Part shown: piece by piece, positions 1 to 64,000 of the stretch
Layout: the number at the start of each line of letters is the position of its first letter
Numbering within the stretch: the first letter of the stretch is position 1
Source: Alphaproteobacteria bacterium
Lineage (GTDB): Bacteria > Pseudomonadota > Alphaproteobacteria > DSM-16000 > Inquilinaceae
NCBI GenBank assembly: GCA_028277405.1
Contig: JANQGH010000068.1
Location: 1 to 64,000 of the forward strand
Direction of reading: 5' to 3'
Length of the DNA: 64,000 bases
Made by a program: the position numbers and the translations under genes
The notes under the pieces: generated by a model
What the model saw: the letters and a program-made list of their open reading frames with translations, nothing else
What the model was told of the DNA's origin: nothing
Databases searched by the model: none

Positions 1-95
1 AGGGTTCCGCGCAGCGGTCGCTTGCTCCTCCTGCGCCAGATGGCGTAGCAACTCATCGGACTCCGGTTCCCACTGGATGAAAGTTCAGGGGCAGG

Positions 96-173
96 TCACA
101 GGGTGCGGTGCAGGCGCTCGACGATGCCGTTGGATTGGGGGCGCTTGACCCTGGTCGTCCTGTGCTCGATTCC
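96..173 (-). pseudogene. IS481-type transposase C-terminal scrap
   Basis: The minus strand reads 25 codons ending in TGA that match the end of the integrase core (rve) domain of IS481-family transposases, including RVKRPQSNGIVERLHR. No N-terminal half is visible inside the window and the frame stops early compared with the family, so this is a remnant and not a working transposase. It marks the left edge of the window as a place of past insertion. Bases 174-260 hold nothing else I can identify. Confidence 0.6.
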
Positions 174-260
174 TGATTTGGTCGGATCTAATTTGGCTGC
201 ATAACCAAAGTTAAGTTATCCGCAAACGGAGCGGGACACGCTGCGAGAAGAAGGTGAAAT

Positions 261-1184
261 ATGACGTCATTTCATCAAATCCCGGAAGTCGTCATTGACC
301 ATGTGCGAGGCGTCTTTGCGCATGCGAACAAAAGCGTTTCACGGGCTCTCACCAACCACCCATCCATGCATGAGGAGGCCTTGGATCAAGCTCTGATATC
401 CAGCCTTGTAGTTCAGCCAGCGGCGCTGTTTGCTGAAGAACGCGCGGCGGTTGCGATAGAGGCGCACTGGCTCGGCGGACGACGAATGTACGGGCGGTGG
501 GAGATCGCTGACATCGCTCTCCTCATCCTACTTCGGCGAGCGGGCCATCTCCTCGAACGCAAAGCCGCGCTTCTGCAGACCAAACGCCTATATTCGCGAG
601 AGATCGCGGTCGGCGAACTTGATCAGAGCGACTATATCATCGGTGTCGGTCGGTTGGGCGATCGTACTGGCCGCCTCATGCCCCTTACCAAGCCGAGAGC
701 ATTTAGCTTTTCTGATGATTGCGTCTATGGCGCGCTGGCGAGTGGTGCACCGCAGACCGAGCGAATTGAGGAATACGAAATCGAGAAAAAGATTCCCGTC
801 CATTACGCATTTTACAATCCAGTCACCCTTCCTTATGAGGCTGCCTACCCTTCTCCTACGGGTCGCGGAACCGATCTTGAAAATGCACTTGGGTGTCGCA
901 TCAAGCCAGCATCCATTGTGCACGGCGTCCTTAACACGCTTCCTCGTGGACAGACACCTTCCTTCGCCTCGCTTCGAGCTTCGGAGAGTGTATCAGCAGA
1001 CGATCCCTTTGAGACATCTGGCTATCGGCTAGAACGCTTTGTCGCCGATCGGGTTATGCGGTGCCGCGATGGTGCACTGTTTGATGGTAGTGCGGACGAG
1101 AGGCTGGAATCCCTGTTTTATGAGCGTTCGGCACCAATCAGCGCAGCTATCGCGATCACTGTCGATCTCGATGATCGGGACTAA
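261..1184 (+). CDS. Uncharacterised protein with possible nuclease-like core
   Basis: This 307-aa protein was not recognised with certainty. It has no signal peptide or membrane segment. Residues 77-112 contain a W-E-I-A-D-I strand, a hydrophobic stretch, then E-R-K-A-A-L-L-Q-T-K. An acidic residue followed by a strand carrying K-x4-Q-x-K is reminiscent of PD-(D/E)xK nuclease cores, but that reading is weak. It stands alone: a transposase scrap lies upstream and about 480 empty bases downstream. An AGAAGGTGAA ribosome-binding site lies 4-13 bases before the ATG. A solitary gene beside transposon debris fits an accessory or defence gene, but function is unknown. Confidence 0.6.
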   Translation: MTSFHQIPEVVIDHVRGVFAHANKSVSRALTNHPSMHEEALDQALISSLVVQPAALFAEERAAVAIEAHWLGGRRMYGRWEIADIALLILLRRAGHLLERKAALLQTKRLYSREIAVGELDQSDYIIGVGRLGDRTGRLMPLTKPRAFSFSDDCVYGALASGAPQTERIEEYEIEKKIPVHYAFYNPVTLPYEAAYPSPTGRGTDLENALGCRIKPASIVHGVLNTLPRGQTPSFASLRASESVSADDPFETSGYRLERFVADRVMRCRDGALFDGSADERLESLFYERSAPISAAIAITVDLDDRD

Positions 1185-1666
1185 CTGGTCATCCAAAAAC
1201 GGCGGCGGAAGAATGAATGTTAAAGGTATCGGCTTTCGCGGCAGATCAGCGAAAGCAGTCGTTCAGACTGCGTTTCTGAAATGCAGGTTGATCCCGCTGA
1301 CCGACCCTTGAATGGCTTTCGAGTCTTGCACCGCAGCGAACGGCGGGAATCGGGAACTGACCGCAGCATTCTGACCTCTCTAGCAACGGCCGGTTTGGGC
1401 CGTGACCGACATTGACCATCGTCCGTTGTCGGGCTCTTGCTAGAAAGCGGCGACCGGCAGCAACGAAATCATATTCTCGGATGCTGAGTGCGGCAGCGAA
1501 TAACCCGCCAAAGCGAGCAGCTTTCACGAGTCCTGCTGCGACCGCAGCGGCGCCCCGTGCAACTCCGACGCAAGTGTCGTGGCGAAGGGGTCCGCGATCT
1601 CGTCGCAGATACACTTAGGGCGGGTCCCCAACCTCCTCGACTAGCCCGGAGCGTCTCTCGCGGACG
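1185..1666. other. Intergenic stretch, no gene seen
   Basis: Short open frames exist on both strands but none resembles a known family and none has a clear ribosome-binding site. The stretch lies between the end of the orphan 307-aa gene and the 3' end of the minus-strand transporter operon. It probably holds decayed sequence. Confidence 0.5.
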
Positions 1667-2440
1667 TCATCCCGGCAGCACCCAGACCGTGTCCGTGCGG
1701 GGATGCCTCTGGATCGTCGCATGGACGCCATACACATCCCCCAGGCGAGCGGGCGTCAACACGTCCTCCGGCGTACCGAGTGCCACGACGCGCCCACGGT
1801 CCATCAAGCAGAGCCGGTCGCAGAACATCGCCGCTAGGTTCAGGTCGTGCAGCGCCGCGATCACCGTAACGCCGATCTCGCGCACGAACCGCAACAGCGA
1901 TAGCTGATAGCGGATGTCGAGGTGGTTCGTCGGCTCGTCCAACACCAGGATCTGAGGCTGTTGCACCAGTGCCCGCGCCAGCAGAGCCCGCTGTCGCTCG
2001 CCGCCGGAAAGGGTCCGGAACGCGCGGTGCTGGAATGCCCCAAGCTGTTGCAGGGCGATGGCGGCGTCGATCAGCGCCGTGTCGTGCGGTGTGTCGGGTT
2101 CGAGCAGCGCTTTGTGCGCCGACCGCCCCATGGCTACCACGTCGCGGACGGTCAGGGGAAACTCAGCAGGCATGTCCTGGATCACCGCCCCGACATGCTG
2201 CGCGACCCAGGCGGACGACCGCCGCCAAGCATCTTCGCCGTTCAGGCGGACAACTCCAGCATCTGGAGGGATCATCCGGTAGATGGTGCGCAGGAGCGTC
2301 GACTTGCCCGCGCCGTTGGGGCCCAAAAGGCCAAGGAATGCACCCGGTCGGACCTCTAGCGTCACGTCGTCGACCAGGGTTTGCGCCCCAGCGCGCACCG
2401 TCACGCCCGCAATCTCCAGATGCCCAGGGGCGATTGTCAC
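1667..2440 (-). CDS. ABC transporter ATPase, FecE/BtuD type
   Basis: This 257-aa cytoplasmic ATPase powers the metal-chelate importer encoded just upstream. Walker A GPNGAGKST (about residues 40-48), the signature LSGGERQR, Walker B ILVLDEPT and the H-loop ALHDLN are all intact. Length and motifs fit the FecE/HmuV/BtuD branch used for siderophores, haem and cobalamin. Its ATG overlaps the stop of the permease gene (ATGA), so the two are translationally coupled. It is the last gene of the minus-strand run LLM oxidoreductase, binding protein, permease, ATPase. The substrate cannot be read from the sequence; the Zur-type box 4 kb upstream suggests a zinc complex. Confidence 0.93.
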   Translation of the reverse strand: MTIAPGHLEIAGVTVRAGAQTLVDDVTLEVRPGAFLGLLGPNGAGKSTLLRTIYRMIPPDAGVVRLNGEDAWRRSSAWVAQHVGAVIQDMPAEFPLTVRDVVAMGRSAHKALLEPDTPHDTALIDAAIALQQLGAFQHRAFRTLSGGERQRALLARALVQQPQILVLDEPTNHLDIRYQLSLLRFVREIGVTVIAALHDLNLAAMFCDRLCLMDRGRVVALGTPEDVLTPARLGDVYGVHATIQRHPRTDTVWVLPG

Positions 2441-3603
2441 TTGACCACCCCAAGCGACCGCGCGTCGCGGCGCAGGAGCCAGATGAAGAACGGTCCGCCC
2501 ACCAACGCGGTGACGATGCCCACCGGCAGTTCAAGAGGCGCGATGATCGAGCGGGCGACAAGATCTGCGGCAATGGTGAAGCTTGCCCCCAACAGAGCCA
2601 CCGCCGGCAGAGCGCGGCGGTGATCGGCGCCGACAAGCAACCGCACAATGTGCGGCATGATCAACCCGACGAACCCGATGACGCCCGAGACCGCCACCGT
2701 GATCCCGGTCAGCGCCGCCGTCAGCACAAACATGCCTCGCCGGAACCGCTCGACATCCAACCCCAGGGCAACGGCGCTTTCGTCACCGGCCATCAAAAGG
2801 TTCAGCCGTCGCGCCTGCACCAGCATGATCGCCAGGCCGATGATCAGGGCGATGACAGGGATCGGTAAAAGCCTCCACTGTGCGGAGCCGAAGCCGCCGA
2901 GGGTCCAGAACAGAACACGCGCAGCCAGTTGCGGGTCGGGCGAGGTCAGGACCAGAAGGCTCGTCACCGCGCTCAGCACCGCGCTCATCGCGATGCCGGC
3001 GAGCACCAGCCGCGTCGGCGTCATTTGCCCGCCCGTGCGCGCGATCCAGAACACGATGCTCAGAGCCGCAAGCCCGCCAAGGAACGCCGCGATATGCAGC
3101 GTGAACGCACCCAACGCCACAAGGCCGAACCGCATAACGATCACGGCGCCCGTCGCCGCGCCAGAGGAAACGCCCAGGATCGAAGGCCCGGCCAGCGGGT
3201 TACGCACGATCGCCTGGATCACCATGCCAGAAACGCCGAGGCCGGCCCCGACGACGCCAGCCAGGATGACACGCGGAATGCGCGTCTGGACGATGATGAT
3301 CTCGTGGGCCTCGCGCCAGTCCGGTGTCACCAGCCATCCGCCCGACAGCCAATGCACCACGATCGAAAGCGCAGGTCCGGCAGGGATCGAGACCGACCCG
3401 ACCATGAGCCCAGCCAGCGCGCAGACGAACAACAGCGCGACAATGCCGCTCGTAACAGCGAAGAAGTGTCCCCGCCCTGCCGAACTGACGACCCTTTCAG
3501 GAAAAGCGACGCCGCGAGCGCGCCGCCGGGAAGGCGGCGCGGCACGGAGGGTCGTCAGATGCCCCGCCCGGTGGACGGCGCTTTCGCCTAGATCGTCCCG
3601 CAC
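2437..3603 (-). CDS. FecCD-family metal-chelate permease
   Basis: This 388-aa integral membrane protein belongs to the FecCD/BtuC family. It contains the family hallmarks PRVILAGVVGAGLGVSG, the NPLAGPSILGVSSGA segment and, near the C-terminus, GLIMPHIVRLLVG. About ten hydrophobic segments are visible. The first 47 residues are polar and longer than usual for the family, so translation may begin later, but no better ATG is present. The start lies 9 bases after the stop of the binding-protein gene and the end overlaps the ATPase. It should form a homodimer with two copies of the ATPase. Confidence 0.92.
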   Translation of the reverse strand: MRDDLGESAVHRAGHLTTLRAAPPSRRRARGVAFPERVVSSAGRGHFFAVTSGIVALLFVCALAGLMVGSVSIPAGPALSIVVHWLSGGWLVTPDWREAHEIIIVQTRIPRVILAGVVGAGLGVSGMVIQAIVRNPLAGPSILGVSSGAATGAVIVMRFGLVALGAFTLHIAAFLGGLAALSIVFWIARTGGQMTPTRLVLAGIAMSAVLSAVTSLLVLTSPDPQLAARVLFWTLGGFGSAQWRLLPIPVIALIIGLAIMLVQARRLNLLMAGDESAVALGLDVERFRRGMFVLTAALTGITVAVSGVIGFVGLIMPHIVRLLVGADHRRALPAVALLGASFTIAADLVARSIIAPLELPVGIVTALVGGPFFIWLLRRDARSLGVVK

Positions 3604-3612
3604 GGCACCGGT

Positions 3613-4587
3613 CTAATCGGCGAAGGCTTCGGGATGGAAGGCGCGAGCCAGCGTTTCTAGCGCATCGGCGGAACTCGGGCCGGGTTGACCGATGACCGAC
3701 GAGATTAGGACATACCGATCGTTCTCCACCGCCGGTACGCCCGCGATTATCGGGTTTGCCTCCAGGATCGCGATCCGCGCCTGCCCGAGGTTGGTGTCCG
3801 GATCGTCGACGACCTGCCCGCTGGCGGTACCGGAGTAGAATACGACGATGTATTCCGGCGCCTGTTCGACCAATTGTTCCCAGGAGGTGCTGCCATAGCG
3901 ATTGTCAACGTCACCAAGGATGTTCGCCCCGCCGGCACGGCCTACGACGTGACTTAGCATCGTGTTGCCCAGAACGGCACGCGGCGTGTCCTCGCCGCCA
4001 TTGAAGATGAAGACCGGGATTGGATCGACGCCCTGAAGCTGGTCTTCGACCTCCACCACTTTCGCCTGGATATCCGCGATTAGCGCTTCAGCGCGCTCGG
4101 GAACGCCAAAGATGCCGGCGACAGAACGGATCTCCGAGTAGAGTTCATCGAAGCCAAACCTACCGAGGTTGCAACCCTCTGTGTTCAGCCGCGTCTTCAT
4201 GCCAAGGTCGTGCAGTTGGTCCCTTGTGTGGCGGCTTTCGCTGAACCCATCGGGATACCCCGCGTACACAAAGTCAGCCTCCGCCTCGATCAGTTGCTCG
4301 GTCGTGGCGACGAGCGGCGACAGGATCGGGATCGTGTTGTAGGCCGCCTCGTACTGCGGGCTGATCTGGAGGTTCGCCATGTAGGACGTGCCCACCATGT
4401 GGTCCTCAAGCCCTAAGGCAAGCATCATCTCGGTGGCGTTGTTGGACAGGGTGACGGCTCGTTCGGGCGCGGCCTCGTAGATCGTGGTGACGCCGCAATT
4501 CTCGTCCGTGTAGGGATAGTAATCGTCGGCGAAGGCAGCGGGCGCGAACAGAAAGAGTGCAGCGCCGAAAAGCAACGCGGGTCTCAT
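3613..4587 (-). CDS. Periplasmic metal-chelate-binding protein (FecB type)
   Basis: This 324-aa exported substrate-binding protein feeds the adjacent FecCD permease. The chosen ATG is followed at once by a signal peptide (MRPALLFGAALFLFAPAAFA) and preceded by GAGAGGA; an upstream in-frame ATG would add 18 residues and overlap the previous gene, so it was rejected. The mature part has the FecB/TroA-like plan of two lobes, beginning with an AVTLSNNATEMMLALGL segment. The family resembles the group sometimes annotated as coenzyme F420-0 uptake, a label based on context only. Neighbours and a Zur-type box upstream make a zinc-complex or metallophore substrate plausible. Confidence 0.88.
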   Translation of the reverse strand: MRPALLFGAALFLFAPAAFADDYYPYTDENCGVTTIYEAAPERAVTLSNNATEMMLALGLEDHMVGTSYMANLQISPQYEAAYNTIPILSPLVATTEQLIEAEADFVYAGYPDGFSESRHTRDQLHDLGMKTRLNTEGCNLGRFGFDELYSEIRSVAGIFGVPERAEALIADIQAKVVEVEDQLQGVDPIPVFIFNGGEDTPRAVLGNTMLSHVVGRAGGANILGDVDNRYGSTSWEQLVEQAPEYIVVFYSGTASGQVVDDPDTNLGQARIAILEANPIIAGVPAVENDRYVLISSVIGQPGPSSADALETLARAFHPEAFAD

Positions 4588-4591
4588 GGGT

Positions 4592-5650
4592 TCAGATCCT
4601 CTCGAGATGTAATTCGGGAACAGGCGGAATGGCGAGGCCATTGAAGGCCGGCAGAATCTCGGTGGCGAAGAGCGTCATCGCCGAACTGGCTTCTGCCAAA
4701 GGAATCAAACCGTTGGCGTCAAACAGACAGCGCAGATTGCGACAACCCGTACGGGCGACGAGAGCCAGGATCTGACGACGGCATTCGTCGGGCGTTCCGG
4801 CGATGGCGTAACCGGCCAGCATCTCGGCCCGGTCGCGCGGCCGCGGCGGGGCCTGGCCACGTGCGCCAGCACGAGCGGCGCGGCGGCGGTTCAGCCGTTC
4901 GGTCAGTTCATCCAGCGCCGTCTCCGCCCGAGCGAGGGTCGACGCGGGAAGCACGTACCGGGCGAGCGAGGATGCCGCTAACGGGCCGGAGCCTGCGCCC
5001 ACCTTCCGCAACGCGTCGCGAAAGACTGGCAGCTGCCGCCCCTCGTTCGGCTCCAGGCTCAGAAGCAAAGGGAAGCGGTGCCGCGCGGCCAGCGCGATGG
5101 TCTCTGCGGAGACACCAGCGACATGGATGGGCGGGTGCGGGGTCTGCACGGGCGGCGGGCCGACCTCCGTCTCGACGAACGGCCATGTCGGCCCATCCGA
5201 AGCCACTCGGTCGGAAATCCAGGCCCGCAGCATGACCGCCAGCGCCTCCTCGAACCGCTGCCGCGCAGTCGCGGGATTGATGCCAAGCTTTTCGAATGTC
5301 GCGGGTTCGGTCCCGCGCCCCACGCCGATGTCGACGCGCCCGCCGCTTTGGAAATCCAGCTGCGCGATCTGCTCGGCCAACATCAGCGGATGGTGCAGCG
5401 GCAAGACAAGGATCGACGTGCCGAACCGCAGGCGCTCGGTCCGCGCCAGGATCTCGGCACCCAACAGCAAAGTATGAGGATAGGGCAGCGCGCTGCGGCG
5501 GAAATGAAACTCGTTGAACCAGATGCCGCCGAAGCCGTACTCATCAGCACGCTCCACAAGCCGCATCAGCGCGACATGATCGCCGAGCGTCCCGTCCCGA
5601 GAGAAACCGGCGATATCGAAGCGCAGCGTCGCGGACGCTTCACAGGCCAT
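4592..5650 (-). CDS. Luciferase-like (LLM class) flavin oxidoreductase
   Basis: This 352-aa TIM-barrel protein is of the bacterial luciferase-like monooxygenase family. Recognisable parts are GGIWFNEFHF, LRFGTSILVLPLHHPLMLAEQIAQLD and GGRVDIGVGRG, the usual flavin-binding core. The ATG at 5650 is preceded by GGGAGGTCGGGGT, which favours it over the start 18 codons upstream. It ends 4 bases before the binding-protein gene, so it is the first gene of the uptake operon. The substrate is unknown. Being cotranscribed with an importer suggests it oxidises the imported ligand, for instance to release the metal; that is inference. Confidence 0.85.
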   Translation of the reverse strand: MACEASATLRFDIAGFSRDGTLGDHVALMRLVERADEYGFGGIWFNEFHFRRSALPYPHTLLLGAEILARTERLRFGTSILVLPLHHPLMLAEQIAQLDFQSGGRVDIGVGRGTEPATFEKLGINPATARQRFEEALAVMLRAWISDRVASDGPTWPFVETEVGPPPVQTPHPPIHVAGVSAETIALAARHRFPLLLSLEPNEGRQLPVFRDALRKVGAGSGPLAASSLARYVLPASTLARAETALDELTERLNRRRAARAGARGQAPPRPRDRAEMLAGYAIAGTPDECRRQILALVARTGCRNLRCLFDANGLIPLAEASSAMTLFATEILPAFNGLAIPPVPELHLERI

Positions 5651-5794
5651 ACCCCGACCTCCCGGCGTCGCGCAGTTGGAGAAAAACACCATCCGGCGGG
5701 CCATAGCTTAGGCCGCCGACATGAATTCGGGGGCTCGTTCCGAATACTATGTTGGGCGCTGCAGACCGTAGTGTTTTGGGCGAGCGGACCGCGA

Positions 5795-6241
5795 TCATCT
5801 GGCCTCGACCTTGAGGCTGGGAGGACCGGGAACCGGTATGATCGGTGCGACCATATCACCTGTGAATGGCAGCGGTGGGATCCGTCCGAGGATACCGGCC
5901 TGCAGAACCGCCGGCCGCGCTCGCCGGGGCAGAAATCCGTTTTCGGCCACCGCGTAAGCGGCCGCCACGGTCAGGACGTCGTCTGCGTGCCTTGTGGGGT
6001 CGAGATCGCCGAAAAGGTAGGTAAAGCGCCCTGGTCCTGAGAGGGCAACGGTGCAGGGACGCTTGCATTGGCTCATGCAATGAACACCGCGGAGCGCAAC
6101 ACCGCTATACGTGGCGGCCCTGGCCTCGAACATGGCCGCGACTTCAACGGCAAGTCGCCGACCGCCACGCTGATCGAGATCGGCACTCTGCTCCTCGCGC
6201 CCGTCGCGACAACGCAGGCAGATCGACAGCATTGGTCTCAT
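5795..6241 (-). CDS. DUF1636 small cysteine-rich protein
   Basis: This 148-aa protein matches the DUF1636 family, predicted to be a thioredoxin-fold, ferredoxin-like metal protein. Visible ligands are the CLRC pair near the N-terminus and the HCMSQCKRPC cluster about 50 residues later. The ATG at 6241 gives the family-like start MRPMLSICLRC; an ATG at 6259 would add six residues and lie 8 bases from the Zur box. Neither has a good ribosome-binding site. It diverges from the Fur-family gene across the Zur-type palindrome at 6267-6292. DUF1636 genes are known beside CobW-type proteins, but the role is not established. Confidence 0.75.
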   Translation of the reverse strand: MRPMLSICLRCRDGREEQSADLDQRGGRRLAVEVAAMFEARAATYSGVALRGVHCMSQCKRPCTVALSGPGRFTYLFGDLDPTRHADDVLTVAAAYAVAENGFLPRRARPAVLQAGILGRIPPLPFTGDMVAPIIPVPGPPSLKVEAR

Positions 6242-6266
6242 TGAGTCTTCGGGGAGCATGGCGGCA

Positions 6267-6292
6267 AAGTGTTATGTTATAACATTGCACTT
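6267..6292. promoter_or_regulatory. Zur-type box 1 (divergent DUF1636 / zur promoter)
   Basis: The core ATGTTATAACAT (6274-6285) is a perfect 12-bp palindrome, flanked by AAGTG on the left and CACTT on the right so that the symmetry extends over 26 bp. The AT-rich GTTAT-ATAAC form fits alphaproteobacterial Zur operators. It lies between the minus-strand DUF1636 gene and the plus-strand Fur-family gene, so one site could control both and give autoregulation. Confidence 0.8.
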
Positions 6293-6344
6293 GATAGCCC
6301 GCTGCGATAAACATCGTCAAGCTTGGCCCGGAGAGTATTAAGCA

Positions 6345-6749
6345 ATGGCAGGCAGATCAGGACGTCGAACCCACGCTGATCGCGTGCTCCAACACCTGCG
6401 CCGCCAGACCAAGCCTCTGTCAGCGTACCAAATCCTCGAGGGTCTCCGTGGCGAAGGCGTGAACGCAGCGACGACGGTTTATCGTGCCCTGGAACAGCTG
6501 CTCTCGGCGGGACGTGTTCACAGGATCGAGTCGCTCAACGCATGGACGGTGTGCTGCAATCCAAACCACACGGAAACGCCCGTGTTCGAGATCTGCGAGC
6601 ATTGCGGCGGCGTGACCGAACATGTCGACGCGCGCCTCGCCGAGAGCATTACCGCTCTATCCAACCTCTCAGGCTTCAAGCCCGAACACCCCGTCATCGA
6701 AATCCGCGGCCGCTGTGGCGCATGCCGCGCGGACTCGCAAACCATTTGA
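6345..6749 (+). CDS. zur: Fur-family regulator, Zur-like (copy 1)
   Basis: This 134-aa protein has the N-terminal winged helix of the Fur family ([26 protein letters not shown], about residues 26-52) and a C-terminal metal domain with CEHCG and CGAC pairs that would hold a structural zinc. The histidine-rich sensing loop is reduced to [10 protein letters not shown]. It is followed 11 bases later by a COG0523 GTPase and preceded by a Zur-type palindrome, so Zur is a better call than Fur, Mur or PerR. A second family member is encoded at 17563-18069. Confidence 0.82.
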
Positions 6750-6760
6750 AGGACCGGACC

Positions 6761-7729
6761 ATGGATCAGATCCCGCAAATCCCCGTCACTGTGCTTACTG
6801 GCTTCCTCGGCGCCGGTAAGACCACGCTGCTCAATCGGATTCTCACCGAACGGCACGGCAAACGCTACGCCGTGATCGTCAACGAGTTTGGGGAGGAGGG
6901 TATCGATAATGACCTCGTCGTGGACGCCGACGAGGAAGTCTTCGAGATGAACAATGGCTGCATCTGCTGCACCGTCCGGGGCGATCTGATCCGCATCCTC
7001 GGTGGGCTGATGAAACGAGCCGACAAGTTCGACGCGATCATTGTCGAGACGACAGGTCTGGCCGATCCAGCGCCGGTCGCGCAGACCTTCTTCGTCGATC
7101 AGGACGTGGCAGACCGCACCCGTCTCGACGCAATCGTCACGGTGGCGGATGCGGTACATCTCGACAATCAACTCGGAGAACACCATGAGGCCGAAGAGCA
7201 GATCGCGTTTGCCGACGTGGTTCTCTTGAACAAGACCGATCTTGTCGACGCCGACGGGCTCGGCCGGGTGGAAGCGCGCATCCGCCGCATCAACCCCTAT
7301 ACCGCGATCATTCCCACCGAACGCTGCGGGGCCGAACTCGACGAGGTCATCGGGCTCAATGCCTTCAGCCTCGACCGCGTGCTTGCAGTGGAGCCGGATT
7401 TCCTGACCTCCGACCACGACCACGAGCATGACGACGATGTCAAAAGCCTCTCGCTGGTCTCGGACGCGCCGCTCGACCTCGATAAGTTCCAGGCTTGGTT
7501 CGGCCAGCTTCTGCAGACCCGCGGGCCGGACATCCTGCGGTCTAAGGGCATCCTCGACTTCAAGGGCGAGGCTGACCGGTACGTCTTCCAAGGCGTGCAC
7601 ATGCTGATGGATGGCGCGCCGATGGGGCCATGGCCGGAAGGAGCGCGGCAGTCGCGGCTGGTCTTCATCGGGCGCAATCTCGAGACGATGGGTCTGGAAG
7701 ACGGCTTCACCGCGTGCCGGGCGGCATGA
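6761..7729 (+). CDS. COG0523/CobW-family GTPase, metallochaperone candidate (copy 1)
   Basis: This 322-aa G3E-family GTPase shows Walker [10 protein letters not shown], the switch-region VNEFGE, the family's metal motif in GCICCT, Walker B and ETTGLADP, and NKTD for guanine recognition. A short acidic His stretch DHDHEHDD separates the GTPase domain from the CobW C-terminal domain (residues about 225-320). Zur-controlled members such as ZigA/ZNG1 insert zinc into client proteins, and this context supports that role over cobalt insertion. The start is the ATG at 6761. Its stop overlaps the WD40 gene by ATGA. Confidence 0.9.
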
Positions 7730-8787
7730 CCGCAGAAGCGGCGCTAGCGAGAAAGCGTCCCGGCGGCTTTGAAGAGACCCCGCTGGAACGTCAGGGGCTT
7801 AGGCTCGACACCGGCGCACCGGTGACCGGTGCGGTAGCCGCCGGCACGCGCGTTGCAGCCGGGTTCGGAGATGGTGTCGTCCGATTCTTCCATCCGAACG
7901 AACCGCCAACGATCGTGGAGGCGCATCGCGGCGCGGTATTGTGTCTTGCTGCCGAAGACCATTCGGGCTCTGTCCTCACTGGCGGAGACGACGGTCGGTT
8001 CCTTCGCCTCTCGCCCGACGGCACAATCGAGGAAATCGCCAGTTTCGGTACGCGTTGGGTCGATTGCGTCGCGGCGGCACCCGGCCTCTACGCCTGTTCG
8101 TCGAGCCGCACCGCCCATGTCTGGCGCACGGGAGCCAATGCCGCGAGAACCTTCGAACACCCGAGCACGGTTGGCGGCCTCGCCTTCGACGCCAAGGGCC
8201 GCCGGCTGGCTGTCGCCCACTATGGCGGCGCCACCGTCTGGGAACGGGGCGAGCGCCGCTGGAAAGCCAAGAGGCTCGTCTGGAAAGGCTCTCACGGCGC
8301 CGTCGCCTTCAGCCCCGACGGAAAATATGTCGTGACATCCATGCAGGAGAACGCGCTTCACGGCTGGCGCCTGCGGGACAAGGCCGACATGCGCATGTCG
8401 GGCTATCCCGCCAAGGTGAAGAGCTTTACCTGGGTCGGCACCGCCCCCTTCCTGGCCACGTCCGGCGCAGACGCGGCGGTCTGCTGGCCTTTCGACGGCA
8501 ACGATGGTCCCATGGGCCGCCCGCCGATGACCTGTGCCTATGGCGGCAAGCAGCTGTGCACGGCGATCGCTGGGCTTGTCGGCCACAACGGCGTCTTTGC
8601 GGGGTTCGCCGACGGTTGCGTGATCGCCGGTCGTCTGTCCCCTGACGGTGAGATGGAAGACCTTCTCGTCAAAGGGTCGAGTGGCGCACCGGTCGCGGCG
8701 CTCGCGCTCACGCCCGAAGGATGGCTCTTCGTAGGCGAGGACTCCGGCCGCGTCCTCTGGGTTCCGCTTGGTGGAGACGAAGCATGA
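7726..8787 (+). CDS. WD40-repeat protein coupled to COG0523
   Basis: This 353-aa protein is built of degenerate WD40 blades (for example [31 protein letters not shown] and [26 protein letters not shown] positions), so a single beta-propeller is expected. There is no signal peptide, which places it in the cytoplasm. Its ATG overlaps the stop of the GTPase gene and its stop overlaps the next small gene, both as ATGA, giving a tightly coupled trio. Propellers usually serve as protein-binding platforms, so it may present clients to the GTPase; that is inference. No catalytic residues were recognised. Confidence 0.85.
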
Positions 8788-9050
8788 AGGACCTATTCTC
8801 CCGCCGCGCCGCACCGGGTCGCGCTGGGATGGTCAAGGCTTGGGTGACCGAACACCTTGCCCTTACCGAGGTCGACCTCGTGACGGTTGCGGAACTCGCC
8901 TGTCACGAGCCGGGCTGCCCGCCCGTCGAAACCGTGGTGACGGTGCACGCGTCCGATGGTCAGCGCCGCACGTGGCATGTGCACAAGTCGCTGGCGGAGG
9001 TCGATCAGACCGACGTCGAGACAGCTCTATCCAACGAGAATGGCCTTTGA
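8784..9050 (+). CDS. Small conserved protein of the COG0523 operon
   Basis: This 88-aa protein starts at the ATG overlapping the WD40 stop. It has the block LVTVAELACHEPGCPPVETVV, with a C-H-x3-G-C arrangement, followed by a strand rich in Val and His (RTWHVHKSL). I recognise the pattern from small proteins next to COG0523 genes, but no function is established. The Cys/His content would allow metal binding. It is the third gene of the operon zur-adjacent GTPase, WD40, small protein. Confidence 0.7.
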   Translation: MKDLFSRRAAPGRAGMVKAWVTEHLALTEVDLVTVAELACHEPGCPPVETVVTVHASDGQRRTWHVHKSLAEVDQTDVETALSNENGL

Positions 9051-9190
9051 CCGCGCGTGTGGATATCGAAACTGGCAAACAGGACAAGCGACTGTGGAGG
9101 CGGCACGAATCGCTAACTTGTACAAGCGTTGAACCAATGCAGCGCTGTCGTGGGAGGGGCGCAGCGGGTCTCGCTTACCGATCGCCCCCC

Positions 9191-10423
9191 TCAAGCCCAA
9201 GGGCTCTCTTTCACCACGACGCCGTCTTGCAGCACCATGGGGATGCGCTCGCCCTGCCCTGTCAGGCAGCCGATCTCGGCGATGGGGTCGCCGTCGACCA
9301 GAATCAAATCCGCCGTCGCGCCCGGGGTCACCTGCCCAAGATCGGGGCGGCGGACGATCTCCGCATTCACCGAGGTCGCCGACCGCAGAACGTCCGCCGC
9401 GGGCAGGACTTGCGTCCGCAACGTGAACTCCGTCGACTGGTCCTGGTGCATCCAGCCCAATAGGTCCGTGCCATAGCCCATCGGCACCTCCGCGCGTGCC
9501 AGAATCTCCAAGGACCGAAGCCCCGCTTCGCGCACCATGCGGTTCTTTTCCCGGTTCGCGCCGCCCAGGCCAATGGCATCGGCATGGCGATCAAGACAGT
9601 CATAGATGATCAAGGTCGGCACGGCATAGGCGCCGCGCGTCTTCAGGATCTCCGCCACCCTGTCGTCGATCAGGTTGCAGTGTTCCAACGTGCGCACCCC
9701 GTTCACGCAGGCATGCTCGATCGCCCGCGCGGTGTAGGTGTGGGCAGCAACGTAGGTGCATGACGCCTCGGCGGCCGTCACGATGGACTGGATTTCCTCC
9801 GGCGTGAACTGGATCCAGTCGATCGGGTCGGTCGGGGTCGCGACCCCGCCATTGGCCATGATCTTCACGAAGTCCGCGCCTAAGCGCAGCTCGTCCCTTG
9901 CGGCGGCCAGGCAGGCGGGCACGCCATCGACGACGCGGCCTAGCGCCGGCAGATGCCGGCGCTGCAGATCGCCGACATCGACCCGGCTGGTGCCTCGAAA
10001 ATCCGTGTGCCCACCGGTCTGGCCAAGCGCCTTGCCGGACGTGAACAGGCGCGGGCCCCGCACCAACCCCTCTTGCTGGGCGCGTTTGGTACCTGCGTCG
10101 CCGCCGCCGACATCGCGTACCGTCGTGAAGCCGCGATCCAACATCGCGGACATGTATTGCGCCGTCCAATGGGCAACATAGGTCGGGTGCAAAGCCTCCA
10201 ACGCCGCCAAATTGGGCACGGCGGCAGCGATATGCACATGGGCGTCGATCAGACCCGGCATCAATGTCAGGGCGGTGGCATCGACCACGCGATCCGCATC
10301 GCCGGCAATCGCGGTCTCGGAGACCTCGGCGATTTTCCCATCGGCCACCAGGACGTGGCAGCCCGGCTGGATCGCGTCGCCGACGCCGTCGAACAGATCG
10401 CAATTGTCAAACCTAATGCGCAT
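9191..10423 (-). CDS. Metal-dependent amidohydrolase, imidazolonepropionase/prolidase-like
   Basis: This 410-aa protein is in the amidohydrolase superfamily. The N-terminal beta-sandwich leads into GLIDAHVH (HxH metal site), then VKIMANGG (candidate carbamylated lysine), AAHTY, LEHCN and GTDLLG (final aspartate), so a binuclear metal centre is complete. The C-terminus has the usual GATADLILVDGDP strand pair. The ATG at 10423 begins the family-like MRIRFDNCDLFDG; a longer frame upstream has no support. It is transcribed towards the WD40 operon. Its closest biochemical relatives cleave Xaa-Pro or cyclic amide bonds; the true substrate is unknown. Confidence 0.85.
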   Translation of the reverse strand: MRIRFDNCDLFDGVGDAIQPGCHVLVADGKIAEVSETAIAGDADRVVDATALTLMPGLIDAHVHIAAAVPNLAALEALHPTYVAHWTAQYMSAMLDRGFTTVRDVGGGDAGTKRAQQEGLVRGPRLFTSGKALGQTGGHTDFRGTSRVDVGDLQRRHLPALGRVVDGVPACLAAARDELRLGADFVKIMANGGVATPTDPIDWIQFTPEEIQSIVTAAEASCTYVAAHTYTARAIEHACVNGVRTLEHCNLIDDRVAEILKTRGAYAVPTLIIYDCLDRHADAIGLGGANREKNRMVREAGLRSLEILARAEVPMGYGTDLLGWMHQDQSTEFTLRTQVLPAADVLRSATSVNAEIVRRPDLGQVTPGATADLILVDGDPIAEIGCLTGQGERIPMVLQDGVVVKESPWA

Positions 10424-10794
10424 GACTTCACTCCCATCCCCGCGGCTAGTGTCGCCGACGGGCCCTTGCTGTGATTTGGTATGCGCGCGTTGGACTTCGT
10501 TCGCGCCTATACCCCGCGAACGCCGCCGCACACGACCGTGATTGCACCGGGGCTTTCCTGGCGGGCGCCCCCACGCCCCCGATGCTCCTAGACTAAGCCA
10601 GCTCCGACGCCTTCGGAAGATGCGCTGGCGTAACGGCACCAACGGGTTGCTGCCGAACTGTTATGATATAACATAGCGTCTGCAAAACCGCAGCAAACCT
10701 CGCGCAACTCCCCTCGATACCGGCGCAGGCGACGATCGGAGCGTTGGCAACGGCGGGATCGTTTTCCTCCTTTGTCTGGCATTGGATAACGTTG
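10424..10794. other. Divergent promoter region around Zur box 2
   Basis: This 371-base stretch separates the minus-strand amidohydrolase from the plus-strand ZIP transporter. Apart from the palindrome at 10659-10673 I see no gene. A TTG codon at 10744 would extend the ZIP protein by 17 residues, but without a ribosome-binding site. Confidence 0.5.
10659..10673. promoter_or_regulatory. Zur-type box 2 (ZIP / COG0523 promoter)
   Basis: TGTTATGATATAACA reads TGTTAT from both ends apart from the central bases and matches boxes 1 and 3 in its GTTAT-ATAAC core. It lies about 120 bases before the ZIP gene and 236 bases before the amidohydrolase start, so the ZIP operon is the more likely target. Confidence 0.75.
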
Positions 10795-11547
10795 ATGACC
10801 CCCGATCTTCTTCTTATTCTCATGACGATCGTCATCGTGGCCGTTGCGTTCGGGGCGGGCGTGCCCGTGCTGGCGGGACGCAGGTTCGATGCGGAAGGAA
10901 CGCTCGCCGCGCGCGGCGAAGCGATCGCGGCCGGCGTCTTTCTGGGCGCCGGTCTCATTCACATGCTGGGCGACGCGGCCGGAGACTTCGCCGCCGCAGG
11001 CGTTGACTACCCTTGGCCCTTCCTGTTGTGCGGCGCGGTCGTTCTGGCGTTGCTGTTGCTCGAACATGTGGGGGCGGCCGCGAAGGGGGCGAGCAACGAG
11101 AGCGCGGCCCTGGCCCTGCTGGCCACGGCAATGCTCTCGATCCATTCCTTCCTTGCCGGGGCTGCGCTGGGCACGAGTGGCGCTGGGGCCGTCGCGATCG
11201 TGATCTTCATCGCCATTGTCGCGCATAAATGGGCGGCATCGTTCGCGCTTGCCGTCTCGCTCGCCCGCAGTCCGTTGGGCCGCGTACCCCGCTTTGTCGC
11301 CTTTGTCGTGTTCGTCTTCTTTCTTCCACTTGGCGTGGCGACCGGCGCCCTCGCGGCCGAATGGGACGCGGCCTATCCGCTGGTGGCGCCGACGCTCAAG
11401 GCGCTGGCCGCCGGCACATTCCTCTATCTCGGCACCTTACACGGCCTTGCGAACGGAACGCTCGTTGCCCGTTGCTGTGATCTTCGAGAATTCACAGCAG
11501 TGGTCTTCGGCTTCGCGCTGATGGCCGTCGTCGCGATTTGGACATGA
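10795..11547 (+). CDS. ZIP-family metal transporter
   Basis: This 250-aa inner-membrane protein has seven or eight hydrophobic segments and the two ZIP signatures: [10 protein letters not shown] in one helix and [14 protein letters not shown] in the next, whose His residues bind the transported metal. An additional H in GLIHMLGD is also typical. ZIP proteins move zinc and sometimes iron or manganese into the cytoplasm. The ATG at 10795 was chosen because the protein then begins directly with a membrane segment. A Zur-type box lies upstream and a COG0523 GTPase begins 73 bases downstream. Confidence 0.88.
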
Positions 11548-11620
11548 AGCCCTTGTCCATCGCCAAGTCAGAGCCAGTTGCCAAAGGCGAGACATCTCAT
11601 CCGTTCACAAGGGCGGCTTG

Positions 11621-12706
11621 ATGGCCCGGATACCTGTAACGATCCTGACCGGCTTCCTGGGCGCCGGTAAGACGACGTTTCTCAACCGCTTGCTGACCGA
11701 GCCGAGCTTCGCTAGGACGGCGGTCATCGTCAACGAGTTCGGCGAGGCCGGCGTCGATGGCAGCCTGGTCACGCGCGCGGACGAGGGCGTCGTCGAGATG
11801 ACCGTCGGCTGCCTGTGTTGCACGGTCTCGGGCGATGTCCGGCAGACCTTGTTCCGCCTGCAGGACGAGCAGGAGAGCGGCATCGGCCCCTCCTTCGACC
11901 GAGTGGTCATCGAAACCACGGGGCTGGCCGACCCCGTGCCGATCCTGCAGACATTCATGACCAGCGAAGCGGTGCTGCACCGGTTCGCGCTAAACGGCGT
12001 CGTGACCTTGCTGGACGCGCTGAACGCCGAACACGGGCTGGAGCGGTTTGAGGAAGCAAGGCGGCAGGTGGCAGTGGCGGATCTGCTGCTGATCACCAAG
12101 GGGGATTTGGCGCGAGACCCGGCATCCAAGCGGGACCTGGCAGACTTGAAGGCGAACTTGTCGCGGCGGAACCCGAACGCCCGCGTCATGGACGTGTGTG
12201 ACGCACGGGCCGAGACCGTATTCTCCCTCGCGGCCTTCGACCCGTCCGGCAAGCCACCTGACGTCCGGGAGTTTTTGAGGTTCGAGACCGCCGCCGGCGG
12301 CCACGCCGATCATGGCCATTCGCACGATCACGGACACGAGCACGCCCACGACGTCAATCGACACGGCGAGGCGGCCACGGCCTACTGTTTCACCGCCGAG
12401 GAACCGCTCGACCTCCACACGCTTGGCGAGGCCATCGCCGCGCTGCAGGCCTCGTTCGGCTCGGACTTGTTGCGGGTGAAGGGGCTTGTGGAAATCGCCG
12501 AAGAGCCCTCAGGCCCCCTCATCCTCCACGCGGTCGGCCACGCGACCAGCCCACCAGCATTGCTCGATGGCTGGCCCGACGGCATCGACGGCACACGTAT
12601 TGTCCTGATCTTGAGCGGACCGGCGCGCGCCGAGGCAACGCCGATGCTCGCATCGTTCCTGCCGGAACTCCGACCGTTTGGCGCGGCACCGCCTCGCTCT
12701 GTGTGA
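11621..12706 (+). CDS. COG0523/CobW-family GTPase (copy 2)
   Basis: This 361-aa G3E GTPase has Walker [16 protein letters not shown], the metal motif GCLCCT and ETTGLADP; the guanine-recognition motif reads ITKGD in place of NKxD. A strongly His-rich linker ([16 protein letters not shown], about residues 225-240) precedes the CobW C-terminal domain. The ATG at 11621, behind AAGGGCGG, is preferred over the TTG one codon earlier. It follows the ZIP transporter and probably shares its Zur-controlled promoter. A zinc-chaperone role is inferred from context. Confidence 0.9.
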
Positions 12707-12763
12707 GACTTGTCGTCGGGTTCGCGCGTGTAATGCGGTATGGCGGCTTCTTCCGCTTGGTTG

Positions 12764-13624
12764 TCACCCCGCCCGACGCGCAATGAGCACGTGACATGAT
12801 GCATTGATGAGGAGTGGTCGGTCGGGGCCGCCGGAGCGGCGCTCGAAAGCCTCGAGGACGGCGCGCTCAACGGCGTCTCGCTCGTTTGAGGCGCAACGGG
12901 CGATGAGTGCACCTGATAAGGGATTCCCGACCATGCCACGCCACATCGCATCCGGCGTAGGTAGGGCGAGCGTCGCATCAACAACGTGAATTTCAGCGTC
13001 CGCCACGGGGGCGGCGGCCGTCACCTCCTCCACCAGACCCTCAGCAGTCATGAGCTCTGCCCAGCCTGGTCTTGGAGGCGGGTCTGTTAGCCGCGCGGGC
13101 AAAGCGGCCATAAGCGGTTCGATCTGGACCCGCGCAAGCTCGTTATGCTCCGGTTCACGCCAGACCGAGGTCACGAGGAAGCCTCCCGGCCGCAGGCAGG
13201 CTGCGGCCGCCCGCCAGGCCGCGAGCCGATCGGGGAAGAGGAAGATGCCAAAACACGAGAAGGCAGCGTCGAAGGACCCCTTCTCCAGGTTGAGCGCCTG
13301 TCCGTCGCGCACCTCGGCTTGCGCATAGGCGCTTAGGGGAGCCAACGCGCGTTCGGTAAGCGCCACCATGCCCGAGGAAATGTCGGTTGCAAGGACCGAA
13401 CCAGCCCCCTGGGCAGCGCACACGTTTGCCGCGGCAACCGCGAGGTCGCCTGGTCCGCAGGCAATGTCGAGCATACGTGGTGCAAGCGGCAGACGGCCTT
13501 GGACCATGCAGACCATCGACCGGGCGATATGGCCCGTGAGCGGCGAGAAAAGGCGCGCATAGTCCGCCGCATGCGCGTCCCATCCTTGGGCTGTGGTCGG
13601 ATCATCGCGCGCGTGCGTCGACAT
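12764..13624 (-). CDS. Class I SAM-dependent methyltransferase
   Basis: This 286-aa protein has the Rossmann-like fold of UbiE/Methyltransf_11 enzymes: motif I MLDIACGPGDLA (about residues 51-62), the acidic loop VLATDISSGM, and FDAAFSCFGIFLFPD. No other domain is present. The acceptor substrate is not predictable. It lies convergent to the second COG0523 gene and upstream of an Rrf2 regulator on the same strand. It does not have an obvious connection to zinc. Confidence 0.85.
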   Translation of the reverse strand: MSTHARDDPTTAQGWDAHAADYARLFSPLTGHIARSMVCMVQGRLPLAPRMLDIACGPGDLAVAAANVCAAQGAGSVLATDISSGMVALTERALAPLSAYAQAEVRDGQALNLEKGSFDAAFSCFGIFLFPDRLAAWRAAAACLRPGGFLVTSVWREPEHNELARVQIEPLMAALPARLTDPPPRPGWAELMTAEGLVEEVTAAAPVADAEIHVVDATLALPTPDAMWRGMVGNPLSGALIARCASNERDAVERAVLEAFERRSGGPDRPLLINASCHVLIARRAG

Positions 13625-13760
13625 AGAGCAGCTCCTGTTAGCACCCCCTGTCTATCTGCTGTCCAGGCGGCTTTTGGCAAGGCGCCGATATCGCGCAAAA
13701 CGATCGGCAGATGCCGGCTGTAGGCCCAGGTTACGGGTGGTGAGGCACTGTCGAAGGCAG

Positions 13761-14192
13761 CTAAGTGAGGGCCGGTCTATCCTTGCCTGCACCTCCACGG
13801 ACTTCAGAGATGGTCGTCTCGCTCAACCGTTTGACCAGGCTCTGCTCGATCTCCTCCATGACGCTCGAAACGCGGTGCCGCAGCGCATGTTCCACCGAAC
13901 ACTCAGAGGCATGATCATCACCATCGGTCGCGATGAGGCTTTCGTCGAGCGCAAGATAGACATCCGCCAAGGTGATGTTTTCCGGTTTGCGCGCCAGTCG
14001 CCAGCCGCCTGCATGTCCTTTCTCTGAGGTCAAGAGCCCTGCTTGGCGGAGCCGCCCCAGGACCCGGCGAACCACAACCGGGTGGGTCCCCGCATGGTCG
14101 GCGATGTTGGCAGATGTTTGTACACGGTCGGGGTCGCCAGCCATGTGGCTGAGCGTGTGCAAGGCAAGAGAGAGGCGGCTATTGCGCTTCAT
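13761..14192 (-). CDS. Rrf2-family transcriptional regulator
   Basis: This 143-aa winged-helix regulator has the Rrf2 core: SLALHTLSHMAG, then the recognition region HPVVVRRVLGRLRQAGLL and the wing GHAGGWRLARKPENITLADVY. Only one cysteine (in ECSVEHAL) is seen, so the three-cysteine iron-sulfur site of IscR/NsrR is absent and the protein is closer to the YwnA group. It diverges from the DUF1826-dehydrogenase operon, which it probably controls. Confidence 0.85.
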   Translation of the reverse strand: MKRNSRLSLALHTLSHMAGDPDRVQTSANIADHAGTHPVVVRRVLGRLRQAGLLTSEKGHAGGWRLARKPENITLADVYLALDESLIATDGDDHASECSVEHALRHRVSSVMEEIEQSLVKRLSETTISEVRGGAGKDRPALT

Positions 14193-14222
14193 ATCTGTTT
14201 CTTCTCCGAGCCGGAATCATAC

Positions 14223-14239
14223 GTAACGATCGATGTTGC
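14223..14239. promoter_or_regulatory. Imperfect palindrome in the rrf2/DUF1826 divergent promoter
   Basis: GTAAC and GTTGC flank GATCGAT, giving a 5-7-5 imperfect inverted repeat. It may be a degenerate Zur box (compare GCAAC/GTTGC in box 3) or the Rrf2 operator. The sequence alone does not decide. Confidence 0.3.
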
Positions 14240-14299
14240 ATTCGTCTAGTAACTGCCTAAGTTGCGTGACTCTCACGACATCCCATTGGGGGACGCAGC

Positions 14300-14953
14300 A
14301 TGAACCTCGTCCAAGAGGTTACTGAGGACGCGGCTCTCGGCGTCATAGTTGCGACGACGCCAAGGGGATTGTCGGCGATCCAACACAGCGGATGCGCGGC
14401 GGCCATCTGGCAACGTCAGCCGCTTGATCGGTTTCAGCGTTGGATCGACGAGCAACAGCCGGAGCATTTGCCGAGGTCACGCGTCATTCTGCGTCCGAAT
14501 GCCGTCCACGACGCGGTGTTCCAGCTTGTCGAGGTGTCGGGCCTGCCTGCGTGTGAAGAACGCGCGATGCTCGTTGACGATATCTCCGCACAAGCAAACA
14601 TGTTCGCCGCCGTCATGGGCGCGCCGTATCTACGGCTGCGATTGGACGTCATCACGGCCAACGAGGGCCGGGACTTTAGCGTCGACGCGGTGACGGCGCG
14701 TCTGGTCTGCACCTATCGTGGGACCGGCACGCAATACGGCATCTCGACGGACGGGGCCGAGCCACAGCATGTGCTCACTGTGCCGACTGGCTCGCCGATT
14801 GTGCTGCGTGGAACGCTTTGGCCGGAGACCCCCAATTCCGGATTGCGGTATCGATCGCCACCGATTGAACGCATGGGCGAGACCAGGCTCGTCCTCGTCC
14901 TGGACCCGGTCTTTGATCTTGAGGATCGAACCGACCGGCATCTTTTGCACTGA
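14300..14953 (+). CDS. DUF1826 protein
   Basis: This 217-aa protein fits the DUF1826 family, with the conserved [14 protein letters not shown] and [11 protein letters not shown] segments and a late strand [19 protein letters not shown]. No signal peptide or membrane helix is seen. Members of the family occur near COG0523 and Zur-controlled genes, but the biochemical role is not established. It is the first gene of a two-gene operon; the dehydrogenase begins 26 bases after its stop. Confidence 0.7.
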
Positions 14954-14979
14954 ACCTTGGAAGCATAGGGAGAAAGACA

Positions 14980-16143
14980 ATGAAGACACGAGCCGCCATC
15001 GCGTGGGCGCCCAACCAACCGCTCGAGATCGAGGAAATCGACCTGGACGGCCCGAAGGACGGCGAAGTCCTGGTTCGGATTGTCACGACAAGCCTCTGCC
15101 ACACAGACGTCTTCACCCTTTCAGGCGAAGACCCGGAGGGCCTGTTTCCCTGCATCCTTGGCCATGAAGGATGTGGCATTGTCGAAGAGGTCGGTAAAGG
15201 TGTGACATCGGTGAAGCCGGGCGATCATGTCATCCCGCTCTATGTGCCTGAAGACCCGAACTGCCCCTACATCAAATCCGGCAAGACCAACCTGTGCCAG
15301 ACCATTCGGGCTACCCAGGGCGCAGGCGTCATGCCCGACGGAACCTCGCGCTTCTCTTACAAGGGCAAACAGATCCTGCACTATATGGGCACCAGCACGT
15401 TCAGCGAGTACACCGTGCTGCCCGAGATCTCTGTGGCCAAGATCTCAAAAGAAGCGCCGTTGTCAAAAGCCTCCGTCATGGGCTGCGCGGTCCCGACGGG
15501 GATCGGGGCGGTGCGGAACACAGCCAAGGTCGAGGAAGGCGCGACGGTCGCCGTGTTTGGCCTCGGCGCCGTGGGCATGGCGGTGATCCAGGGGGCCGTG
15601 CTGAAAGGCGCATCGCGGATCATCGGGATCGACATCAACCCCAACAAATTCCCGCTGGCGAAGTCGCTTGGGGCAACGGAGTGCCTCAATCCCAAGGACC
15701 ATGACGCCCCGATCCACGAAGTGCTGATCGAGATGACGAATGGCGGCCTGGACTACACCTTCGAGGCGGTCGGCAATGTGGAGTTGATGCGTTCAGCCCT
15801 GGAGGCCTGCCATAAGGGCTGGGGCGAGTGCACCGTGATCGGTGTGGCTGGAGCGGGACAGGAGATCTCGACGCGGCCGTTCCAACTTGTCACCGGTCGG
15901 GTTTGGCGTGGGACCGCATTTGGCGGTGTTCTGGGTCGCAGCCAACTGCCGGGTATGGTCGACGAATGGCTGCGCGGCGATTTCAGCGTCGACCCCTACA
16001 TCACCCATCACATGACCCACAACCAGATCAATACCGCCTTCGACCTTCTGAAGGCCGGCCAGTCAATCCGGTCGGTCATCCACTTCCAACCCAGGGATAC
16101 GATGACGGTCAACTCGCTGCCCGGCGAACTCGTCCCAGAATAG
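14980..16143 (+). CDS. Class III alcohol dehydrogenase variant lacking structural-zinc cysteines
   Basis: This 387-aa protein is a full-length S-(hydroxymethyl)glutathione dehydrogenase homologue, the NAD-dependent enzyme of formaldehyde detoxification. The catalytic-zinc ligands are present (C40 in SLCHTD, H62 in GHEG, C169 in MGCAVPTG) and so is the NAD-binding FGLGAVGMA. The structural-zinc lobe normally reads C-x2-C-x2-C-x7-C. Here the four positions are D92, C95, I98 and C106, so two ligands are gone while the flanking IPLY and SGKTNLC are conserved. AGGGAG precedes the ATG. It lies inside a zinc-starvation island, so a form using one zinc per subunit is the natural inference. Confidence 0.88.
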
Positions 16144-16305
16144 CGCAGCGCATCTTGCAGGTCTGTCGGTGCGATTGGCCACGCCAACGCTGGTCAACCG
16201 CCTCCGGCGTTTGGCGTGCGGTCCCACGCAAACCGGCGTCGGCAGCGTCATCGACCGTCTCGAGCGGACCTTTCGCTGGCAGCATGAGAAGCATCTCACC
16301 GGCTC

Positions 16306-16809
16306 TCAAAGCCGCGTCGGATTGGGCACGTCGCCGTAAACGGCCTTTGGATCGAAGGACTTCCCCGACTCCGTGAACACGAGCCGGGCAGGTTCACCTG
16401 ATGGGCCGCCGAGTTCGACCGATCGATAGAAACAGGATCGGTACCCGACATGACAACTGGCGCCCGAACCGGCGACCTGGACGCGCAGCCAGACGGCGTC
16501 CTGGTCATCGTCGATGCGCAGCTCGACAACCGTCTGGACGAGACCACTGTTTGCGCCCTTGCGCCAAAGACACTGGCGGCTTCGGCTCCAATAATGCGCT
16601 TCGCCGGTCGCGATCGTTAACTGCAGAGCCTCGTCATTCATGTAGCCGAGCATCAACACGTCGCCCGCGTCTGCATCGGTCGTAATGCATGGGATCAGCC
16701 CGTCGGCGTCGAATTTGGGCGCCAGTTCGAGGCCCTCCTCGACCTGCTCGACCGTCGTCCGTGGGGCGAAATCGCTGACGGCTTCCACTGCGGACTTGTC
16801 AGGAGTCAT
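16306..16809 (-). CDS. hisI: Phosphoribosyl-AMP cyclohydrolase paralogue (HisI2 type)
   Basis: This 167-aa enzyme opens the adenine ring of phosphoribosyl-AMP in histidine synthesis. [17 protein letters not shown] and the magnesium aspartates (D100, D102, D104) are present. Of the three cysteines that bind zinc in classical HisI, C119 and C126 remain, but the first (in DCDxD) is Asp101. Such HisI2 proteins have been described as zinc-independent candidates in COG0523/Zur clusters. The ATG at 16809, behind GGGAG, is chosen over a GTG at 16818. It overlaps the end of folE by 11 bases. Confidence 0.85.
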
Positions 16810-17452
16810 TGGCCCCACTCCCGAGGCTTCCGATCGTCGCGAGAAACTCCTGGCGGACCGCGGGGTCGCTCCGAAACGAGCCGAGCATGCGGCTGGTCAC
16901 CATACTGACACCCGGCTTTCGAATCCCACGCGTTGTGACGCATTGATGCGCGGCCTCGATGACGATGCCGACACCGCGTGGCTTCAGCACCTTCTGGATG
17001 GTGTCGGCGATCTGCGACGTCAGTACTTCTTGGATCTGCATCCGCTTGGCGAACACATCAACAAGGCGGGCCAGCTTGGAAATCCCGACGACACGGCCTG
17101 CCGGCAAATAGCCAATATGCGCCTTACCCAGGATGGGTACGATGTGGTGTTCACAGTGTGACTCGAGACGGATGTCGCGCATAACGATCATCTCGTCATA
17201 TTCGGCCGTCTCGCCGAACGTCGTCTCAAGCAGCGCGACCGGATCCTTGTTGTATCCAGCGAAAAACTCCTCATAGGCTCGGACCACGCGTTCGGGCGTG
17301 CCTGCAAGGCCTTCGCGGTCGGGGTCATCGCCCGCCCACTCGATCAGCGTCCGCACTGCCGCTTCCGCCTTTGCTCGGCTGGGCCGTTGTCGCCCACTTG
17401 AGTTGGCGGGGCCTGATCCTGTGTGCTGACCGCTGAGCACTGCTGTGTCCAT
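16799..17452 (-). CDS. folE: GTP cyclohydrolase I, second-copy type
   Basis: This 217-aa enzyme makes dihydroneopterin triphosphate from GTP, the first step to folate. The zinc ligands are all visible, in SHCEHH (Cys and second His) and AAHQCV (Cys), so this is the zinc-dependent FolE1 form. The core [20 protein letters not shown] and the late [14 protein letters not shown] are standard. The ATG at 17452 and a TTG at 17458 both lie behind ACAGGAG; the ATG is taken. It is the first gene after Zur box 3 on the minus strand. As in pseudomonads, the Zur-controlled copy may be one that receives zinc from a dedicated chaperone. Confidence 0.9.
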
Positions 17453-17508
17453 GTCCAAGTCTCTCCTGTAACCACCCTCGGCGTCCCGGATGATTGGTCC
17501 TTGTAAAC

Positions 17509-17540
17509 GAAGTGCGCAACGTTATAACGTTGCGCACTTC
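17509..17540. promoter_or_regulatory. Zur-type box 3: 32-bp perfect palindrome
   Basis: The left half GAAGTGCGCAACGTTA (17509-17524) is followed by its exact reverse complement (17525-17540). The centre GTTATAAC matches the other two boxes. The site lies between folE-hisI (minus strand, 56 bases away) and the second Fur-family gene with COG0523 and cysS (plus strand, 22 bases away), so it can control both directions and the regulator itself. Confidence 0.88.
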
Positions 17541-17562
17541 AAGTGCAATAAGGGAAAGAGTC

Positions 17563-18069
17563 ATGGCGCTTCTGTCGACGCAACCCAGGCCCTGCACCGA
17601 TCCCAATTGCCGCGGGCCGCATGCGCCGGCTGAACGGGTTGCGCTGGCCGCGTCCCTCTGTGGCACGCGTGGCGTGCAGCTTACCGAGCTGCGACGCCAG
17701 ATACTGGAACTGCTTTGGGAGAGCGGTCGCCCGACAGGCGCCTACGACCTGATCGAAGCACTGAAGCAAAGGGATTCGCGCCCGGTCGGACCGCCCACCG
17801 TATACCGGGCGCTTGAGTTCCTTATGGCCCAAGGGCTCGTCTCGAAGATCGAGAGCCGAAACGCTTACGTTCCCTGCACGCATCCGGAACGAAGGCATGA
17901 TAGCCTGTTCCTTATTTGTAGCACTTGCGGAGCATCTGCAGAGCTAGAAGACCAGCGGCTTGAGCGACTGATCACTGAGGATGCGGCCCAAATCGGGTTC
18001 CGCCCGACACGACGCGTGGTCGAGGTGGAGGGCACCTGCGCCCAATGCATCGCCACCGGGGCGTCCTGA
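17563..18069 (+). CDS. Fur-family regulator, Zur-like (copy 2)
   Basis: This 168-aa protein begins at the ATG behind AAGGGAAAGAG. The winged helix (QLTELRRQILELLWESG, then GPPTVYRALEFLMAQGLVSKI) is followed by a metal domain with CTHPERRHDSLFLIC, the CSTC pair and a final CAQC. It differs from copy 1 in having an N-terminal extension with CTDPNCRGPH and a stronger His/Cys sensing loop (THPERRH). A 32-bp palindrome lies immediately upstream, so it is probably self-regulated. It begins the operon with COG0523 copy 3, a small protein and cysS, and resembles Zur of other proteobacteria more than copy 1 does. Confidence 0.85.
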   Translation: MALLSTQPRPCTDPNCRGPHAPAERVALAASLCGTRGVQLTELRRQILELLWESGRPTGAYDLIEALKQRDSRPVGPPTVYRALEFLMAQGLVSKIESRNAYVPCTHPERRHDSLFLICSTCGASAELEDQRLERLITEDAAQIGFRPTRRVVEVEGTCAQCIATGAS

Positions 18070-18087
18070 TCAGGAAGGGGGCGCATC

Positions 18088-19257
18088 ATGGAAAGCTGGA
18101 ACACCGATGCACCATCTCAACGCCTGCCTGTCTCCTTGCTGACCGGCTTCCTGGGCAGCGGCAAGACGACAGTCCTGAACCACCTCCTGCGTCAGCCTGA
18201 ACTGGCAAACACGCTCGTCATCATCAACGAGTTCGGCGAGATCGGCCTCGATCACGAATTGGTGGAGCGGTCGAGCGACGACATGGTCCTGCTGCAGAGT
18301 GGCTGCCTCTGCTGCACGATCCGTGGCGATCTCATCAATACGATGCGCAACCTCTTCTTACGTCGCACGCGAGGAGAAATCCCCGAGTTCGACCGAGTTA
18401 TCATCGAGACGACGGGGCTCGCCGACCCGGCGCCCATCTTGCACACCCTTATGACCGACCCGCTGATCGCCGCCCGCTATCGGCTCGACGGGGTCATTAC
18501 GACGATCGATGCGGCCAATGGCCAGCAAACGCTCGACCGGCAGGTCGAGTCCGTAAAGCAAGCGGCCGTCGCCGATCGGCTGTTGCTGACGAAAACCGAT
18601 CTCGTCGAACCCGATGTCGTCGCGGCATTGCTGCAGCGGCTGAAAGCGCTGAACCCGGGCGCACCGATCATGCGCACGACCAATGGCTCGGTCGATCCCG
18701 CAAAGCTGCTGGATGCCGGACTGTACAATCCGAAAACCAAGAGTCTCGATGTTCGACGCTGGCTGAACGCCGAAGCATTCAACGACGGCGGCCATCATCA
18801 CCACGAGCCTCAAGACGATCACGGTCATGATGGCCATCACGGAGCCGATGGTCACGACCACCACGAAGATGTGAATCGACATGACGATCACATCAATGCT
18901 GTCTGCCTGACACTGGACGATCCGATCCCCGGGGACGCCTTTGATGGCTGGCTTGAAACACTACTGCTGCTCAAGGGCCCCGACATCCTTCGCGTCAAGG
19001 GTATCGTCAATGTCGAGGGTCTGAAAGGTCCGCTCGTAATCCACGGCGTGCAGCACATTTTCCACCCTCCGGTCACGCTCGAGAAATGGCCGGGCAAGGA
19101 CAGGCGCACCCGCATCGTCTTTATCACTCGCGATCTCGGTGAAACGGAGTTGCGGAACACGCTCAGCATGTTCACCGACGGATGGACCCGGCCGCCCGAG
19201 CGTCTATCCAATGCCTCGGGGGACAGCGACGTCGGCATCTCCGAGGTACAGACATGA
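18088..19257 (+). CDS. COG0523/CobW-family GTPase (copy 3, most His-rich)
   Basis: This 389-aa G3E GTPase has GFLGSGKTT, INEFGE, the metal motif [14 protein letters not shown] and TKTD. The linker (about residues 231-266) contains some sixteen histidines in runs such as HHHH, HGHDGHHG and HDHHED, the richest of the three copies. The start follows AGGAAGGGGGC and lies 18 bases after the regulator's stop. It is Zur-linked through box 3. Likely clients are the zinc proteins in the same cluster (FolE, CysRS), by analogy with ZNG1/ZigA; that is inference. Confidence 0.9.
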   Translation: MESWNTDAPSQRLPVSLLTGFLGSGKTTVLNHLLRQPELANTLVIINEFGEIGLDHELVERSSDDMVLLQSGCLCCTIRGDLINTMRNLFLRRTRGEIPEFDRVIIETTGLADPAPILHTLMTDPLIAARYRLDGVITTIDAANGQQTLDRQVESVKQAAVADRLLLTKTDLVEPDVVAALLQRLKALNPGAPIMRTTNGSVDPAKLLDAGLYNPKTKSLDVRRWLNAEAFNDGGHHHHEPQDDHGHDGHHGADGHDHHEDVNRHDDHINAVCLTLDDPIPGDAFDGWLETLLLLKGPDILRVKGIVNVEGLKGPLVIHGVQHIFHPPVTLEKWPGKDRRTRIVFITRDLGETELRNTLSMFTDGWTRPPERLSNASGDSDVGISEVQT

Positions 19258-19305
19258 CGGACCTGTTGGACGCGGTGCCACGTCCCAGGTCAGGAAAAGC
19301 CCACC

Positions 19306-19647
19306 ATGCCCCTGTTTGAACCTGACAGCATCCGCGCGCTTGTCGGCGACCGCGCAAATGGTGAACACACGCTCGATCTGCGGGGCGTCTCCTTAAGCCA
19401 AGCCGGGACCGCGATCTCACAGATGCTGGAGCAGAGGCCCTCAGGTGATCTGGAAAGCGTGGTAATCCGCATCGATCCGGCCACCCCGACCAGCGGAGAG
19501 ACCCTCTTCCTGCCGGTGGGCCGTCAACTGCTTGAGGCGCGAAGGCGTGGGCTCATCACGCGCTTTCATCCTTTGCCCGAGGCGGATGGCGGTGGGTTCT
19601 ATGTCGAGTTGCCGGACCGTTCTGAGAACGAGGAGACGCAGCAATGA
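19306..19647 (+). CDS. Small protein, possible Smr-like fold
   Basis: This 113-aa protein was not recognised with certainty. It has [17 protein letters not shown] at residues 21-37, reminiscent of the LDLHG start of Smr domains, then [27 protein letters not shown] and GGGFYVELP. The alternation of strand and helix supports an Smr or SirA-like alpha/beta fold, but the nucleic-acid-binding glycine motif of Smr is not clear. Its last codons overlap the start of cysS (ATGA), so it is translated together with cysteinyl-tRNA synthetase. Confidence 0.65.
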
Positions 19648-21026
19648 CGCTGCGCTTGACCAACACCCTGAAGCGAACGAAAGAGCCGTTCGTGCCGGCA
19701 AACGCCGACAGTGTGACGATGTATGTTTGTGGGCCGACGGTCTACAACTTCGCCCATATCGGCAATGCCCGTCCGGCAGTCGTGTTCGACGTTCTTTATC
19801 GCCTGCTGAAGCGGCGCTACGGGCGTGTCGTCTACGCGCGCAACTTCACGGATGTCGACGACAAGATCAACGCCGCGGCCAAGGAAGCTGATCAGCCCAT
19901 ATCGACCGTCACGGAACGCTACATCAAGGCCTACCATGCCGATATGGCCGCGCTCGGCGTACTGAAGCCGGACCTTGAGCCACGCGTGACGGAGCACATC
20001 CCCGAGATCATCGGAATGGTGGAGCGGTTGATCGCGCTTGGTCATGCCTATGCGGTCGAGGGGCATGTCCTGTTCCACGTACCCTCGTTTTCAGCGTACG
20101 GAGCTTTGTCCGGCCGCAATCGTGACGAGATGATCGCCGGCTCCAGGGTCGAGGTCGCACCCTACAAGCGCGACCCGGCAGACTTCGTCTTGTGGAAGCC
20201 CTCGACAGCGGACCTGCCGGGCTGGGAGAGCCCATGGGGTCGCGGACGACCCGGCTGGCATATCGAATGCTCGGCCATGATCGAGCGGCGCCTCGGCAAG
20301 ACGATTGATATCCATGGCGGCGGCCAGGACCTGATCTTTCCGCACCATGAGAACGAAATCGCCCAAGGCACGTGCGCCCATGATGGAGAACTCTATTGCC
20401 GCTATTGGGTCCACAACGGCTTCGTCACCGTCGACGGACGCAAGATGTCGAAGTCGCTTGGCAACGTGCTGCTCGTCCGGGATCTCCTTGAACAAGCGCC
20501 AGGCGAGGCCATCCGCTTCGCGCTTCTGGGCGCGCACTATCGTCAACCGCTCGACTGGAGTGCGGATGGGCTCGCCCAGGCAAAGCGCGGTCTTGATCGT
20601 CTCTATGGCACGCTGCGGAACCTCGGCGATGCTCCCGATATCGTCTGTCCGCCCGGCCTCCTGGATGGGTTCGAGGCGGCGCTTGAGGACGATCTGAGTT
20701 TCCCAGGTGCCATCGCTGAACTCTTCCAACTAGCGAAGGCAGCACGCCAGGCGACGACTATGGCGGATCGCGCCGCTTACAAGGCGGCCTTGCGCGAAGC
20801 CGGCGTTCTCCTCGGCCTGTTGCAAGCGGATCCCACGCGTTGGTTCGGCCAGACCTCCGGAGAAGATCGAGAGATGACCAGGGTCCAGCATCTGGTTGAA
20901 GCACGGCAGGCCGCTCGATCAGCACGAGACTATGCAACTGCGGATCGGATCCGCGATGAGCTCGCTGCGTCTGGCATCACCGTTGAGGATCGCGCGGACG
21001 GTTCGGTGTGGCTGAGAACGGCCTGA
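19644..21026 (+). CDS. cysS: Cysteinyl-tRNA synthetase, Zur-linked copy
   Basis: This 460-aa class I synthetase charges tRNA-Cys. The HIGH motif reads HIGN, KMSKS is intact, and all four zinc ligands of the E. coli enzyme are present (Cys in MYVCGPT, Cys in HIECSAM, His and Glu in FPHHENE). It is therefore still a zinc enzyme and a spare copy, not a zinc-free replacement. It lies at the end of the operon beginning at Zur box 3. Chromosomal genomes normally carry another cysS, which would be outside the window; whether it exists here cannot be seen. Confidence 0.92.
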
Positions 21027-21275
21027 TGGCTATTGAACCCTCTGTCGCGCATTCGAGCGTTTGAGAAAGTCTTCATGGTCCAGATCACGCTGCCTGACGC
21101 CGTCCAAACCTATTGCCCAGGTTTCCGAGGCGCAGATGGCAAGATCGTCACGCGTGGACAGCCCGAAGCGCTTGATCCGATTAGGCATGACCCCATGCAT
21201 GCGATCGCCGAGGCCGGTTGTGGCTAGGGGCAAGGGCAAAGTGCAACTTTCAAAATCCGAGGCGGGGTGACAGCG

Positions 21276-21485
21276 ATGCAGTCTCTAAGGACCTACGACG
21301 ACTGGAGGCATTGCATCACCGAGCTTTGTCGCCTTCCGCTGACACGTGATTATGTTGAACAGCGTCTCGCGGCGCTACGCGACCCCGCTGACCACGGAAC
21401 GCAGAAACTCCTCGCAGCTTGGGGCGAGGACCATCTGGCACGTGTGATCGGCTGGTTCGAGCAGGCGGAGCGTGAACTGCAATAA
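21276..21485 (+). CDS. Small hypothetical protein after cysS
   Basis: This 69-aa protein (or 72 aa from a GTG at 21267) begins MQSLRTYDDWRHCITELC and ends with WGEDHLARVIGWFEQAERELQ. CCGAGGCGGGG gives a ribosome-binding site for either start. It is soluble, helical and of unknown function. A similar acidic, Trp-rich helical protein could be a small partner of the upstream operon, but the 249-base gap after cysS makes cotranscription uncertain. The gap 21027-21275 contains another 64-codon frame (21033-21227) with no recognisable family. Confidence 0.5.
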   Translation: MQSLRTYDDWRHCITELCRLPLTRDYVEQRLAALRDPADHGTQKLLAAWGEDHLARVIGWFEQAERELQ

Positions 21486-22038
21486 TCCTCGTGGCGACTT
21501 GGCTCTTCGGCCCCTCGATGGCAACGCGCGGGACCATCGCCCTTGAAGCGAACAGATGGATTCTCAGGGTCTAGTCGTTTGAGTGGTATGCATGAGCATC
21601 ACGGTTTCGAAGCAAGATTGACCTGGTGGAAGAGAGTGTCGCGGGGCTGCTCTGCCTCTCACATGGCCGATCCGGGTCACGAGCGGCGGAGCGCCGATTT
21701 ATCGCAGCTGATGTATATTGGCGTCCATATTGCAGGAAGGCGCCCGATGGACCGCTCATAGTCGGTATTTGCCGACCTTCAACGATCACACGCCGGCCAA
21801 CCTACCAGTTCAAGGCCCATGATGGATGTCTGCGACGGTTAGAGTTGGGCCATCCGCAGATTGGCTCATACTCGCCGTTGGGATGCTGCCACTTCGTATT
21901 GCTTCTAATCTAGCCCAAGCGACACCCGACACCTGACCATCGTGTGCTTGGTCCACCTTGCGCCACGGCGAATGGCAGCAATCGGGAAGGCGCCTCCAGC
22001 ATTGTGACTTGCTTGCAATGGCAGGTTTGGGCCAAGGT
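21486..22038. other. Decayed intergenic sequence before the IS element
   Basis: Frames are short on both strands, codon patterns look random and no family was recognised. It marks the transition from the zinc island to mobile-element territory. Confidence 0.5.
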
Positions 22039-23689
22039 TGTGTGGAAACAGCCAGATGCGGTCAGCAAATTTGTCGTACGGCGGATCTGACCGCGGATTG
22101 TTGGGATTTCCTGTTTTCAGCAGTCTGAGCGGGCGCCTCGCGATCTCAGGAGCGCCTTTTTCAGAGATTTCGGGCAAATGGCACCACAAAGCTCCTTCAG
22201 GCAGCGAGTGCCTTGAGCAGCTGGCGCACACCGATCATGTTGATCAGACGCTTGATGTTGTAGGCAAGGACGTGGAGTGCCATCTCGGTGCGCACATTCT
22301 TCATCCTGCGCATCTGGAAATGGGTAGCGCCCATCCAGGCCTTGATCGTGCCGAAGGGGTGCTCGACCGTACACCGGCGCATCCGCATCATGTCCGGCGT
22401 TTCATCCATCCGGACATACATCGCCTCGATCAGATGTTCGTGCTCCCAGCGAGTAATACGACGTTCCTTGCCGGTCGTGCAGCGCGCCTTCAAAGGACAA
22501 TACTGGCAATCGTTCTGCCAATAACGACGATGCATCAATCCGCCTTCCTCGCGGCTGTAACGGTAGGTCAGCACCTTTCCTGCTGGGCAAGTGTAGGTGT
22601 CAGCCACGGCGTCGTAGATGAAGTCCGCCTTGACGAACATGCCCTTCTTGCGATTGCCCGAGGTTTCCGGCCTTGGCACCGTCGCGGTGATCCCATCCTC
22701 ATGACAGGCAAGAAGCTCGGCCCCGTTGAAGTAGCCCCGGTCAGCGATGGCATCAAGCTTCTGTGCCTTCAGGGCCGTCTTGGCTGCCCGGGCCATCGGT
22801 GCCAATTGCGCCCTGTCGTTGCCGATGTTGGTGACCTCGTGCGCCACGATCAAATGCGTCTCGATGTCGACCGCCGTCTGGACGTTGTAGCCGACAAGCC
22901 CGGTGCCCTTGCCATAAGTGGCCATGGAGCGTGCATCAGGGTCGGTGAGAGATATCTGACCGTCGGGCGTATCCTTCAGCCGTCTGTCGATCCCTTCCAG
23001 ACGCCGCACCTCCTGGCGAACGCGAGCTAGTTTCTCTTTGAGGCGTTCCACCTTTGTGACTACGGCCTCAGATTGCTCATGACGGTCAGCCCGGGTCATC
23101 TCCTCCAGATACCGGGCCGCGCTGTCTTCAAGATGGCTGATCCGCAGCTTCACCTTGCCGGCGGTGAAGTTCCGGTCCCGGTGATTGACCGCCTTGAACT
23201 TACTTCCGTCTATGGCAACGCTGGTGCCGGTCAACACGCCAATCTGGCGACACAGCTCGACGAACCGGGCGCAGGCCCAGCGGATCGCCAGGCCGTTGTC
23301 CCTCCGGAAATCGGCGATCGTCTTGTGGTCCGGTGCCAGCCTGCCAGTCAGCCACATCACTTCGATATTGCGTCCGGCTTCCCGCTCGAGCCGGCGGCTG
23401 GACGGAACGCGGTTCAGATAGCCGTAGATGAAAAGCTTCAGAAGAACAGACGGGTGATACCCGGGTCGGCCGGTTCTTGCCGGTGCCGTGCGCCCAAATC
23501 CAGCATCCGAAAGATCCAACGCATCGACAAAGGCGTCGATTACCCGAACCGGATGATCCTCACCAATCCAGTCCTCAAGCTGTTCTGGAAAAAGCGCGAC
23601 CTGCCCGCGGTCAATACCCTCGATATAACCCGACATACCCGCCTCCAGTTATTAGATACGAGTATACAACAGGCACGGGTTTCCACACA
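22039..23689 (-). mobile_element. IS1182-family insertion sequence, apparently intact
   Basis: The element carries one full-length transposase gene. Terminal inverted repeats TGTGTGGAAAC lie at 22039-22049 and, inverted, at 23679-23689, giving a length of about 1650 bp. No convincing target duplication is visible outside these ends. The right end is only 11 bases from the 3' end of the HNH gene. Confidence 0.8.
22197..23636 (-). CDS. IS1182-family transposase
   Basis: This 479-aa DDE transposase has the DUF772 N-terminal domain (HPSVLLKLFIYGYLNRVPSSR), a central TVAIDGSKFKAV-like aspartate region (read as SVAIDGSKFKAVN), a coiled charged segment about residues 195-235, and the C-terminal IS1182 domain with CPAGK, CPLKARC and the late VEHPFGTIKAWMG that carries the catalytic Glu. 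The frame is uninterrupted, so the element may still be mobile. The start ATG at 23636 lies 43 bases inside the right inverted repeat. Confidence 0.92.
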   Translation of the reverse strand: MSGYIEGIDRGQVALFPEQLEDWIGEDHPVRVIDAFVDALDLSDAGFGRTAPARTGRPGYHPSVLLKLFIYGYLNRVPSSRRLEREAGRNIEVMWLTGRLAPDHKTIADFRRDNGLAIRWACARFVELCRQIGVLTGTSVAIDGSKFKAVNHRDRNFTAGKVKLRISHLEDSAARYLEEMTRADRHEQSEAVVTKVERLKEKLARVRQEVRRLEGIDRRLKDTPDGQISLTDPDARSMATYGKGTGLVGYNVQTAVDIETHLIVAHEVTNIGNDRAQLAPMARAAKTALKAQKLDAIADRGYFNGAELLACHEDGITATVPRPETSGNRKKGMFVKADFIYDAVADTYTCPAGKVLTYRYSREEGGLMHRRYWQNDCQYCPLKARCTTGKERRITRWEHEHLIEAMYVRMDETPDMMRMRRCTVEHPFGTIKAWMGATHFQMRRMKNVRTEMALHVLAYNIKRLINMIGVRQLLKALAA

Positions 23690-23699
23690 GCCTCGGCCG

Positions 23700-24599
23700 T
23701 TAACGCTTGAAGCTGTTATCCCGATGCCAGATCAGAAATTCACGCCGCGGCCGATCTGCTGGGCGTTCAGGTACCAAGAGTTTACCCGAAGAGTTAATCA
23801 TCGAGTTCACTGCATCTGGATCATTGGATTGCCTCGAGACGAGTATCGCAAAGTCATCTGATACGCCAACCAACCCTCTGTCGAACATCCAGTGCGCCGT
23901 GCCAGATAGAGCGATCCCGTTGCTTACGATGTCAGGGCCATCTTGTTCGACTGGTCTGATGTGCGCTGCCTCAACCTCTGCACGACCACTACCATTGATC
24001 AGCCGCAATCCCGTAATGGCACAGCGTTCACCATAGGCTCGGAGTACAGTTTTTCGAAAATTGCGATCACGTACAGCCCGATTGGTCAGCTGATTGATGC
24101 GCACTCTCGGCGATGCGTTTTGGAATGGACTCTGCGCTTCTCTAATGCCATTCAGCTCCACGGCCAGATCTATCCGGGGCAAGAAATCGTCGTCACGGCC
24201 CAGGCCACGTTCAACGATTCGGGCAAAGTCTGCCGGAGAGAGTGTTCGGACCGCTGCCTGAGCCCGTCCTGAGACTTTCCCATGGTCATTCAAAAGACCC
24301 TGCTCGACCATCGCACCGGCTTCACGAAACGGTACAGGATCACCAAAGTCGAGATACGTCCCGGGCTCTATCACCGCTAAATGCATGTCAGCATTCCTAG
24401 GGTCGGAAACAATCTCCTGAACTTTGGCCGCTGCGAAGTAGCCCTTTGTGTCTCTTACCTTGCTGGGTTCGAGGTAAACGATCCAATCGCCCTCACACTT
24501 TTGAACACGTGTCAGATACTGCTTTGGGAACTGGTATCGTTCCGACGGCACGTCGTCGTAGATTGAATCGGTCCGGTGAATGAACACTGCAAATGCCAT
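23700..24599 (-). CDS. HNH endonuclease with PUA-like reader domain
   Basis: This 299-aa protein has two parts. Residues 1-100 resemble PUA/EVE-type folds that read modified bases (GDWIVYLEP, GYFAAAKVQEI, HLAVIEPGTYLDFGDP). The C-terminal part is an HNH_2/COG3440-type nuclease: RAYGERCAITG, EAAHIRPVEQDG and NGIALSGTAHWMFDRG, with the histidine and asparagine positions present. This layout is that of predicted modification-dependent restriction enzymes. An ATG at 24611 would add four residues. No methyltransferase is adjacent. The IS1182 element has landed directly behind its 3' end without damaging the frame. Confidence 0.75.
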   Translation of the reverse strand: MAFAVFIHRTDSIYDDVPSERYQFPKQYLTRVQKCEGDWIVYLEPSKVRDTKGYFAAAKVQEIVSDPRNADMHLAVIEPGTYLDFGDPVPFREAGAMVEQGLLNDHGKVSGRAQAAVRTLSPADFARIVERGLGRDDDFLPRIDLAVELNGIREAQSPFQNASPRVRINQLTNRAVRDRNFRKTVLRAYGERCAITGLRLINGSGRAEVEAAHIRPVEQDGPDIVSNGIALSGTAHWMFDRGLVGVSDDFAILVSRQSNDPDAVNSMINSSGKLLVPERPADRPRREFLIWHRDNSFKR

Positions 24600-24611
24600 A
24601 CCCCCAAACAT

Positions 24612-25085
24612 GACTGGGGATCACCGTATTGCAAATTCGTTAAGCTCTTGAATGCGCCAAATGTTCACTGTTCGGAAGCTGACCAGCGGCTGACGTGACC
24701 TGAAGCAATGATCTGTATCGACCGAAAACCTCATATTGCTTCGGTCCTTGCCAGGTCGACCCATTGACGTCCTCGATCGGGATAGGCTTCCGAATCTGAC
24801 TAATGTGGCGCTCGTGCATTCTGTTCCGACGATTTTCCGCAAGGATGCTGGGGGCATCCATCGCTAAACGTCAGGCGAAGGCCGCTGATGCGCCCCGGGG
24901 TAAGGACTCACCTATTCAACGTAGCGGCGGCCGGTCCGACGAAAAAGGTGTGGGACTAACGCTGGATTTAATTAGGCAATAGCCAGTTCAAGGTCTCACG
25001 GAAGCATTCGGCAGAATCAGAGCTGCCGTTCCCGAAAAACTCTGGAACCCCTCAACACGCCGAGGAGCAACAGCTTGAGCGTCGC
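24612..25085. other. Gap without a recognisable gene
   Basis: A 73-codon minus-strand frame (24640-24861) is present but matches nothing I know. The region probably contains the HNH gene's promoter and decayed sequence. Confidence 0.45.
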
Positions 25086-25450
25086 TCAATCAACTGGGTT
25101 CGTATCATGTTGCGTGAAGTAGTCATGACATTCGTTGGGGATGAACATGTCGACGGCTTGGGCGATGGCGTTACGGAGGCCGTTGACAGTGCGGGCCGCG
25201 ATGGCCGTAAGGAAGGCGTTGAAATTGAAGAAAGCAAATCGGATCGGATTAAAATCTGTACTGTCGGGCGGCAGGAGGCGCAACTCGACCCCGGCGCTTT
25301 CGATGGCTCGGCGAAAGGCGGTAGATTTATGGGCGCGTACTGGTGCCGCACGACCAACGAAAGAACAATGCCTTCGTCGGAGCGCTCAATCCCCAAGGCC
25401 TAAGCGAGCCCGTGCTTCCTGACGGGCCTTTGCATGTCGGCCGCATTGCC
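25086..25450 (-). pseudogene. IS630 transposase, C-terminal remnant
   Basis: The frame RLLPPDSTDFNPI followed by FNAFLTAIAARTVNGL is a worn form of the IS630-family C-terminus (normally LLPPYSPDLNPIE), which carries the last catalytic acidic residue. That residue position reads Arg (NPIRFAF), so it is inactive. The upstream part is out of frame and no complete DDE domain can be assembled. Confidence 0.7.
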
Positions 25451-26216
25451 AGCCCATGTCGGGCAGGTTCTTCGCGCCAACAATCAAGACCGGCGGTATA
25501 TTCAACGCGGACAACTTGCGCGCCTATCAACCGACTGGCATCCGGCAGCTTTGCCTGTGGCGCATAGTCAAGCTGGCACGGAGTGAGAAGCTGTTTCCAA
25601 GTGAGAGCCGGCCGCAGCTCAGCCAAAAAAAGATTCCGCAATTCCGCGCGCTGAAAAAAGTGACCATCCCAACGGTATCTCGCGTCTGATCTGGAGAGAT
25701 TGAAGCCCCCCTCCCCACTCTTGGCAGCGAGCCGAGCGCCCCAGCATCTACCGCACGATGATAGCCAGCCAGCGCTCCAAAGATCGACGATCGCGCCAGG
25801 CTCGCTCACCGCGCCGTGCTGCTGCTACGCTTGATCTGATCATGCCTATAGAGGCCAGACTTGCTGCGCCTGCACCTGATGCTCAATGGTGAGGTTCGGA
25901 GCGAAGGGCATAGGACGACCACCCTCAGCGAAAGCCAAGGTTGGTCCCCGTGCCCTTGCGTACAGCCATGCTCAACGGAGCCGGTCTATCGCTTTAGGCC
26001 CCCTGGGTCGCTTGCACCCCGCCCAGAGGTTGGCCGCTACGTCACGACACCGGGTGTGGTGTCGGGGGTCAGGCTTCGGCCTTTCGGACTGCCCGTGGCA
26101 TGTGACCCCACCCCGTGGTATGCCATCTACGCGTTTGGCGCCACCGTCTTTAAACCGTCCACCAAAGGCGACCCCACGCTTAACGCGCGGGGCGGCTGTT
26201 CATCCCCTTTCGTTGA
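25451..26216. other. Gap of about 770 bases without a supported gene
   Basis: Open frames of 134-168 codons exist on the plus strand but their amino-acid content looks like that of non-coding GC-rich DNA, with no ribosome-binding site and no family match. The part 25900-26210 is unusually C- and G-rich with several short inverted repeats. Confidence 0.4.
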
Positions 26217-26678
26217 TTACGGCTCCGGCCCATCGAGTTGCCCTTGCCCATCCGCACAAGCCTGACCGCCTGTGGGCCGGAGGGCGATGCCACGGGCGCG
26301 ATCGAGCAAACACTCAACGATCGAGAGCTGCTCTACGCTCAGCTTGTCCCGGCCCTGGATGTCCGCAAGAAACCGGACCTCCCAATCGCTAAAGAAACCG
26401 CGAAACCGCATCGCGACCTCGACGACATCGTCAAGCGTTACAGGCTCAACCCAACCGGCACGGCCGCAACGGTCTGCGTCGCACCGCCGACCCGACGGCG
26501 CGTTCAGTTCAGCGACCAAGTCATGCAGGTCCAAGTCAGCAGCCTTCAAAGTTCGCCGGATCGCGGCCGGTGACGCCACGATCTCACCGTCCTGATCGGA
26601 TCCCGAGCGCGGAACCAGTTTGTTGATCTTGCGCAGGACATCGAAGATGGTGGGCATCGGTCGTCGCTTCTGGTTCAC
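26217..26678 (-). CDS. Hypothetical protein of an integrative element
   Basis: This 153-aa protein begins MNQKRRPMPTIFDVLRKINKLV and has a helical segment FFSDWEVRFLADIQGRDKLS near residue 95. No enzyme motif was recognised. It is the last of three closely spaced minus-strand genes (248-aa protein, HTH protein, this one) upstream of which the integrase lies, an arrangement seen in small alphaproteobacterial integrative elements. Its function is unknown. Confidence 0.55.
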   Translation of the reverse strand: MNQKRRPMPTIFDVLRKINKLVPRSGSDQDGEIVASPAAIRRTLKAADLDLHDLVAELNAPSGRRCDADRCGRAGWVEPVTLDDVVEVAMRFRGFFSDWEVRFLADIQGRDKLSVEQLSIVECLLDRARGIALRPTGGQACADGQGQLDGPEP

Positions 26679-26684
26679 TAAGGA

Positions 26685-26939
26685 CTACGCCGCGTCATCG
26701 CCCGCGTCCGAAGAACTGGACAGCAGGCGGCCAAGGCGCTGCTCAGCCCAATCGTTCAACTCGCTGAGCGGATAGAGCGGCACCCGCCCAAACTTGTGAT
26801 AGCGCGGCCCACCGCCAACGCTGGCCATTTTCGCCAGAGTCGCCGGCGCGATGTTGATGCCGAATTTCCAATCGAGGTATTGGCTCGCCTCTTTCCGGCG
26901 CAAGCGCGGCCGGTCGAGGTGGCGCGGGAGGTCGGTCAT
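26685..26939 (-). CDS. AlpA/excisionase-like helix-turn-helix protein
   Basis: This 84-aa protein fits the small MerR-like DNA-binding proteins of the AlpA/Xis group: RRKEASQYLDWKFGINIAPATLAKM forms the helix-turn-helix, followed by the wing GGPRYHKFGRVPLYPLSELNDW. Its start overlaps the end of the upstream gene by four bases. Such proteins act as recombination directionality factors or activators of integrase genes, so it most likely works with the tyrosine integrase at 29031-30293. Confidence 0.75.
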   Translation of the reverse strand: MTDLPRHLDRPRLRRKEASQYLDWKFGINIAPATLAKMASVGGGPRYHKFGRVPLYPLSELNDWAEQRLGRLLSSSSDAGDDAA

Positions 26940-27646
26940 TTGGCGCCCTCCTCTTCGTCGCGTTTCGCAATGTACTCCTCGATCTCCAAGCGGCGCCTGG
27001 CCCGCTCGACAGGGTCGTCGCTGAAGTTCGAAGGATCGGTGGGGTCAAGCGGACGCCCCTCATCGTCGTACCCGGCATACCGGCATTGGTCGATGTCGAC
27101 GCCGCGATCAACGCGGTCGCGGCCCCAAGCCCCGATGTACGCGTTAAGAGCTTCCTGAATGAGAGCGCCAGCGTCGAACACGCTGCTGTCGTAGGCCTTC
27201 AAGTACGAAATGCTGAAATCGCGCCGCTTGACCAACTCGAAGAAGGCGAAGGACCCGTTCCACAAGGCGGCATACACGATCAGCCATTGATCCTGCTCAC
27301 GCACCTGATCGTGGTGAGACACGCTTTCGACCATATCGGTCATGATCGTCGCCACCTTGTCGGCGATTGCACCCGCAAACTCGTAGCCCCGCCCGCTGGC
27401 GCTTACCTCCCTCATGGTTCTCAGCATCGTCGCTGATTTCAGGCTATAGAGCCTGGGGGCCGTCTTCGCCGGCCCGCTCTTGCGAAACGGCAACATCTTC
27501 GCGTCGGAAACATTGCCCAAAAACCGCCGCACCTTGGGATCCCGATGCTGTCCGATCGCCGCAAGATCGCAAACCTGAATCGGATTGAGCCAATACCTAT
27601 TCAGTTCATCGACCGTGAGATCGGGAAGGTGCCTCGCGAGCTTCAT
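26936..27646 (-). CDS. Hypothetical protein upstream of the excisionase-like gene
   Basis: This 236-aa protein (248 aa from 27682) begins MKLARHLPDLTVDELNRYWL. It has an early segment PIQVCDLAAIGQHRDPKVRRFLG that looks like a degenerate helix-turn-helix and a helical middle part (AALWNGSFAFFELVKRRDF). The C-terminus is highly charged. It was not assigned to a family. It is translationally coupled to the HTH gene by an ATGA overlap, so it belongs to the same integrative element. Confidence 0.55.
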   Translation of the reverse strand: MKLARHLPDLTVDELNRYWLNPIQVCDLAAIGQHRDPKVRRFLGNVSDAKMLPFRKSGPAKTAPRLYSLKSATMLRTMREVSASGRGYEFAGAIADKVATIMTDMVESVSHHDQVREQDQWLIVYAALWNGSFAFFELVKRRDFSISYLKAYDSSVFDAGALIQEALNAYIGAWGRDRVDRGVDIDQCRYAGYDDEGRPLDPTDPSNFSDDPVERARRRLEIEEYIAKRDEEEGAK

Positions 27647-27774
27647 CAGCCCAAACTCCAAGAAGTACACCCTGGCTTCCAAAAGTCAGCATCTAACTAC
27701 ATGAAGTTAGTTGCCTCCAGGAGACCAGAATCCGCGCCTCATTGCAAGGCCCTATCGGATGGCAGCCAGTTGGA

Positions 27775-27960
27775 TCAGCGGCCAACCTCCATCTCGTTAT
27801 CGTGATCGTCTTCCAAGTCTTCGACATCGGACCCGAGCGCCGACTGCTGGTCGGCCTGCGCAACGCTGACCGCCATCACGATCACGTTGCGAGGCCAAGA
27901 GCGAACCAAGTCAGCTCGCCGCAAAGCATCCAAAATGAGGTCCTGAGTCGACCGAGTCAT
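27775..27960 (-). CDS. Possible small acidic protein
   Basis: This 61-aa frame begins MTRSTQDLILDALRRADL and ends in a strongly acidic tail (DVEDLEDDHDNEMEVG). The start lies in the decayed IS630 sequence and there is no clear ribosome-binding site, so it may be a chance frame. Confidence 0.3.
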   Translation of the reverse strand: MTRSTQDLILDALRRADLVRSWPRNVIVMAVSVAQADQQSALGSDVEDLEDDHDNEMEVGR

Positions 27961-28168
27961 CGCCCGGCCTGCGCCTCGACCCAACCGGAGCGGTGGTCGC
28001 CGCCCAACGGACCGGGCCGCGCGTCGCCCTGCCGGCGCGCCAGCGCACGCCATCGGCTAACTCTGGCCGCGCTGACGCCGAAGCGTGCTGCCGCCACTTG
28101 GCAGCTGGCACCTCGGCGACGGCAGTCAGAAACCGCGTGCGTAGATCGACTGAAAGAGCTTTCGACAT
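27960..28168 (-). pseudogene. IS630 transposase, N-terminal remnant
   Basis: The frame opens with MSKALSVDLRTRFLTAVAE, the typical start of IS630-family transposases, then runs out of frame; the helix-turn-helix and the linker (RWRA, arginine-rich) appear in another frame. A frameshift and loss of the catalytic domain make it inactive. It lies on the same strand as, and 2.5 kb before, the C-terminal IS630 scrap at 25086-25450. Confidence 0.7.
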
Positions 28169-28170
28169 AC

Positions 28171-28533
28171 CTGCCGGCCTCCTTTCCGGCCGACAGTTTA
28201 AATCAGATCAAGGCCCGTCTGTGATTCCCTTCAATTCACTCAGATCGGTGGACACTCTAGAGGAGAAGATGACCCGCCCTAGCCTCCACGCGATCGTGAG
28301 AGCATCACATCGCGATGAGTCTTATCTGGTGAAGGTTCGACGGCAACAACAACAGCCTAGCTCTCGCCAATCGAGTTCGAGTGTCTGAGTTGGTCTGACC
28401 GCCTCGATCCGGCCAACCCGCCGTCTAGCCCGCTGCACCCATTGGCGTTCGCAGGTACATGCTAGAATCTGCCGGCATAGACGATGAAAAGGCTCAAGAC
28501 CATACTGGATAGAGGCAGCCGTGACCTCACACT
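28171..28533. other. Gap without a recognisable gene
   Basis: The stretch contains a short GC-rich inverted repeat (GCCGGCCTCC/TTTCCGGCC near 28172-28190) and no convincing frame. Its plus-strand short frames lack codon structure. Confidence 0.4.
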
Positions 28534-29028
28534 CTAGACATGCAAAGGAGTTCTTGGCCGGAACGTCCAGCCAACTGACTTCGAGATCGCTTCAAGCAGT
28601 TTGTAGACTAAGCGCTGAAGCGGACCAAAAACTGGATACGTCTTTGCCCCCGTCACGATGTATCGGAGTTCGGCGGAAACATGCGGATCGTTGATCAGGC
28701 CGAGTACGCCAAGTTCGTCTGGCGACAACTGAACATGATCAAGAACGCCTTTTTGCACGGCACGTTCCCAACACTTTTCGAGATCATACCCGAGCGCCTT
28801 CGTCTCACCGAGACTGCATCCCTGGCTTCTGAGAAACGACTTTAGGATCAGCTCGATCGCGTGTGCCATCATGAACATCACCGATGCCGGAGCCACGTTT
28901 TCGTGGCCGGGCTTTTCACCAATCACGTCGTCGGCCGCTACGCCAGCCTCATAGTACTCGCAAGCATAGCGGGCTAGGCCCACCGCCTTTGTGCGTTCGT
29001 CGTCGTTCTGGGCGCGCTTTTGAGACAT
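28534..29028 (-). CDS. HEPN-like helical protein
   Basis: This 164-aa protein has the helix pattern of HEPN-type proteins: ARYACEYYEAG, then MMAHAIELILKSFLRSQG and the GYDLEKCWERAVQKG segment. The RNase motif R-x4-6-H of toxin-type HEPN domains was not found, so a nuclease activity is not supported. It begins 2 bases after the integrase stop and so is probably cotranscribed with it. Comparable genes occur as cargo of integrative elements, sometimes with a defence role. Confidence 0.6.
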   Translation of the reverse strand: MSQKRAQNDDERTKAVGLARYACEYYEAGVAADDVIGEKPGHENVAPASVMFMMAHAIELILKSFLRSQGCSLGETKALGYDLEKCWERAVQKGVLDHVQLSPDELGVLGLINDPHVSAELRYIVTGAKTYPVFGPLQRLVYKLLEAISKSVGWTFRPRTPLHV

Positions 29029-29030
29029 CT

Positions 29031-30293
29031 TTACCTGCTCACCGGCATCTGGACGACCACGCCTTCTTGCCCAGTCAACTGGCCATGCACAGCCCGCGCA
29101 ACCTTGTCGGCCGCCGCTACTAGAACGCTGTCCAAATGATGCACGTACCGGCTGGTGACCGACCCGCCGGAGTGTCCCAGCAACGCCTTGATGACGATCT
29201 CGCTGAAGCCCAGATCGCCCGCCACGCTAGCATAGCTGTGGCGGAGCGTATGGGCAGACACGCCGTCGAGTTCAGCGCGCGCCGTGATGCGACGAAGGGC
29301 ACCCTTTAGCCCGATATAGGCGCAATCTCCGCGAACCGACGGCAGCACCAGATCGCCGGCTCGGGGGATACCAGCCAGCACGTCAAAGACGGGCCGCCCG
29401 ATCGGCCGAACGGACTTGCCCTCCTTAGTCTCCGCCAGACGGAAGCAACCGCCGGCGGCGTCGACTTCGTCCCAGCGCAGCCACACCACCTCGCTGAACC
29501 GGCAACCGCTCAACGAAAGCAACCAGGTTCCGAACACAGCCTGCGGCGTCTCGACTTCCGACCGTAGGTCGGTCAGCGCAATGCCGAGCCGCCGATACTC
29601 TTCGGGTGATAGACGGCGATCCCGTGCCCGATAGGCGGGCCTTCGCACCCCGAGGGCCGGATTGTGGCTGATGATACCTTCAGACACAGCATAGGTCAGG
29701 ATGCTACCCAGTAGCCCGCTGGTGCGCGCGGCGGTTCCAGGACCTCCGGTAACCCTGGACCGGCCTCGCGGCCCTGTACGCTCGTCTGTGGCGGTTTTTC
29801 CGACCGTTAGATCGCGAATGAAGCGGCTGACATCGGACCTCGTCACGTCGGTCACCAGCTTCCCGCCCATAAGCGGCTTGATATGGCGCGCGATCCGGCC
29901 GCGATCGGTTGCGATCGTCGACGCTTTCTTTGGCAGTCCGCGCTTGCCGTGGATCAGCCCGGCCTCTGCCGCCTCCATGTAGCGATCGCACAATTGGCTG
30001 ACGGTCATGGACTTGCGCCGGGTCGCCCGCTCCTCTGCCGGATCCTCTCCCTTTAGCGCATCGCCCAACGCCTTGATCGCCAACTTGCGGGCTTCTTCTG
30101 TCGTCAGCTTGCCGTGCGGACCCAACGTCATCCGCTTTCGGGCGCCTGATTGGTTGCGATAGTCGACGTAGTAAACCCGCCGCCCGGTCGGAAAGACGCG
30201 GACGCCGAATCCGGTCAGGTCGCTGCACCAAACGAAGTAGGGTTTGTCCCTCAGTTCGACGCTGTCAATAACTCGCTTGGTCAGTCTCGTCAT
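29031..30293 (-). CDS. int: Tyrosine recombinase (site-specific integrase)
   Basis: This 420-aa integrase has the N-terminal DUF4102-like arm-binding domain (TGFGVRVFPTGRRVYYVDYR), a core-binding domain (about residues 95-200) and a complete catalytic set: Arg in SGCRFSEV, HTLRHSYAS (H-x2-R), LLGHSGGSVTSRYVH (His and the nucleophile Tyr). It lies 166 bases from a 3' tRNA-Val fragment, the expected attachment site for this family. It should catalyse integration and excision of the element that lies to its left. Confidence 0.93.
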   Translation of the reverse strand: MTRLTKRVIDSVELRDKPYFVWCSDLTGFGVRVFPTGRRVYYVDYRNQSGARKRMTLGPHGKLTTEEARKLAIKALGDALKGEDPAEERATRRKSMTVSQLCDRYMEAAEAGLIHGKRGLPKKASTIATDRGRIARHIKPLMGGKLVTDVTRSDVSRFIRDLTVGKTATDERTGPRGRSRVTGGPGTAARTSGLLGSILTYAVSEGIISHNPALGVRRPAYRARDRRLSPEEYRRLGIALTDLRSEVETPQAVFGTWLLSLSGCRFSEVVWLRWDEVDAAGGCFRLAETKEGKSVRPIGRPVFDVLAGIPRAGDLVLPSVRGDCAYIGLKGALRRITARAELDGVSAHTLRHSYASVAGDLGFSEIVIKALLGHSGGSVTSRYVHHLDSVLVAAADKVARAVHGQLTGQEGVVVQMPVSR

Positions 30294-30458
30294 CGCCCCC
30301 TACCGAATTAGTGTCACCAAATAGTCACCACAAAATCGGAAATCAGGGAAGATAGGAGATCGTATAAGCAAACGGCAGAAAACATGAAATACCGGTATAT
30401 CAAATGCTTAGGCACTCACGAAAATGTCTGCGAACTTAGGAAATCCCCTCCGCCGAAC

Positions 30459-30504
30459 CTTCACACGGCAGGGGTCACTGGTTCAATCCCAGTCGCGCCC
30501 ACCA
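30459..30504 (+). other. Attachment site: 46-nt 3' fragment of tRNA-Val(CAC)
   Basis: The fragment runs from the anticodon loop (TTCACAC, anticodon CAC) through the 3' anticodon-stem strand GGCAG, the T arm (ACTGG, loop TTCAATC, CCAGT) to the acceptor strand CGCGCCC and the encoded ACCA. The bases before it (GCCGAA) do not pair with GGCAG and no D arm or 5' acceptor strand is present, so it is not a working tRNA. Such a 3' copy is what integration into a tRNA gene leaves at one junction. The full tRNA gene should lie at the other end, which was not found in the window. Confidence 0.8.
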
Positions 30505-30549
30505 GGTTTTTCAAGGGGTTATGCGGCACGCCGCTTGCGTTGAAAAACC
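30505..30549 (+). terminator. Hairpin directly behind the tRNA fragment
   Basis: GGTTTTTCAA (30505-30514) is exactly repeated in inverse as TTGAAAAACC (30540-30549), with a nested GCGGCACGCCGC in the loop. It probably is the original terminator of the tRNA-Val gene and thus belongs to the chromosome side of the junction. Confidence 0.6.
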
Positions 30550-30958
30550 AAAAAGTATCTCATAGATATCGGTCGGTTCGAGAATTTGCCGCGGAACATT
30601 CCTGGCACGCTGCGTGATCTGCCGTTTCTGCGCGTGACGCTCCTATTGATAATGCGCCCGTCAATCACCTTGGGGCTCTATTGAGCGCTTCGATACGTGG
30701 GTCACGATGGTGGCCTATTTGATGCTCAAGCCATCCTACTCAGCTTGATATCTAGCGTGCCCTGTTGTTTGAGCCTCGAAAGGCGCTGATCCGGCTGTGC
30801 CGCATCCTGCAACGATCGAGTGGCTCTATCTTGGAGTCGCGACCGGTGTCGCTTAGCTGCCATGGCCGTGCAGATGCAACGGGTTTGCCGATCCTCAGGC
30901 TTTGCCGCGAGATCACGGATCGCTGGCCAACCGATCCGATTGGTCGCTCTCGGGCCGC
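30550..30958. other. Gap without a recognisable gene
   Basis: Only short frames are present, and none could be matched to a family. It lies between the attachment-site hairpin and the siderophore-gene ruins. Confidence 0.45.
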
Positions 30959-31713
30959 CTAGTGCTCATGACCGTCGTCGTAACCGGCGGCATTCCGCCG
31001 CCAATAGGCCGAGGCCTTGATCCACGTCGGGTTCAGACCGCGCCATGCAACCAGATATTGGCGGATGCGCTTGACCGTATTGGCCTCGGCGGCAACGAAA
31101 GCATAGCCCAGGCCGGAAGGAATGGCGGTGTCCTCCAGCGCCTGCATCAGCAAGTCCGGGCCTCCAGGCGCGGCGCCATTGCGTTCGATCCAGGCCAAAT
31201 CCAACGACCCAACACTGCTGAATGTCTGACGCTCGTTGGCGTCATTGATCTCGATCCGGGCGATGGCCGTTGTGTTCGCGGGCAGTTCCTCAACCCGGCG
31301 CCCGATCGCGGGAAGTGCGGTCTCGTCGCCGATAAAGAGGTGCCAATCGAAGTTCCCCTTGACCACCATCGATATGGAAAGGCGCCCGACGCGATCGGGC
31401 ATTGCGGCGGCCAAGGCATACGCGTATGGCGCCCCGCCGGGATGCCAACGGCGTCGAACCGACCGGTCACCCCAAGGGCGTTCATTAGCCGCTCTATCGG
31501 AACGGGCCAATCGGCCACACGGTTCATTGCCGCCGGCGGCGTTCGCCCGTAGCCGGGGCGCGCGATGACGATCCACTCCAGACCCAGCGACTCGCCCAGC
31601 GGCGCCCACGCCGCACCCAGGGTCGCGTCCCCCATCAGGCCGTGATGGACCGGCACGGGCCTGCCCCCGCGTCGGCCGAAGCGGCCATAGGCCCAAACCG
31701 ACCGATCCTGCAT
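30959..31713 (-). pseudogene. Chimera: alpha/beta hydrolase start fused to siderophore-interacting protein end
   Basis: Reading the minus strand, the first 130 codons look like an alpha/beta hydrolase (VHHGLMGDATLGAAW, IARPGYGRTPPAAM, then DAVGIPAG where a GxSxG elbow is expected). A frameshift follows, and after MPDRVGRL the frame continues as the C-terminal NAD(P)H domain of a ViuB-type siderophore-interacting protein (FDWHLFIGDETALPAI, then GYAFVAAEANTVKRIRQYL). Neither gene is complete: the hydrolase lacks its end and the nucleophile serine, the reductase lacks its FAD domain. This is a deletion fusion of two former neighbours. Confidence 0.7.
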
Positions 31714-31882
31714 TTGAATCCAGGCCAGTTATCGTGCCTCTCCTTGCATCTGCCGGGGGCAGCGGCCCCGGTCCACAGGGCCAGCAAAAGGATAAGTATC
31801 GGTCTCATGGCAACTCCGCGGCTGCGATCAGCGATTTGGTGTAGGCATTGGTGGGGTTGAAAGCGATCTCGCCGGCCGGATC
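31714..31882 (-). pseudogene. Tail of a peptide-type ABC ATPase plus start of a binding protein
   Basis: On the minus strand the first 25 codons read a C-terminal ATPase tail ending NPTNAYTKSLIAAAELP and stop. The ATG overlapping that stop opens a signal-peptide-like MRPILILLLALWTGAAA which breaks down after about 25 residues. These are two ends of a lost transporter operon. Confidence 0.55.
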
Positions 31883-32180
31883 AGCTCAGCGGCGGCGAAC
31901 TGCAAAGGCTTGTGATTGCCAGGACATTGGTTGGGCAACCGGATTTCATCGTCTGCGATGAGCCGTCCTCGCGCTTGGACATGTCTCCAACGACAAGCAA
32001 TCAATCTGATCACGGACTATGTGAGAGGTCGCACTGCAGCGGCGTTGCTGATTTCGCACGACATCGAAATCCTGCGAAAGCGCTCCACCTGCGAAAGCGT
32101 TCCGATCGCATCTACGAACTCACCGATGCGGGCCGGCTGCTATCCCTTTACGGGGACGCTGATGCGCGTTCTTGACCGTT
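31882..32180 (+). pseudogene. Internal fragment of an ABC ATPase (Dpp/Nik type), inverted
   Basis: The plus strand opens abruptly with the ABC signature [15 protein letters not shown] and Walker [15 protein letters not shown]. One frameshift later it continues [28 protein letters not shown]. Walker A is missing. It abuts the minus-strand ATPase tail at 31880-31882, which points to an inversion inside one former gene. Confidence 0.7.
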
Positions 32181-32640
32181 CCGGCGGTGTTAGGTTTGAG
32201 CCGCGACTGATGGTGATCGTCGTCGGACCGTTCGTGGTCACTGAAGTGCGGTGAGTTGCCGCGGCGGACCCGTTGCGCATAGTCGTCAGCATTCCTTAAG
32301 AGGTCTTGATTGCAGGGGCGTTGCCTTGCGACCCGCTGTGTGGACGGACGGCAAATGTTCGACCGTGTCGACGGTTTGCGCTGTTACTCGGACCCGCGGC
32401 GAATGGCAGCTTGCCGACTTGGAGAAGCAGTTGAGGCCAGGGACGCGTCCGGCGAACCTCCTTTCGACTGACGCCCGGCCGAACACTGCTCCAAAGGTTA
32501 CACTCTTCAGTGCTGACCCAACGCCTGAGCGTCCGAATCGTTCCTGGACATATCGCGCGTCGACAGACTACTTTCGTCGAAGTCACAGCCGAGCCAGTCC
32601 CAGCCAGGCTAAAACACCTCGCACGCTGGAGCTCGGCATC
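32181..32640. other. Leader region of the second FecBCD operon
   Basis: A long open frame runs into the binding-protein gene but its amino-acid content before 32641 looks non-coding. CTGGAGCTCGGCATC precedes the true start. I did not find a convincing Fur box or other operator. Confidence 0.4.
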
Positions 32641-33708
32641 ATGCCAATTCTTCCCGTTCTATCGCCCGCAATAGTCGCTGCGGCGCTTGTTCTCGCGACG
32701 TCCGGATCGCAAGCGCAAGTCGCCTTCGACGATCACCGCGGCGTTTCGATCGAGTTTGACAGCCCGCCGGAGCGCGTCGTGACGATCGTTCGATCGGCGC
32801 CGCTGATCTATCGCGCCATCGACGAGACGGACGCGCACATCGTCGGGATGAACCGCGACTCGCTGACCCGTTACTTCACATCCGGTCTTTATGCCGAGAT
32901 CCTGCCCGAGATGGCCAATGTTCCGGCCAGTGCGGCGCAGGAGGGTTTCGTGCCGAATGTCGAAGCCATTCTGGAGCAGGCCCCCGACGCCGTGATTCAA
33001 TGGATCTACGACCCCGAAATCATCGAGCCCATGGAACGTGTCGGCCTGACGGTTGTCGGCTGGGACTGCTGTACCGAACAGCACCGGCTTGACTATCTAA
33101 CCCTGACGGGGCTGATGACGGGCCGGACGGACCGGGCCGAGGCGATCCTGGGCATGCAGTCGGACGCGTTGGGCGACCTGGCCGAAAGCGTCGCGGCGCT
33201 GGACCCCGACGGCTGGCCGTCTGTCCTGCATATCGACCAGATCGGGGACCAGATCCGGGTGATCGCCAACGGCTCGCAGGACCTGTCGCTCAGCGGCGTC
33301 ACCAACCCCGCGGCCGATGACACCGGCGAGTGGTGGCGAACGGTCGACCTTGAACAGCTTCTGGCCTGGAACCCTGACCTGATCATTATCCCGGCTTATG
33401 CGACCGATCTTGACCCGCAGGCCTTCTTCGATCACCCGATCCTGTCCAGCCTGGCGGCGGCGGAAAGCGGGCGGGTCTACAAACAGCCCTTCTTCGCCCG
33501 CACGCCCGACGCGCCGGAGATCTACCTGACGTCGATCTGGCTGGCGATGGTCGCGCATGGCGATGGCTTCGCCGACGACTTCCGCCAACAGATCAGCGAC
33601 ACCTACGAGACGATCTATGGCAGCGCGCTGACCGACGAACAGCTCGACGCCGCGTTGGAGACCGAGGCGAACGCCGGCTCCGCAGGGTTCGCAAGCCTGT
33701 TCAACTGA
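32641..33708 (+). CDS. Periplasmic metal-chelate-binding protein, second system
   Basis: This 355-aa exported protein starts at an ATG followed by the signal peptide MPILPVLSPAIVAAALVLAT with a likely cut after SQA. The mature part begins with the FecB-like DHRGVSIEFDSPPERVVTI strand and has two lobes connected near residue 170. It is the binding component for the FecCD permease that starts 7 bases downstream. Ferric siderophore is the usual substrate of such proteins; the siderophore-reductase ruins nearby agree, but the ligand is not certain. Confidence 0.88.
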   Translation: MPILPVLSPAIVAAALVLATSGSQAQVAFDDHRGVSIEFDSPPERVVTIVRSAPLIYRAIDETDAHIVGMNRDSLTRYFTSGLYAEILPEMANVPASAAQEGFVPNVEAILEQAPDAVIQWIYDPEIIEPMERVGLTVVGWDCCTEQHRLDYLTLTGLMTGRTDRAEAILGMQSDALGDLAESVAALDPDGWPSVLHIDQIGDQIRVIANGSQDLSLSGVTNPAADDTGEWWRTVDLEQLLAWNPDLIIIPAYATDLDPQAFFDHPILSSLAAAESGRVYKQPFFARTPDAPEIYLTSIWLAMVAHGDGFADDFRQQISDTYETIYGSALTDEQLDAALETEANAGSAGFASLFN

Positions 33709-33715
33709 CAGCGGA

Positions 33716-34774
33716 ATGGTCGTCATTTCCGACGAGGCTAGGGCTGGCGTTCGGCTTGCGCCGGCCCTCGTTACGCCTGCGCTCGCCGCGCTGCTGGTCG
33801 CTACGATCCTGGTCTCGGTGACCTTGGGTCGCTATGACCTCAGCGTCGCGCAAGTGGCGGCGATCCTGCTCGACAATGTCATCCCGTTCGAGACCGTGAC
33901 GTGGGAGCCGGTGCAGGAACTGGTGGTGGAGCAGGTACGCTTGCCGCGCATCCTGGCGGCGGTCGTGATCGGCTTCGGGCTGGCGGTATCGGGCGCGGCG
34001 CTGCAGGGCATGTTCCGCAATCCGCTGGTCGATCCCGGCATCATCGGCGTGACCTCCGGCGCCGGGTTCGGCGGTACGCTTGCAATTCTCCTTGGCCTCA
34101 CCGGCTCGGTGCTGCTGGCCATCGCCTTCGCGTTCGGGATGGGCAGCATCCTTATGGTCAAGATGCTGGCCACGGTGCGTCGCCGAACCAGCATGTTGAC
34201 CCTTGTCCTCGCAGGCGTGGTCGTTTCCGCGTTCTTCACCGCAGCCATCTCGGTTGCGAAACTGCTGGCCGATCCGTTCCAGAAACTGCCCGCCATCACC
34301 TACTGGCTGATGGGCAGCATCGCGTCGAGCGACTATGCCGATGTGCTGCTGATCTCGGTCGCGGTGCTGCCTGCGTCGCTGGTGATTTATCTCCTGCGCT
34401 TCCAGATCAACATCCTGTCGCTCGGCGAGGAAAAGGCGCGGGCACTTGGGACCCCGGTCGGGCTGGTGCAATGGATGATCCTGATCGCCACGGCGGTGAT
34501 CTCCGCTGGCGTCGTCGCCACCTCGGGCATCATCGGCTGGGTCGGCCTCGTCATCCCCCACGCCGCGCGGGCCCTGGTCGGGGCGAGCCACCAGAGGCTG
34601 CTGCCGGCCTCGGGGATTATCGGGGCAATCTACCTGCTGCTGGTCGACGATGTCGCGCGCACCGCCACGACCTCCGAGATCCCGCTTGGCATCATCACCG
34701 CATTGATCGGGGTGCCCGTCTTCGCCCTGATCCTGCGCCGCATTCACGCGCATGGCGGCTGGACCAATTATTGA
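33716..34774 (+). CDS. FecCD-family permease, second system
   Basis: This 352-aa membrane protein has the family segments LPRILAAVVIGFGLAVSG, MFRNPLVDPGIIGVTSGAGF and GLVIPHAARALVGA, with nine to ten membrane helices. Its end overlaps the ATPase start by 23 bases. A GTG codon or the ATG at 33716 can start it; the ATG gives the usual length. Confidence 0.93.
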   Translation: MVVISDEARAGVRLAPALVTPALAALLVATILVSVTLGRYDLSVAQVAAILLDNVIPFETVTWEPVQELVVEQVRLPRILAAVVIGFGLAVSGAALQGMFRNPLVDPGIIGVTSGAGFGGTLAILLGLTGSVLLAIAFAFGMGSILMVKMLATVRRRTSMLTLVLAGVVVSAFFTAAISVAKLLADPFQKLPAITYWLMGSIASSDYADVLLISVAVLPASLVIYLLRFQINILSLGEEKARALGTPVGLVQWMILIATAVISAGVVATSGIIGWVGLVIPHAARALVGASHQRLLPASGIIGAIYLLLVDDVARTATTSEIPLGIITALIGVPVFALILRRIHAHGGWTNY

Positions 34775-35522
34775 GGTCGAGGATCTGTGCGTCGCCCGTG
34801 GGCGCGCCACCGTGCTCGATGGCTATAGCTTCGGCTTGCGTGCGGGTGGGATTCTCGCCGTGTTGGGCTCGAACGGCGTGGGCAAGACGACGCTTCTCAA
34901 CACCCTGACCCACGTCCTGCCGCCATCGCGCGGCCAGGTCCGGGTCCATGGTCAAACCGGCTTCGTGCCGCAGCTTTTCGACGTGCCGTTTTCCTATTCC
35001 GTGCTCGACATCGCGCTGATGGGCCGGGCCCGTCACATCGGTCTGTTCGGTTCCCCGCGGCAGCGCGACTATCGCATCGTCCGGCAGACACTCGCACTGC
35101 TCGGCATCGAGTCGCTGGAGACCCGGGCGTTCAATACGTTGAGCGGCGGCCAGCGACAACTCGTGATGATCGCCCAGGCGTTGGCGTCGGAATGCGATCT
35201 TCTGGTTCTCGACGAGCCCTGCGCCGCGCTTGACTATCGCAACCAGGACGTGGTGCTCGATCTTCTCGCCCGGTTGCAGGGCGACCACGGCAAGACCATC
35301 GTCTTCAGCACGCACATACCGCAGCACGCGATCGAGATCGCGACCGATGTGCTGCTCATGGCCGGGCCAAAGGCGTACCGGATCGGGCCTGCCGCAGAGG
35401 TCATGTCGGAGGCGCACTTGTCCGATCTTTACGGCCTTCCCATCGGCCGCGCGGAGTTCAGCGGAACGGATCGCCACACCTTCGCGCCGCTCTTCCGCTC
35501 TACGGAGCCGCAGCATGCCTGA
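34752..35522 (+). CDS. ABC ATPase, second FecBCD-type system
   Basis: This 256-aa ATPase carries Walker A GSNGVGKTT, signature LSGGQRQ, Walker B LLVLDEPCAALD and the H-loop STHIPQHA. It is a FecE/FepC-type protein for iron-chelate or cobalamin import. It overlaps the permease before it and the 426-aa protein after it (8 bases), which argues for a four-gene transcription unit. Confidence 0.92.
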   Translation: MAAGPIIEVEDLCVARGRATVLDGYSFGLRAGGILAVLGSNGVGKTTLLNTLTHVLPPSRGQVRVHGQTGFVPQLFDVPFSYSVLDIALMGRARHIGLFGSPRQRDYRIVRQTLALLGIESLETRAFNTLSGGQRQLVMIAQALASECDLLVLDEPCAALDYRNQDVVLDLLARLQGDHGKTIVFSTHIPQHAIEIATDVLLMAGPKAYRIGPAAEVMSEAHLSDLYGLPIGRAEFSGTDRHTFAPLFRSTEPQHA

Positions 35523-36795
35523 AGGGATCGCTTACATCCACTGGGGCAATAGCTGGCAGTTGCGCAGCTATCAGGACTTCCACCACCATATCGACGCGCT
35601 GATCTACATCCACGACCTGCCGAAGGTCGATCTCCAGCGCTATGCGGCGGTGATCATGCCGGACGCGATGGAGCAGGAGGCGCCGCGGTCGCACGCGGCC
35701 CAGTTGAACGCCTATCTGCAATCGGGCGGGTTCTTGATCGTCTTCCTGCAAGGTCATGCCGACTGGATCGACCTGCCCGGCCTGACATGGCAACCCGGTT
35801 CATGCCGCGACTGGCTTTGGTGGACCAAAGGCGAACGCCTGGAGATACGCCTGGCGAACCCGGCACATCCGATCACCGACGACCTGCCCATCGAGGTCAT
35901 GAGCTGGCATTGGGGCGGCAGCTACCGGGCGCCGACGGGCGCGCGCCCGATTCTGGAATTGGAGGATGGCAGCGGTTGTCTGTTTCTGGACATGCCGGAT
36001 CTGCCCGGCGGCGGGCGGCTGCTGCTCTCCACCCTCGATCCGCATTCCCACAATGGTCAGCGCTTCATGCCGGCGACGACGGCGTTCCTGCAGCGTTTCT
36101 ATCCTTGGCTAAACCGAGAATTGGGGATAGACCGCGCGCCGCGAAACCGGTTTACCTACCTGCAGTGTTCGCATCACGCGACCGAGTGGCACCCCGACTG
36201 GATCGCACACAGCCTGTCCGAGGCGGGGTTCGAACCGCAATTCCGGCCGCTCTACGATCTCGGCCCCAAGATGCTGGCCGAGACCGACATTCTATATCTA
36301 CCCTTCAGCCACGACGAAGTGTTCCTCGAAAGCCGCCGCGACGATCTTCTCGACTTTCTTGAGTACGGCGGCAGCCTGGTCCTCTGCGCCGAACCCTGCC
36401 GCACCTGGCTGCCGTTTCTAAGCCCCTTTCGGGCAGTACCGTCTCGACCGTTTGAGAATATCAAGGTGCGGATCCGCGACGATCGCTTCGGCATCTTCGC
36501 GGATCTCGGCGACGGTTTCGACGGCTGGCAAGGGATCTTCGGCCAATACGCGCGCGGCTGGACCGATCCGCCGCCGGGTGCGATCTGGCTCACCGATGTC
36601 GGACCGGCGCATGACCCAAAGCCGGCCGACTGGATTTGGCGCTTTCCGTCCAGGTCGCATCGCGGCGGCTTCGTCTTCATGCACAACGGCGACAATATGA
36701 TCCGCTACCCCGATCACGGCCCGGCAAAGGAACGTCTCGTGGCATCCATTGCCACGGCCATCCGCAAGCTCATGGAGGGGCGATTAGTATTCTAG
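35515..36795 (+). CDS. Tandem glutamine-amidotransferase-like (ThuA-type) protein fused to importer operon
   Basis: This 426-aa cytoplasmic protein was not assigned to a characterised family. Two halves each look like a class I glutamine-amidotransferase or ThuA fold: RYAAVIMPDAMEQEA with LNAYLQSGGFLIVFLQGHA in the first (residues 40-85), and ETDILYLPFSHDEVFLESRRDDLLDFLEYGGSLVLCAEP in positions about 257-297. The Cys at the end of the second (CAEP) sits where a nucleophile elbow could be, but the Cys-His-Glu triad is not evident. It is translationally coupled to the ATPase, so processing of an imported ligand is the likeliest job. Confidence 0.6.
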   Translation: MPEGIAYIHWGNSWQLRSYQDFHHHIDALIYIHDLPKVDLQRYAAVIMPDAMEQEAPRSHAAQLNAYLQSGGFLIVFLQGHADWIDLPGLTWQPGSCRDWLWWTKGERLEIRLANPAHPITDDLPIEVMSWHWGGSYRAPTGARPILELEDGSGCLFLDMPDLPGGGRLLLSTLDPHSHNGQRFMPATTAFLQRFYPWLNRELGIDRAPRNRFTYLQCSHHATEWHPDWIAHSLSEAGFEPQFRPLYDLGPKMLAETDILYLPFSHDEVFLESRRDDLLDFLEYGGSLVLCAEPCRTWLPFLSPFRAVPSRPFENIKVRIRDDRFGIFADLGDGFDGWQGIFGQYARGWTDPPPGAIWLTDVGPAHDPKPADWIWRFPSRSHRGGFVFMHNGDNMIRYPDHGPAKERLVASIATAIRKLMEGRLVF

Positions 36796-36829
36796 CCTCT
36801 TGATCGTCGGCAAATGACCGTCTGCTGTT

Positions 36830-37000
36830 CACGACAGGCTCGAGCCCGGCTTGCAGAGCGCCAAAGGCGATTGCGCCGTGGCCGTCATCTTGAATGACGA
36901 GAGTGGCCGGACCACACAGGTCGAGATAGCCATGATCCCAAAGATCTGCCTCGGTGATCCGCCATGTGCCGACCAGCCGGCAGTCGATTGGGACCGTCAT
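36830..37000 (-). pseudogene. Truncated conserved protein of an IS neighbourhood
   Basis: The frame begins MTVPIDCRLVGTWRITEADLW, continues LCGPATLVIQDDGHGAIAFGALQAGL and then turns into unrelated residues. The conserved opening is a widespread small protein; here only the first 50 or so codons survive. Confidence 0.5.
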
Positions 37001-37009
37001 GGTGCTGCT

Positions 37010-37512
37010 CCGGGCACCGCCTGGGCCAGAAGCTTGGGCAGTCGCACGAGATTGTAGGCGGCAACGGCAAGCTCAAAGCCTTGCGCCACGCGCCGGCGTC
37101 CGCGAAACTTGGTCTTGGCCAGGCCGGCGACCGTCTTCACCCAGGCGAAGATCTCTTCGATCCGTTTGCGGCTGCGTTGCGAGATGTCGTAGCCGTCAGG
37201 CGGAATGATCCTCGCACCACCCCAGCCGATCTCCGATCGAAGGGCGATATGGGGAATGACACCGCGACCCTGAAGCGCGCGCTTGAAGGTCCAGGCATTG
37301 TAGGCCTTGTCGGCCCCGAGCGTCGCTCCGGCGGGATCGAAGGCCGCCCCAGCCTTTGGGCATACAGCGCCGAGAACTCCGCAGTAAGGCCCTCAAATGC
37401 CTCATTGACAAGAACCTTGATCGTGCGCAGCGGATGATCGGCCCGAATTACGATCCTCAACGTTCACATAGGAGAAAAGCTCACCAGACTGCCGATCCTC
37501 TCCGCGCATCGC
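37010..37512 (-). pseudogene. IS5-family transposase remnant
   Basis: The minus strand begins MRGEDRQSGELFSYVNVED and DHPLRTIKVLVNEAF, typical for the N-terminus of this IS5 branch. After a frameshift and large internal loss it resumes with QRSRKRIEEIFAWVKTVAG and AAYNLVRLPKLL of the DDE C-terminus. It is inactive. Confidence 0.75.
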
Positions 37513-37885
37513 CGCCTCCGTCGCTGATGCACAGAGGGAATCACGTTTCGCCAACCAGGCGAGCGACTTCTTCAGCAGCCTGCTAGAGCTGATCGAGCCC
37601 ATTCTCGCCGGGTAAGCGGCAGGGACGACCAGGTTCAAGCTCAGGGCATATCGCAGTGGTGCCAGAAATCTGCTGAAGCCACGTCAGACGTTACACCAAC
37701 CCGAGCCCCCTAGTCCTGCTGGCGTAGGTTGAAACCCGCTACTTAAGCGCTTCGGGCGGAGAAGAGCCGTTGGGCCGCGCCGCGCGATCTCAGTTGCCGC
37801 ATCTTGCCTGCGCGACGGCGAGCGATGGGATCGGCGAAATCGCCAATCAGCACCGTTCTCCTGATACCGCCGCGGCCGCCACCTG
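37513..37885. other. Gap without a recognisable gene
   Basis: Only short frames are present. The stretch lies between IS5 debris and the 3' end of the GntR gene, and presumably marks the border of the next functional island. Confidence 0.45.
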
Positions 37886-38650
37886 TCAGCTTTTCACCGG
37901 ATCGGCCTCTTTAGTATCGAGCTGCGCCAATGCGGCGGCTCCTGCAGCCTGCACATAGATCCTCGTGGCCCGTTCGGCCCCGACATGATCGCGTGCCGCG
38001 ATCCGATCCACGAGCTTGGCAAGCTCCAGCAGGCTAGCCTCGATCCGGCCAGGTTGGCTCATGGACAGGATGCGCAACATGTTGATCCGAGCGAGTTGTT
38101 GGTGAAGAACCTCGGCAGCGACTTGGTGGTCGGCAACAGCGATCATGTAGCGCAGAAAGGCGGTAATGGCCGTCACCATGACCGCCACGTCACCGGTTTT
38201 GGTGGCCGCGACCACCGCGGCGAAATGACCGCGCAGCTTGTCGATCTGGGCATCGTCGGCAACCTCCAGGAAGGCGCGGACGACAAGCACTTCGAGTTCG
38301 ACGCGGATGTCGTAGATCTCCCGAACCAGCTTGGGCGTGAGGCGCGGGATTCGCAGACCGCAATGGGGGACCACTTCGACCAGCCGCTCGGCCTCCAGTT
38401 GGCGAACGATCTCGCGAACAATCGTCCGGCTTATGGACAGTTCGGCACACAGTTCACGCTCGGTCAGCCGAGCGCCGGGCCTCAACCGCCCTTCGACGAT
38501 CGCGCTACGGATCTTGTCCAGCGCTTGCTCCCGAACCAGTCGGGGGCCGGCCTCGGCAGCCGGTACCGCCTTGTCCAGCGCCGCCGTCGCCCACAGCTGC
38601 GCTGGGTCTTCGCTCTCCCGCCCAGTTGCGGCCGCTTGTTTGCTGTGCAT
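37886..38650 (-). CDS. GntR-family regulator, FadR/FCD type (copy 1)
   Basis: This 254-aa regulator has the GntR winged helix (ALDKIRSAIVEGRLRPGARLTERELCAELSISRTIVREIVRQLEAERLV, positions about 44-92) and an all-helical FCD ligand domain with conserved Arg and His positions (RVELEVLVVRAF, MIAVADHQ). FCD proteins respond to organic acids or sugars. It lies next to the dppDF-like genes and is probably their local regulator; a CATACAATC motif lies 42 bases upstream of its start. Confidence 0.88.
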   Translation of the reverse strand: MHSKQAAATGRESEDPAQLWATAALDKAVPAAEAGPRLVREQALDKIRSAIVEGRLRPGARLTERELCAELSISRTIVREIVRQLEAERLVEVVPHCGLRIPRLTPKLVREIYDIRVELEVLVVRAFLEVADDAQIDKLRGHFAAVVAATKTGDVAVMVTAITAFLRYMIAVADHQVAAEVLHQQLARINMLRILSMSQPGRIEASLLELAKLVDRIAARDHVGAERATRIYVQAAGAAALAQLDTKEADPVKS

Positions 38651-38691
38651 CCTAAACGCCTCTCAACACAACTATCCTTCAGGTCGTGCTC

Positions 38692-38700
38692 CATACAATC
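38692..38700 (+). promoter_or_regulatory. CATACAATC motif upstream of gntR copy 1
   Basis: The nonamer is shared with the divergent dpp promoter (41058-41066) and with the aldolase promoter (63789-63797). It may be half of a GntR operator. Confidence 0.4.
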
Positions 38701-38844
38701 GAGCCTATGACAAGCATTTGTGCGCAGTGAAAACAGTCTTGTCTAGTTCATATTCGAAACCGTTTGGCCTTACCTTCTCGTCAGAAATATATGGCACGCC
38801 GGAAAGTGTAGTCCGGGCGCTGTATTTTATCGGTTAGTTGAATT

Positions 38845-39870
38845 TTAGTCGGACTTAAGCGACGCATTAACACAAGCGACGGCGAAATCTCCCGTTCCTT
38901 CGCGCAATGCGGGCACAGCCTGGCGGCAAATATCCGTCGCCATCGGGCAGCGGGGGTGAAAGCTGCACCCCGCCGGCGGGTCGACGGGGTTGGGCGGTTC
39001 ACCCGAAACGACGAGGCGGCGCGGGGCCCGCGCAATCTCAGGATCCAGGTCCAGAACGGACGCGCGCAGCGCCTGCGTATAGGGATGGCGTGGCCGGTCC
39101 AGAACCTCGGCCACCGTCCCGGTTTCGACCACCTTACCCATATACATCACCATCACGCGGTGCGACATGGCACGGACCACGGCCAGATCGTGGGCGATGA
39201 AGACGATTGCCAGGCCAAGCTTGCGCTGCAGATCGATCAGCAGGTTGACCACCTGGGCCTGCACCGACATATCCAGGGCCGACACGGGCTCATCGCAGAC
39301 CAGCACCGACGGTTCGGCGGCCAAGGCGCGGGCGATGCCGATCCGCTGACGCTGCCCGCCGGAAAACTCGTGCGGAAAGCGGCCGGTGACCGCGGCGCCG
39401 AGTCCGACCAGACCCAGCAGTTCTTCAACCCGCTGGCGCCGGGCCAGACCGCGCGCGAGACCATGAACGTCCAACGGTTCTGCCACGATGTCGAGGATCG
39501 TGCGCCTCGGGTTGAGCGATGCGTAAGGGTCCTGGAAAACCATCTGTATGGCGCGCCGCTGCGTCCTGCTGCGGGTGTGGCCGAAGGCTGTCGCGCCATT
39601 CTTTTCTGACTTGTTTGACTCGTCTGACTTACCGGCCGACGGCCTGCCATGGAACCGGATGATCCCGGCATCCGGCCGATCGAGCCCGACAAGCATCCGC
39701 GCCAAGGTCGTCTTGCCCGACCCGCTTTCGCCCACGATGCTCAACGTTTCGCCCGGCGCCACGGCAAGGCTGACGTCGCTTACGGCGTTGAAGCGGCGGC
39801 CGAACAGCGCACCGCCGACGCGGAAGACCTTCTCGAGGGATTCAGCCACCAGAATCGGATCACCCGGCAT
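38845..39870 (-). CDS. Peptide-type ABC ATPase (DppF/OppF-like)
   Basis: This 341-aa ATPase has Walker A GESGSGKTT, a Q-loop VFQDPYASLNP, signature FSGGQRQR, Walker B VLVCDEPVSALD and the C-terminal oligopeptide domain with the Cys-rich GCSFHPRCPMATDIC that holds an iron-sulfur cluster in this family. A charged insertion (about residues 75-100) precedes the Q-loop. The ATG at 39870 overlaps the upstream ATPase end by 11 bases; an earlier start would add 17 residues inside that gene. It pairs with the DppD-like protein to drive the permeases at 42717-44569. Confidence 0.92.
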   Translation of the reverse strand: MPGDPILVAESLEKVFRVGGALFGRRFNAVSDVSLAVAPGETLSIVGESGSGKTTLARMLVGLDRPDAGIIRFHGRPSAGKSDESNKSEKNGATAFGHTRSRTQRRAIQMVFQDPYASLNPRRTILDIVAEPLDVHGLARGLARRQRVEELLGLVGLGAAVTGRFPHEFSGGQRQRIGIARALAAEPSVLVCDEPVSALDMSVQAQVVNLLIDLQRKLGLAIVFIAHDLAVVRAMSHRVMVMYMGKVVETGTVAEVLDRPRHPYTQALRASVLDLDPEIARAPRRLVVSGEPPNPVDPPAGCSFHPRCPMATDICRQAVPALREGTGDFAVACVNASLKSD

Positions 39871-40858
39871 CGATCCGGCCTCCGTCCTCGGTGTTCCGGG
39901 GGTGGTGACAGGCCACAGCAAGGCCGGCGCCGGTCGGCATCAACGGAGGCCTCTGCGCGACGCAAAGGGCGCTGCGCCGGCTACAGCGTGGATGAAAGGC
40001 GCAGCCTTGAGGCGGCGCCACCAGATCGGGCGGCGATCCCCCGATCGGCTTGAGCGCGGCGGCGGCCGATATGCGCGGCGCCGAGGCGAACAGCGCCGAG
40101 GTGTAGGGATGCGCGGGGCGCGCGAACAGCCGCTCAGCCGGCGCTGTTTCGACGATCCGCCCGGCATACATAACGGCCACATCCTCCGCCAGCCGGGCCA
40201 CGACACCGAGATCGTGGGTGATCAGCAGGATCGCCATGTCGAGATCGCGGCGCAGTTCGTCCAGCAGGTCCAATATCTGCGCCTGCACCGTCACATCCAA
40301 TGCGGTGGTCGGCTCGTCGGCGATCAGCACTTCGGGGTTGAGCGCGATGCCGACGGCGATCAGCAGGCGCTGCCGCATGCCGCCGGAAAACTGGTGCGGA
40401 TAGTCGTTGATGCGCCGTTCCGCCGACGGGATGCGGACGCGCCGCAGCAGGTCGACCGCCCGGTCTCTGGCATCCCGCCTGCTCAAGCCTTGGTGAATTC
40501 GAAAAGGCTCGGCCAGCTGGCTGCCGACCGTCAACACCGGGTTGAGCGCCGACAGCGCATCCTGGAACACGAGGCTTATCGCGCTGCCGCGCAGAGTCTG
40601 GCGTTCTTCGGGCGTCATGGTCAGAAGATTGCGTCCGGCCAGGGACAGGCCCTCGGCCGATACCGTCGCGTTGTCGGACGTCACCAGTCCCATGATCGCG
40701 CGCGCCGTGACGGATTTGCCGGAACCGGATTCGCCGACGACGGCCAGCACCCCGCCGCGCGGCAGGGACAGGGAGACATCTGTTACGGCCTTCACCTCGC
40801 CGCGCAAGGTGCGGAAACGGACCGTCAGCCGATCCACCGACAGTGCCGCTTCCTGCAT
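39860..40858 (-). CDS. Peptide-type ABC ATPase (DppD/OppD-like)
   Basis: This 332-aa ATPase carries Walker [11 protein letters not shown]-loop [11 protein letters not shown], signature FSGGMRQR, Walker [13 protein letters not shown] and the late GCAFHPRC cysteine cluster of the oligopeptide subfamily. The ATG at 40858 is preferred: an ATG at 40975 has no spaced ribosome-binding site and would add a low-complexity, Ala/Thr-rich leader encoded by a short tandem repeat (GCTGTCGCA on the plus strand near 40893). The gene diverges from the binding protein. Confidence 0.9.
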
Positions 40859-41053
40859 CTGATCCGCCCTGGCCGATCCGTCAGCCGCCGCTGTCGCAGC
40901 TGTCGCAGCTGTCACCAGGTCGCCCCGCCATCTTCCGAGTTGCTCTTCATCCCGCCCTTTTTTCGCATGTTCCATACCTCGACGATGTCGGTCGGACGAT
41001 CAGGTCCGATGTGCGAACAGCAATGTTGACACGCTCCTTAAGGGCGATCAACA

Positions 41054-41066
41054 TTGTCATACAATC
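41054..41066. promoter_or_regulatory. Candidate GntR operator in the dpp divergent promoter
   Basis: TTGTCATACAA is an inverted repeat (TTGT and ACAA around CAT), and it contains CATACAATC. It lies 28 bases before the binding-protein ATG and between the two divergent transport operons, a good place for the neighbouring FCD GntR regulator to act. Confidence 0.5.
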
Positions 41067-41094
41067 TGGATTCCTCAGCTTTCAGGATGCCGCA

Positions 41095-42708
41095 ATGCCC
41101 CGCCCGAGTTCCGCCGCGTGGACACTCCGCGCCTTGGCCTACACGTTCTTCGCCTTGGCGGTTTTCGCCCTGGCCGGCCCGATGCCCGCCAACGCGCAGG
41201 AGCCGACGCGCCTGGCGGTCGGCACAACCGCGGACGTCGTCAACCTGAACCCTCTGGTCGGTAACAGCCGCTCGGATACCTGGGTGACCAATCTGATGTA
41301 TCCGCGCCTTATGCAGATGAGCGCGAACGGCCAGAAGGAACCCTATGTCGCCACCGATTGGGGGTATTCCGACGATGGGCTGACGGCCTGGATGGAACTG
41401 CGCGACGACATGATGTGGAGCGACGGCGAACCGTTTACCGCCGACGATGTCGCCTTCACGATCACCGCCGTCACCGAGGAAGCGATTGGCATCACGGCCG
41501 GTCTGGTCGGCGGCTCGTTTGAGCGCGCACGCGCCGTGTCGCCGACGCGGGTCGAATTCGACCTGACCCAGAGAGACGGTCAGTTCCTCACGAACATGGG
41601 CTTTTGGATGCCCATCGTGCCGGAACATGTCTTCCCGGAGGTCGGGCAGGTCAGCGAGTTCGCCAACGATTCCGACTGGGTTTCGGCGGGTCCCTTCGTC
41701 ATGACCAGCGTCGAGCGCGGTCAGCGCTATGTGCTTGAGGCGGTCGAGACCTACCCATTTGCCCCAGGGGGCCGCGCGGCGGTCGATGAGGTCGTGTTCC
41801 GCGTATTTCCCGACGTGAACGCCCAGGCGCTGGCCCTGCGGGCGGGCGATCTGGACCTGATCGCCAACGCGATTCCACCGGCCATCGCGCGTGCGTTGTC
41901 AGCCGACCCGTCCATCACCCTGGTCGAGATCCCGGCGCTCGGTTGGGCGCACATGCAATACAATCTGGAACGTCCGCCTCTGGACGATCTCGCCGTCCGG
42001 CAGGCGCTCGCCCACGCGGTCGACTACGAGGCGATCCGGCGGATCGCGTTGCAGGGGCAGGCCGGATCGACCCTGTCGTCGGTCATCTCGCCGGTGCTGA
42101 GTTTCTGGCACGACGATACGATCGAGGAGTACACCTACGACCCTGAGCGCGCCCGCGCCCTGCTCGAAGAGGCCGGCTATACCGACGCCGACGGGGACGG
42201 CTTCTATGACGGTATTACGTTTGGCCTGCTGTACGATCAGGCCGCGGCCGAGATCGCGAACTGGGCCCAGATTGTGCGCGACAGCAGCGCCGAAGCCGGT
42301 ATCGAGATCGAGCTGACCGGGCTGGAGCGCAATACCTATCTCGCGCGGGCCCGCGATCGCGATCACGACATCTACGCCGGCAGTTGGTCGATCATGGAGG
42401 AGCCGGCCGCCTATCTCGACCTCGCCTTCCGCGACGGCGGCTTCATCAACTACGGCAATGTCAGCGACCCTGAGATCGAACGGCTGCTGGACGAGGCGCA
42501 GGCGGCAACATCGCCGGAAGAGGCGTTGGGGCCGGTGCAGGCGATCGCGCGGCGGATCAACGAACAGGTCTACGACAACGTCCTGTACTATCAGGAGTTC
42601 CAGTTCGCCTACAATTCCGATCGCTGGGAAGGCTTCGTCCCGCAACCGTCCGACCTGTTGTCTCTGGTCAATCCACTGTCGCTGGCAAGCGTGCATCCGG
42701 TCGATTAG
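41095..42708 (+). CDS. Peptide-type ABC binding protein (SBP_bac_5), system A
   Basis: This 537-aa exported protein starts at an ATG followed by a signal peptide (AYTFFALAVFALAGPMPANA) with a likely cut after ANA. The mature part has the DppA/OppA plan: RLAVGTTADVVNLNPL, WTDGEPFTADDVAFT-like block (read WSDGEPFTADDVAFT) and VRQALAHAVDY. Ligands of this family are peptides, nickel, glutathione or phosphonates-like amides. The divergent dppDF-like ATPases and the DppBC permeases downstream complete the importer. Confidence 0.92.
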   Translation: MPRPSSAAWTLRALAYTFFALAVFALAGPMPANAQEPTRLAVGTTADVVNLNPLVGNSRSDTWVTNLMYPRLMQMSANGQKEPYVATDWGYSDDGLTAWMELRDDMMWSDGEPFTADDVAFTITAVTEEAIGITAGLVGGSFERARAVSPTRVEFDLTQRDGQFLTNMGFWMPIVPEHVFPEVGQVSEFANDSDWVSAGPFVMTSVERGQRYVLEAVETYPFAPGGRAAVDEVVFRVFPDVNAQALALRAGDLDLIANAIPPAIARALSADPSITLVEIPALGWAHMQYNLERPPLDDLAVRQALAHAVDYEAIRRIALQGQAGSTLSSVISPVLSFWHDDTIEEYTYDPERARALLEEAGYTDADGDGFYDGITFGLLYDQAAAEIANWAQIVRDSSAEAGIEIELTGLERNTYLARARDRDHDIYAGSWSIMEEPAAYLDLAFRDGGFINYGNVSDPEIERLLDEAQAATSPEEALGPVQAIARRINEQVYDNVLYYQEFQFAYNSDRWEGFVPQPSDLLSLVNPLSLASVHPVD

Positions 42709-42716
42709 TCGGCTAG

Positions 42717-43679
42717 ATGCGCCTGCTCAGCTATGCCAGCCGACGGTTGCTGCGTGGGTTTGCGACCTTTCTGTTTGCGGTAACGATCACCTTCTTCCTG
42801 GTCCGGCTCCTGCCGGGCGACCCCATGCTGGCCATCGCCGCGCCCGGCATGACCGAGGAGTTGCTGGCCCGCCAGATCGCGGATCTCGGCCTCGATCGGT
42901 CGCTGATCGTCCAGTATGTCGCGTATCTGCGGGAACTGGCGCAGGGCAATCTCGGCATCTCGTTTCTGCGGGGGCAACCCGTGTCCGAGGTCCTGATGGC
43001 GCGCCTGCCCTGGACGTTGCTGCTGACCGGATCGGCGCTGTTGGTCACGATCGTGCTGGGCGTGCCCTTGGGCGTCCTGGCTGCCGTGAAGGCACGCGGT
43101 GCCGTGGACCGGCTGGTCCAGATGGTGGGGGTGATCGGCCAGTCGCTGTTCGTGCCCAGCATCGGCATCTTCCTGCTCTACACGCTTGGCCTGTGGCTGG
43201 ACCTGTTTCCGATCGGCAGCGCGGTCGATCCCGACACCCATGGCGTGGCGCGCGCCTTGAGCATCCTGCACCATCTGGCGCTGCCATGCCTGACCTTGGT
43301 GATGGCGCAACTGGCCAGCTACGTGCTGACGCTGCGCGCGACCCTGATCGAATCCCTGGGTGAGGAGTATTGCGACCTGGCCCGCGTCAAGGGCGCGTCG
43401 GAGAGGCGGGTGGTCTGGCAGCACGCCCTGCGCAACGCGCTGTTGCCGACAACCACGCTGGTGGGGCTGCAGATCGGGTTTCTCGTCGGCGGCGCGGTGC
43501 TGACCGAAACCATCTATGCCTATCCCGGCGTTGGCCGCGCCATCTTCGAGGCCGTCGGCCAGCTCGACTATCCGGTGCTGCAAGGCGCCTTCGTCTTGCT
43601 GGCCGCCACGGTCGTTCTGGCCAATCTGTTGACCGATCTGCTTTACGGCCTGCTTGACCCGCGGGTGCGCACGGCATGA
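42717..43679 (+). CDS. Peptide-type ABC permease (DppB-like), system A
   Basis: This 320-aa inner-membrane protein has six membrane helices and the permease EAA loop near the C-terminus (YCDLARVKGASERRVVWQHALRNA positions). The N-terminal helix is followed by the extracytoplasmic domain RLLPGDPML typical of DppB. It begins 8 bases after the binding-protein stop and overlaps the next gene by ATGA. Confidence 0.93.
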   Translation: MRLLSYASRRLLRGFATFLFAVTITFFLVRLLPGDPMLAIAAPGMTEELLARQIADLGLDRSLIVQYVAYLRELAQGNLGISFLRGQPVSEVLMARLPWTLLLTGSALLVTIVLGVPLGVLAAVKARGAVDRLVQMVGVIGQSLFVPSIGIFLLYTLGLWLDLFPIGSAVDPDTHGVARALSILHHLALPCLTLVMAQLASYVLTLRATLIESLGEEYCDLARVKGASERRVVWQHALRNALLPTTTLVGLQIGFLVGGAVLTETIYAYPGVGRAIFEAVGQLDYPVLQGAFVLLAATVVLANLLTDLLYGLLDPRVRTA

Positions 43680-44569
43680 CCGAGGTCACGCAATCCGGCA
43701 TCGCGGCTGAGGAGGTCCAGGCCCCGGCCGATCCCAGCCCCCGGCGCCGGACATGGCGGGCGTTTCGGCAGAACCCACTCGGCATGGGGTCGCTGGCCGT
43801 GATCGCCATTCTCGCCGTTGTGTCGGCGGCCGCTCCGCTGATCGCCGATTTTCCATCGGGCTATGGCGAAGAGATCCTGGTCGGACCCTCGGCTACCCAT
43901 TGGTTCGGCACCGACGAACTCGGCCGCGACATCTTCGCCGAGGTCATCTGGGGCGGCCGCATCAGTATGATCATCGGCTTCGCGGCGTCGTTCCTGGCGA
44001 TCCTGATCGGCGTGACGGTCGGCATCACCGCCTCCTACGCGCCGAAACTGGACCCGCTCCTGTCGATGCTCGTCGACGTCTCTCTGGCCCTGCCGGTTCT
44101 GCCGTTAATGATTCTCGTCGCGGCGCTGGTCGGGCCCAGCGTCGAGACGCTGGTGCTGGTCATCGCCCTGTTCAGTTGGCCCGAGGTGGCGCGCATCGTT
44201 CGGTCTCAGGCGCTGTCCGTCACGCGGTTGCCCTATGTCGACGCGGCCCGCACGATCGGCGGTTCGCATCTGTGGATCATGACCCGCCATCTGCTGCCGG
44301 CTGTGGCGCCGGTGATCGTCGTGGCCGTCGTCCTGACCGCCTCGCGGGCGGTGCTTTCCGAGGCCGGTCTGTCGTTTCTAGGCCTTGGCGACCCCAATAG
44401 CTGGTCCTGGGGCAAGATCCTCTACAACGCCCAGCGGTCCGGCGCGCTGACCATTGCCTGGTGGGCAACCCTGTTCCCCTCCTTGGCGATCCTGCTGCTG
44501 GTGGTGTCGGCCACCCTGGTCTCGATCGCCTACAACGACGCCCGAAATCCCAAGACGAGAGAGGCCTGA
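43676..44569 (+). CDS. Peptide-type ABC permease (DppC-like), system A
   Basis: This 297-aa permease has the N-terminal OppC_N segment (RAFRQNPLGMGSLAVIAILAV), the loop HWFGTDELGRDIFAEVIWGGRIS and the EAA region (YVDAARTIGGSHLWIMTRHLLP). Its start overlaps the end of the partner gene. The polar first 30 residues are cytoplasmic. One base separates its stop from the M24 gene. Confidence 0.93.
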   Translation: MTEVTQSGIAAEEVQAPADPSPRRRTWRAFRQNPLGMGSLAVIAILAVVSAAAPLIADFPSGYGEEILVGPSATHWFGTDELGRDIFAEVIWGGRISMIIGFAASFLAILIGVTVGITASYAPKLDPLLSMLVDVSLALPVLPLMILVAALVGPSVETLVLVIALFSWPEVARIVRSQALSVTRLPYVDAARTIGGSHLWIMTRHLLPAVAPVIVVAVVLTASRAVLSEAGLSFLGLGDPNSWSWGKILYNAQRSGALTIAWWATLFPSLAILLLVVSATLVSIAYNDARNPKTREA

Positions 44570-44570
44570 G

Positions 44571-45734
44571 ATGCGCCAGCGGCTTGACCCCGAAATCTAC
44601 GCCGCCTTGCAGGACGATCTGCGTGCCCGCATGGCGGCGGAGGGAGTCGACGCCCTGATCGTGGACGACCACCACGACGTCGCCTACCTGACCGGGTTCT
44701 TCCATTTCGCCAACGAACGGCCGGCCGCGGTCTGGCTGTCGGAGGACGACTGCCTGTTGCTGGTGCCGGCGCTGGAGGCCGATCATGCCCAGCGGCAGGA
44801 CGCCGCCGCCGAGCTTGTGGTCTACGACGAGTACCCTGGCGTCGAGGATCCTTTTGCCGCCCTGTTTCGCCGTGTCGGCCAGGGCGGACGGGCCGCCTAT
44901 TCACCCGGCTCCGCCGCCGGACGCGTCGCGCAATGGGCCAAGCTTGCCCCCCAGATCGACTGGGTGATGGACGACCTGGTCGGTCGCGCGCGCCTGATTA
45001 AGCGGCCCGAAGAGATTGCCCTGCATCGCGAGGCGGCGCGCATATCCGACGCCATGATCGAGGCGGGCTTGTCCCTAATCCGCGAGGCGATCGCCGCCGG
45101 CGACCCGATGCCAAGCGAAGCCGAATTGGCCTCGCACGTCACGAGGCACGGCATCGCCATGATGTATGAAGAGCATGACGATGTCGTCGTCAGTTCGCTG
45201 CTGGCCGGCGGGCTGGTCTATACCGGGCCAAACGCCGCCTACCCCCACGGCCTGCCCGGCGCCACCCGCCTGCAGCCGGGCGACACCTTCATCCTTTCCC
45301 TGGGCTGCTCGGTCGGCGGGCGCTTCGCCGAATCCGAACGCACCTTTGTGTTCGGCGAGCCCAGTGCCGATCAGCGGCGATACCACGAGGTCGCCTCCCG
45401 GGCGCAGCATATCGGCACGGAGGCGCTTGTCGCCGGCGCACTGTGCAACGACGCCAACCGCCAATGCCTCGATGTCATCCGCGATGCCGGGATGGGCCAG
45501 TTTCTGCGCCACCGGCAGGGGCACGGCATCGGCATTTGGCTGCACGAACCGCCTTGGATCGAGGATGGGGACGACACACCGCTCGCTCCGGGCATGGTCG
45601 TGTCGTCGGAACCCGGCCTCTACATCCCCGGCCATGGCGGTTACCGCATTTCCGATACGGTCTTGATCACTCCGGAAGGCCCGGAACGCCTGACCAACCA
45701 TCCCCGCACTTTGGACGAATGCGTGATCGCCTGA
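44571..45734 (+). CDS. M24-fold hydrolase with altered metal site
   Basis: This 387-aa protein has the creatinase-type N-terminal domain and the pita-bread M24 domain of Xaa-Pro peptidases. Of the five metal ligands (D, D, H, E, E) only His (HGIG, about 318) and one Glu (SSEPG, about 347) are in place: the first Asp is Ser243 in ILSLG, the second is Glu254 in RFAESER, and the last Glu is Ser361 in YRISD. A dinuclear metal centre therefore seems impossible. Creatinase and related amidinohydrolases are metal-free members, so a creatinase-like hydrolase is a better guess than a peptidase. It follows the importer genes directly. Confidence 0.8.
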   Translation: MRQRLDPEIYAALQDDLRARMAAEGVDALIVDDHHDVAYLTGFFHFANERPAAVWLSEDDCLLLVPALEADHAQRQDAAAELVVYDEYPGVEDPFAALFRRVGQGGRAAYSPGSAAGRVAQWAKLAPQIDWVMDDLVGRARLIKRPEEIALHREAARISDAMIEAGLSLIREAIAAGDPMPSEAELASHVTRHGIAMMYEEHDDVVVSSLLAGGLVYTGPNAAYPHGLPGATRLQPGDTFILSLGCSVGGRFAESERTFVFGEPSADQRRYHEVASRAQHIGTEALVAGALCNDANRQCLDVIRDAGMGQFLRHRQGHGIGIWLHEPPWIEDGDDTPLAPGMVVSSEPGLYIPGHGGYRISDTVLITPEGPERLTNHPRTLDECVIA

Positions 45735-45798
45735 GGTGCCGTCCGGTCTCGCCGGGCATGGGGTTCGGCGAGACGTCCCTTGATCTGGAGCCACGAGA

Positions 45799-46641
45799 AT
45801 GCTCGTCACCATCAACGATGCCAGCCTGTACGTCGAAGTCTTGGGCGACGATCCCGATGCCCCGGTGATGATCGTCCATCACGGCGCGCCGGGGCTCGGG
45901 GCACACACCGAGCCGAAGGCCGCTTTCGCGCCGTTCTCCGACAAGTTCCGGGTCGTGGTGTTCGATGCCAGGGGCAGCGGCGCCAGCGAAGGCAAGCCGC
46001 CCTACACCCATGAGCAGTGGGCGGCCGACGTCGACGGTCTGCGCGCCTGGATCGGGGCCGAAAAGATCGTGATGGCCGGCGGGTCCTACGGCGGCTTCAT
46101 CGCCCTGGAATACGCCACCCGCTATTCGGATCGCGTGTCGGCGCTGGTCCTGCGCGACACGTCGGCAGACAACTCGCACCGCACGGCCTCGCGCGAGAAC
46201 GCGCTGGCTTCAGCCCGGATCGACGTGGATATCGAGCTGTTCGACCGGATGATGGCCGGCAAGGTGCGCGACAACGAAGACTTCAAGCGCGGGTGGGAGC
46301 ACATCCTGCCGCTCTACGACCATGATCTCGACATGGAGGTCGTGCGCGAGCGGGTCGAACAGACGCCCTACCGCTATGAAACCCACAACTATGCCTTTGC
46401 CGTCAACCAGGCCGACTATGACATCAAAGACAAGCTACCCGCCATCGAGGTGCCGACGCTGGTGACCGTCGGCCGACATGACTGGATCACGCCCGTCGCT
46501 GCGAGCGAGACGATTGCGGACCTGGTCCCCAACTCCGAACTGGTTATCTTCGAGAAATCGGGCCACGCACCGCAATTGGAGGAGCCCGAGAAATTCCAGA
46601 AGATCGTTCGTGATTTCCTCGATCGCGCCTTGGCGGGGTAA
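45799..46641 (+). CDS. Alpha/beta hydrolase, proline-iminopeptidase-like
   Basis: This 280-aa protein has the S33 hydrolase plan: HHGAPGLGAHTE oxyanion region, FDARGSGASEG, the nucleophile elbow GGSYGG, Asp in GRHDWITP and His in KSGHAPQLEEP. The triad is complete. CTGGAGCCACGAG precedes the ATG. Such enzymes release N-terminal proline from peptides or cleave amides and esters. As the last gene of the importer operon, it probably trims the imported substrate. Confidence 0.85.
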   Translation: MLVTINDASLYVEVLGDDPDAPVMIVHHGAPGLGAHTEPKAAFAPFSDKFRVVVFDARGSGASEGKPPYTHEQWAADVDGLRAWIGAEKIVMAGGSYGGFIALEYATRYSDRVSALVLRDTSADNSHRTASRENALASARIDVDIELFDRMMAGKVRDNEDFKRGWEHILPLYDHDLDMEVVRERVEQTPYRYETHNYAFAVNQADYDIKDKLPAIEVPTLVTVGRHDWITPVAASETIADLVPNSELVIFEKSGHAPQLEEPEKFQKIVRDFLDRALAG

Positions 46642-46766
46642 GGTCAGGCTGTCAAGGCGAACCACCCGAAGTCCTAACGCTGTCATCCTGCAAAACGGAA
46701 CGATTTCGGCCCTGTCGGCCAGGAACGGGTCTTCTGGCCGAAGGGACGGTGGCCACCGACGCGCGG

Positions 46767-47699
46767 CTAGGCCGATCGGGCAGCCAGTGTCGCGGCTGTG
46801 GCCGGGACCTGGTCCTCAAGCGCGACGTGCTGCAGCCAGTTGGCGAACGCCCTTGCATGCTTGGCGCTGTTCGAACGAGGGTCGTGTAAGGCGGTGAATT
46901 CCGGGCCCGGAACCACGATTTCGGGCAGGATCGTTACCAGCGAGCCGCGATCCAGATGGCCGCCGACCACGGCCAAAGGGGCGACCACGGCCCCCAGCCC
47001 AGCAACCGCCGCCTCGATCGAGATATAGTTGTGCTCGAAGGCCTCAACCCCCGCGGCCTGCGTGCGCGCAAGACCAGCGGCCGACAGCCAGGCATCCAAC
47101 TCACCGGGCCGGGTCTCGCTTTCCAGCAGCGTGAACTGAAGCAGGTCGGCCGGGGCACGGATCGAGCGCGCGATTTCGGGCGCCGCCACCAGGCCGAGCA
47201 AATCGCGAAACATCGGGCTCGACTCATAGTCGGGCGGCACGTCGTGGTCGGCGCGGATCACCAAATCAAACGGTTGATCCTGCCACGTCTCGTCGGTGTG
47301 GGTGTGGCGCACCTGGGCCTTGAGGTTCAAGCCCGACCGGCGTAGCGACGGTAGCCGCGGAACGAGCCAGTAGATGGTCAGCGTGGCCGGCGCGATCACC
47401 CGTAGATGGGGCACCTCGGGCGCCCTTTCGCGGACCTCGTCAAGCACCTGATGGATGGCTCGCATTCCGGTCGCCACCCCATTGGCGAGCTTTCGCCCGA
47501 CCGGTGTCGGGACCATGCGGCGGCGATTGTCGGCAAACAAGGGGTGACCGATCCAGGCCGCCAACGTGGTCAACTGCTTGCTGACCGCGCCATGGGTCAC
47601 GCACAGCTCTTCCGCCGCCCGGCTGACGCTGCTGTGGCGGACCACGCACTCAAGCGTCGCCAGCGCCTTCAAGGGCGGTATCGATCGTCTATCCGGCAT
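46767..47699 (-). CDS. LysR-family regulator, PhnR-like
   Basis: This 310-aa regulator has the winged helix (LKALATLECVVRHSSVSRAAEELCVTHGAVSKQLTTL, about residues 10-46) and the two-lobed LysR effector domain of the GcvA subgroup. The ATG at 47699 gives the family length; a longer frame runs into the promoter of the next gene. It diverges from phnA, the arrangement known from pseudomonads, where PhnR activates phnA in response to phosphonoacetate. That known pair makes PhnR the natural name, but it is not proven. Confidence 0.82.
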   Translation of the reverse strand: MPDRRSIPPLKALATLECVVRHSSVSRAAEELCVTHGAVSKQLTTLAAWIGHPLFADNRRRMVPTPVGRKLANGVATGMRAIHQVLDEVRERAPEVPHLRVIAPATLTIYWLVPRLPSLRRSGLNLKAQVRHTHTDETWQDQPFDLVIRADHDVPPDYESSPMFRDLLGLVAAPEIARSIRAPADLLQFTLLESETRPGELDAWLSAAGLARTQAAGVEAFEHNYISIEAAVAGLGAVVAPLAVVGGHLDRGSLVTILPEIVVPGPEFTALHDPRSNSAKHARAFANWLQHVALEDQVPATAATLAARSA

Positions 47700-47851
47700 G
47701 TGAAGTGCGCTCACACATCGCCGACGAAAACTCCATTTACCTCCGGCCGGGCCTGCCGCATCTCTTCGATCGAACCGACCCCGCCGCTTCCCCATCGGAC
47801 CATGGCGGGCATCGTACCACCGACACATGACAGCTGCTTGAAGGCCCCGAA

Positions 47852-49117
47852 ATGGACGCAACCCCCGCCCCGACACCACCAGCGCTGACCGTCAACGGAC
47901 GCCGTTACCGGTTGCCGTCCCGGCCAAGCGTGGTGATCTGCTGGGATGGGTGCGACCCGGCCTACATCGAGGCGGCGGCCCAAACCGGCGTGATCCCGGT
48001 CGTCGAACGCATGCAGAAACAGGGCTTCGACGCGACCGCCCTGGCCACGGTTCCGACTTTCACCAACCCCAACAACATGTCGATCGTCACAGGCGCGCCG
48101 CCTGAAGTGCACGGGGTGTCCGGCAATTTCTACCTGGATCGCGAGACCGGCGAGGACGTCATGATGGTTGACGGCAAGCCGTTGCGGTGCCCGACGATCC
48201 TGGGCGAGTTCTCGCAAGCCGGCGTCAAAGTGGCGGCTGTTACCGCCAAGGACAAGCTGCTCAAGGCCCTGAGCCGGGGTCTGGACGGCATCGCCCTGTC
48301 GGCGGAAAAGGCGGCGGACTGCACGGTCGAGAGCCATGGCATCGCGGACGTGCCGGCCATGGTCGGCCGCCCCACCCCGTCACCCTATTCCGCCGATCTG
48401 TCGTTGTTCGTTCTCGACGCCGGCATCCGCCTGCTTGAGCGGGACGACGCCGACCTGCTGTATCTGTCGCTGTCGGACTACGTCCAGCATATGCACGCGC
48501 CGGGCACGCCGGAGGCCAACGGCTTCATGCAGGCCGTGGATGAGCGCCTTGGCCGCCTGCTCGACCTCGGCGCGATTGTCGGTGTCGTGGCCGATCATGG
48601 CATGAGCGACATGGCGCGCGACGATGACAGCGCCAACGTGCTGTTCCTGGGCGATCGCCTCGACGCGACATTCGGTGCGGGCACGCTGCGGGTCATTTGC
48701 CCGATCACGGACCCGTTCGTGCGCCACCATGGCGCGCTTGGCGGCTTTGTCCGGGTCTATGGCCAGCAGGGGGCGCCTGACCTCACCGAGGTGCTGAACT
48801 TTCTGCGCGCGCTGCCGGAGGTCGAAGAGGCCTTGACCCAGCAGGAGGTCTGCCGCCGGTTCGAGCTGCCGGCCGACCGCGAGGGCGACATCGCCGTCAT
48901 CGCCCGGCCCGGCGTGGCGCTGGGTGCGCATGCGGGCGACCACGACCTGTCGCAGTTGGCCGGCGTGCGCCTGCGGTCCCATGGCGGTCTCGCCGAACGA
49001 GACGTGCCATTCATCGTCTCCGAACCCGTGACGCCGGCCTACCGCGCCAAGGCGGCCGACGCGCTGAACAGCCACGACATCTTCGACTTCGTGCTGAACG
49101 GCGTGGCGAGGCCGTGA
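47852..49117 (+). CDS. phnA: Phosphonoacetate hydrolase
   Basis: This 421-aa enzyme cleaves the carbon-phosphorus bond of phosphonoacetate to acetate and phosphate with two zinc ions. It belongs to the alkaline phosphatase superfamily and the ligands are visible: Asp in CWDGCDP, nucleophile Thr in TFTNPNN, Asp and His in SDYVQHMHAPGT, Asp-His in VVADHGM, and His in RSHGGL. The blocks NNMSIVTGAPPEVHG and LYLSLSDYVQH match PhnA along the whole length. A TTGAAGG ribosome-binding site precedes the ATG. The next gene starts on the last base of its stop. Confidence 0.9.
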   Translation: MDATPAPTPPALTVNGRRYRLPSRPSVVICWDGCDPAYIEAAAQTGVIPVVERMQKQGFDATALATVPTFTNPNNMSIVTGAPPEVHGVSGNFYLDRETGEDVMMVDGKPLRCPTILGEFSQAGVKVAAVTAKDKLLKALSRGLDGIALSAEKAADCTVESHGIADVPAMVGRPTPSPYSADLSLFVLDAGIRLLERDDADLLYLSLSDYVQHMHAPGTPEANGFMQAVDERLGRLLDLGAIVGVVADHGMSDMARDDDSANVLFLGDRLDATFGAGTLRVICPITDPFVRHHGALGGFVRVYGQQGAPDLTEVLNFLRALPEVEEALTQQEVCRRFELPADREGDIAVIARPGVALGAHAGDHDLSQLAGVRLRSHGGLAERDVPFIVSEPVTPAYRAKAADALNSHDIFDFVLNGVARP

Positions 49118-50388
49118 TGCGCCGGTCCGTCATCGTCATCCTGGACGGCCTGCGCCGCGACATGGTGAGCGCGGAGACAACCCCGCGTCTGGCCGAGTTC
49201 GCGCGCTCGGCCACCTGGTTCGACAGGCACCGCGCCGTCTTTCCATCGACGACCCGGGTGTCCTCCGCCTGTATCGCCACCGGGTGTTTCCCCCGCCGGC
49301 ACGAGCTTGCGGGAAACAGCCTTGTCCTGGTCGAAGACGGTCGCCTGACCCTGCATGATGCCGGGCTGCCGACCTTCCTTCAGCACAAGCGGCGCGTAAC
49401 CGGCCGGTCCCTCGGCATGCCGACCTTGGCCGAACGTCTGGCCGACAACGGCGGTGCGATCGTCATGTCGAACGTCTCGCCGGGGGCCGCCTACGCGCAC
49501 GATCCGGACGGGCACGGCCATGTCTACCATCGGGCCGGCAGCTTCGGCCCTGGGCGATCGCCGGTGGCGGAGCCGGATGCCTTGGCCATCGGCCGCGATA
49601 TTGCCGGCGACCGGCAGATGACAAAGCGTTTCGTCGATGAAGTCTTGATGCAAAGACGGCCGGCGCTGGCGGTGCTCTGGCTCGGACATCCCGACACCAC
49701 CCAGCACGCGGTCCCGCTGGGCTCCCCGGCGCATCTCGCCGCCTTGGCGCAGGCCGACGGCCACGCCGGCCAGGTGATCGACGCCGTCGACCGACTGCGC
49801 GACGAAGGCCACGACATTTTGCTGATGGTCGGTTCCGATCATGGCCACCAAACGATCGGCGGATCGGTCGACGTGTCGGCCGCACTGGTCGATGCGCGCC
49901 TGAAGGTGGCGGAGGACTCCGACGATGTGGTGGTGGCCGCCAACGGCACCGCCGCCCTCATCTATGTCGCGCCGGGCGCCCAAGCGCGGACGCCTGAGAT
50001 CGCCGATTTTCTGGTCGCCCGGCCTTGGGCGGAACAAGTTATCGCCGGCGCCGATCTGGCCTCGGTCGGGCAGAACGGAGGCCATGGGCTGGCCGTCGCG
50101 GTCTCCTTGGCCGCCAACGACGAGGCCAACGCGCACGGCGTGCCCGGCACCAGCCTGGTCGCGGCGCCGCGAGGCCACAAGACAGTGCCGATCGGCTGCG
50201 GCCAGCATGGCGGGCTCGGGCGCTACGAACAGGCACCGACATTGATGATCTCCGGTCCCGGCTTCGACGCCGGCACGGTTCGCCAAGTCGACACGAGTCT
50301 CGTCGATCTGGCACCGACCGTCCTGACGCATTTGGGCCTGCCGCATGGCGGGTTGGACGGTCGCCCTCAACAGATGGATCTCAACTAA
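49117..50388 (+). CDS. Alkaline-phosphatase-superfamily phosphodiesterase/phosphonatase-like enzyme
   Basis: This 423-aa protein is in the nucleotide pyrophosphatase/phosphodiesterase branch. The metal and nucleophile residues are all present: VILDGLR, PSTTRVSSA (Thr nucleophile), HPDTTQHA, SDHGHQ and GQHGG. There is no signal peptide, so it is cytoplasmic, in contrast to most relatives. The start ATG overlaps the phnA stop (TGATG). Its substrate is probably a phosphate or phosphonate mono- or diester that enters through the neighbouring importers; that is inference. Confidence 0.82.
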   Translation: MRRSVIVILDGLRRDMVSAETTPRLAEFARSATWFDRHRAVFPSTTRVSSACIATGCFPRRHELAGNSLVLVEDGRLTLHDAGLPTFLQHKRRVTGRSLGMPTLAERLADNGGAIVMSNVSPGAAYAHDPDGHGHVYHRAGSFGPGRSPVAEPDALAIGRDIAGDRQMTKRFVDEVLMQRRPALAVLWLGHPDTTQHAVPLGSPAHLAALAQADGHAGQVIDAVDRLRDEGHDILLMVGSDHGHQTIGGSVDVSAALVDARLKVAEDSDDVVVAANGTAALIYVAPGAQARTPEIADFLVARPWAEQVIAGADLASVGQNGGHGLAVAVSLAANDEANAHGVPGTSLVAAPRGHKTVPIGCGQHGGLGRYEQAPTLMISGPGFDAGTVRQVDTSLVDLAPTVLTHLGLPHGGLDGRPQQMDLN

Positions 50389-50423
50389 CCGGTTCAACCC
50401 ATTGGTGAAGAGGAGCAAAGGCA

Positions 50424-51983
50424 ATGATCAGTTCAACGAAGGTTAGGCGGCACGCGCTGCTGACGGCCTGCGGTAGTCTGTTGCTGGCGTCGTCGGTCAG
50501 TCTTCCGGTGATCGATGCGTCTGGTCAGACGGCCGATGCGCCGGTCCATGGCGGGACCTTGCGGCTCGCGACGCTGGGCCTCGACACGTCCGATCCACAC
50601 CGTCACACGGGCTCGATCGGCGTTCAGCAGGTCTATGCGGAGTCGCTGACCAGCATCGCGCCGGACGGCAGCACGACGCCCTGGCTGGCGGAGAGCTACG
50701 AGGTCTCCGACGACGGGCTGACCTACACTTTCCGACTGCGCGACGGCGTCACCTTTCACAATGGCGACACGCTGACCGCCGGCGACGTGCTGGCGAACTT
50801 CGAGCGGGTCAGGGAGAACGTCGAGGGCGGCTGGCTGGCCAGCGCCATGGGCTTCACCGAGAGCTTCGAGGCGCCGGACGACCGGACCTTCGTCGTGCGC
50901 TTGAGCGAGCCGTACGCGCCGTTCCTGAACCTGATCTCGGAGCTTTGGATCCTGTCCCCGGCCTCGCCCGGATGGGACGAGACGATCACCCAGCCGATCG
51001 GCACCGGCCCGTTCCTGTTCGGCGAATGGATCCCGAACATCAGCCTCGTCGCACCCGCGTTCGAGGGTTACTGGGACGGCGACCTGCCCTATCTGGACGC
51101 CCTGGAATTCAATCTCACCGAACTGTCGGACCCCAGCCTGGCCCTGCGCTCGGGCGATTTGCACATCGCCCCCGTCTCCGGCGACCAGTTGCCGATCATC
51201 GCCGAGGCCGAGGACATCGACATTCAGCGCCTGAAGGACACGAGCTGGTATTTCTGGTCGTTCAACAACCGGTCGCCGCGGCCGCCGCTGGACAATGTTC
51301 GGGTGCGCGAGGCCATCACCTACGCCTTGGACAAGCAGGCCTATATGGCGTTCATCGCCGGCGATCAGGGCATCGTCACCAACCAGATGGTCATCCCCGG
51401 CAACTACTATTTCGACGAGGCGCTGCACGAAGCCGATCAGCACGCCGGGGCCGACTTGGACCTTGCCCGGCAAATCCTGGCCGAAGAGGGTGTCGACCCG
51501 TCCGAGGTGACCCTGGAAGTCGTGTCCTGGCAGTCGCCCTATGCCGAGGTTGCCGTGCAGATGGTGCGCGAACTGGGCTTCGACGTCGAGCACGCCGCCT
51601 TGGAGGATCTCGGCGCGCAGCAGCGCCTGAGCCAGTATGACTGGGACTTGGCCCCGATGGGATCCGGTCCGCGCGCCGATGTCTTCCTGCGCTATGTGCG
51701 CATGATGTCCGATGGGCCCAACCCGGTGCTTTGGGGCGGTGTCCAAGACGAGGCTTATGACCAGACGGTCGCGGCCGCCGTCGCGGAAACCAACCCTGCG
51801 CTTCGCCGTCAGCATTATCTCGACGCCTGGGAGATGGTGATGGACAATTACTGGACCGTCGTTGCCGGTCACGCGCCGACCGTGTTCGGTGTCAGGGACG
51901 AGGTCGAGGGCTTCGAGTTCGGCTTCACCTATGGACCCCATTATGCCGGCGGCGGCGTGGCCCACGCCTGGCTGGCGCCCTGA
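50424..51983 (+). CDS. Peptide-type ABC binding protein, system B
   Basis: This 519-aa exported SBP_bac_5 protein has a signal sequence (RRHALLTACGSLLLASSVSLPVI, cut about residue 35) and the standard blocks GGTLRLATLGLDTSDPHRHT, TYTFRLRDGVTFHNGDTLTAGDV and VREAITYALDKQAY. A TGAAGAGGAGC site precedes the ATG, 35 bases after the phosphodiesterase gene. It is a paralogue of the system A protein but clearly diverged. It serves the permeases and double ATPase just downstream. Confidence 0.92.
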   Translation: MISSTKVRRHALLTACGSLLLASSVSLPVIDASGQTADAPVHGGTLRLATLGLDTSDPHRHTGSIGVQQVYAESLTSIAPDGSTTPWLAESYEVSDDGLTYTFRLRDGVTFHNGDTLTAGDVLANFERVRENVEGGWLASAMGFTESFEAPDDRTFVVRLSEPYAPFLNLISELWILSPASPGWDETITQPIGTGPFLFGEWIPNISLVAPAFEGYWDGDLPYLDALEFNLTELSDPSLALRSGDLHIAPVSGDQLPIIAEAEDIDIQRLKDTSWYFWSFNNRSPRPPLDNVRVREAITYALDKQAYMAFIAGDQGIVTNQMVIPGNYYFDEALHEADQHAGADLDLARQILAEEGVDPSEVTLEVVSWQSPYAEVAVQMVRELGFDVEHAALEDLGAQQRLSQYDWDLAPMGSGPRADVFLRYVRMMSDGPNPVLWGGVQDEAYDQTVAAAVAETNPALRRQHYLDAWEMVMDNYWTVVAGHAPTVFGVRDEVEGFEFGFTYGPHYAGGGVAHAWLAP

Positions 51984-51988
51984 CGCCA

Positions 51989-52909
51989 TTGTCGACCCAC
52001 GACCAAGAGGCGACCCGGTCCGGCTATCCGGGGCCGGGTCGCCCAACCATTGAACAGGGCAGTGGCGGGCGCGCGCGCCGGCTGCCGTTCAGCCTGCTGT
52101 TCGGCCTCGCGATCGTCACGCTGTTCGTGCTTGCCGCCCTGTTCGGCCCGATGCTCGACGGCCAGGACCCGTTTTCGCAAGATTTGTTGAATCGCAATCA
52201 AGGCCCAAGCCCGGCCCACTGGGCGGGGACCGACAATTTCGGCCGCGACGTGCTGTCCCGCCTGCTTTATGGCGCCCGGCTGACGCTGATCGTCGGCGCA
52301 GGCGGTGTGATATGCGCGCTTATCGTCGGCGCCGGACTGAGTCTGACCGCACTGGCGATCGGGCCGTGGCTGGCGGCAGCCGTGTTTGGCTTCATCGATT
52401 TCATCCGCGCCCTGCCCGGCGTTTTGCTGGCCCTGATCCTGATCGTGGCGCTCGGCGCCGGTCTGTCGTCGGTCGTGATCGCCCTTGGCATCGCCTTTTC
52501 GCCCTTCTTCGCCTACATCGCCCGGGCGGCGTGGCGGCGCGAGATGGCGGCCGACTACGTCACCGCCGCGCGCACGTTGGGCGCCAGCCGCCTGCGCATT
52601 CTCTACCGCCACGCCATGCCGAACATCGGCGGCGCGCTGATCACCTTGGCGGCGGTGATCCTGCCGCGCTGCATCGTGACCGAGTCCGTCTTGAGCTTTC
52701 TCGGCCTCGGCGTTTCGCCGGATACCCCGACCTGGGGCCGCATGATCGCCGACGCGGTCCCGCTGGTGGAACGCGCGCCCCACGCGGTTCTGGTGCCGGT
52801 GTTCTGCCTGTCGCTGCTGACGCTTGCCCTGGCCTTGCTGGGCAATCACGTGCGGGCGGCCGTCGACCCGCTGCGCGCCGGCGACCCCAGCGGGAGGCAG
52901 CGATGGTAA
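51989..52909 (+). CDS. Peptide-type ABC permease (DppC-like), system B
   Basis: This 306-aa permease begins with TTG, 5 bases after the preceding stop, and has the OppC_N start (SLLFGLAIVTLFVLAALFGP), HWAGTDNFGRDVLSRLLYG and the EAA loop (YVTAARTLGASRLRILYRHAMP). The order C before B is reversed compared with system A. Its end overlaps the next gene by seven bases. Confidence 0.9.
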   Translation: MSTHDQEATRSGYPGPGRPTIEQGSGGRARRLPFSLLFGLAIVTLFVLAALFGPMLDGQDPFSQDLLNRNQGPSPAHWAGTDNFGRDVLSRLLYGARLTLIVGAGGVICALIVGAGLSLTALAIGPWLAAAVFGFIDFIRALPGVLLALILIVALGAGLSSVVIALGIAFSPFFAYIARAAWRREMAADYVTAARTLGASRLRILYRHAMPNIGGALITLAAVILPRCIVTESVLSFLGLGVSPDTPTWGRMIADAVPLVERAPHAVLVPVFCLSLLTLALALLGNHVRAAVDPLRAGDPSGRQRW

Positions 52910-53817
52910 CCCTGCTGGCAACCGTCCTGATCCATATCGCCCGGGCCGCGCTGCTGGTCTTTGGCGTCACGGTGCTGGTCTTCATCCTGGTCCGGGCGAT
53001 CCCCGGCGATGCGGTCGACGTGCTGGCCATCGAGGGCGGGCTGACCGACAGCCAGGCCGAGGCGATGCGCGCCGGGCTGGGCCTGACCGCGTCATGGCTG
53101 GACCAGTTCACCGCCTGGTGTCTCAGCGCGCTGCGTGGTGAACTCGGCGAGTCGTTACGGTTTCACGTGCCGGTCGCCGATTTGCTGTTGCAGGCCATAC
53201 CGGTCACGCTGGCGTTGGGGGCGGCGAGCCTGGCCACTGGCTTCGTGCTGGCCGTGGCGATCGCCTTGATCGCGACCCTGCGGCCGCGCTCGATCGTCGC
53301 CTCGCTGGTGGACATCTTGAACATCTGGTCGATCGCCATCCCGACCTTTTGCGCCGGTCTGGTTGCGATCCTGGTGTTTTCCCTGTGGCTTGGCTGGCTG
53401 CCGGTGCTCGGCAATTTCCTGGTGCCGGTGATCATCCTGGGCCTCGACGCCGCCGGGCAGATCGTCAAACCCCTGCATGAAGAGATGAAGGAACTGGGCA
53501 CGGCGGTCTACATCCGCACCGCCCGCGCCAAGGGCCTGCATCCGCTGAAGATCGTGATCGGTCACATCTTGCCGGCGGCGGCGCCGGTGCTGCTGGCCAT
53601 GACCGGCCTGGTCGCGGCCTCGTTCATTGGCGGGGCGCTGACCATGGAAGTGCTGTTTGGTCTGCCCGGCGTCGGCTCTCTCGCTTTCAACGCCGTCAAC
53701 GGGCGGGACTATCCGCTGATCCAGGCGGTCGTGCTGTTCCTGGCCGTCGCGGTCATCCTAATCAACGCGTTGACCGATCTGGCCCAGCGCCTGGTCGACC
53801 CGCGACCGGAAAGGTGA
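52903..53817 (+). CDS. Peptide-type ABC permease (DppB-like), system B
   Basis: This 304-aa membrane protein begins MVTLLATVLIHIARAALLVF and continues with VRAIPGDAVDVL; the EAA loop reads YIRTARAKGLHPLKIVIGHILP. It has six helices. The ATG at 52903 lies behind GGGAGGCAGCG and inside the end of the previous gene. A longer frame upstream is only the shadow of that gene. Confidence 0.92.
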   Translation: MVTLLATVLIHIARAALLVFGVTVLVFILVRAIPGDAVDVLAIEGGLTDSQAEAMRAGLGLTASWLDQFTAWCLSALRGELGESLRFHVPVADLLLQAIPVTLALGAASLATGFVLAVAIALIATLRPRSIVASLVDILNIWSIAIPTFCAGLVAILVFSLWLGWLPVLGNFLVPVIILGLDAAGQIVKPLHEEMKELGTAVYIRTARAKGLHPLKIVIGHILPAAAPVLLAMTGLVAASFIGGALTMEVLFGLPGVGSLAFNAVNGRDYPLIQAVVLFLAVAVILINALTDLAQRLVDPRPER

Positions 53818-53825
53818 CCCGCGCC

Positions 53826-55484
53826 ATGGCCGCCCTGCTTGACGTTCGCGACCTCGGCATCGCCTTTCCGGCGCCAAACGGCATGCTCCGGGTGGTCGAT
53901 CGGGTGAGTTGGCGGCTCGACGCCGGCCAGACCCTGGGCATCGTCGGCGAGTCCGGTTCCGGCAAGTCGCTGACCGGCCTGGCCTTGTTGCGCTTGCTGC
54001 CGGCCGCGGCGCGCCTCGACCCGGCGAGCCGCATTCGCTACCGCGACACCGATCTGCTCGACCTGTCGGAGGCGGACATGCGGTCCCGGCGCGGCAGTGG
54101 CCTGGCCATGATCTTCCAAGAGCCGATGGCCAGCCTGCACCCGTTGCTGACGGTCGGCCGCCAAGTGGTCGAAAGCATCCGACGCCACACGGACTGCTCG
54201 GCGCTGGAAGCCCGCCGCAAGGCCGCAGCACTGTTCGACGAGGCCGGGTTGCCGGACCCCGGCCGGATCGGTCGGCGCTATCCCCATGAACTGTCGGGCG
54301 GGCAGCAGCAACGGGTCATGATCGCCATGGCCCTGGCGGGCAATCCCGACATCCTGATCGCCGACGAGCCGACGACCGCGCTCGACACCACCGTTCAAGC
54401 CCAGATCCTGGACCTGCTGCGCTCGCTTCAGGCCATGCGGGGCCTGGCCATGGTGTTCATTTCCCACGATCTCGCCGTAGTCACGTCCATGGCGCACGAG
54501 GTCATGGTCCTGCGCAGTGGCCGTGTGGTGGAGAGCGGTTCGACCGGGGTCGTTCTCTCCGCACCGGAAAGCACCTACACGCAAGGCCTGGTCGCCGCCC
54601 GCCGTCGGCTCAGCGTCAGAGCGCCGGCCGCCACCCCGAGCCGGTCGGTGGGACCGGAATGCGCGCTGGAGCTCCGCGACCTGTGCGTCGACTATCCCGG
54701 TCGTGGCCCGTTCGCCCGACCGGTCCGCGCCGTTGACCGGGCATCTTTGACGTTGAGCGCCGGCCGTGCCCTGGGGCTGGTCGGTGAGTCCGGCAGTGGC
54801 AAAAGTACCATCGGCAAGGCCATCGTGGGGTTGGCACGGCCGACGAGTGGTGACCTGACCCTGTTCGGCCGCCCGCTGGCCGGCGACGGCTGGCGACTTT
54901 CGCGGGCCCTGCGCCGCCGTTGCCAAATCGTCCTGCAAAACCCCTATGGCGCGCTGAACCCGCGCCTGACCATCGAGCAAGCCTTGATCGAGCCATTCGT
55001 CACGCTCGGCCTGAAGCCGCCGAACGGCCGGCAGTCAAGGATCGTCGCCGGCTTGGAGGAGGTCGGCCTGGATGCCGGCTTCCTTGATCGCTACCCCCAT
55101 CAGCTCAGCGGCGGCCAGCGGCAGCGCGTGTGCATCGCGCGGGCACTGATGTCCGAACCCGGCCTCTTGATCTGCGACGAAATCGTCTCCGCGCTCGACG
55201 CCAGCATCCAGTTCCAGGTTCTTGATCTCTTGAACCGGATGCGGACGGCGCGTGGGCTGGCACTGCTGTTCATCGGACACGACCTCGAGGTTATCCGGTA
55301 CATTGCCGATGATATTGCCGTGATGCATCGCGGCACGATCGTGGAACACGCACCCGCCGACAATGTGCTCGACACGCCCCAGCACCCGCACAGCCGCGCC
55401 CTGATCGATGCCATGCCCCGCCTCGATGTCACCGCGCCGTCCGAGGCCGAAGACGGCTGGCGGGCGCAACATCGCTCGGCTTGA
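53826..55484 (+). CDS. Fused double ABC ATPase (DppD-DppF type), system B
   Basis: This 552-aa protein joins both ATPases of a peptide importer. The first cassette has [27 protein letters not shown] and [12 protein letters not shown] (residues 1-260). The second has [27 protein letters not shown] and LLICDEIVSALD (about 285-540), where the usual Pro after Glu is Ile. The Cys-rich iron-sulfur tails of separate DppD/F are missing. A GTG at 53814 would overlap the permease by 4 bases; the ATG four codons later is preferred. Gene order B-C-ATPase shows a complete second system. Confidence 0.92.
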   Translation: MAALLDVRDLGIAFPAPNGMLRVVDRVSWRLDAGQTLGIVGESGSGKSLTGLALLRLLPAAARLDPASRIRYRDTDLLDLSEADMRSRRGSGLAMIFQEPMASLHPLLTVGRQVVESIRRHTDCSALEARRKAAALFDEAGLPDPGRIGRRYPHELSGGQQQRVMIAMALAGNPDILIADEPTTALDTTVQAQILDLLRSLQAMRGLAMVFISHDLAVVTSMAHEVMVLRSGRVVESGSTGVVLSAPESTYTQGLVAARRRLSVRAPAATPSRSVGPECALELRDLCVDYPGRGPFARPVRAVDRASLTLSAGRALGLVGESGSGKSTIGKAIVGLARPTSGDLTLFGRPLAGDGWRLSRALRRRCQIVLQNPYGALNPRLTIEQALIEPFVTLGLKPPNGRQSRIVAGLEEVGLDAGFLDRYPHQLSGGQRQRVCIARALMSEPGLLICDEIVSALDASIQFQVLDLLNRMRTARGLALLFIGHDLEVIRYIADDIAVMHRGTIVEHAPADNVLDTPQHPHSRALIDAMPRLDVTAPSEAEDGWRAQHRSA

Positions 55485-55889
55485 TTCCAAGGCAAGCGAG
55501 TGAGATCCGCCAAGTCGGCCATTGCCGCTCGAGAAGAGCCTGACGCCACCCGGCATCGCCGATGGGCCAGGGAAAGCCAAGGCAATGGCGGTCGCTTGCC
55601 CTCTGGCCGCGGCCGCCGACCCAGCCGATGTGTTGTGCTCCCAGTGTTTGGACCGCCGGAGGCTAGAGTTTTCCGGCTTTGATCAGGGTGACGGGCTGGC
55701 TGCGTCTCTTGATTTTGTTAGCATGATCGGGACTTTGTTGCCGACGATAGTTGGATATCTTGACGGCTTGGCCCGCCGGGATCGACGTGCGAAGGGGCGG
55801 CCTCGGCTCAGGTCGAATGCTCTCCAGCCGCTCAAACTGTCTTTTTGTGGATGGTTTGGCAGGTTGGACGCACAGCCTTGATGACTGGG
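55485..55889. other. Gap between convergent operons
   Basis: A 119-codon plus-strand frame (55522-55881) has no family match and no proper ribosome-binding site. The region separates the 3' ends of the transporter operon and the CoA-transferase gene, so it should contain terminators, but no clear hairpin with a T-run was found. Confidence 0.4.
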
Positions 55890-57122
55890 TCAGATGACCT
55901 TGTCGGCCTCCAACTGCGCGAGTTCCGCGTCACTCAGTTTCAGTTCGTCCCGATAGATCGCCTTATTGTGACCGCCGATCTCGTCGGGACCCAGCCAGGC
56001 AATCTCGCTTGGCGTCTCTGAAAGCTTCGGCGCGATGCCGGGCACCGCGATGTCGCCGAAGCGCGGGTCGGGCATTCTCATGACCATGTCGCGGGCCTGA
56101 AAGTGGGGGTCCTGGGCGATGTCGTCGATCGCGTAAATCGGGCCGCAGACGACGCCGTGCCGCTCCAGGCGCTCGGTCAGTTCGGGCATCGAAAACTGGG
56201 CGCTCCACTCGGCGATCAGGCCGTCCAGTTGCGTGGCGTTTTCACCGCGCGCCTTGTGATCGCTGTACAGCGGATCATCGGCCAGCTCGGGGCGCTCCAT
56301 GGCCTCGCAAAGACGGCGGAACATGGTGTCGAGGTTGGCGGCGATGACGATGTATTTGCCCTCGCGCGTCGGAAAGATGTTCGACGGCGACACGTTCGCC
56401 AGTCCGGTGCCCGACGGTTTGCGGATGACCCCGAGCTTGTCGTATTCCGGCAAGGTGCTTTCGAGCATCGAAAAGCAGCTCTCGGTGATCGCCGCATCGA
56501 TCACCTGCCCCTTGCCGCCACCGCCAGCGTCGCGCCAATAAAGCGCCATGAGAACGCCCTGGGTCGCAAACAGGCCCGTCAGCGTGTCGCCCAGCGAGAT
56601 GCCGAAGCGCGGCGGCGGGGTATCGGGAAAGCCGTTGATGTAGCGGATACCGCCCAACGCCTCGCCGACACTGGCAAAGCCCGGCTTTTCGGCATAGGGG
56701 CCGGTCTGGCCGTAGCCCGACACCCGGGCGATGATCAGCCCCGGATTGATCGCGTGCAGGGCGTCCGGGCCCAGGCCCCACTTCTCCAACGTGCCCGGCT
56801 TGAAATTCTCGACCAGCACGTCGGCGGTCTCCAGCAGCCGAAGCACGAGGTCGCGGCCCCTCGGATCACGCAGGTTCGCCGTGACGCTCTTTTTGTTGCG
56901 CGCCAGCACCGGCCACCACAGACACTTGCCCTCGTAGCGGTGATGGCCCCATTCGCGCATCGGGTCGCCCTTGCCCGGCGCTTCGACCTTGATGACCTCC
57001 GCCCCGAAATCGGCCAGCCGCGAGCCGACAAACGGCCCGGCGAGGAGTTGGCCCATCTCGATCACGCGCACGCCGGCCAAGGGCCCGCTGGTGCGACCCT
57101 CACTCTCGGCCTGCGTGTTCAT
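55890..57122 (-). CDS. Family III CoA-transferase (CaiB/BaiF)
   Basis: This 410-aa enzyme moves CoA between organic acids. The hallmarks are GVRVIEMGQLLAGPFVGSRLADFGAEVIKVE at the start, NLRDPRGRD, VLVENFKPGTLEKWGLG, and the catalytic Asp in ISLGDTLTGLFA. It should form interlocked dimers in the cytoplasm. Its ATG overlaps the stop of the upstream hydrolase (ATGA). Substrates cannot be predicted; an activated acid that the hydrolase neighbour releases or handles is likely. Confidence 0.92.
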   Translation of the reverse strand: MNTQAESEGRTSGPLAGVRVIEMGQLLAGPFVGSRLADFGAEVIKVEAPGKGDPMREWGHHRYEGKCLWWPVLARNKKSVTANLRDPRGRDLVLRLLETADVLVENFKPGTLEKWGLGPDALHAINPGLIIARVSGYGQTGPYAEKPGFASVGEALGGIRYINGFPDTPPPRFGISLGDTLTGLFATQGVLMALYWRDAGGGGKGQVIDAAITESCFSMLESTLPEYDKLGVIRKPSGTGLANVSPSNIFPTREGKYIVIAANLDTMFRRLCEAMERPELADDPLYSDHKARGENATQLDGLIAEWSAQFSMPELTERLERHGVVCGPIYAIDDIAQDPHFQARDMVMRMPDPRFGDIAVPGIAPKLSETPSEIAWLGPDEIGGHNKAIYRDELKLSDAELAQLEADKVI

Positions 57123-57946
57123 GCCGACTGCGCCTGTGCGGCATCGACCTCGTGAAGGAAATCCAGCAGGACCTTGGCGAACCTGCCCCGCAACTCCCGC
57201 CCCGCAATAACGTGCGCCGCGCCTTCCAAGGTTACCTCGCGTGCGCCTGGTATGGCCTTGGCGATAGGAACGGTCAGGCGCGGACCGGTTACCTGGTCAA
57301 GGGGGCAGTGCACGATCAGGGTCGGCGCGGAGACGCTGGGCAGCCGGTCGAGCGTGTCATGCGCCAGGCAGGCATCGATCAGCCGGCTATGGGCCTCGAA
57401 CCGGCCGTTGACCTCGCGCCACGGGCCCTGCGGTCCTAGAACGCGGTCCCGGTTCGCCAGGTAGAACTCCGGCTCCAGCGACAGCACGCATACCAGCTTC
57501 TGAAACGCCTCCCAGCCCATATCCCGATGGACGCTGCGGAGCATTTCGATCTGGTCGGTGAAGAAGGTGTCGGGCCGCGCCCAGGCCGCCAGGTTGGTCA
57601 TGCTGCGCACCAGGTCCGGCCGGTTGATCGCCAGCTCCTGGCTGATGCATGCGCCCATGCCGACCAGGCCGATCAGGTGCACATCGGTAAGGCCCAGATG
57701 CTCCAACAACCCGGCCGCATCATCGGCGTAGAGGCGCATGCTGGGGGTGACAGTCAGGTCGTCGTCGGACTCGCCGATCCCGCGATGATCGAAGATCACG
57801 ACCTGATAGTGATCTGTAAGGCCGCGCGGCAGGTGATAGTGCGCGCCATGGCAGTACGTGCCCCAGCCCCCCATCAGCAGCAGCGGCGGACCCTCACCAT
57901 GGATCTCGTAGTACATCTGGTGGTTGTTGATCGTCGCGATCGGCAT
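57119..57946 (-). CDS. Alpha/beta-hydrolase-fold protein lacking the nucleophile serine
   Basis: This 275-aa protein has the fold hallmarks GWGTYCHGAHYH, FDHRGIGESDD, Asp in CPLDQVTG and His in EGAAHVIAG. The nucleophile elbow, normally G-x-S-x-G, reads HLIGLVGMGACISQELA, with one extra residue and no Ser, Cys or Asp at the nucleophile position. It may be catalytically different, or bind only. The ATG at 57946 gives MPIATINNHQMYYEIHG; an earlier start would add 75 unsupported residues. It is the first gene of the operon with CoA-transferase. Confidence 0.75.
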   Translation of the reverse strand: MPIATINNHQMYYEIHGEGPPLLLMGGWGTYCHGAHYHLPRGLTDHYQVVIFDHRGIGESDDDLTVTPSMRLYADDAAGLLEHLGLTDVHLIGLVGMGACISQELAINRPDLVRSMTNLAAWARPDTFFTDQIEMLRSVHRDMGWEAFQKLVCVLSLEPEFYLANRDRVLGPQGPWREVNGRFEAHSRLIDACLAHDTLDRLPSVSAPTLIVHCPLDQVTGPRLTVPIAKAIPGAREVTLEGAAHVIAGRELRGRFAKVLLDFLHEVDAAQAQSA

Positions 57947-58043
57947 GATTGGCTTCCCTGACGCTGCACCTGGTTCGGGATGATCGGAGCACCTGTTCGA
58001 CGGCGGCGTGGCCATCTGGTTTGCGCACTGATCTATGGTAAAA

Positions 58044-58052
58044 CGTATACAA
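58044..58052 (-). promoter_or_regulatory. TTGTATACG motif 1 (candidate GntR operator)
   Basis: The minus strand reads TTGTATACG, about 100 bases before the hydrolase start. GTATAC is a palindrome and the TTGTATAC form fits operators of FCD GntR proteins. Confidence 0.4.
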
Positions 58053-58234
58053 TATGGAGCATCTCTAAACCAGTTTGGCAAGCCAAAACTCGCTGCCAAA
58101 CGACAGCACAGCGTGATCAAAACATGACGATAAATATTTATAAAGATTGAGTGATTTCTGGACTTTGGCAAGCCATCGAGCGGCCGGCCGCGTTTGCAGG
58201 CGCTGGCGCAAGGCGGCGCTCATTCCTGCTTGGT

Positions 58235-58243
58235 TTGTATACG
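58235..58243 (+). promoter_or_regulatory. TTGTATACG motif 2 (candidate GntR operator)
   Basis: The plus strand repeats TTGTATACG, in inverse orientation to the first copy 191 bases away. Two copies in one intergenic region suggest a shared regulator and possibly looping. Confidence 0.4.
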
Positions 58244-58291
58244 ATATAGAGCCATTCCATCAAGAGAACCTGAGCAAACTGCGCGACGTGG

Positions 58292-58318
58292 TGTCACAAG
58301 CGGTAGCGCTGAATCGTC
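58292..58318 (+). promoter_or_regulatory. ECF41-type promoter
   Basis: TGTCACA (58292-58298), a 16-base spacer, then CGTC (58315-58318) match exactly the -35 and -10 consensus known for ECF41 sigma factors. It precedes the AhpD-like gene and the ECF41 gene, so the sigma factor should switch on its own operon. A start of transcription near 58325 supports the translation start at 58363 over the ATG at 58330. Confidence 0.88.
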
Positions 58319-58362
58319 CTTAAGGTCGAATGCACAACTCACCAATCACGAAAGATGCCACC

Positions 58363-58794
58363 ATGGACAACACCAAAGCCGTGAACAACGAACGCGAGAT
58401 CCCCGATGTGCTCACCGCATTGGCTGGCATCCAAAAGGTCATGGACGGCCATGGTCTCGACCGGACCATCCATCATCTGGTGCAGTTGCGGGCCTCGCAG
58501 ATCAACCGCTGCGGCTATTGCGTCAGGATGCATACGCGCGAGGCCCGGGAGGATGGCGAGACCAACGAACGACTGGACCGGGTGATCGTCTGGGATTACG
58601 GCAACGACTTCAGCGAAGCGGAAAAGGCGGCGCTGGCCTGGACCGAGGCGCTGACGACGCTTGATCCGCACATCGATCGGGGCGCTCTGCGTGCGCGATT
58701 GCGGCAAAGCTTCTCCGAAGAGCAAATCGCCGCCCTCACCGCCACGATCGCCATGATCAATTTGTGGAACCGCATCGCTATCTCGGGGCACTGA
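58363..58794 (+). CDS. AhpD-like carboxymuconolactone decarboxylase family protein
   Basis: This 143-aa protein has the family's redox motif CGYCVRMH (C-x2-C-x3-H) at about residues 47-54, with the usual Glu before it replaced by Gln or Asn (SQINRCGYC). Helical segments LHHLVQLRAS-like (read IHHLVQLRAS) and FSEEQIAALTATIAMINLWNRI complete the AhpD fold. These proteins act as thiol-based peroxidases or reductases. A member of this family is the typical partner and target of ECF41 sigma factors. The gene is followed 5 bases later by the sigma factor. Confidence 0.88.
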   Translation: MDNTKAVNNEREIPDVLTALAGIQKVMDGHGLDRTIHHLVQLRASQINRCGYCVRMHTREAREDGETNERLDRVIVWDYGNDFSEAEKAALAWTEALTTLDPHIDRGALRARLRQSFSEEQIAALTATIAMINLWNRIAISGH

Positions 58795-58799
58795 CAAGC

Positions 58800-59684
58800 A
58801 TGCATCGCGATTACGGCCGGGCGTTCGAAAACGCCCGGCCTACGCTCATGGGTCTGGCCTATCGCATGCTCGGGTCCCGCGCGGATGCCGAGGATGCGGT
58901 ACAGGATACGTTCGAAAGGTGGGCAAGCGCGGACCGGGCGCTGATCGAAAACGAAGCGGCCTGGCTGACGGCCACCTGCACGCGGCGCTGCCTCGACATG
59001 CTGCGCGCCGCCCACCGCAAACGGGTCGACTATGTCGGTGCCTGGTTGCCCGAGCCGATCCAGACGCCGGTCGAAAGCGAGGTGCAGGACAAGCTGGACC
59101 TGTCCGCATCGCTGACCACGGCGTTCCTGCTGATGCTGGAGCGGCTGACGCCGAAGGAGCGGGCGGCCTACATTCTGCACGATGTCTTCGACGTACCGTA
59201 TGGCCAGATCGCCTCGACCCTCGATATCCGCGAAGAGGCCTGCCGCAAGTTGGTTTCCCGCGCAAAGGCCAGCATTGGCCAGGCGAAAGTTCGACATGCA
59301 ACGCCGGTGGAGCGGCAGAATCAGCTTCTCGCCGCCTTCAGGGCCGCGATTGCGGGCGGAAACACGGCTCAACTGACCGCGCTTCTGTCCGAGGATGTCA
59401 GGCTCAGCACCGATGGCGGCGGCAAGGTGCCGGCGGTCCTGGAGACGCTGCACGGCAAATCCGACGTGCTGGCGTTTGTTTCCGACCGCTTGCAGAGCTA
59501 TTGGGCCAGGTTCGAGTGGCTTGGGGCCGACCTCAACGGCACAAGGGGCATGATCGTAAGGGGTCAGGGCGAGACTCACGCCACCGTGTCCTTTGGCTAC
59601 GACGATGCCGACCGCGTAACCGACATCTACATCGTACGCAACCCGGACAAGCTGGCCCATCTAAGCGAGATGACGATCCACTGA
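58800..59684 (+). CDS. sigJ: ECF41 sigma factor with SnoaL-like C-terminal domain
   Basis: This 294-aa protein has sigma region 2 (YRMLGSRADAEDAVQDTFERW), region 4 (LTPKERAAYILHDVFDVPYGQIASTLDI) and a fused C-terminal SnoaL/NTF2-like domain. All three signature elements of group ECF41 are visible: WLPEP in the linker, DGGGK in the SnoaL part and NPDKL near the end. In this group no anti-sigma factor is encoded; the C-terminal domain regulates activity. The start ATG at 58800 follows the AhpD stop closely. Confidence 0.93.
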   Translation: MHRDYGRAFENARPTLMGLAYRMLGSRADAEDAVQDTFERWASADRALIENEAAWLTATCTRRCLDMLRAAHRKRVDYVGAWLPEPIQTPVESEVQDKLDLSASLTTAFLLMLERLTPKERAAYILHDVFDVPYGQIASTLDIREEACRKLVSRAKASIGQAKVRHATPVERQNQLLAAFRAAIAGGNTAQLTALLSEDVRLSTDGGGKVPAVLETLHGKSDVLAFVSDRLQSYWARFEWLGADLNGTRGMIVRGQGETHATVSFGYDDADRVTDIYIVRNPDKLAHLSEMTIH

Positions 59685-59695
59685 GGCGCCCGGCG

Positions 59696-62101
59696 CTACC
59701 GCTCCAAACCGTCGGTTTCGATCAGGCGGCCATCGTTCAGCCGGGCCGATAGAATGCCGCGGCCGCTGATCGAAAGATGACTGTCGTGGTAACTTAACCG
59801 TCCGGTCTCGCCGTCCAGCTCCACGGCGCGGACGATCACGTCGTCCGTATCCTCCGCGGCCTTGATGGCCGTGATCGCCGTGGCCTCGTCGGCAGTCAGA
59901 GCAAGCCAGGCGCCGGCGTGATCGGCGGTTCCGTGACGGGCGACATGGGTGGTGACGATCGGTGGCTTGGTCAGGTTGTCCGCCATGATCTGGGCCTGGC
60001 GGCGCGATACCTGGCGATCACCGTAAAGCCGCAGCGTGAAGCTCTGCGGCCCTTGGTCCATGTAGCGCAGATGGGCGTCGTCGCGAAGTTCGATCGGGTC
60101 GTGATGGGCGAAGACGGGTGAGCGCACGACGGTGATGAAGAGCGTGCCGTCCTTTGCCGCGTAGGAGTATTTGGCGTCGTTGGCGATGACCACGGTCTGG
60201 TCAGGGCCGACGGCCCGTACCCAGCGCAGGCCGGGCACCTCGTGACCGACATCGGGTCGGGCCTGCCAGCCGGCGGGGACTTCGTACTCGAAGCTGTCGG
60301 CTGCTAGCGGATAGGCAAGACGGAACAGCTTGCCCTTCTCCCGCCAGTCCAAGCTCACGCGCAGTTCCACCGGCAAGTCCGCATCGACCGGCAACACGAT
60401 CACCGTTGTCATGGTGGTCGGGCCACGACTGGCCGTAACCTCGATGGTCTTTTGAACGGGGCCGTCCTCGATCAGGCTGACATGGTCTAGCGCCAGGTTG
60501 TCGCCTTGGTAAGGAAAGCTGTGCGTACCGTGGCCCCAGGTATCGGTGCCGTCGTCCACAATCAGGCCGCGATGGGCGGGGCCCGCAAACAGGTCGAGGC
60601 CCGTGCGCTTGTTGACCAGGCTGGCGATGGCGCCCGTTGCCGGGTCGAGCCCGAGCCGGTAGCCGCCGGTCTCGAACTCTCGCGCCTCGACCCGGCTGCC
60701 GAACACCATGCCGGGGGTCGCGGCACCCGCTTGGTCGACGGTGAAACGGAAAACCCGATAGCCGAAAGCCGGTATCCGCGCCCGAAATGCCAGGCGCTGC
60801 AGCCCCGGCGTCTTGCCGTACGGGTCGATGTATTGCAGGGGCACGACCCGGTCCTGATCGTCCCGCAAGGTGCGCGGCGAGACGACATCCTTGTCGACCC
60901 AGGGTTCGGCCTCGATCAGACCGTCGAACTCCGCACCGTTCAGGTTGATGACGACGAACGTGCCATCCGTCGGATCCCTTGGCGGGGCGATCAGGCTGGC
61001 TAACCGGCGGACCGCCGCGTTAAGGGCAATCTCGGTGTCCGCAATCACGGAGGACAGCTCGAAAACCGAGTCCTCGCAGGCCGTGTGCAGGCTGGTGCCG
61101 CCCAGCGTGTCGTGAAACTGGTTGAACAGCAGCCGGCGCCACATCTGCTCGAACGCCTGGCGCGGATACTCCGCTCCGGCCTGCACCATTGCCAAGGTGG
61201 CGGCGGCCTCCGCCTGTTCCAGGATCGACTCCGCCCGTCGGTTCAACTGCTTGAGATCGCTGGCGACCGCATAGCAGCCGACGGCGTGGAACTGCAGTTC
61301 ACCGTCCACTTTGGGCAGTTCCTCCGACGCGGTCTCGGCGAAGAAGCGATTGGGGTCGGAGTATTTCAGGGGTTCGCCGGCAGCGATACGACCGTCGATT
61401 TCGCGGAGTTCCGCCTTGGTCGGCGCGCCGCCATGGTTCCCGACGCCGAAAAAGGCCATGTAGGAATGGCCCGCCTCGGCGCTCAGTGCGTAGTGCAGCG
61501 GGATCTTCTCCGGCACCTGCATGTTGCGCTTCGACGTGTTGTAGGCGCCCTGGATGCGAAAGGCGGTGACCGCCGATCCGTCGGGGGAGGCCCAGACGAA
61601 CAGCTCTTGCGGCAGATCCATCTCGTCTTCCGCCGGCCGGCTGAAGACGTATTTCGACGAGCCCGTGTGCCGCAACAGCATCGGGAACGTCCCGGCATGA
61701 CCGAAACTGTCGACATTGTAGCCGACATCGACATCGACGCCGAAGCGGGACTGGAAGTAGCGCTTGCCGTAAAGCGCCTGTCGGATCACGGATTCGCCGG
61801 AAGGGATGTTGCAGTCCGGCTGGATCCACCAGCCGTTGACGATGACCCAGCGGCCCTCGGCGACGAAATGCCGGATGCGGTCGAACAGGGCGGGATCGAG
61901 TTCTTCGATCCAGAGATAGATTTGCGCCTCGCCCTTGGTGAAAATGAAGTCGTCACTTTCCTCCAACCGGTCGATGGCCGCCCAGCAGGTGCTGATCGCC
62001 TCCGCGCAGCCTTCCTGCCAGCGCCAGAGCCAGACCGGGTCCAGATGGGCGTTGCCGATCATGTGCAGCATCGGCGTGACTGGCGACGGTCCTTCAGGCA
62101 C
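59696..62101 (-). CDS. Glycoside hydrolase family 38 alpha-mannosidase
   Basis: This 801-aa cytoplasmic enzyme hydrolyses alpha-mannosides with one catalytic zinc. The N-terminal catalytic domain has the HxD pair in NAHLDPVWLWRW and the nucleophile Asp in YNVDSFGHAG; NQFHDTLGG contributes further ligands. A three-helix bundle (about residues 270-370) and the C-terminal beta-sandwich follow. Translation begins at GTG behind CGGAGGATTTGA. No signal peptide is present, so substrates must be imported as oligosaccharides. It is the last gene of the operon aldolase, GntR, mannosidase. Confidence 0.92.
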   Translation of the reverse strand: MPEGPSPVTPMLHMIGNAHLDPVWLWRWQEGCAEAISTCWAAIDRLEESDDFIFTKGEAQIYLWIEELDPALFDRIRHFVAEGRWVIVNGWWIQPDCNIPSGESVIRQALYGKRYFQSRFGVDVDVGYNVDSFGHAGTFPMLLRHTGSSKYVFSRPAEDEMDLPQELFVWASPDGSAVTAFRIQGAYNTSKRNMQVPEKIPLHYALSAEAGHSYMAFFGVGNHGGAPTKAELREIDGRIAAGEPLKYSDPNRFFAETASEELPKVDGELQFHAVGCYAVASDLKQLNRRAESILEQAEAAATLAMVQAGAEYPRQAFEQMWRRLLFNQFHDTLGGTSLHTACEDSVFELSSVIADTEIALNAAVRRLASLIAPPRDPTDGTFVVINLNGAEFDGLIEAEPWVDKDVVSPRTLRDDQDRVVPLQYIDPYGKTPGLQRLAFRARIPAFGYRVFRFTVDQAGAATPGMVFGSRVEAREFETGGYRLGLDPATGAIASLVNKRTGLDLFAGPAHRGLIVDDGTDTWGHGTHSFPYQGDNLALDHVSLIEDGPVQKTIEVTASRGPTTMTTVIVLPVDADLPVELRVSLDWREKGKLFRLAYPLAADSFEYEVPAGWQARPDVGHEVPGLRWVRAVGPDQTVVIANDAKYSYAAKDGTLFITVVRSPVFAHHDPIELRDDAHLRYMDQGPQSFTLRLYGDRQVSRRQAQIMADNLTKPPIVTTHVARHGTADHAGAWLALTADEATAITAIKAAEDTDDVIVRAVELDGETGRLSYHDSHLSISGRGILSARLNDGRLIETDGLER

Positions 62102-62139
62102 TCAAATCCTCCGTTCGTGGCTCGGGCTGTCCGTGTCGA

Positions 62140-62880
62140 TCAGAATGAAACGGCGCGTTCGCGGGCGTTGCGAATGTGATGGTCCATGGCCTCGACCGCG
62201 CCGGCGGTATCGCGCGCCAGCATGGCGTCGATGATGGCGAGATGGTCGCCGAAAGCCGCCGGCAGGATCTCCGGGTTCAGCAGGATGCGATCGAGCTTGA
62301 TCAGGCGGATTCGGATCGCGTTGATGCTGTAGGCACGGACCAGCAGCTCGTTGCCGGTGGCCTCGATCAGCAGGTCGTGGAAGCCGCTGTCGATGGTCTG
62401 GCCCTCGGCCAGGATCTCCGGCGTGGCATCCTTCCTGGTCCGGTCCATGATGTCGACATGCAAGGCGCGTTGGCGCGTCAGCTCGTCGTCCGGCATCCGG
62501 CGCACGGCGGTGATCACGGCCTCGCGCTCGTAGGCGGCGCGCATCTGAAAGGCGTCGCGGATCATCGGCAGATCGATCGCCGTGATCTGGATACCCCGCT
62601 GTGGCAGGACGGTCAGCAGCCCTTCGGTTTCAAGCCGGGGCAAGAGCTCACGCAGGGCGCCGATCGAAACACCCAGGATGCCCACCATCTGGCGCTGTGA
62701 GACCAATTGGCCGGGGCGCAGTCGGCCACTAAGCAGAGCCTGCTGAAAGCCCTCATAGGCCGCCTGTTTGACGGACGCGCCGGCAACTGGCCGGGCCGCT
62801 GCGGGCGGGCTTGCCACGAGGTCAGGCCGCCGCCACGCCCGGCCCAGGGCCCGCAGCGGCAAGTGCGTGTTCGACCTCAT
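62140..62880 (-). CDS. GntR-family regulator, FCD type (copy 2)
   Basis: This protein of up to 246 aa has the GntR helix-turn-helix (AYEGFQQALLSGRLRPGQLVSQRQMVGILGVSIGALRELLPRLETEGLL positions) and the helical FCD domain, with FHDLLIEATGNELL and DHLAIIDAMLARD where the metal- or ligand-binding Asp/His usually sit. The start is uncertain: the ATG at 62880 overlaps the aldolase by about 59 bases, a GTG at 62817 lies right after the aldolase stop. It should control the aldolase-mannosidase operon and the divergent transporter. Confidence 0.85.
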   Translation of the reverse strand: MRSNTHLPLRALGRAWRRPDLVASPPAAARPVAGASVKQAAYEGFQQALLSGRLRPGQLVSQRQMVGILGVSIGALRELLPRLETEGLLTVLPQRGIQITAIDLPMIRDAFQMRAAYEREAVITAVRRMPDDELTRQRALHVDIMDRTRKDATPEILAEGQTIDSGFHDLLIEATGNELLVRAYSINAIRIRLIKLDRILLNPEILPAAFGDHLAIIDAMLARDTAGAVEAMDHHIRNARERAVSF

Positions 62881-63739
62881 CCAGGCGCGCGTTGCTCGAC
62901 GGCAAAAGCGGTGGCATGACGCGCCGCCAGCTTGGGTCATCGGTGGCGCGGGCCAGAATGCCTTTCATGACCGCAACGCCGTCTTCATGGTCGACCGCGT
63001 CGATCCGGGCCTTGGCGAGCCGGATCAGCCTTGGCGCATCCTCGCCTTCCGGCGAGCGGCAAAGGGCGGCCAAGTCGGGCGCGAACAGGTTCGGCAAGCC
63101 GCCGATCAGCCCGGCACCGCCGGCCGCCAGCAGGTCCGGCAAGACCCTGTCGTCGCCCGTGAAGATCGCGAGATCGGGAAAGGTCCGGGCCAGCATCACG
63201 CCGGAATCCCGATCGCCCGTCGAGTCCTTGACCCCGACGATCCGCGCGCCGCAGCGATCGACAAGATGGCGGATCAGACCCGGCGTGATCGGGACCCGGC
63301 TGCGATCCGGTATGTGATAGAGAATGATGGGAAGGCTCGGGGCCGTTGCCCTCGTCAGTACCGCCTCGTAGAAGGCTGCAATGCCCGCCTCGTGGGCGGC
63401 ATAATAGTAGGGCGGCAAGACCAGCGCCGCGCGGCAGCCCAGATCAGCGGTCGCATCCAACATGCGAACGGCGCCGTCGATGGTCGAGCCGATCACGGCC
63501 GGGATCAGGCGATCCATGGCGACAGCGCCGCCAGCGGCCATCGCCCGCAGCGCTGCGATCTTCTGCCGGGGCGAAAAAGAGGCCCCCTCACCCGTCGTAC
63601 CGAACACCGAGACGAAATCGCAGCCCTGGTCGAGCAGGCCGGCACTATGGGCACCGAGGCGATCCGCATCGATCTCCAGCCCTTCCGTGACCGGCGTTAG
63701 TGAGGCGGCGATGACACCGCGAAGATCCGTATCGCGCAC
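62822..63739 (-). CDS. DapA-family aldolase/lyase
   Basis: This 305-aa protein is in the dihydrodipicolinate synthase/N-acetylneuraminate lyase family. FGTTGEGASFS is the phosphate/carboxylate loop, YHIPDRS carries the catalytic Tyr and GVKDSTGD the Schiff-base Lys. In a sugar-type operon with a mannosidase and an FCD regulator it is more likely a sugar-acid aldolase or dehydratase than a lysine-pathway enzyme. Translation begins at GTG behind TGGGAGA. Confidence 0.9.
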   Translation of the reverse strand: MRDTDLRGVIAASLTPVTEGLEIDADRLGAHSAGLLDQGCDFVSVFGTTGEGASFSPRQKIAALRAMAAGGAVAMDRLIPAVIGSTIDGAVRMLDATADLGCRAALVLPPYYYAAHEAGIAAFYEAVLTRATAPSLPIILYHIPDRSRVPITPGLIRHLVDRCGARIVGVKDSTGDRDSGVMLARTFPDLAIFTGDDRVLPDLLAAGGAGLIGGLPNLFAPDLAALCRSPEGEDAPRLIRLAKARIDAVDHEDGVAVMKGILARATDDPSWRRVMPPLLPSSNARLDEVEHALAAAGPGPGVAAA

Positions 63740-63777
63740 GCTGACATTCTCCCAGGCTGCGGTGTCATCGTAAACTG

Positions 63778-63798
63778 ATACAATCAGTCATACAATCA
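63778..63798. promoter_or_regulatory. Direct repeat ATACAATCA in the aldolase divergent promoter
   Basis: ATACAATCA is present at 63778-63786 and 63790-63798, 12 bases apart, about one DNA turn. The second copy lies within GTCATACAATC, identical to 11 bases of the dpp promoter (41056-41066). It is a candidate operator for one of the FCD GntR regulators. Confidence 0.5.
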
Positions 63799-63932
63799 AT
63801 GTTTACATCAGCGTGCGATTGCTGCACAGTCCAGCCATGGCAATTCGCGCGGTCACGTTGGCCCGGGTTGGATCGTGGCGACAAGATCGCGGTGGTTGCC
63901 GGCCAAACGACACGCCTAGGGAGGAACCAAAC

Positions 63933-64000
63933 ATGCGGATCGTCAAAACTCTCACGCTGGCCGCGCTGGCCGGAACCATGCTTACGGCGGGCGCCCTGGC
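63933..64000 (+). CDS. Start of an exported protein, probably transporter binding protein (cut by window end)
   Basis: The last bases open with ATG behind GGGAGGAACCAAAC and read a signal peptide of 22 residues (MRIVKTLTLAALAGTMLTAG). The mature protein lies beyond the window. Divergence from a sugar-type operon suggests the binding protein of an ABC importer; that is inference. Confidence 0.65.
   Translation, partial: MRIVKTLTLAALAGTMLTAGAL

Follow-up and report, generated by a model that had tools for sequence, protein, structure and literature searches.

What chemistry can be expected of a protein that keeps the pita-bread fold of the M24 metallopeptidases while most of the metal ligands are replaced? 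Metal-less M24 enzymes are already known in creatinase and DoeA. The 64,000-nucleotide stretch of alphaproteobacterial DNA analyzed here (hereafter, the window) encodes an M24B protein that raises this question, and we compared it with prolidases, creatinase and DoeA in sequence, predicted structure, phylogeny and gene context.

The metal ligands of the M24B protein

The M24B protein contains the catalytic pita-bread domain (PF00557, 156 bits) and a Creatinase_N domain (PF01321, 52 bits). An alternative TTG start at 44454 was rejected; the ATG at 44571 fits the orthologs and an upstream AGAGAGG stretch. Among the NCBIfam models, those of prolidases score highest (PepQ_Arch, 143.8 bits against a cut-off of 630), and no equivalog fits the protein. 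Public records label such proteins "Xaa-Pro peptidase family protein", which is probably wrong for this family.

The metal ligands of E. coli PepQ are D246, D257, H339, E384, and E423 (PMC4213023). Ser243, Glu254, His318, Glu347, and Ser361 of the M24B protein fall exactly on these published residues in the alignment, and we therefore regard the column assignment as right. The sequence-only reading had stated that Ser243, Glu254, and Ser361 replace Asp, Asp, and Glu while the remaining His and Glu stay, and the alignment with PepQ bears out both points; the two residues that stay are His318, the His of the GHG motif, and Glu347. The resulting pattern, S243-E254-H318-E347-S361, stands against D-D-H-E-E in all 33 ordinary M24 rows of the alignment, which were picked by that very pattern, and the five-ligand set required of M24B metallopeptidases is thus not present. 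Other residues are kept, namely H226, E256, H314, H325, R359, and R50, and Glu254 and Glu256 lie together in an E254-S-E256-R-T motif.

Among the three replacements, the change of Asp to Glu254 is conservative and preserves the carboxylate, which is lost only at S243 and S361. Judged by residue identity, Ser, Gly, or Ile at position 243 together with Ser, Ala, or Ile at position 361 cannot complete a two-metal centre. A functional Xaa-Pro dipeptidase with two metals, Ser or water taking the place of the lost carboxylates, would agree with the prolidase models as the best NCBIfam scores and with the conserved proline pocket described below. However, every family member lacks the carboxylate at two positions, one of them that of the bridging Glu, and we regard this explanation as very improbable. 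Collectively, the residues make a normal two-metal prolidase, and prolidase activity of the M24B protein, unlikely. The earlier statement that an ordinary Xaa-Pro dipeptidase is excluded holds reasonably well for an enzyme with two metals but goes too far as a whole, because E254, H318, and E347 could hold one metal and the substrate-contact residues of aminopeptidase P (APP) are all retained.

The proline pocket is kept

In E. coli APP, His350, His361, and Arg404 hold the prolyl ring or contact the substrate (PMC4404410). These residues, which the sequence-only reading had not noted, correspond in the alignment to H314, H325, and R359 of the M24B protein, which are invariant across the seven-row ortholog alignment. 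PepQ and APP, both of the M24B type, are also the best sequence matches by E-value. They differ from the M24B protein at the ligands, three of the five being replaced and two of these without a carboxylate. From these alignments, the frame of the pocket is that of a prolidase, whereas the metal centre is not.

Because E254, H318, and E347 are kept in every family row, including those that lack E256, and because M24 enzymes can work with one metal, a mononuclear metalloenzyme is a serious rival explanation, which we consider possible though not probable. Such an enzyme would retain the tight (His) metal site, have lost the second site, and act as an amidase or as a dipeptidase for an unusual dipeptide. 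In E. coli MetAP, for example, stimulation is already maximal with a single equivalent of Co or Fe (cited in PMC2814137). The intact Xaa-Pro peptidase pocket and the M19 and M20 dipeptidase genes near the M24 gene in relatives also fit this explanation. In contrast, the bridging Glu of the centre is absent (S361), the methylene added by the change from Asp to Glu may displace this carboxylate, and none of the structure and sequence matches was recognized as a solved M24 peptidase with an S-E-H-E-S ligand set.

Comparison with creatinase and DoeA

Creatinase was represented by L069, which matches PDB 1chm over the full length (E 5.6e-237) and is offset from the published numbering by +2. Through this reference, H226, S243, E254, E256, H318, E347, and S361 of the M24B protein map onto H232, N249, A260, E262, H324, E358, and H376 of creatinase, whose catalytic roles we take to be those given by Coll et al. 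1990. The His-Glu-Glu core of creatinase (H232, E262, and E358) thus has its counterparts in H226, E256, and E347; similarly, His324, Arg64, and Arg374 have theirs in H318, R50, and R359. In contrast, creatinase reads N-A-H-E-H at the ligand positions, its Arg335 and His376 have no counterpart (S361 occupies the His376 position), and it does not share the prolidase residues His314 and His325 that the M24B protein keeps. Identity to creatinase is 22–26%.

DoeA, the ectoine hydrolase (PDB 6twk), shares the fold, is likewise without the ligands of a two-metal centre, and keeps the pocket His of the H226 column. However, its ligand positions read E-P-Y-M-T, without the GHG His and without E256, and the M24B protein reaches 52 bits with the NCBIfam DoeA equivalog, against a cut-off of 613. 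Membership in creatinase or DoeA was rejected by the ligand residues, the model score, and the trees.

An AlphaFold2 model built from seven alignment rows has a pLDDT of 90 and a pTM of 0.90. In the Foldseek comparison of this model, prolidases lead by E-value, while the highest query TM score belongs to creatinase (EC 3.5.3.3; PDB 1chm and 7yto), at 0.90 with an rmsd of 2.3–2.4. Most prolidases score 0.76–0.85 and DoeA 0.79–0.83; part of the gap between creatinase and these enzymes in this model comparison may come from chain length.

A tree of all columns joins the M24B family to creatinase and the ENERT proteins (95/89). When the fourteen active-site columns are removed, the family forms one clade (97/94) and creatinase groups with DoeA, away from the family (93/90). 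A quick tree with added Deinococcus and haloarchaeal rows gives the family clade a support of 95. An AU test in which creatinase was held with the M24B family did not reject that placement (p 0.33). The proposed phylogeny with creatinase, DoeA, and prolidases thus yielded a separate clade in three trees, with a sister placement of creatinase that shifts; kinship with creatinase, as in the first tree, is not claimed. Because creatinase groups with DoeA, the Glu common to creatinase and the M24B family may be convergent or coincidental, and the likeness of Glu256 to creatinase Glu262 may reflect either common descent or convergence. The sequence-only reading had pointed to creatinase-like chemistry on a C–N bond or to a new activity. 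Creatinase-like C–N chemistry is a reasonable reading and has more in its favor than that reading drew on, namely Glu256, which it had not noted and with which the core is complete, and the TM score of 1chm. Creatinase or DoeA proper is not supported, since the ligand patterns differ and the family forms its own clade.

A lyase acting on a C–N (or C–S or C–O) bond, or another non-hydrolytic enzyme on the pita-bread fold, was also considered. The DMSP lyase DddP shows that the M24 fold can carry a lyase (PMC4108388), with a lower fold match to the M24B protein (4s01, TM 0.79). However, DddP retains its metal ligands and the M24B family does not, and the neighboring genes encode hydrolases; we consider this explanation unlikely.

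Distribution and conservation of the family

Nine orthologs with 43–57% identity were found in Actinomycetota, Bacillota, Chloroflexota, and Alphaproteobacteria. Relatives came from Allonocardiopsis, Bacillota, Chloroflexota, and Culexarchaeota in the genome scan and from Terrarubrum, Neorhizobium galegae, Deinococcus, and haloarchaea in the plasmid search. S-E-H-E is present in all ten members of the ortholog group, and position 361 is Ser in seven and Ala in three (Ala361 in Neorhizobium). Set against the ordinary M24 rows, and with the dN/dS value given below, this consistency shows that the replacements are no chance change in a single gene. In the wider family, which includes Deinococcus and archaea, E254, H318, E347, and H226 are found in 22 of 22 rows. 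The pattern is G-E-H-E-S in Culexarchaeota, Deinococcus, and Haladaptatus pallidirubidus and I-E-H-E-S in two haloarchaeal proteins. A G-E-H-E-I sub-branch, formed by a paralog from the same genome (L023) and its relative L024, keeps E254, H318, and E347 without Glu256.

The genome of the window holds two further ligand-deficient M24 genes: L023 (G000:C87:481204-482304), which lacks the second Glu, and L008 (G000:C39:36497-37642), which reads F-E-H-E-S and lies within another Dpp-importer operon. Neorhizobium galegae HAMBI 540 carries two tandem M24 copies (L030 8803-11161), of which a heterodimer is conceivable; in HAMBI 1141 (L031 9989-11330), the second copy is a C-terminal remnant of at most ~47 residues.

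The close form is rare in the phylum of the window: a search of 299 sampled genomes at E 1e-50 turned up, apart from the two genes of the window genome itself, a single distant relative (35% identity). The patchy distribution points to horizontal transfer. The dN/dS between two Neorhizobium galegae genes of the ortholog group is ~0.18, and the gene is therefore under purifying selection. A pseudoenzyme or a binding protein without catalysis has precedents in non-peptidase M24 members such as the Ebp1/PA2G4-like proteins (named in PMC3888471). However, pocket residues that are invariant across bacterial and archaeal phyla, purifying selection, and placement in catabolic operons leave this explanation with very little probability. 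Our literature searches found no description of a family with an S-E-H-E-S-type ligand pattern, and as far as these searches show, both the pattern and the family are apparently undescribed.

Gene neighborhood

The M24B gene lies in a module with a Dpp-type importer and an alpha/beta hydrolase (Table 1), and the stop codon of the DppC-like permease directly precedes its start. The role of the adjoining GntR/FCD regulator in the module is suggested by its position only.

Table 1. The M24B gene and the surrounding module in the window; identities are to the genes of loci L009, L028, and L010
Feature	Position	Strand	Remarks
GntR/FCD regulator	37886..38650	-	adjoins the module; weak match to phnR_burk, below cut-off
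DppF-like ATPase	38845..39921	-	identity 61% L009, 57% L028
DppD-like ATPase	39860..40975	-	divergent from the binding-protein gene; identity 60% L009, 62% L028
Substrate-binding protein, Dpp/Opp-type ABC importer (SBP_bac_5)	40924..42708 (start approximate)	+	identity 58% L009, 53% L028
DppB-like permease	42717..43679	+	identity 67% L009, 72% L028, 54% L010
DppC-like permease	43676..44569	+	identity 69% L009, 71% L028
M24B pita-bread protein	44571..45734	+	387 aa, ATG-to-stop ORF; PF01321 and PF00557
Alpha/beta hydrolase, proline-iminopeptidase/esterase-like	45799..46641	+	conserved neighbor of the M24B gene; GGSYGG at 94-99; triad Asp and His apparent by eye

The seven-gene module of importer, M24 protein, and alpha/beta hydrolase recurs in Allonocardiopsis (55–69% identity) and in Terrarubrum (53–72% identity), where the hydrolase is present in two copies and the binding protein lies on the opposite side. 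A Bacillota MAG keeps the binding protein, the permeases, the M24 protein, and the hydrolase, and adds an M20 and an M19 peptidase. Two Deinococcus plasmids carry, in this order, an importer, an M19 (membrane) dipeptidase, an alpha/beta hydrolase, and the M24 protein. Because the Deinococcus importer is only 28–35% identical to that of the window, the hydrolase–M24 pair looks like the core. The Neorhizobium M24 genes are surrounded by a different Dpp importer and by AstE/AspA-like, amidohydrolase, and hydantoinase/M20 genes. These neighborhoods share the theme of importing and degrading small compounds that resemble peptides or amides.

Elsewhere in the window, positions 47852-55484 encode PhnA (phosphonoacetate hydrolase, 584 bits, cut-off 408), then another phosphodiesterase-like enzyme, and one more Dpp-type importer, with its binding protein at 50424-51983, a permease at 51989-52909, and ATPases up to 55484. 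Together they may take up a peptide-like compound that bears a phosphonate or phosphodiester group. Positions 14300-21026 (DUF1826, a Zn-dehydrogenase, a CobW-family GTPase, and cysteinyl-tRNA synthetase) resemble a zinc-starvation cluster. The region 22197-30293, with a transposase, an HNH endonuclease, a phage-type integrase, a lower GC content (0.58–0.60), and no tRNA found, is likely a mobile island adjoining the studied region. Finally, a CoA-transferase III, an alpha/beta hydrolase, a GH38 alpha-mannosidase, and a GntR/FCD regulator lie at 55890-62940, all on the minus strand.

Proposed function

From the conserved residues, the separate clade, and the operon, we infer, with about an even chance of being right, a hydrolase that works without metal, keeps the prolidase pocket, and applies creatinase-like acid–base catalysis to a C–N bond of an imported dipeptide-like compound. 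In this mechanism, His226 (creatinase His232) would activate water or shuttle a proton, the scissile C–N group would be held and polarized by Glu256 (creatinase Glu262) together with Glu347 (creatinase Glu358), and His318 and Glu254 would complete the site. Arg50, presumably contributed by the other subunit as in creatinase, would bind the carboxylate or ring end of the substrate together with Arg359, His314, and His325. The substrate is predicted to be small, carboxylate-bearing, and peptide-like; it would enter through the linked Dpp-type importer and be processed jointly with the linked alpha/beta hydrolase, to which some genomes add an M19 or M20 dipeptidase. The guanidine alkaloid galegine, suggested by the Neorhizobium galegae orthologs, was dropped as a substrate because archaea, Deinococcus, and soil bacteria carry members of the family as well. 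Three observations weigh against the metal-free hydrolase: the residues that the L023/L024 sub-branch keeps in spite of the missing Glu256 suit a metal triad equally well, creatinase Arg335 and His376 lack counterparts, and creatinase groups with DoeA in the tree with the active-site columns removed.

On a broader and more doubtful view, this family of bacteria and archaea may have lost its two-metal centre in an event separate from the losses in creatinase and DoeA, acquired the catalytic Glu that creatinase also has, and kept the prolidase pocket; its members would then be metal-free hydrolases of the amide or peptide bonds of unusual dipeptides, served by their own importer and partner hydrolase. 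The metal-free hydrolase would represent a case of a metallopeptidase pocket turned to metal-free chemistry with the substrate frame kept. Moreover, the compact and conserved module of importer, alpha/beta hydrolase, and M24 protein would offer an entry to an uncharted nutrient pathway.
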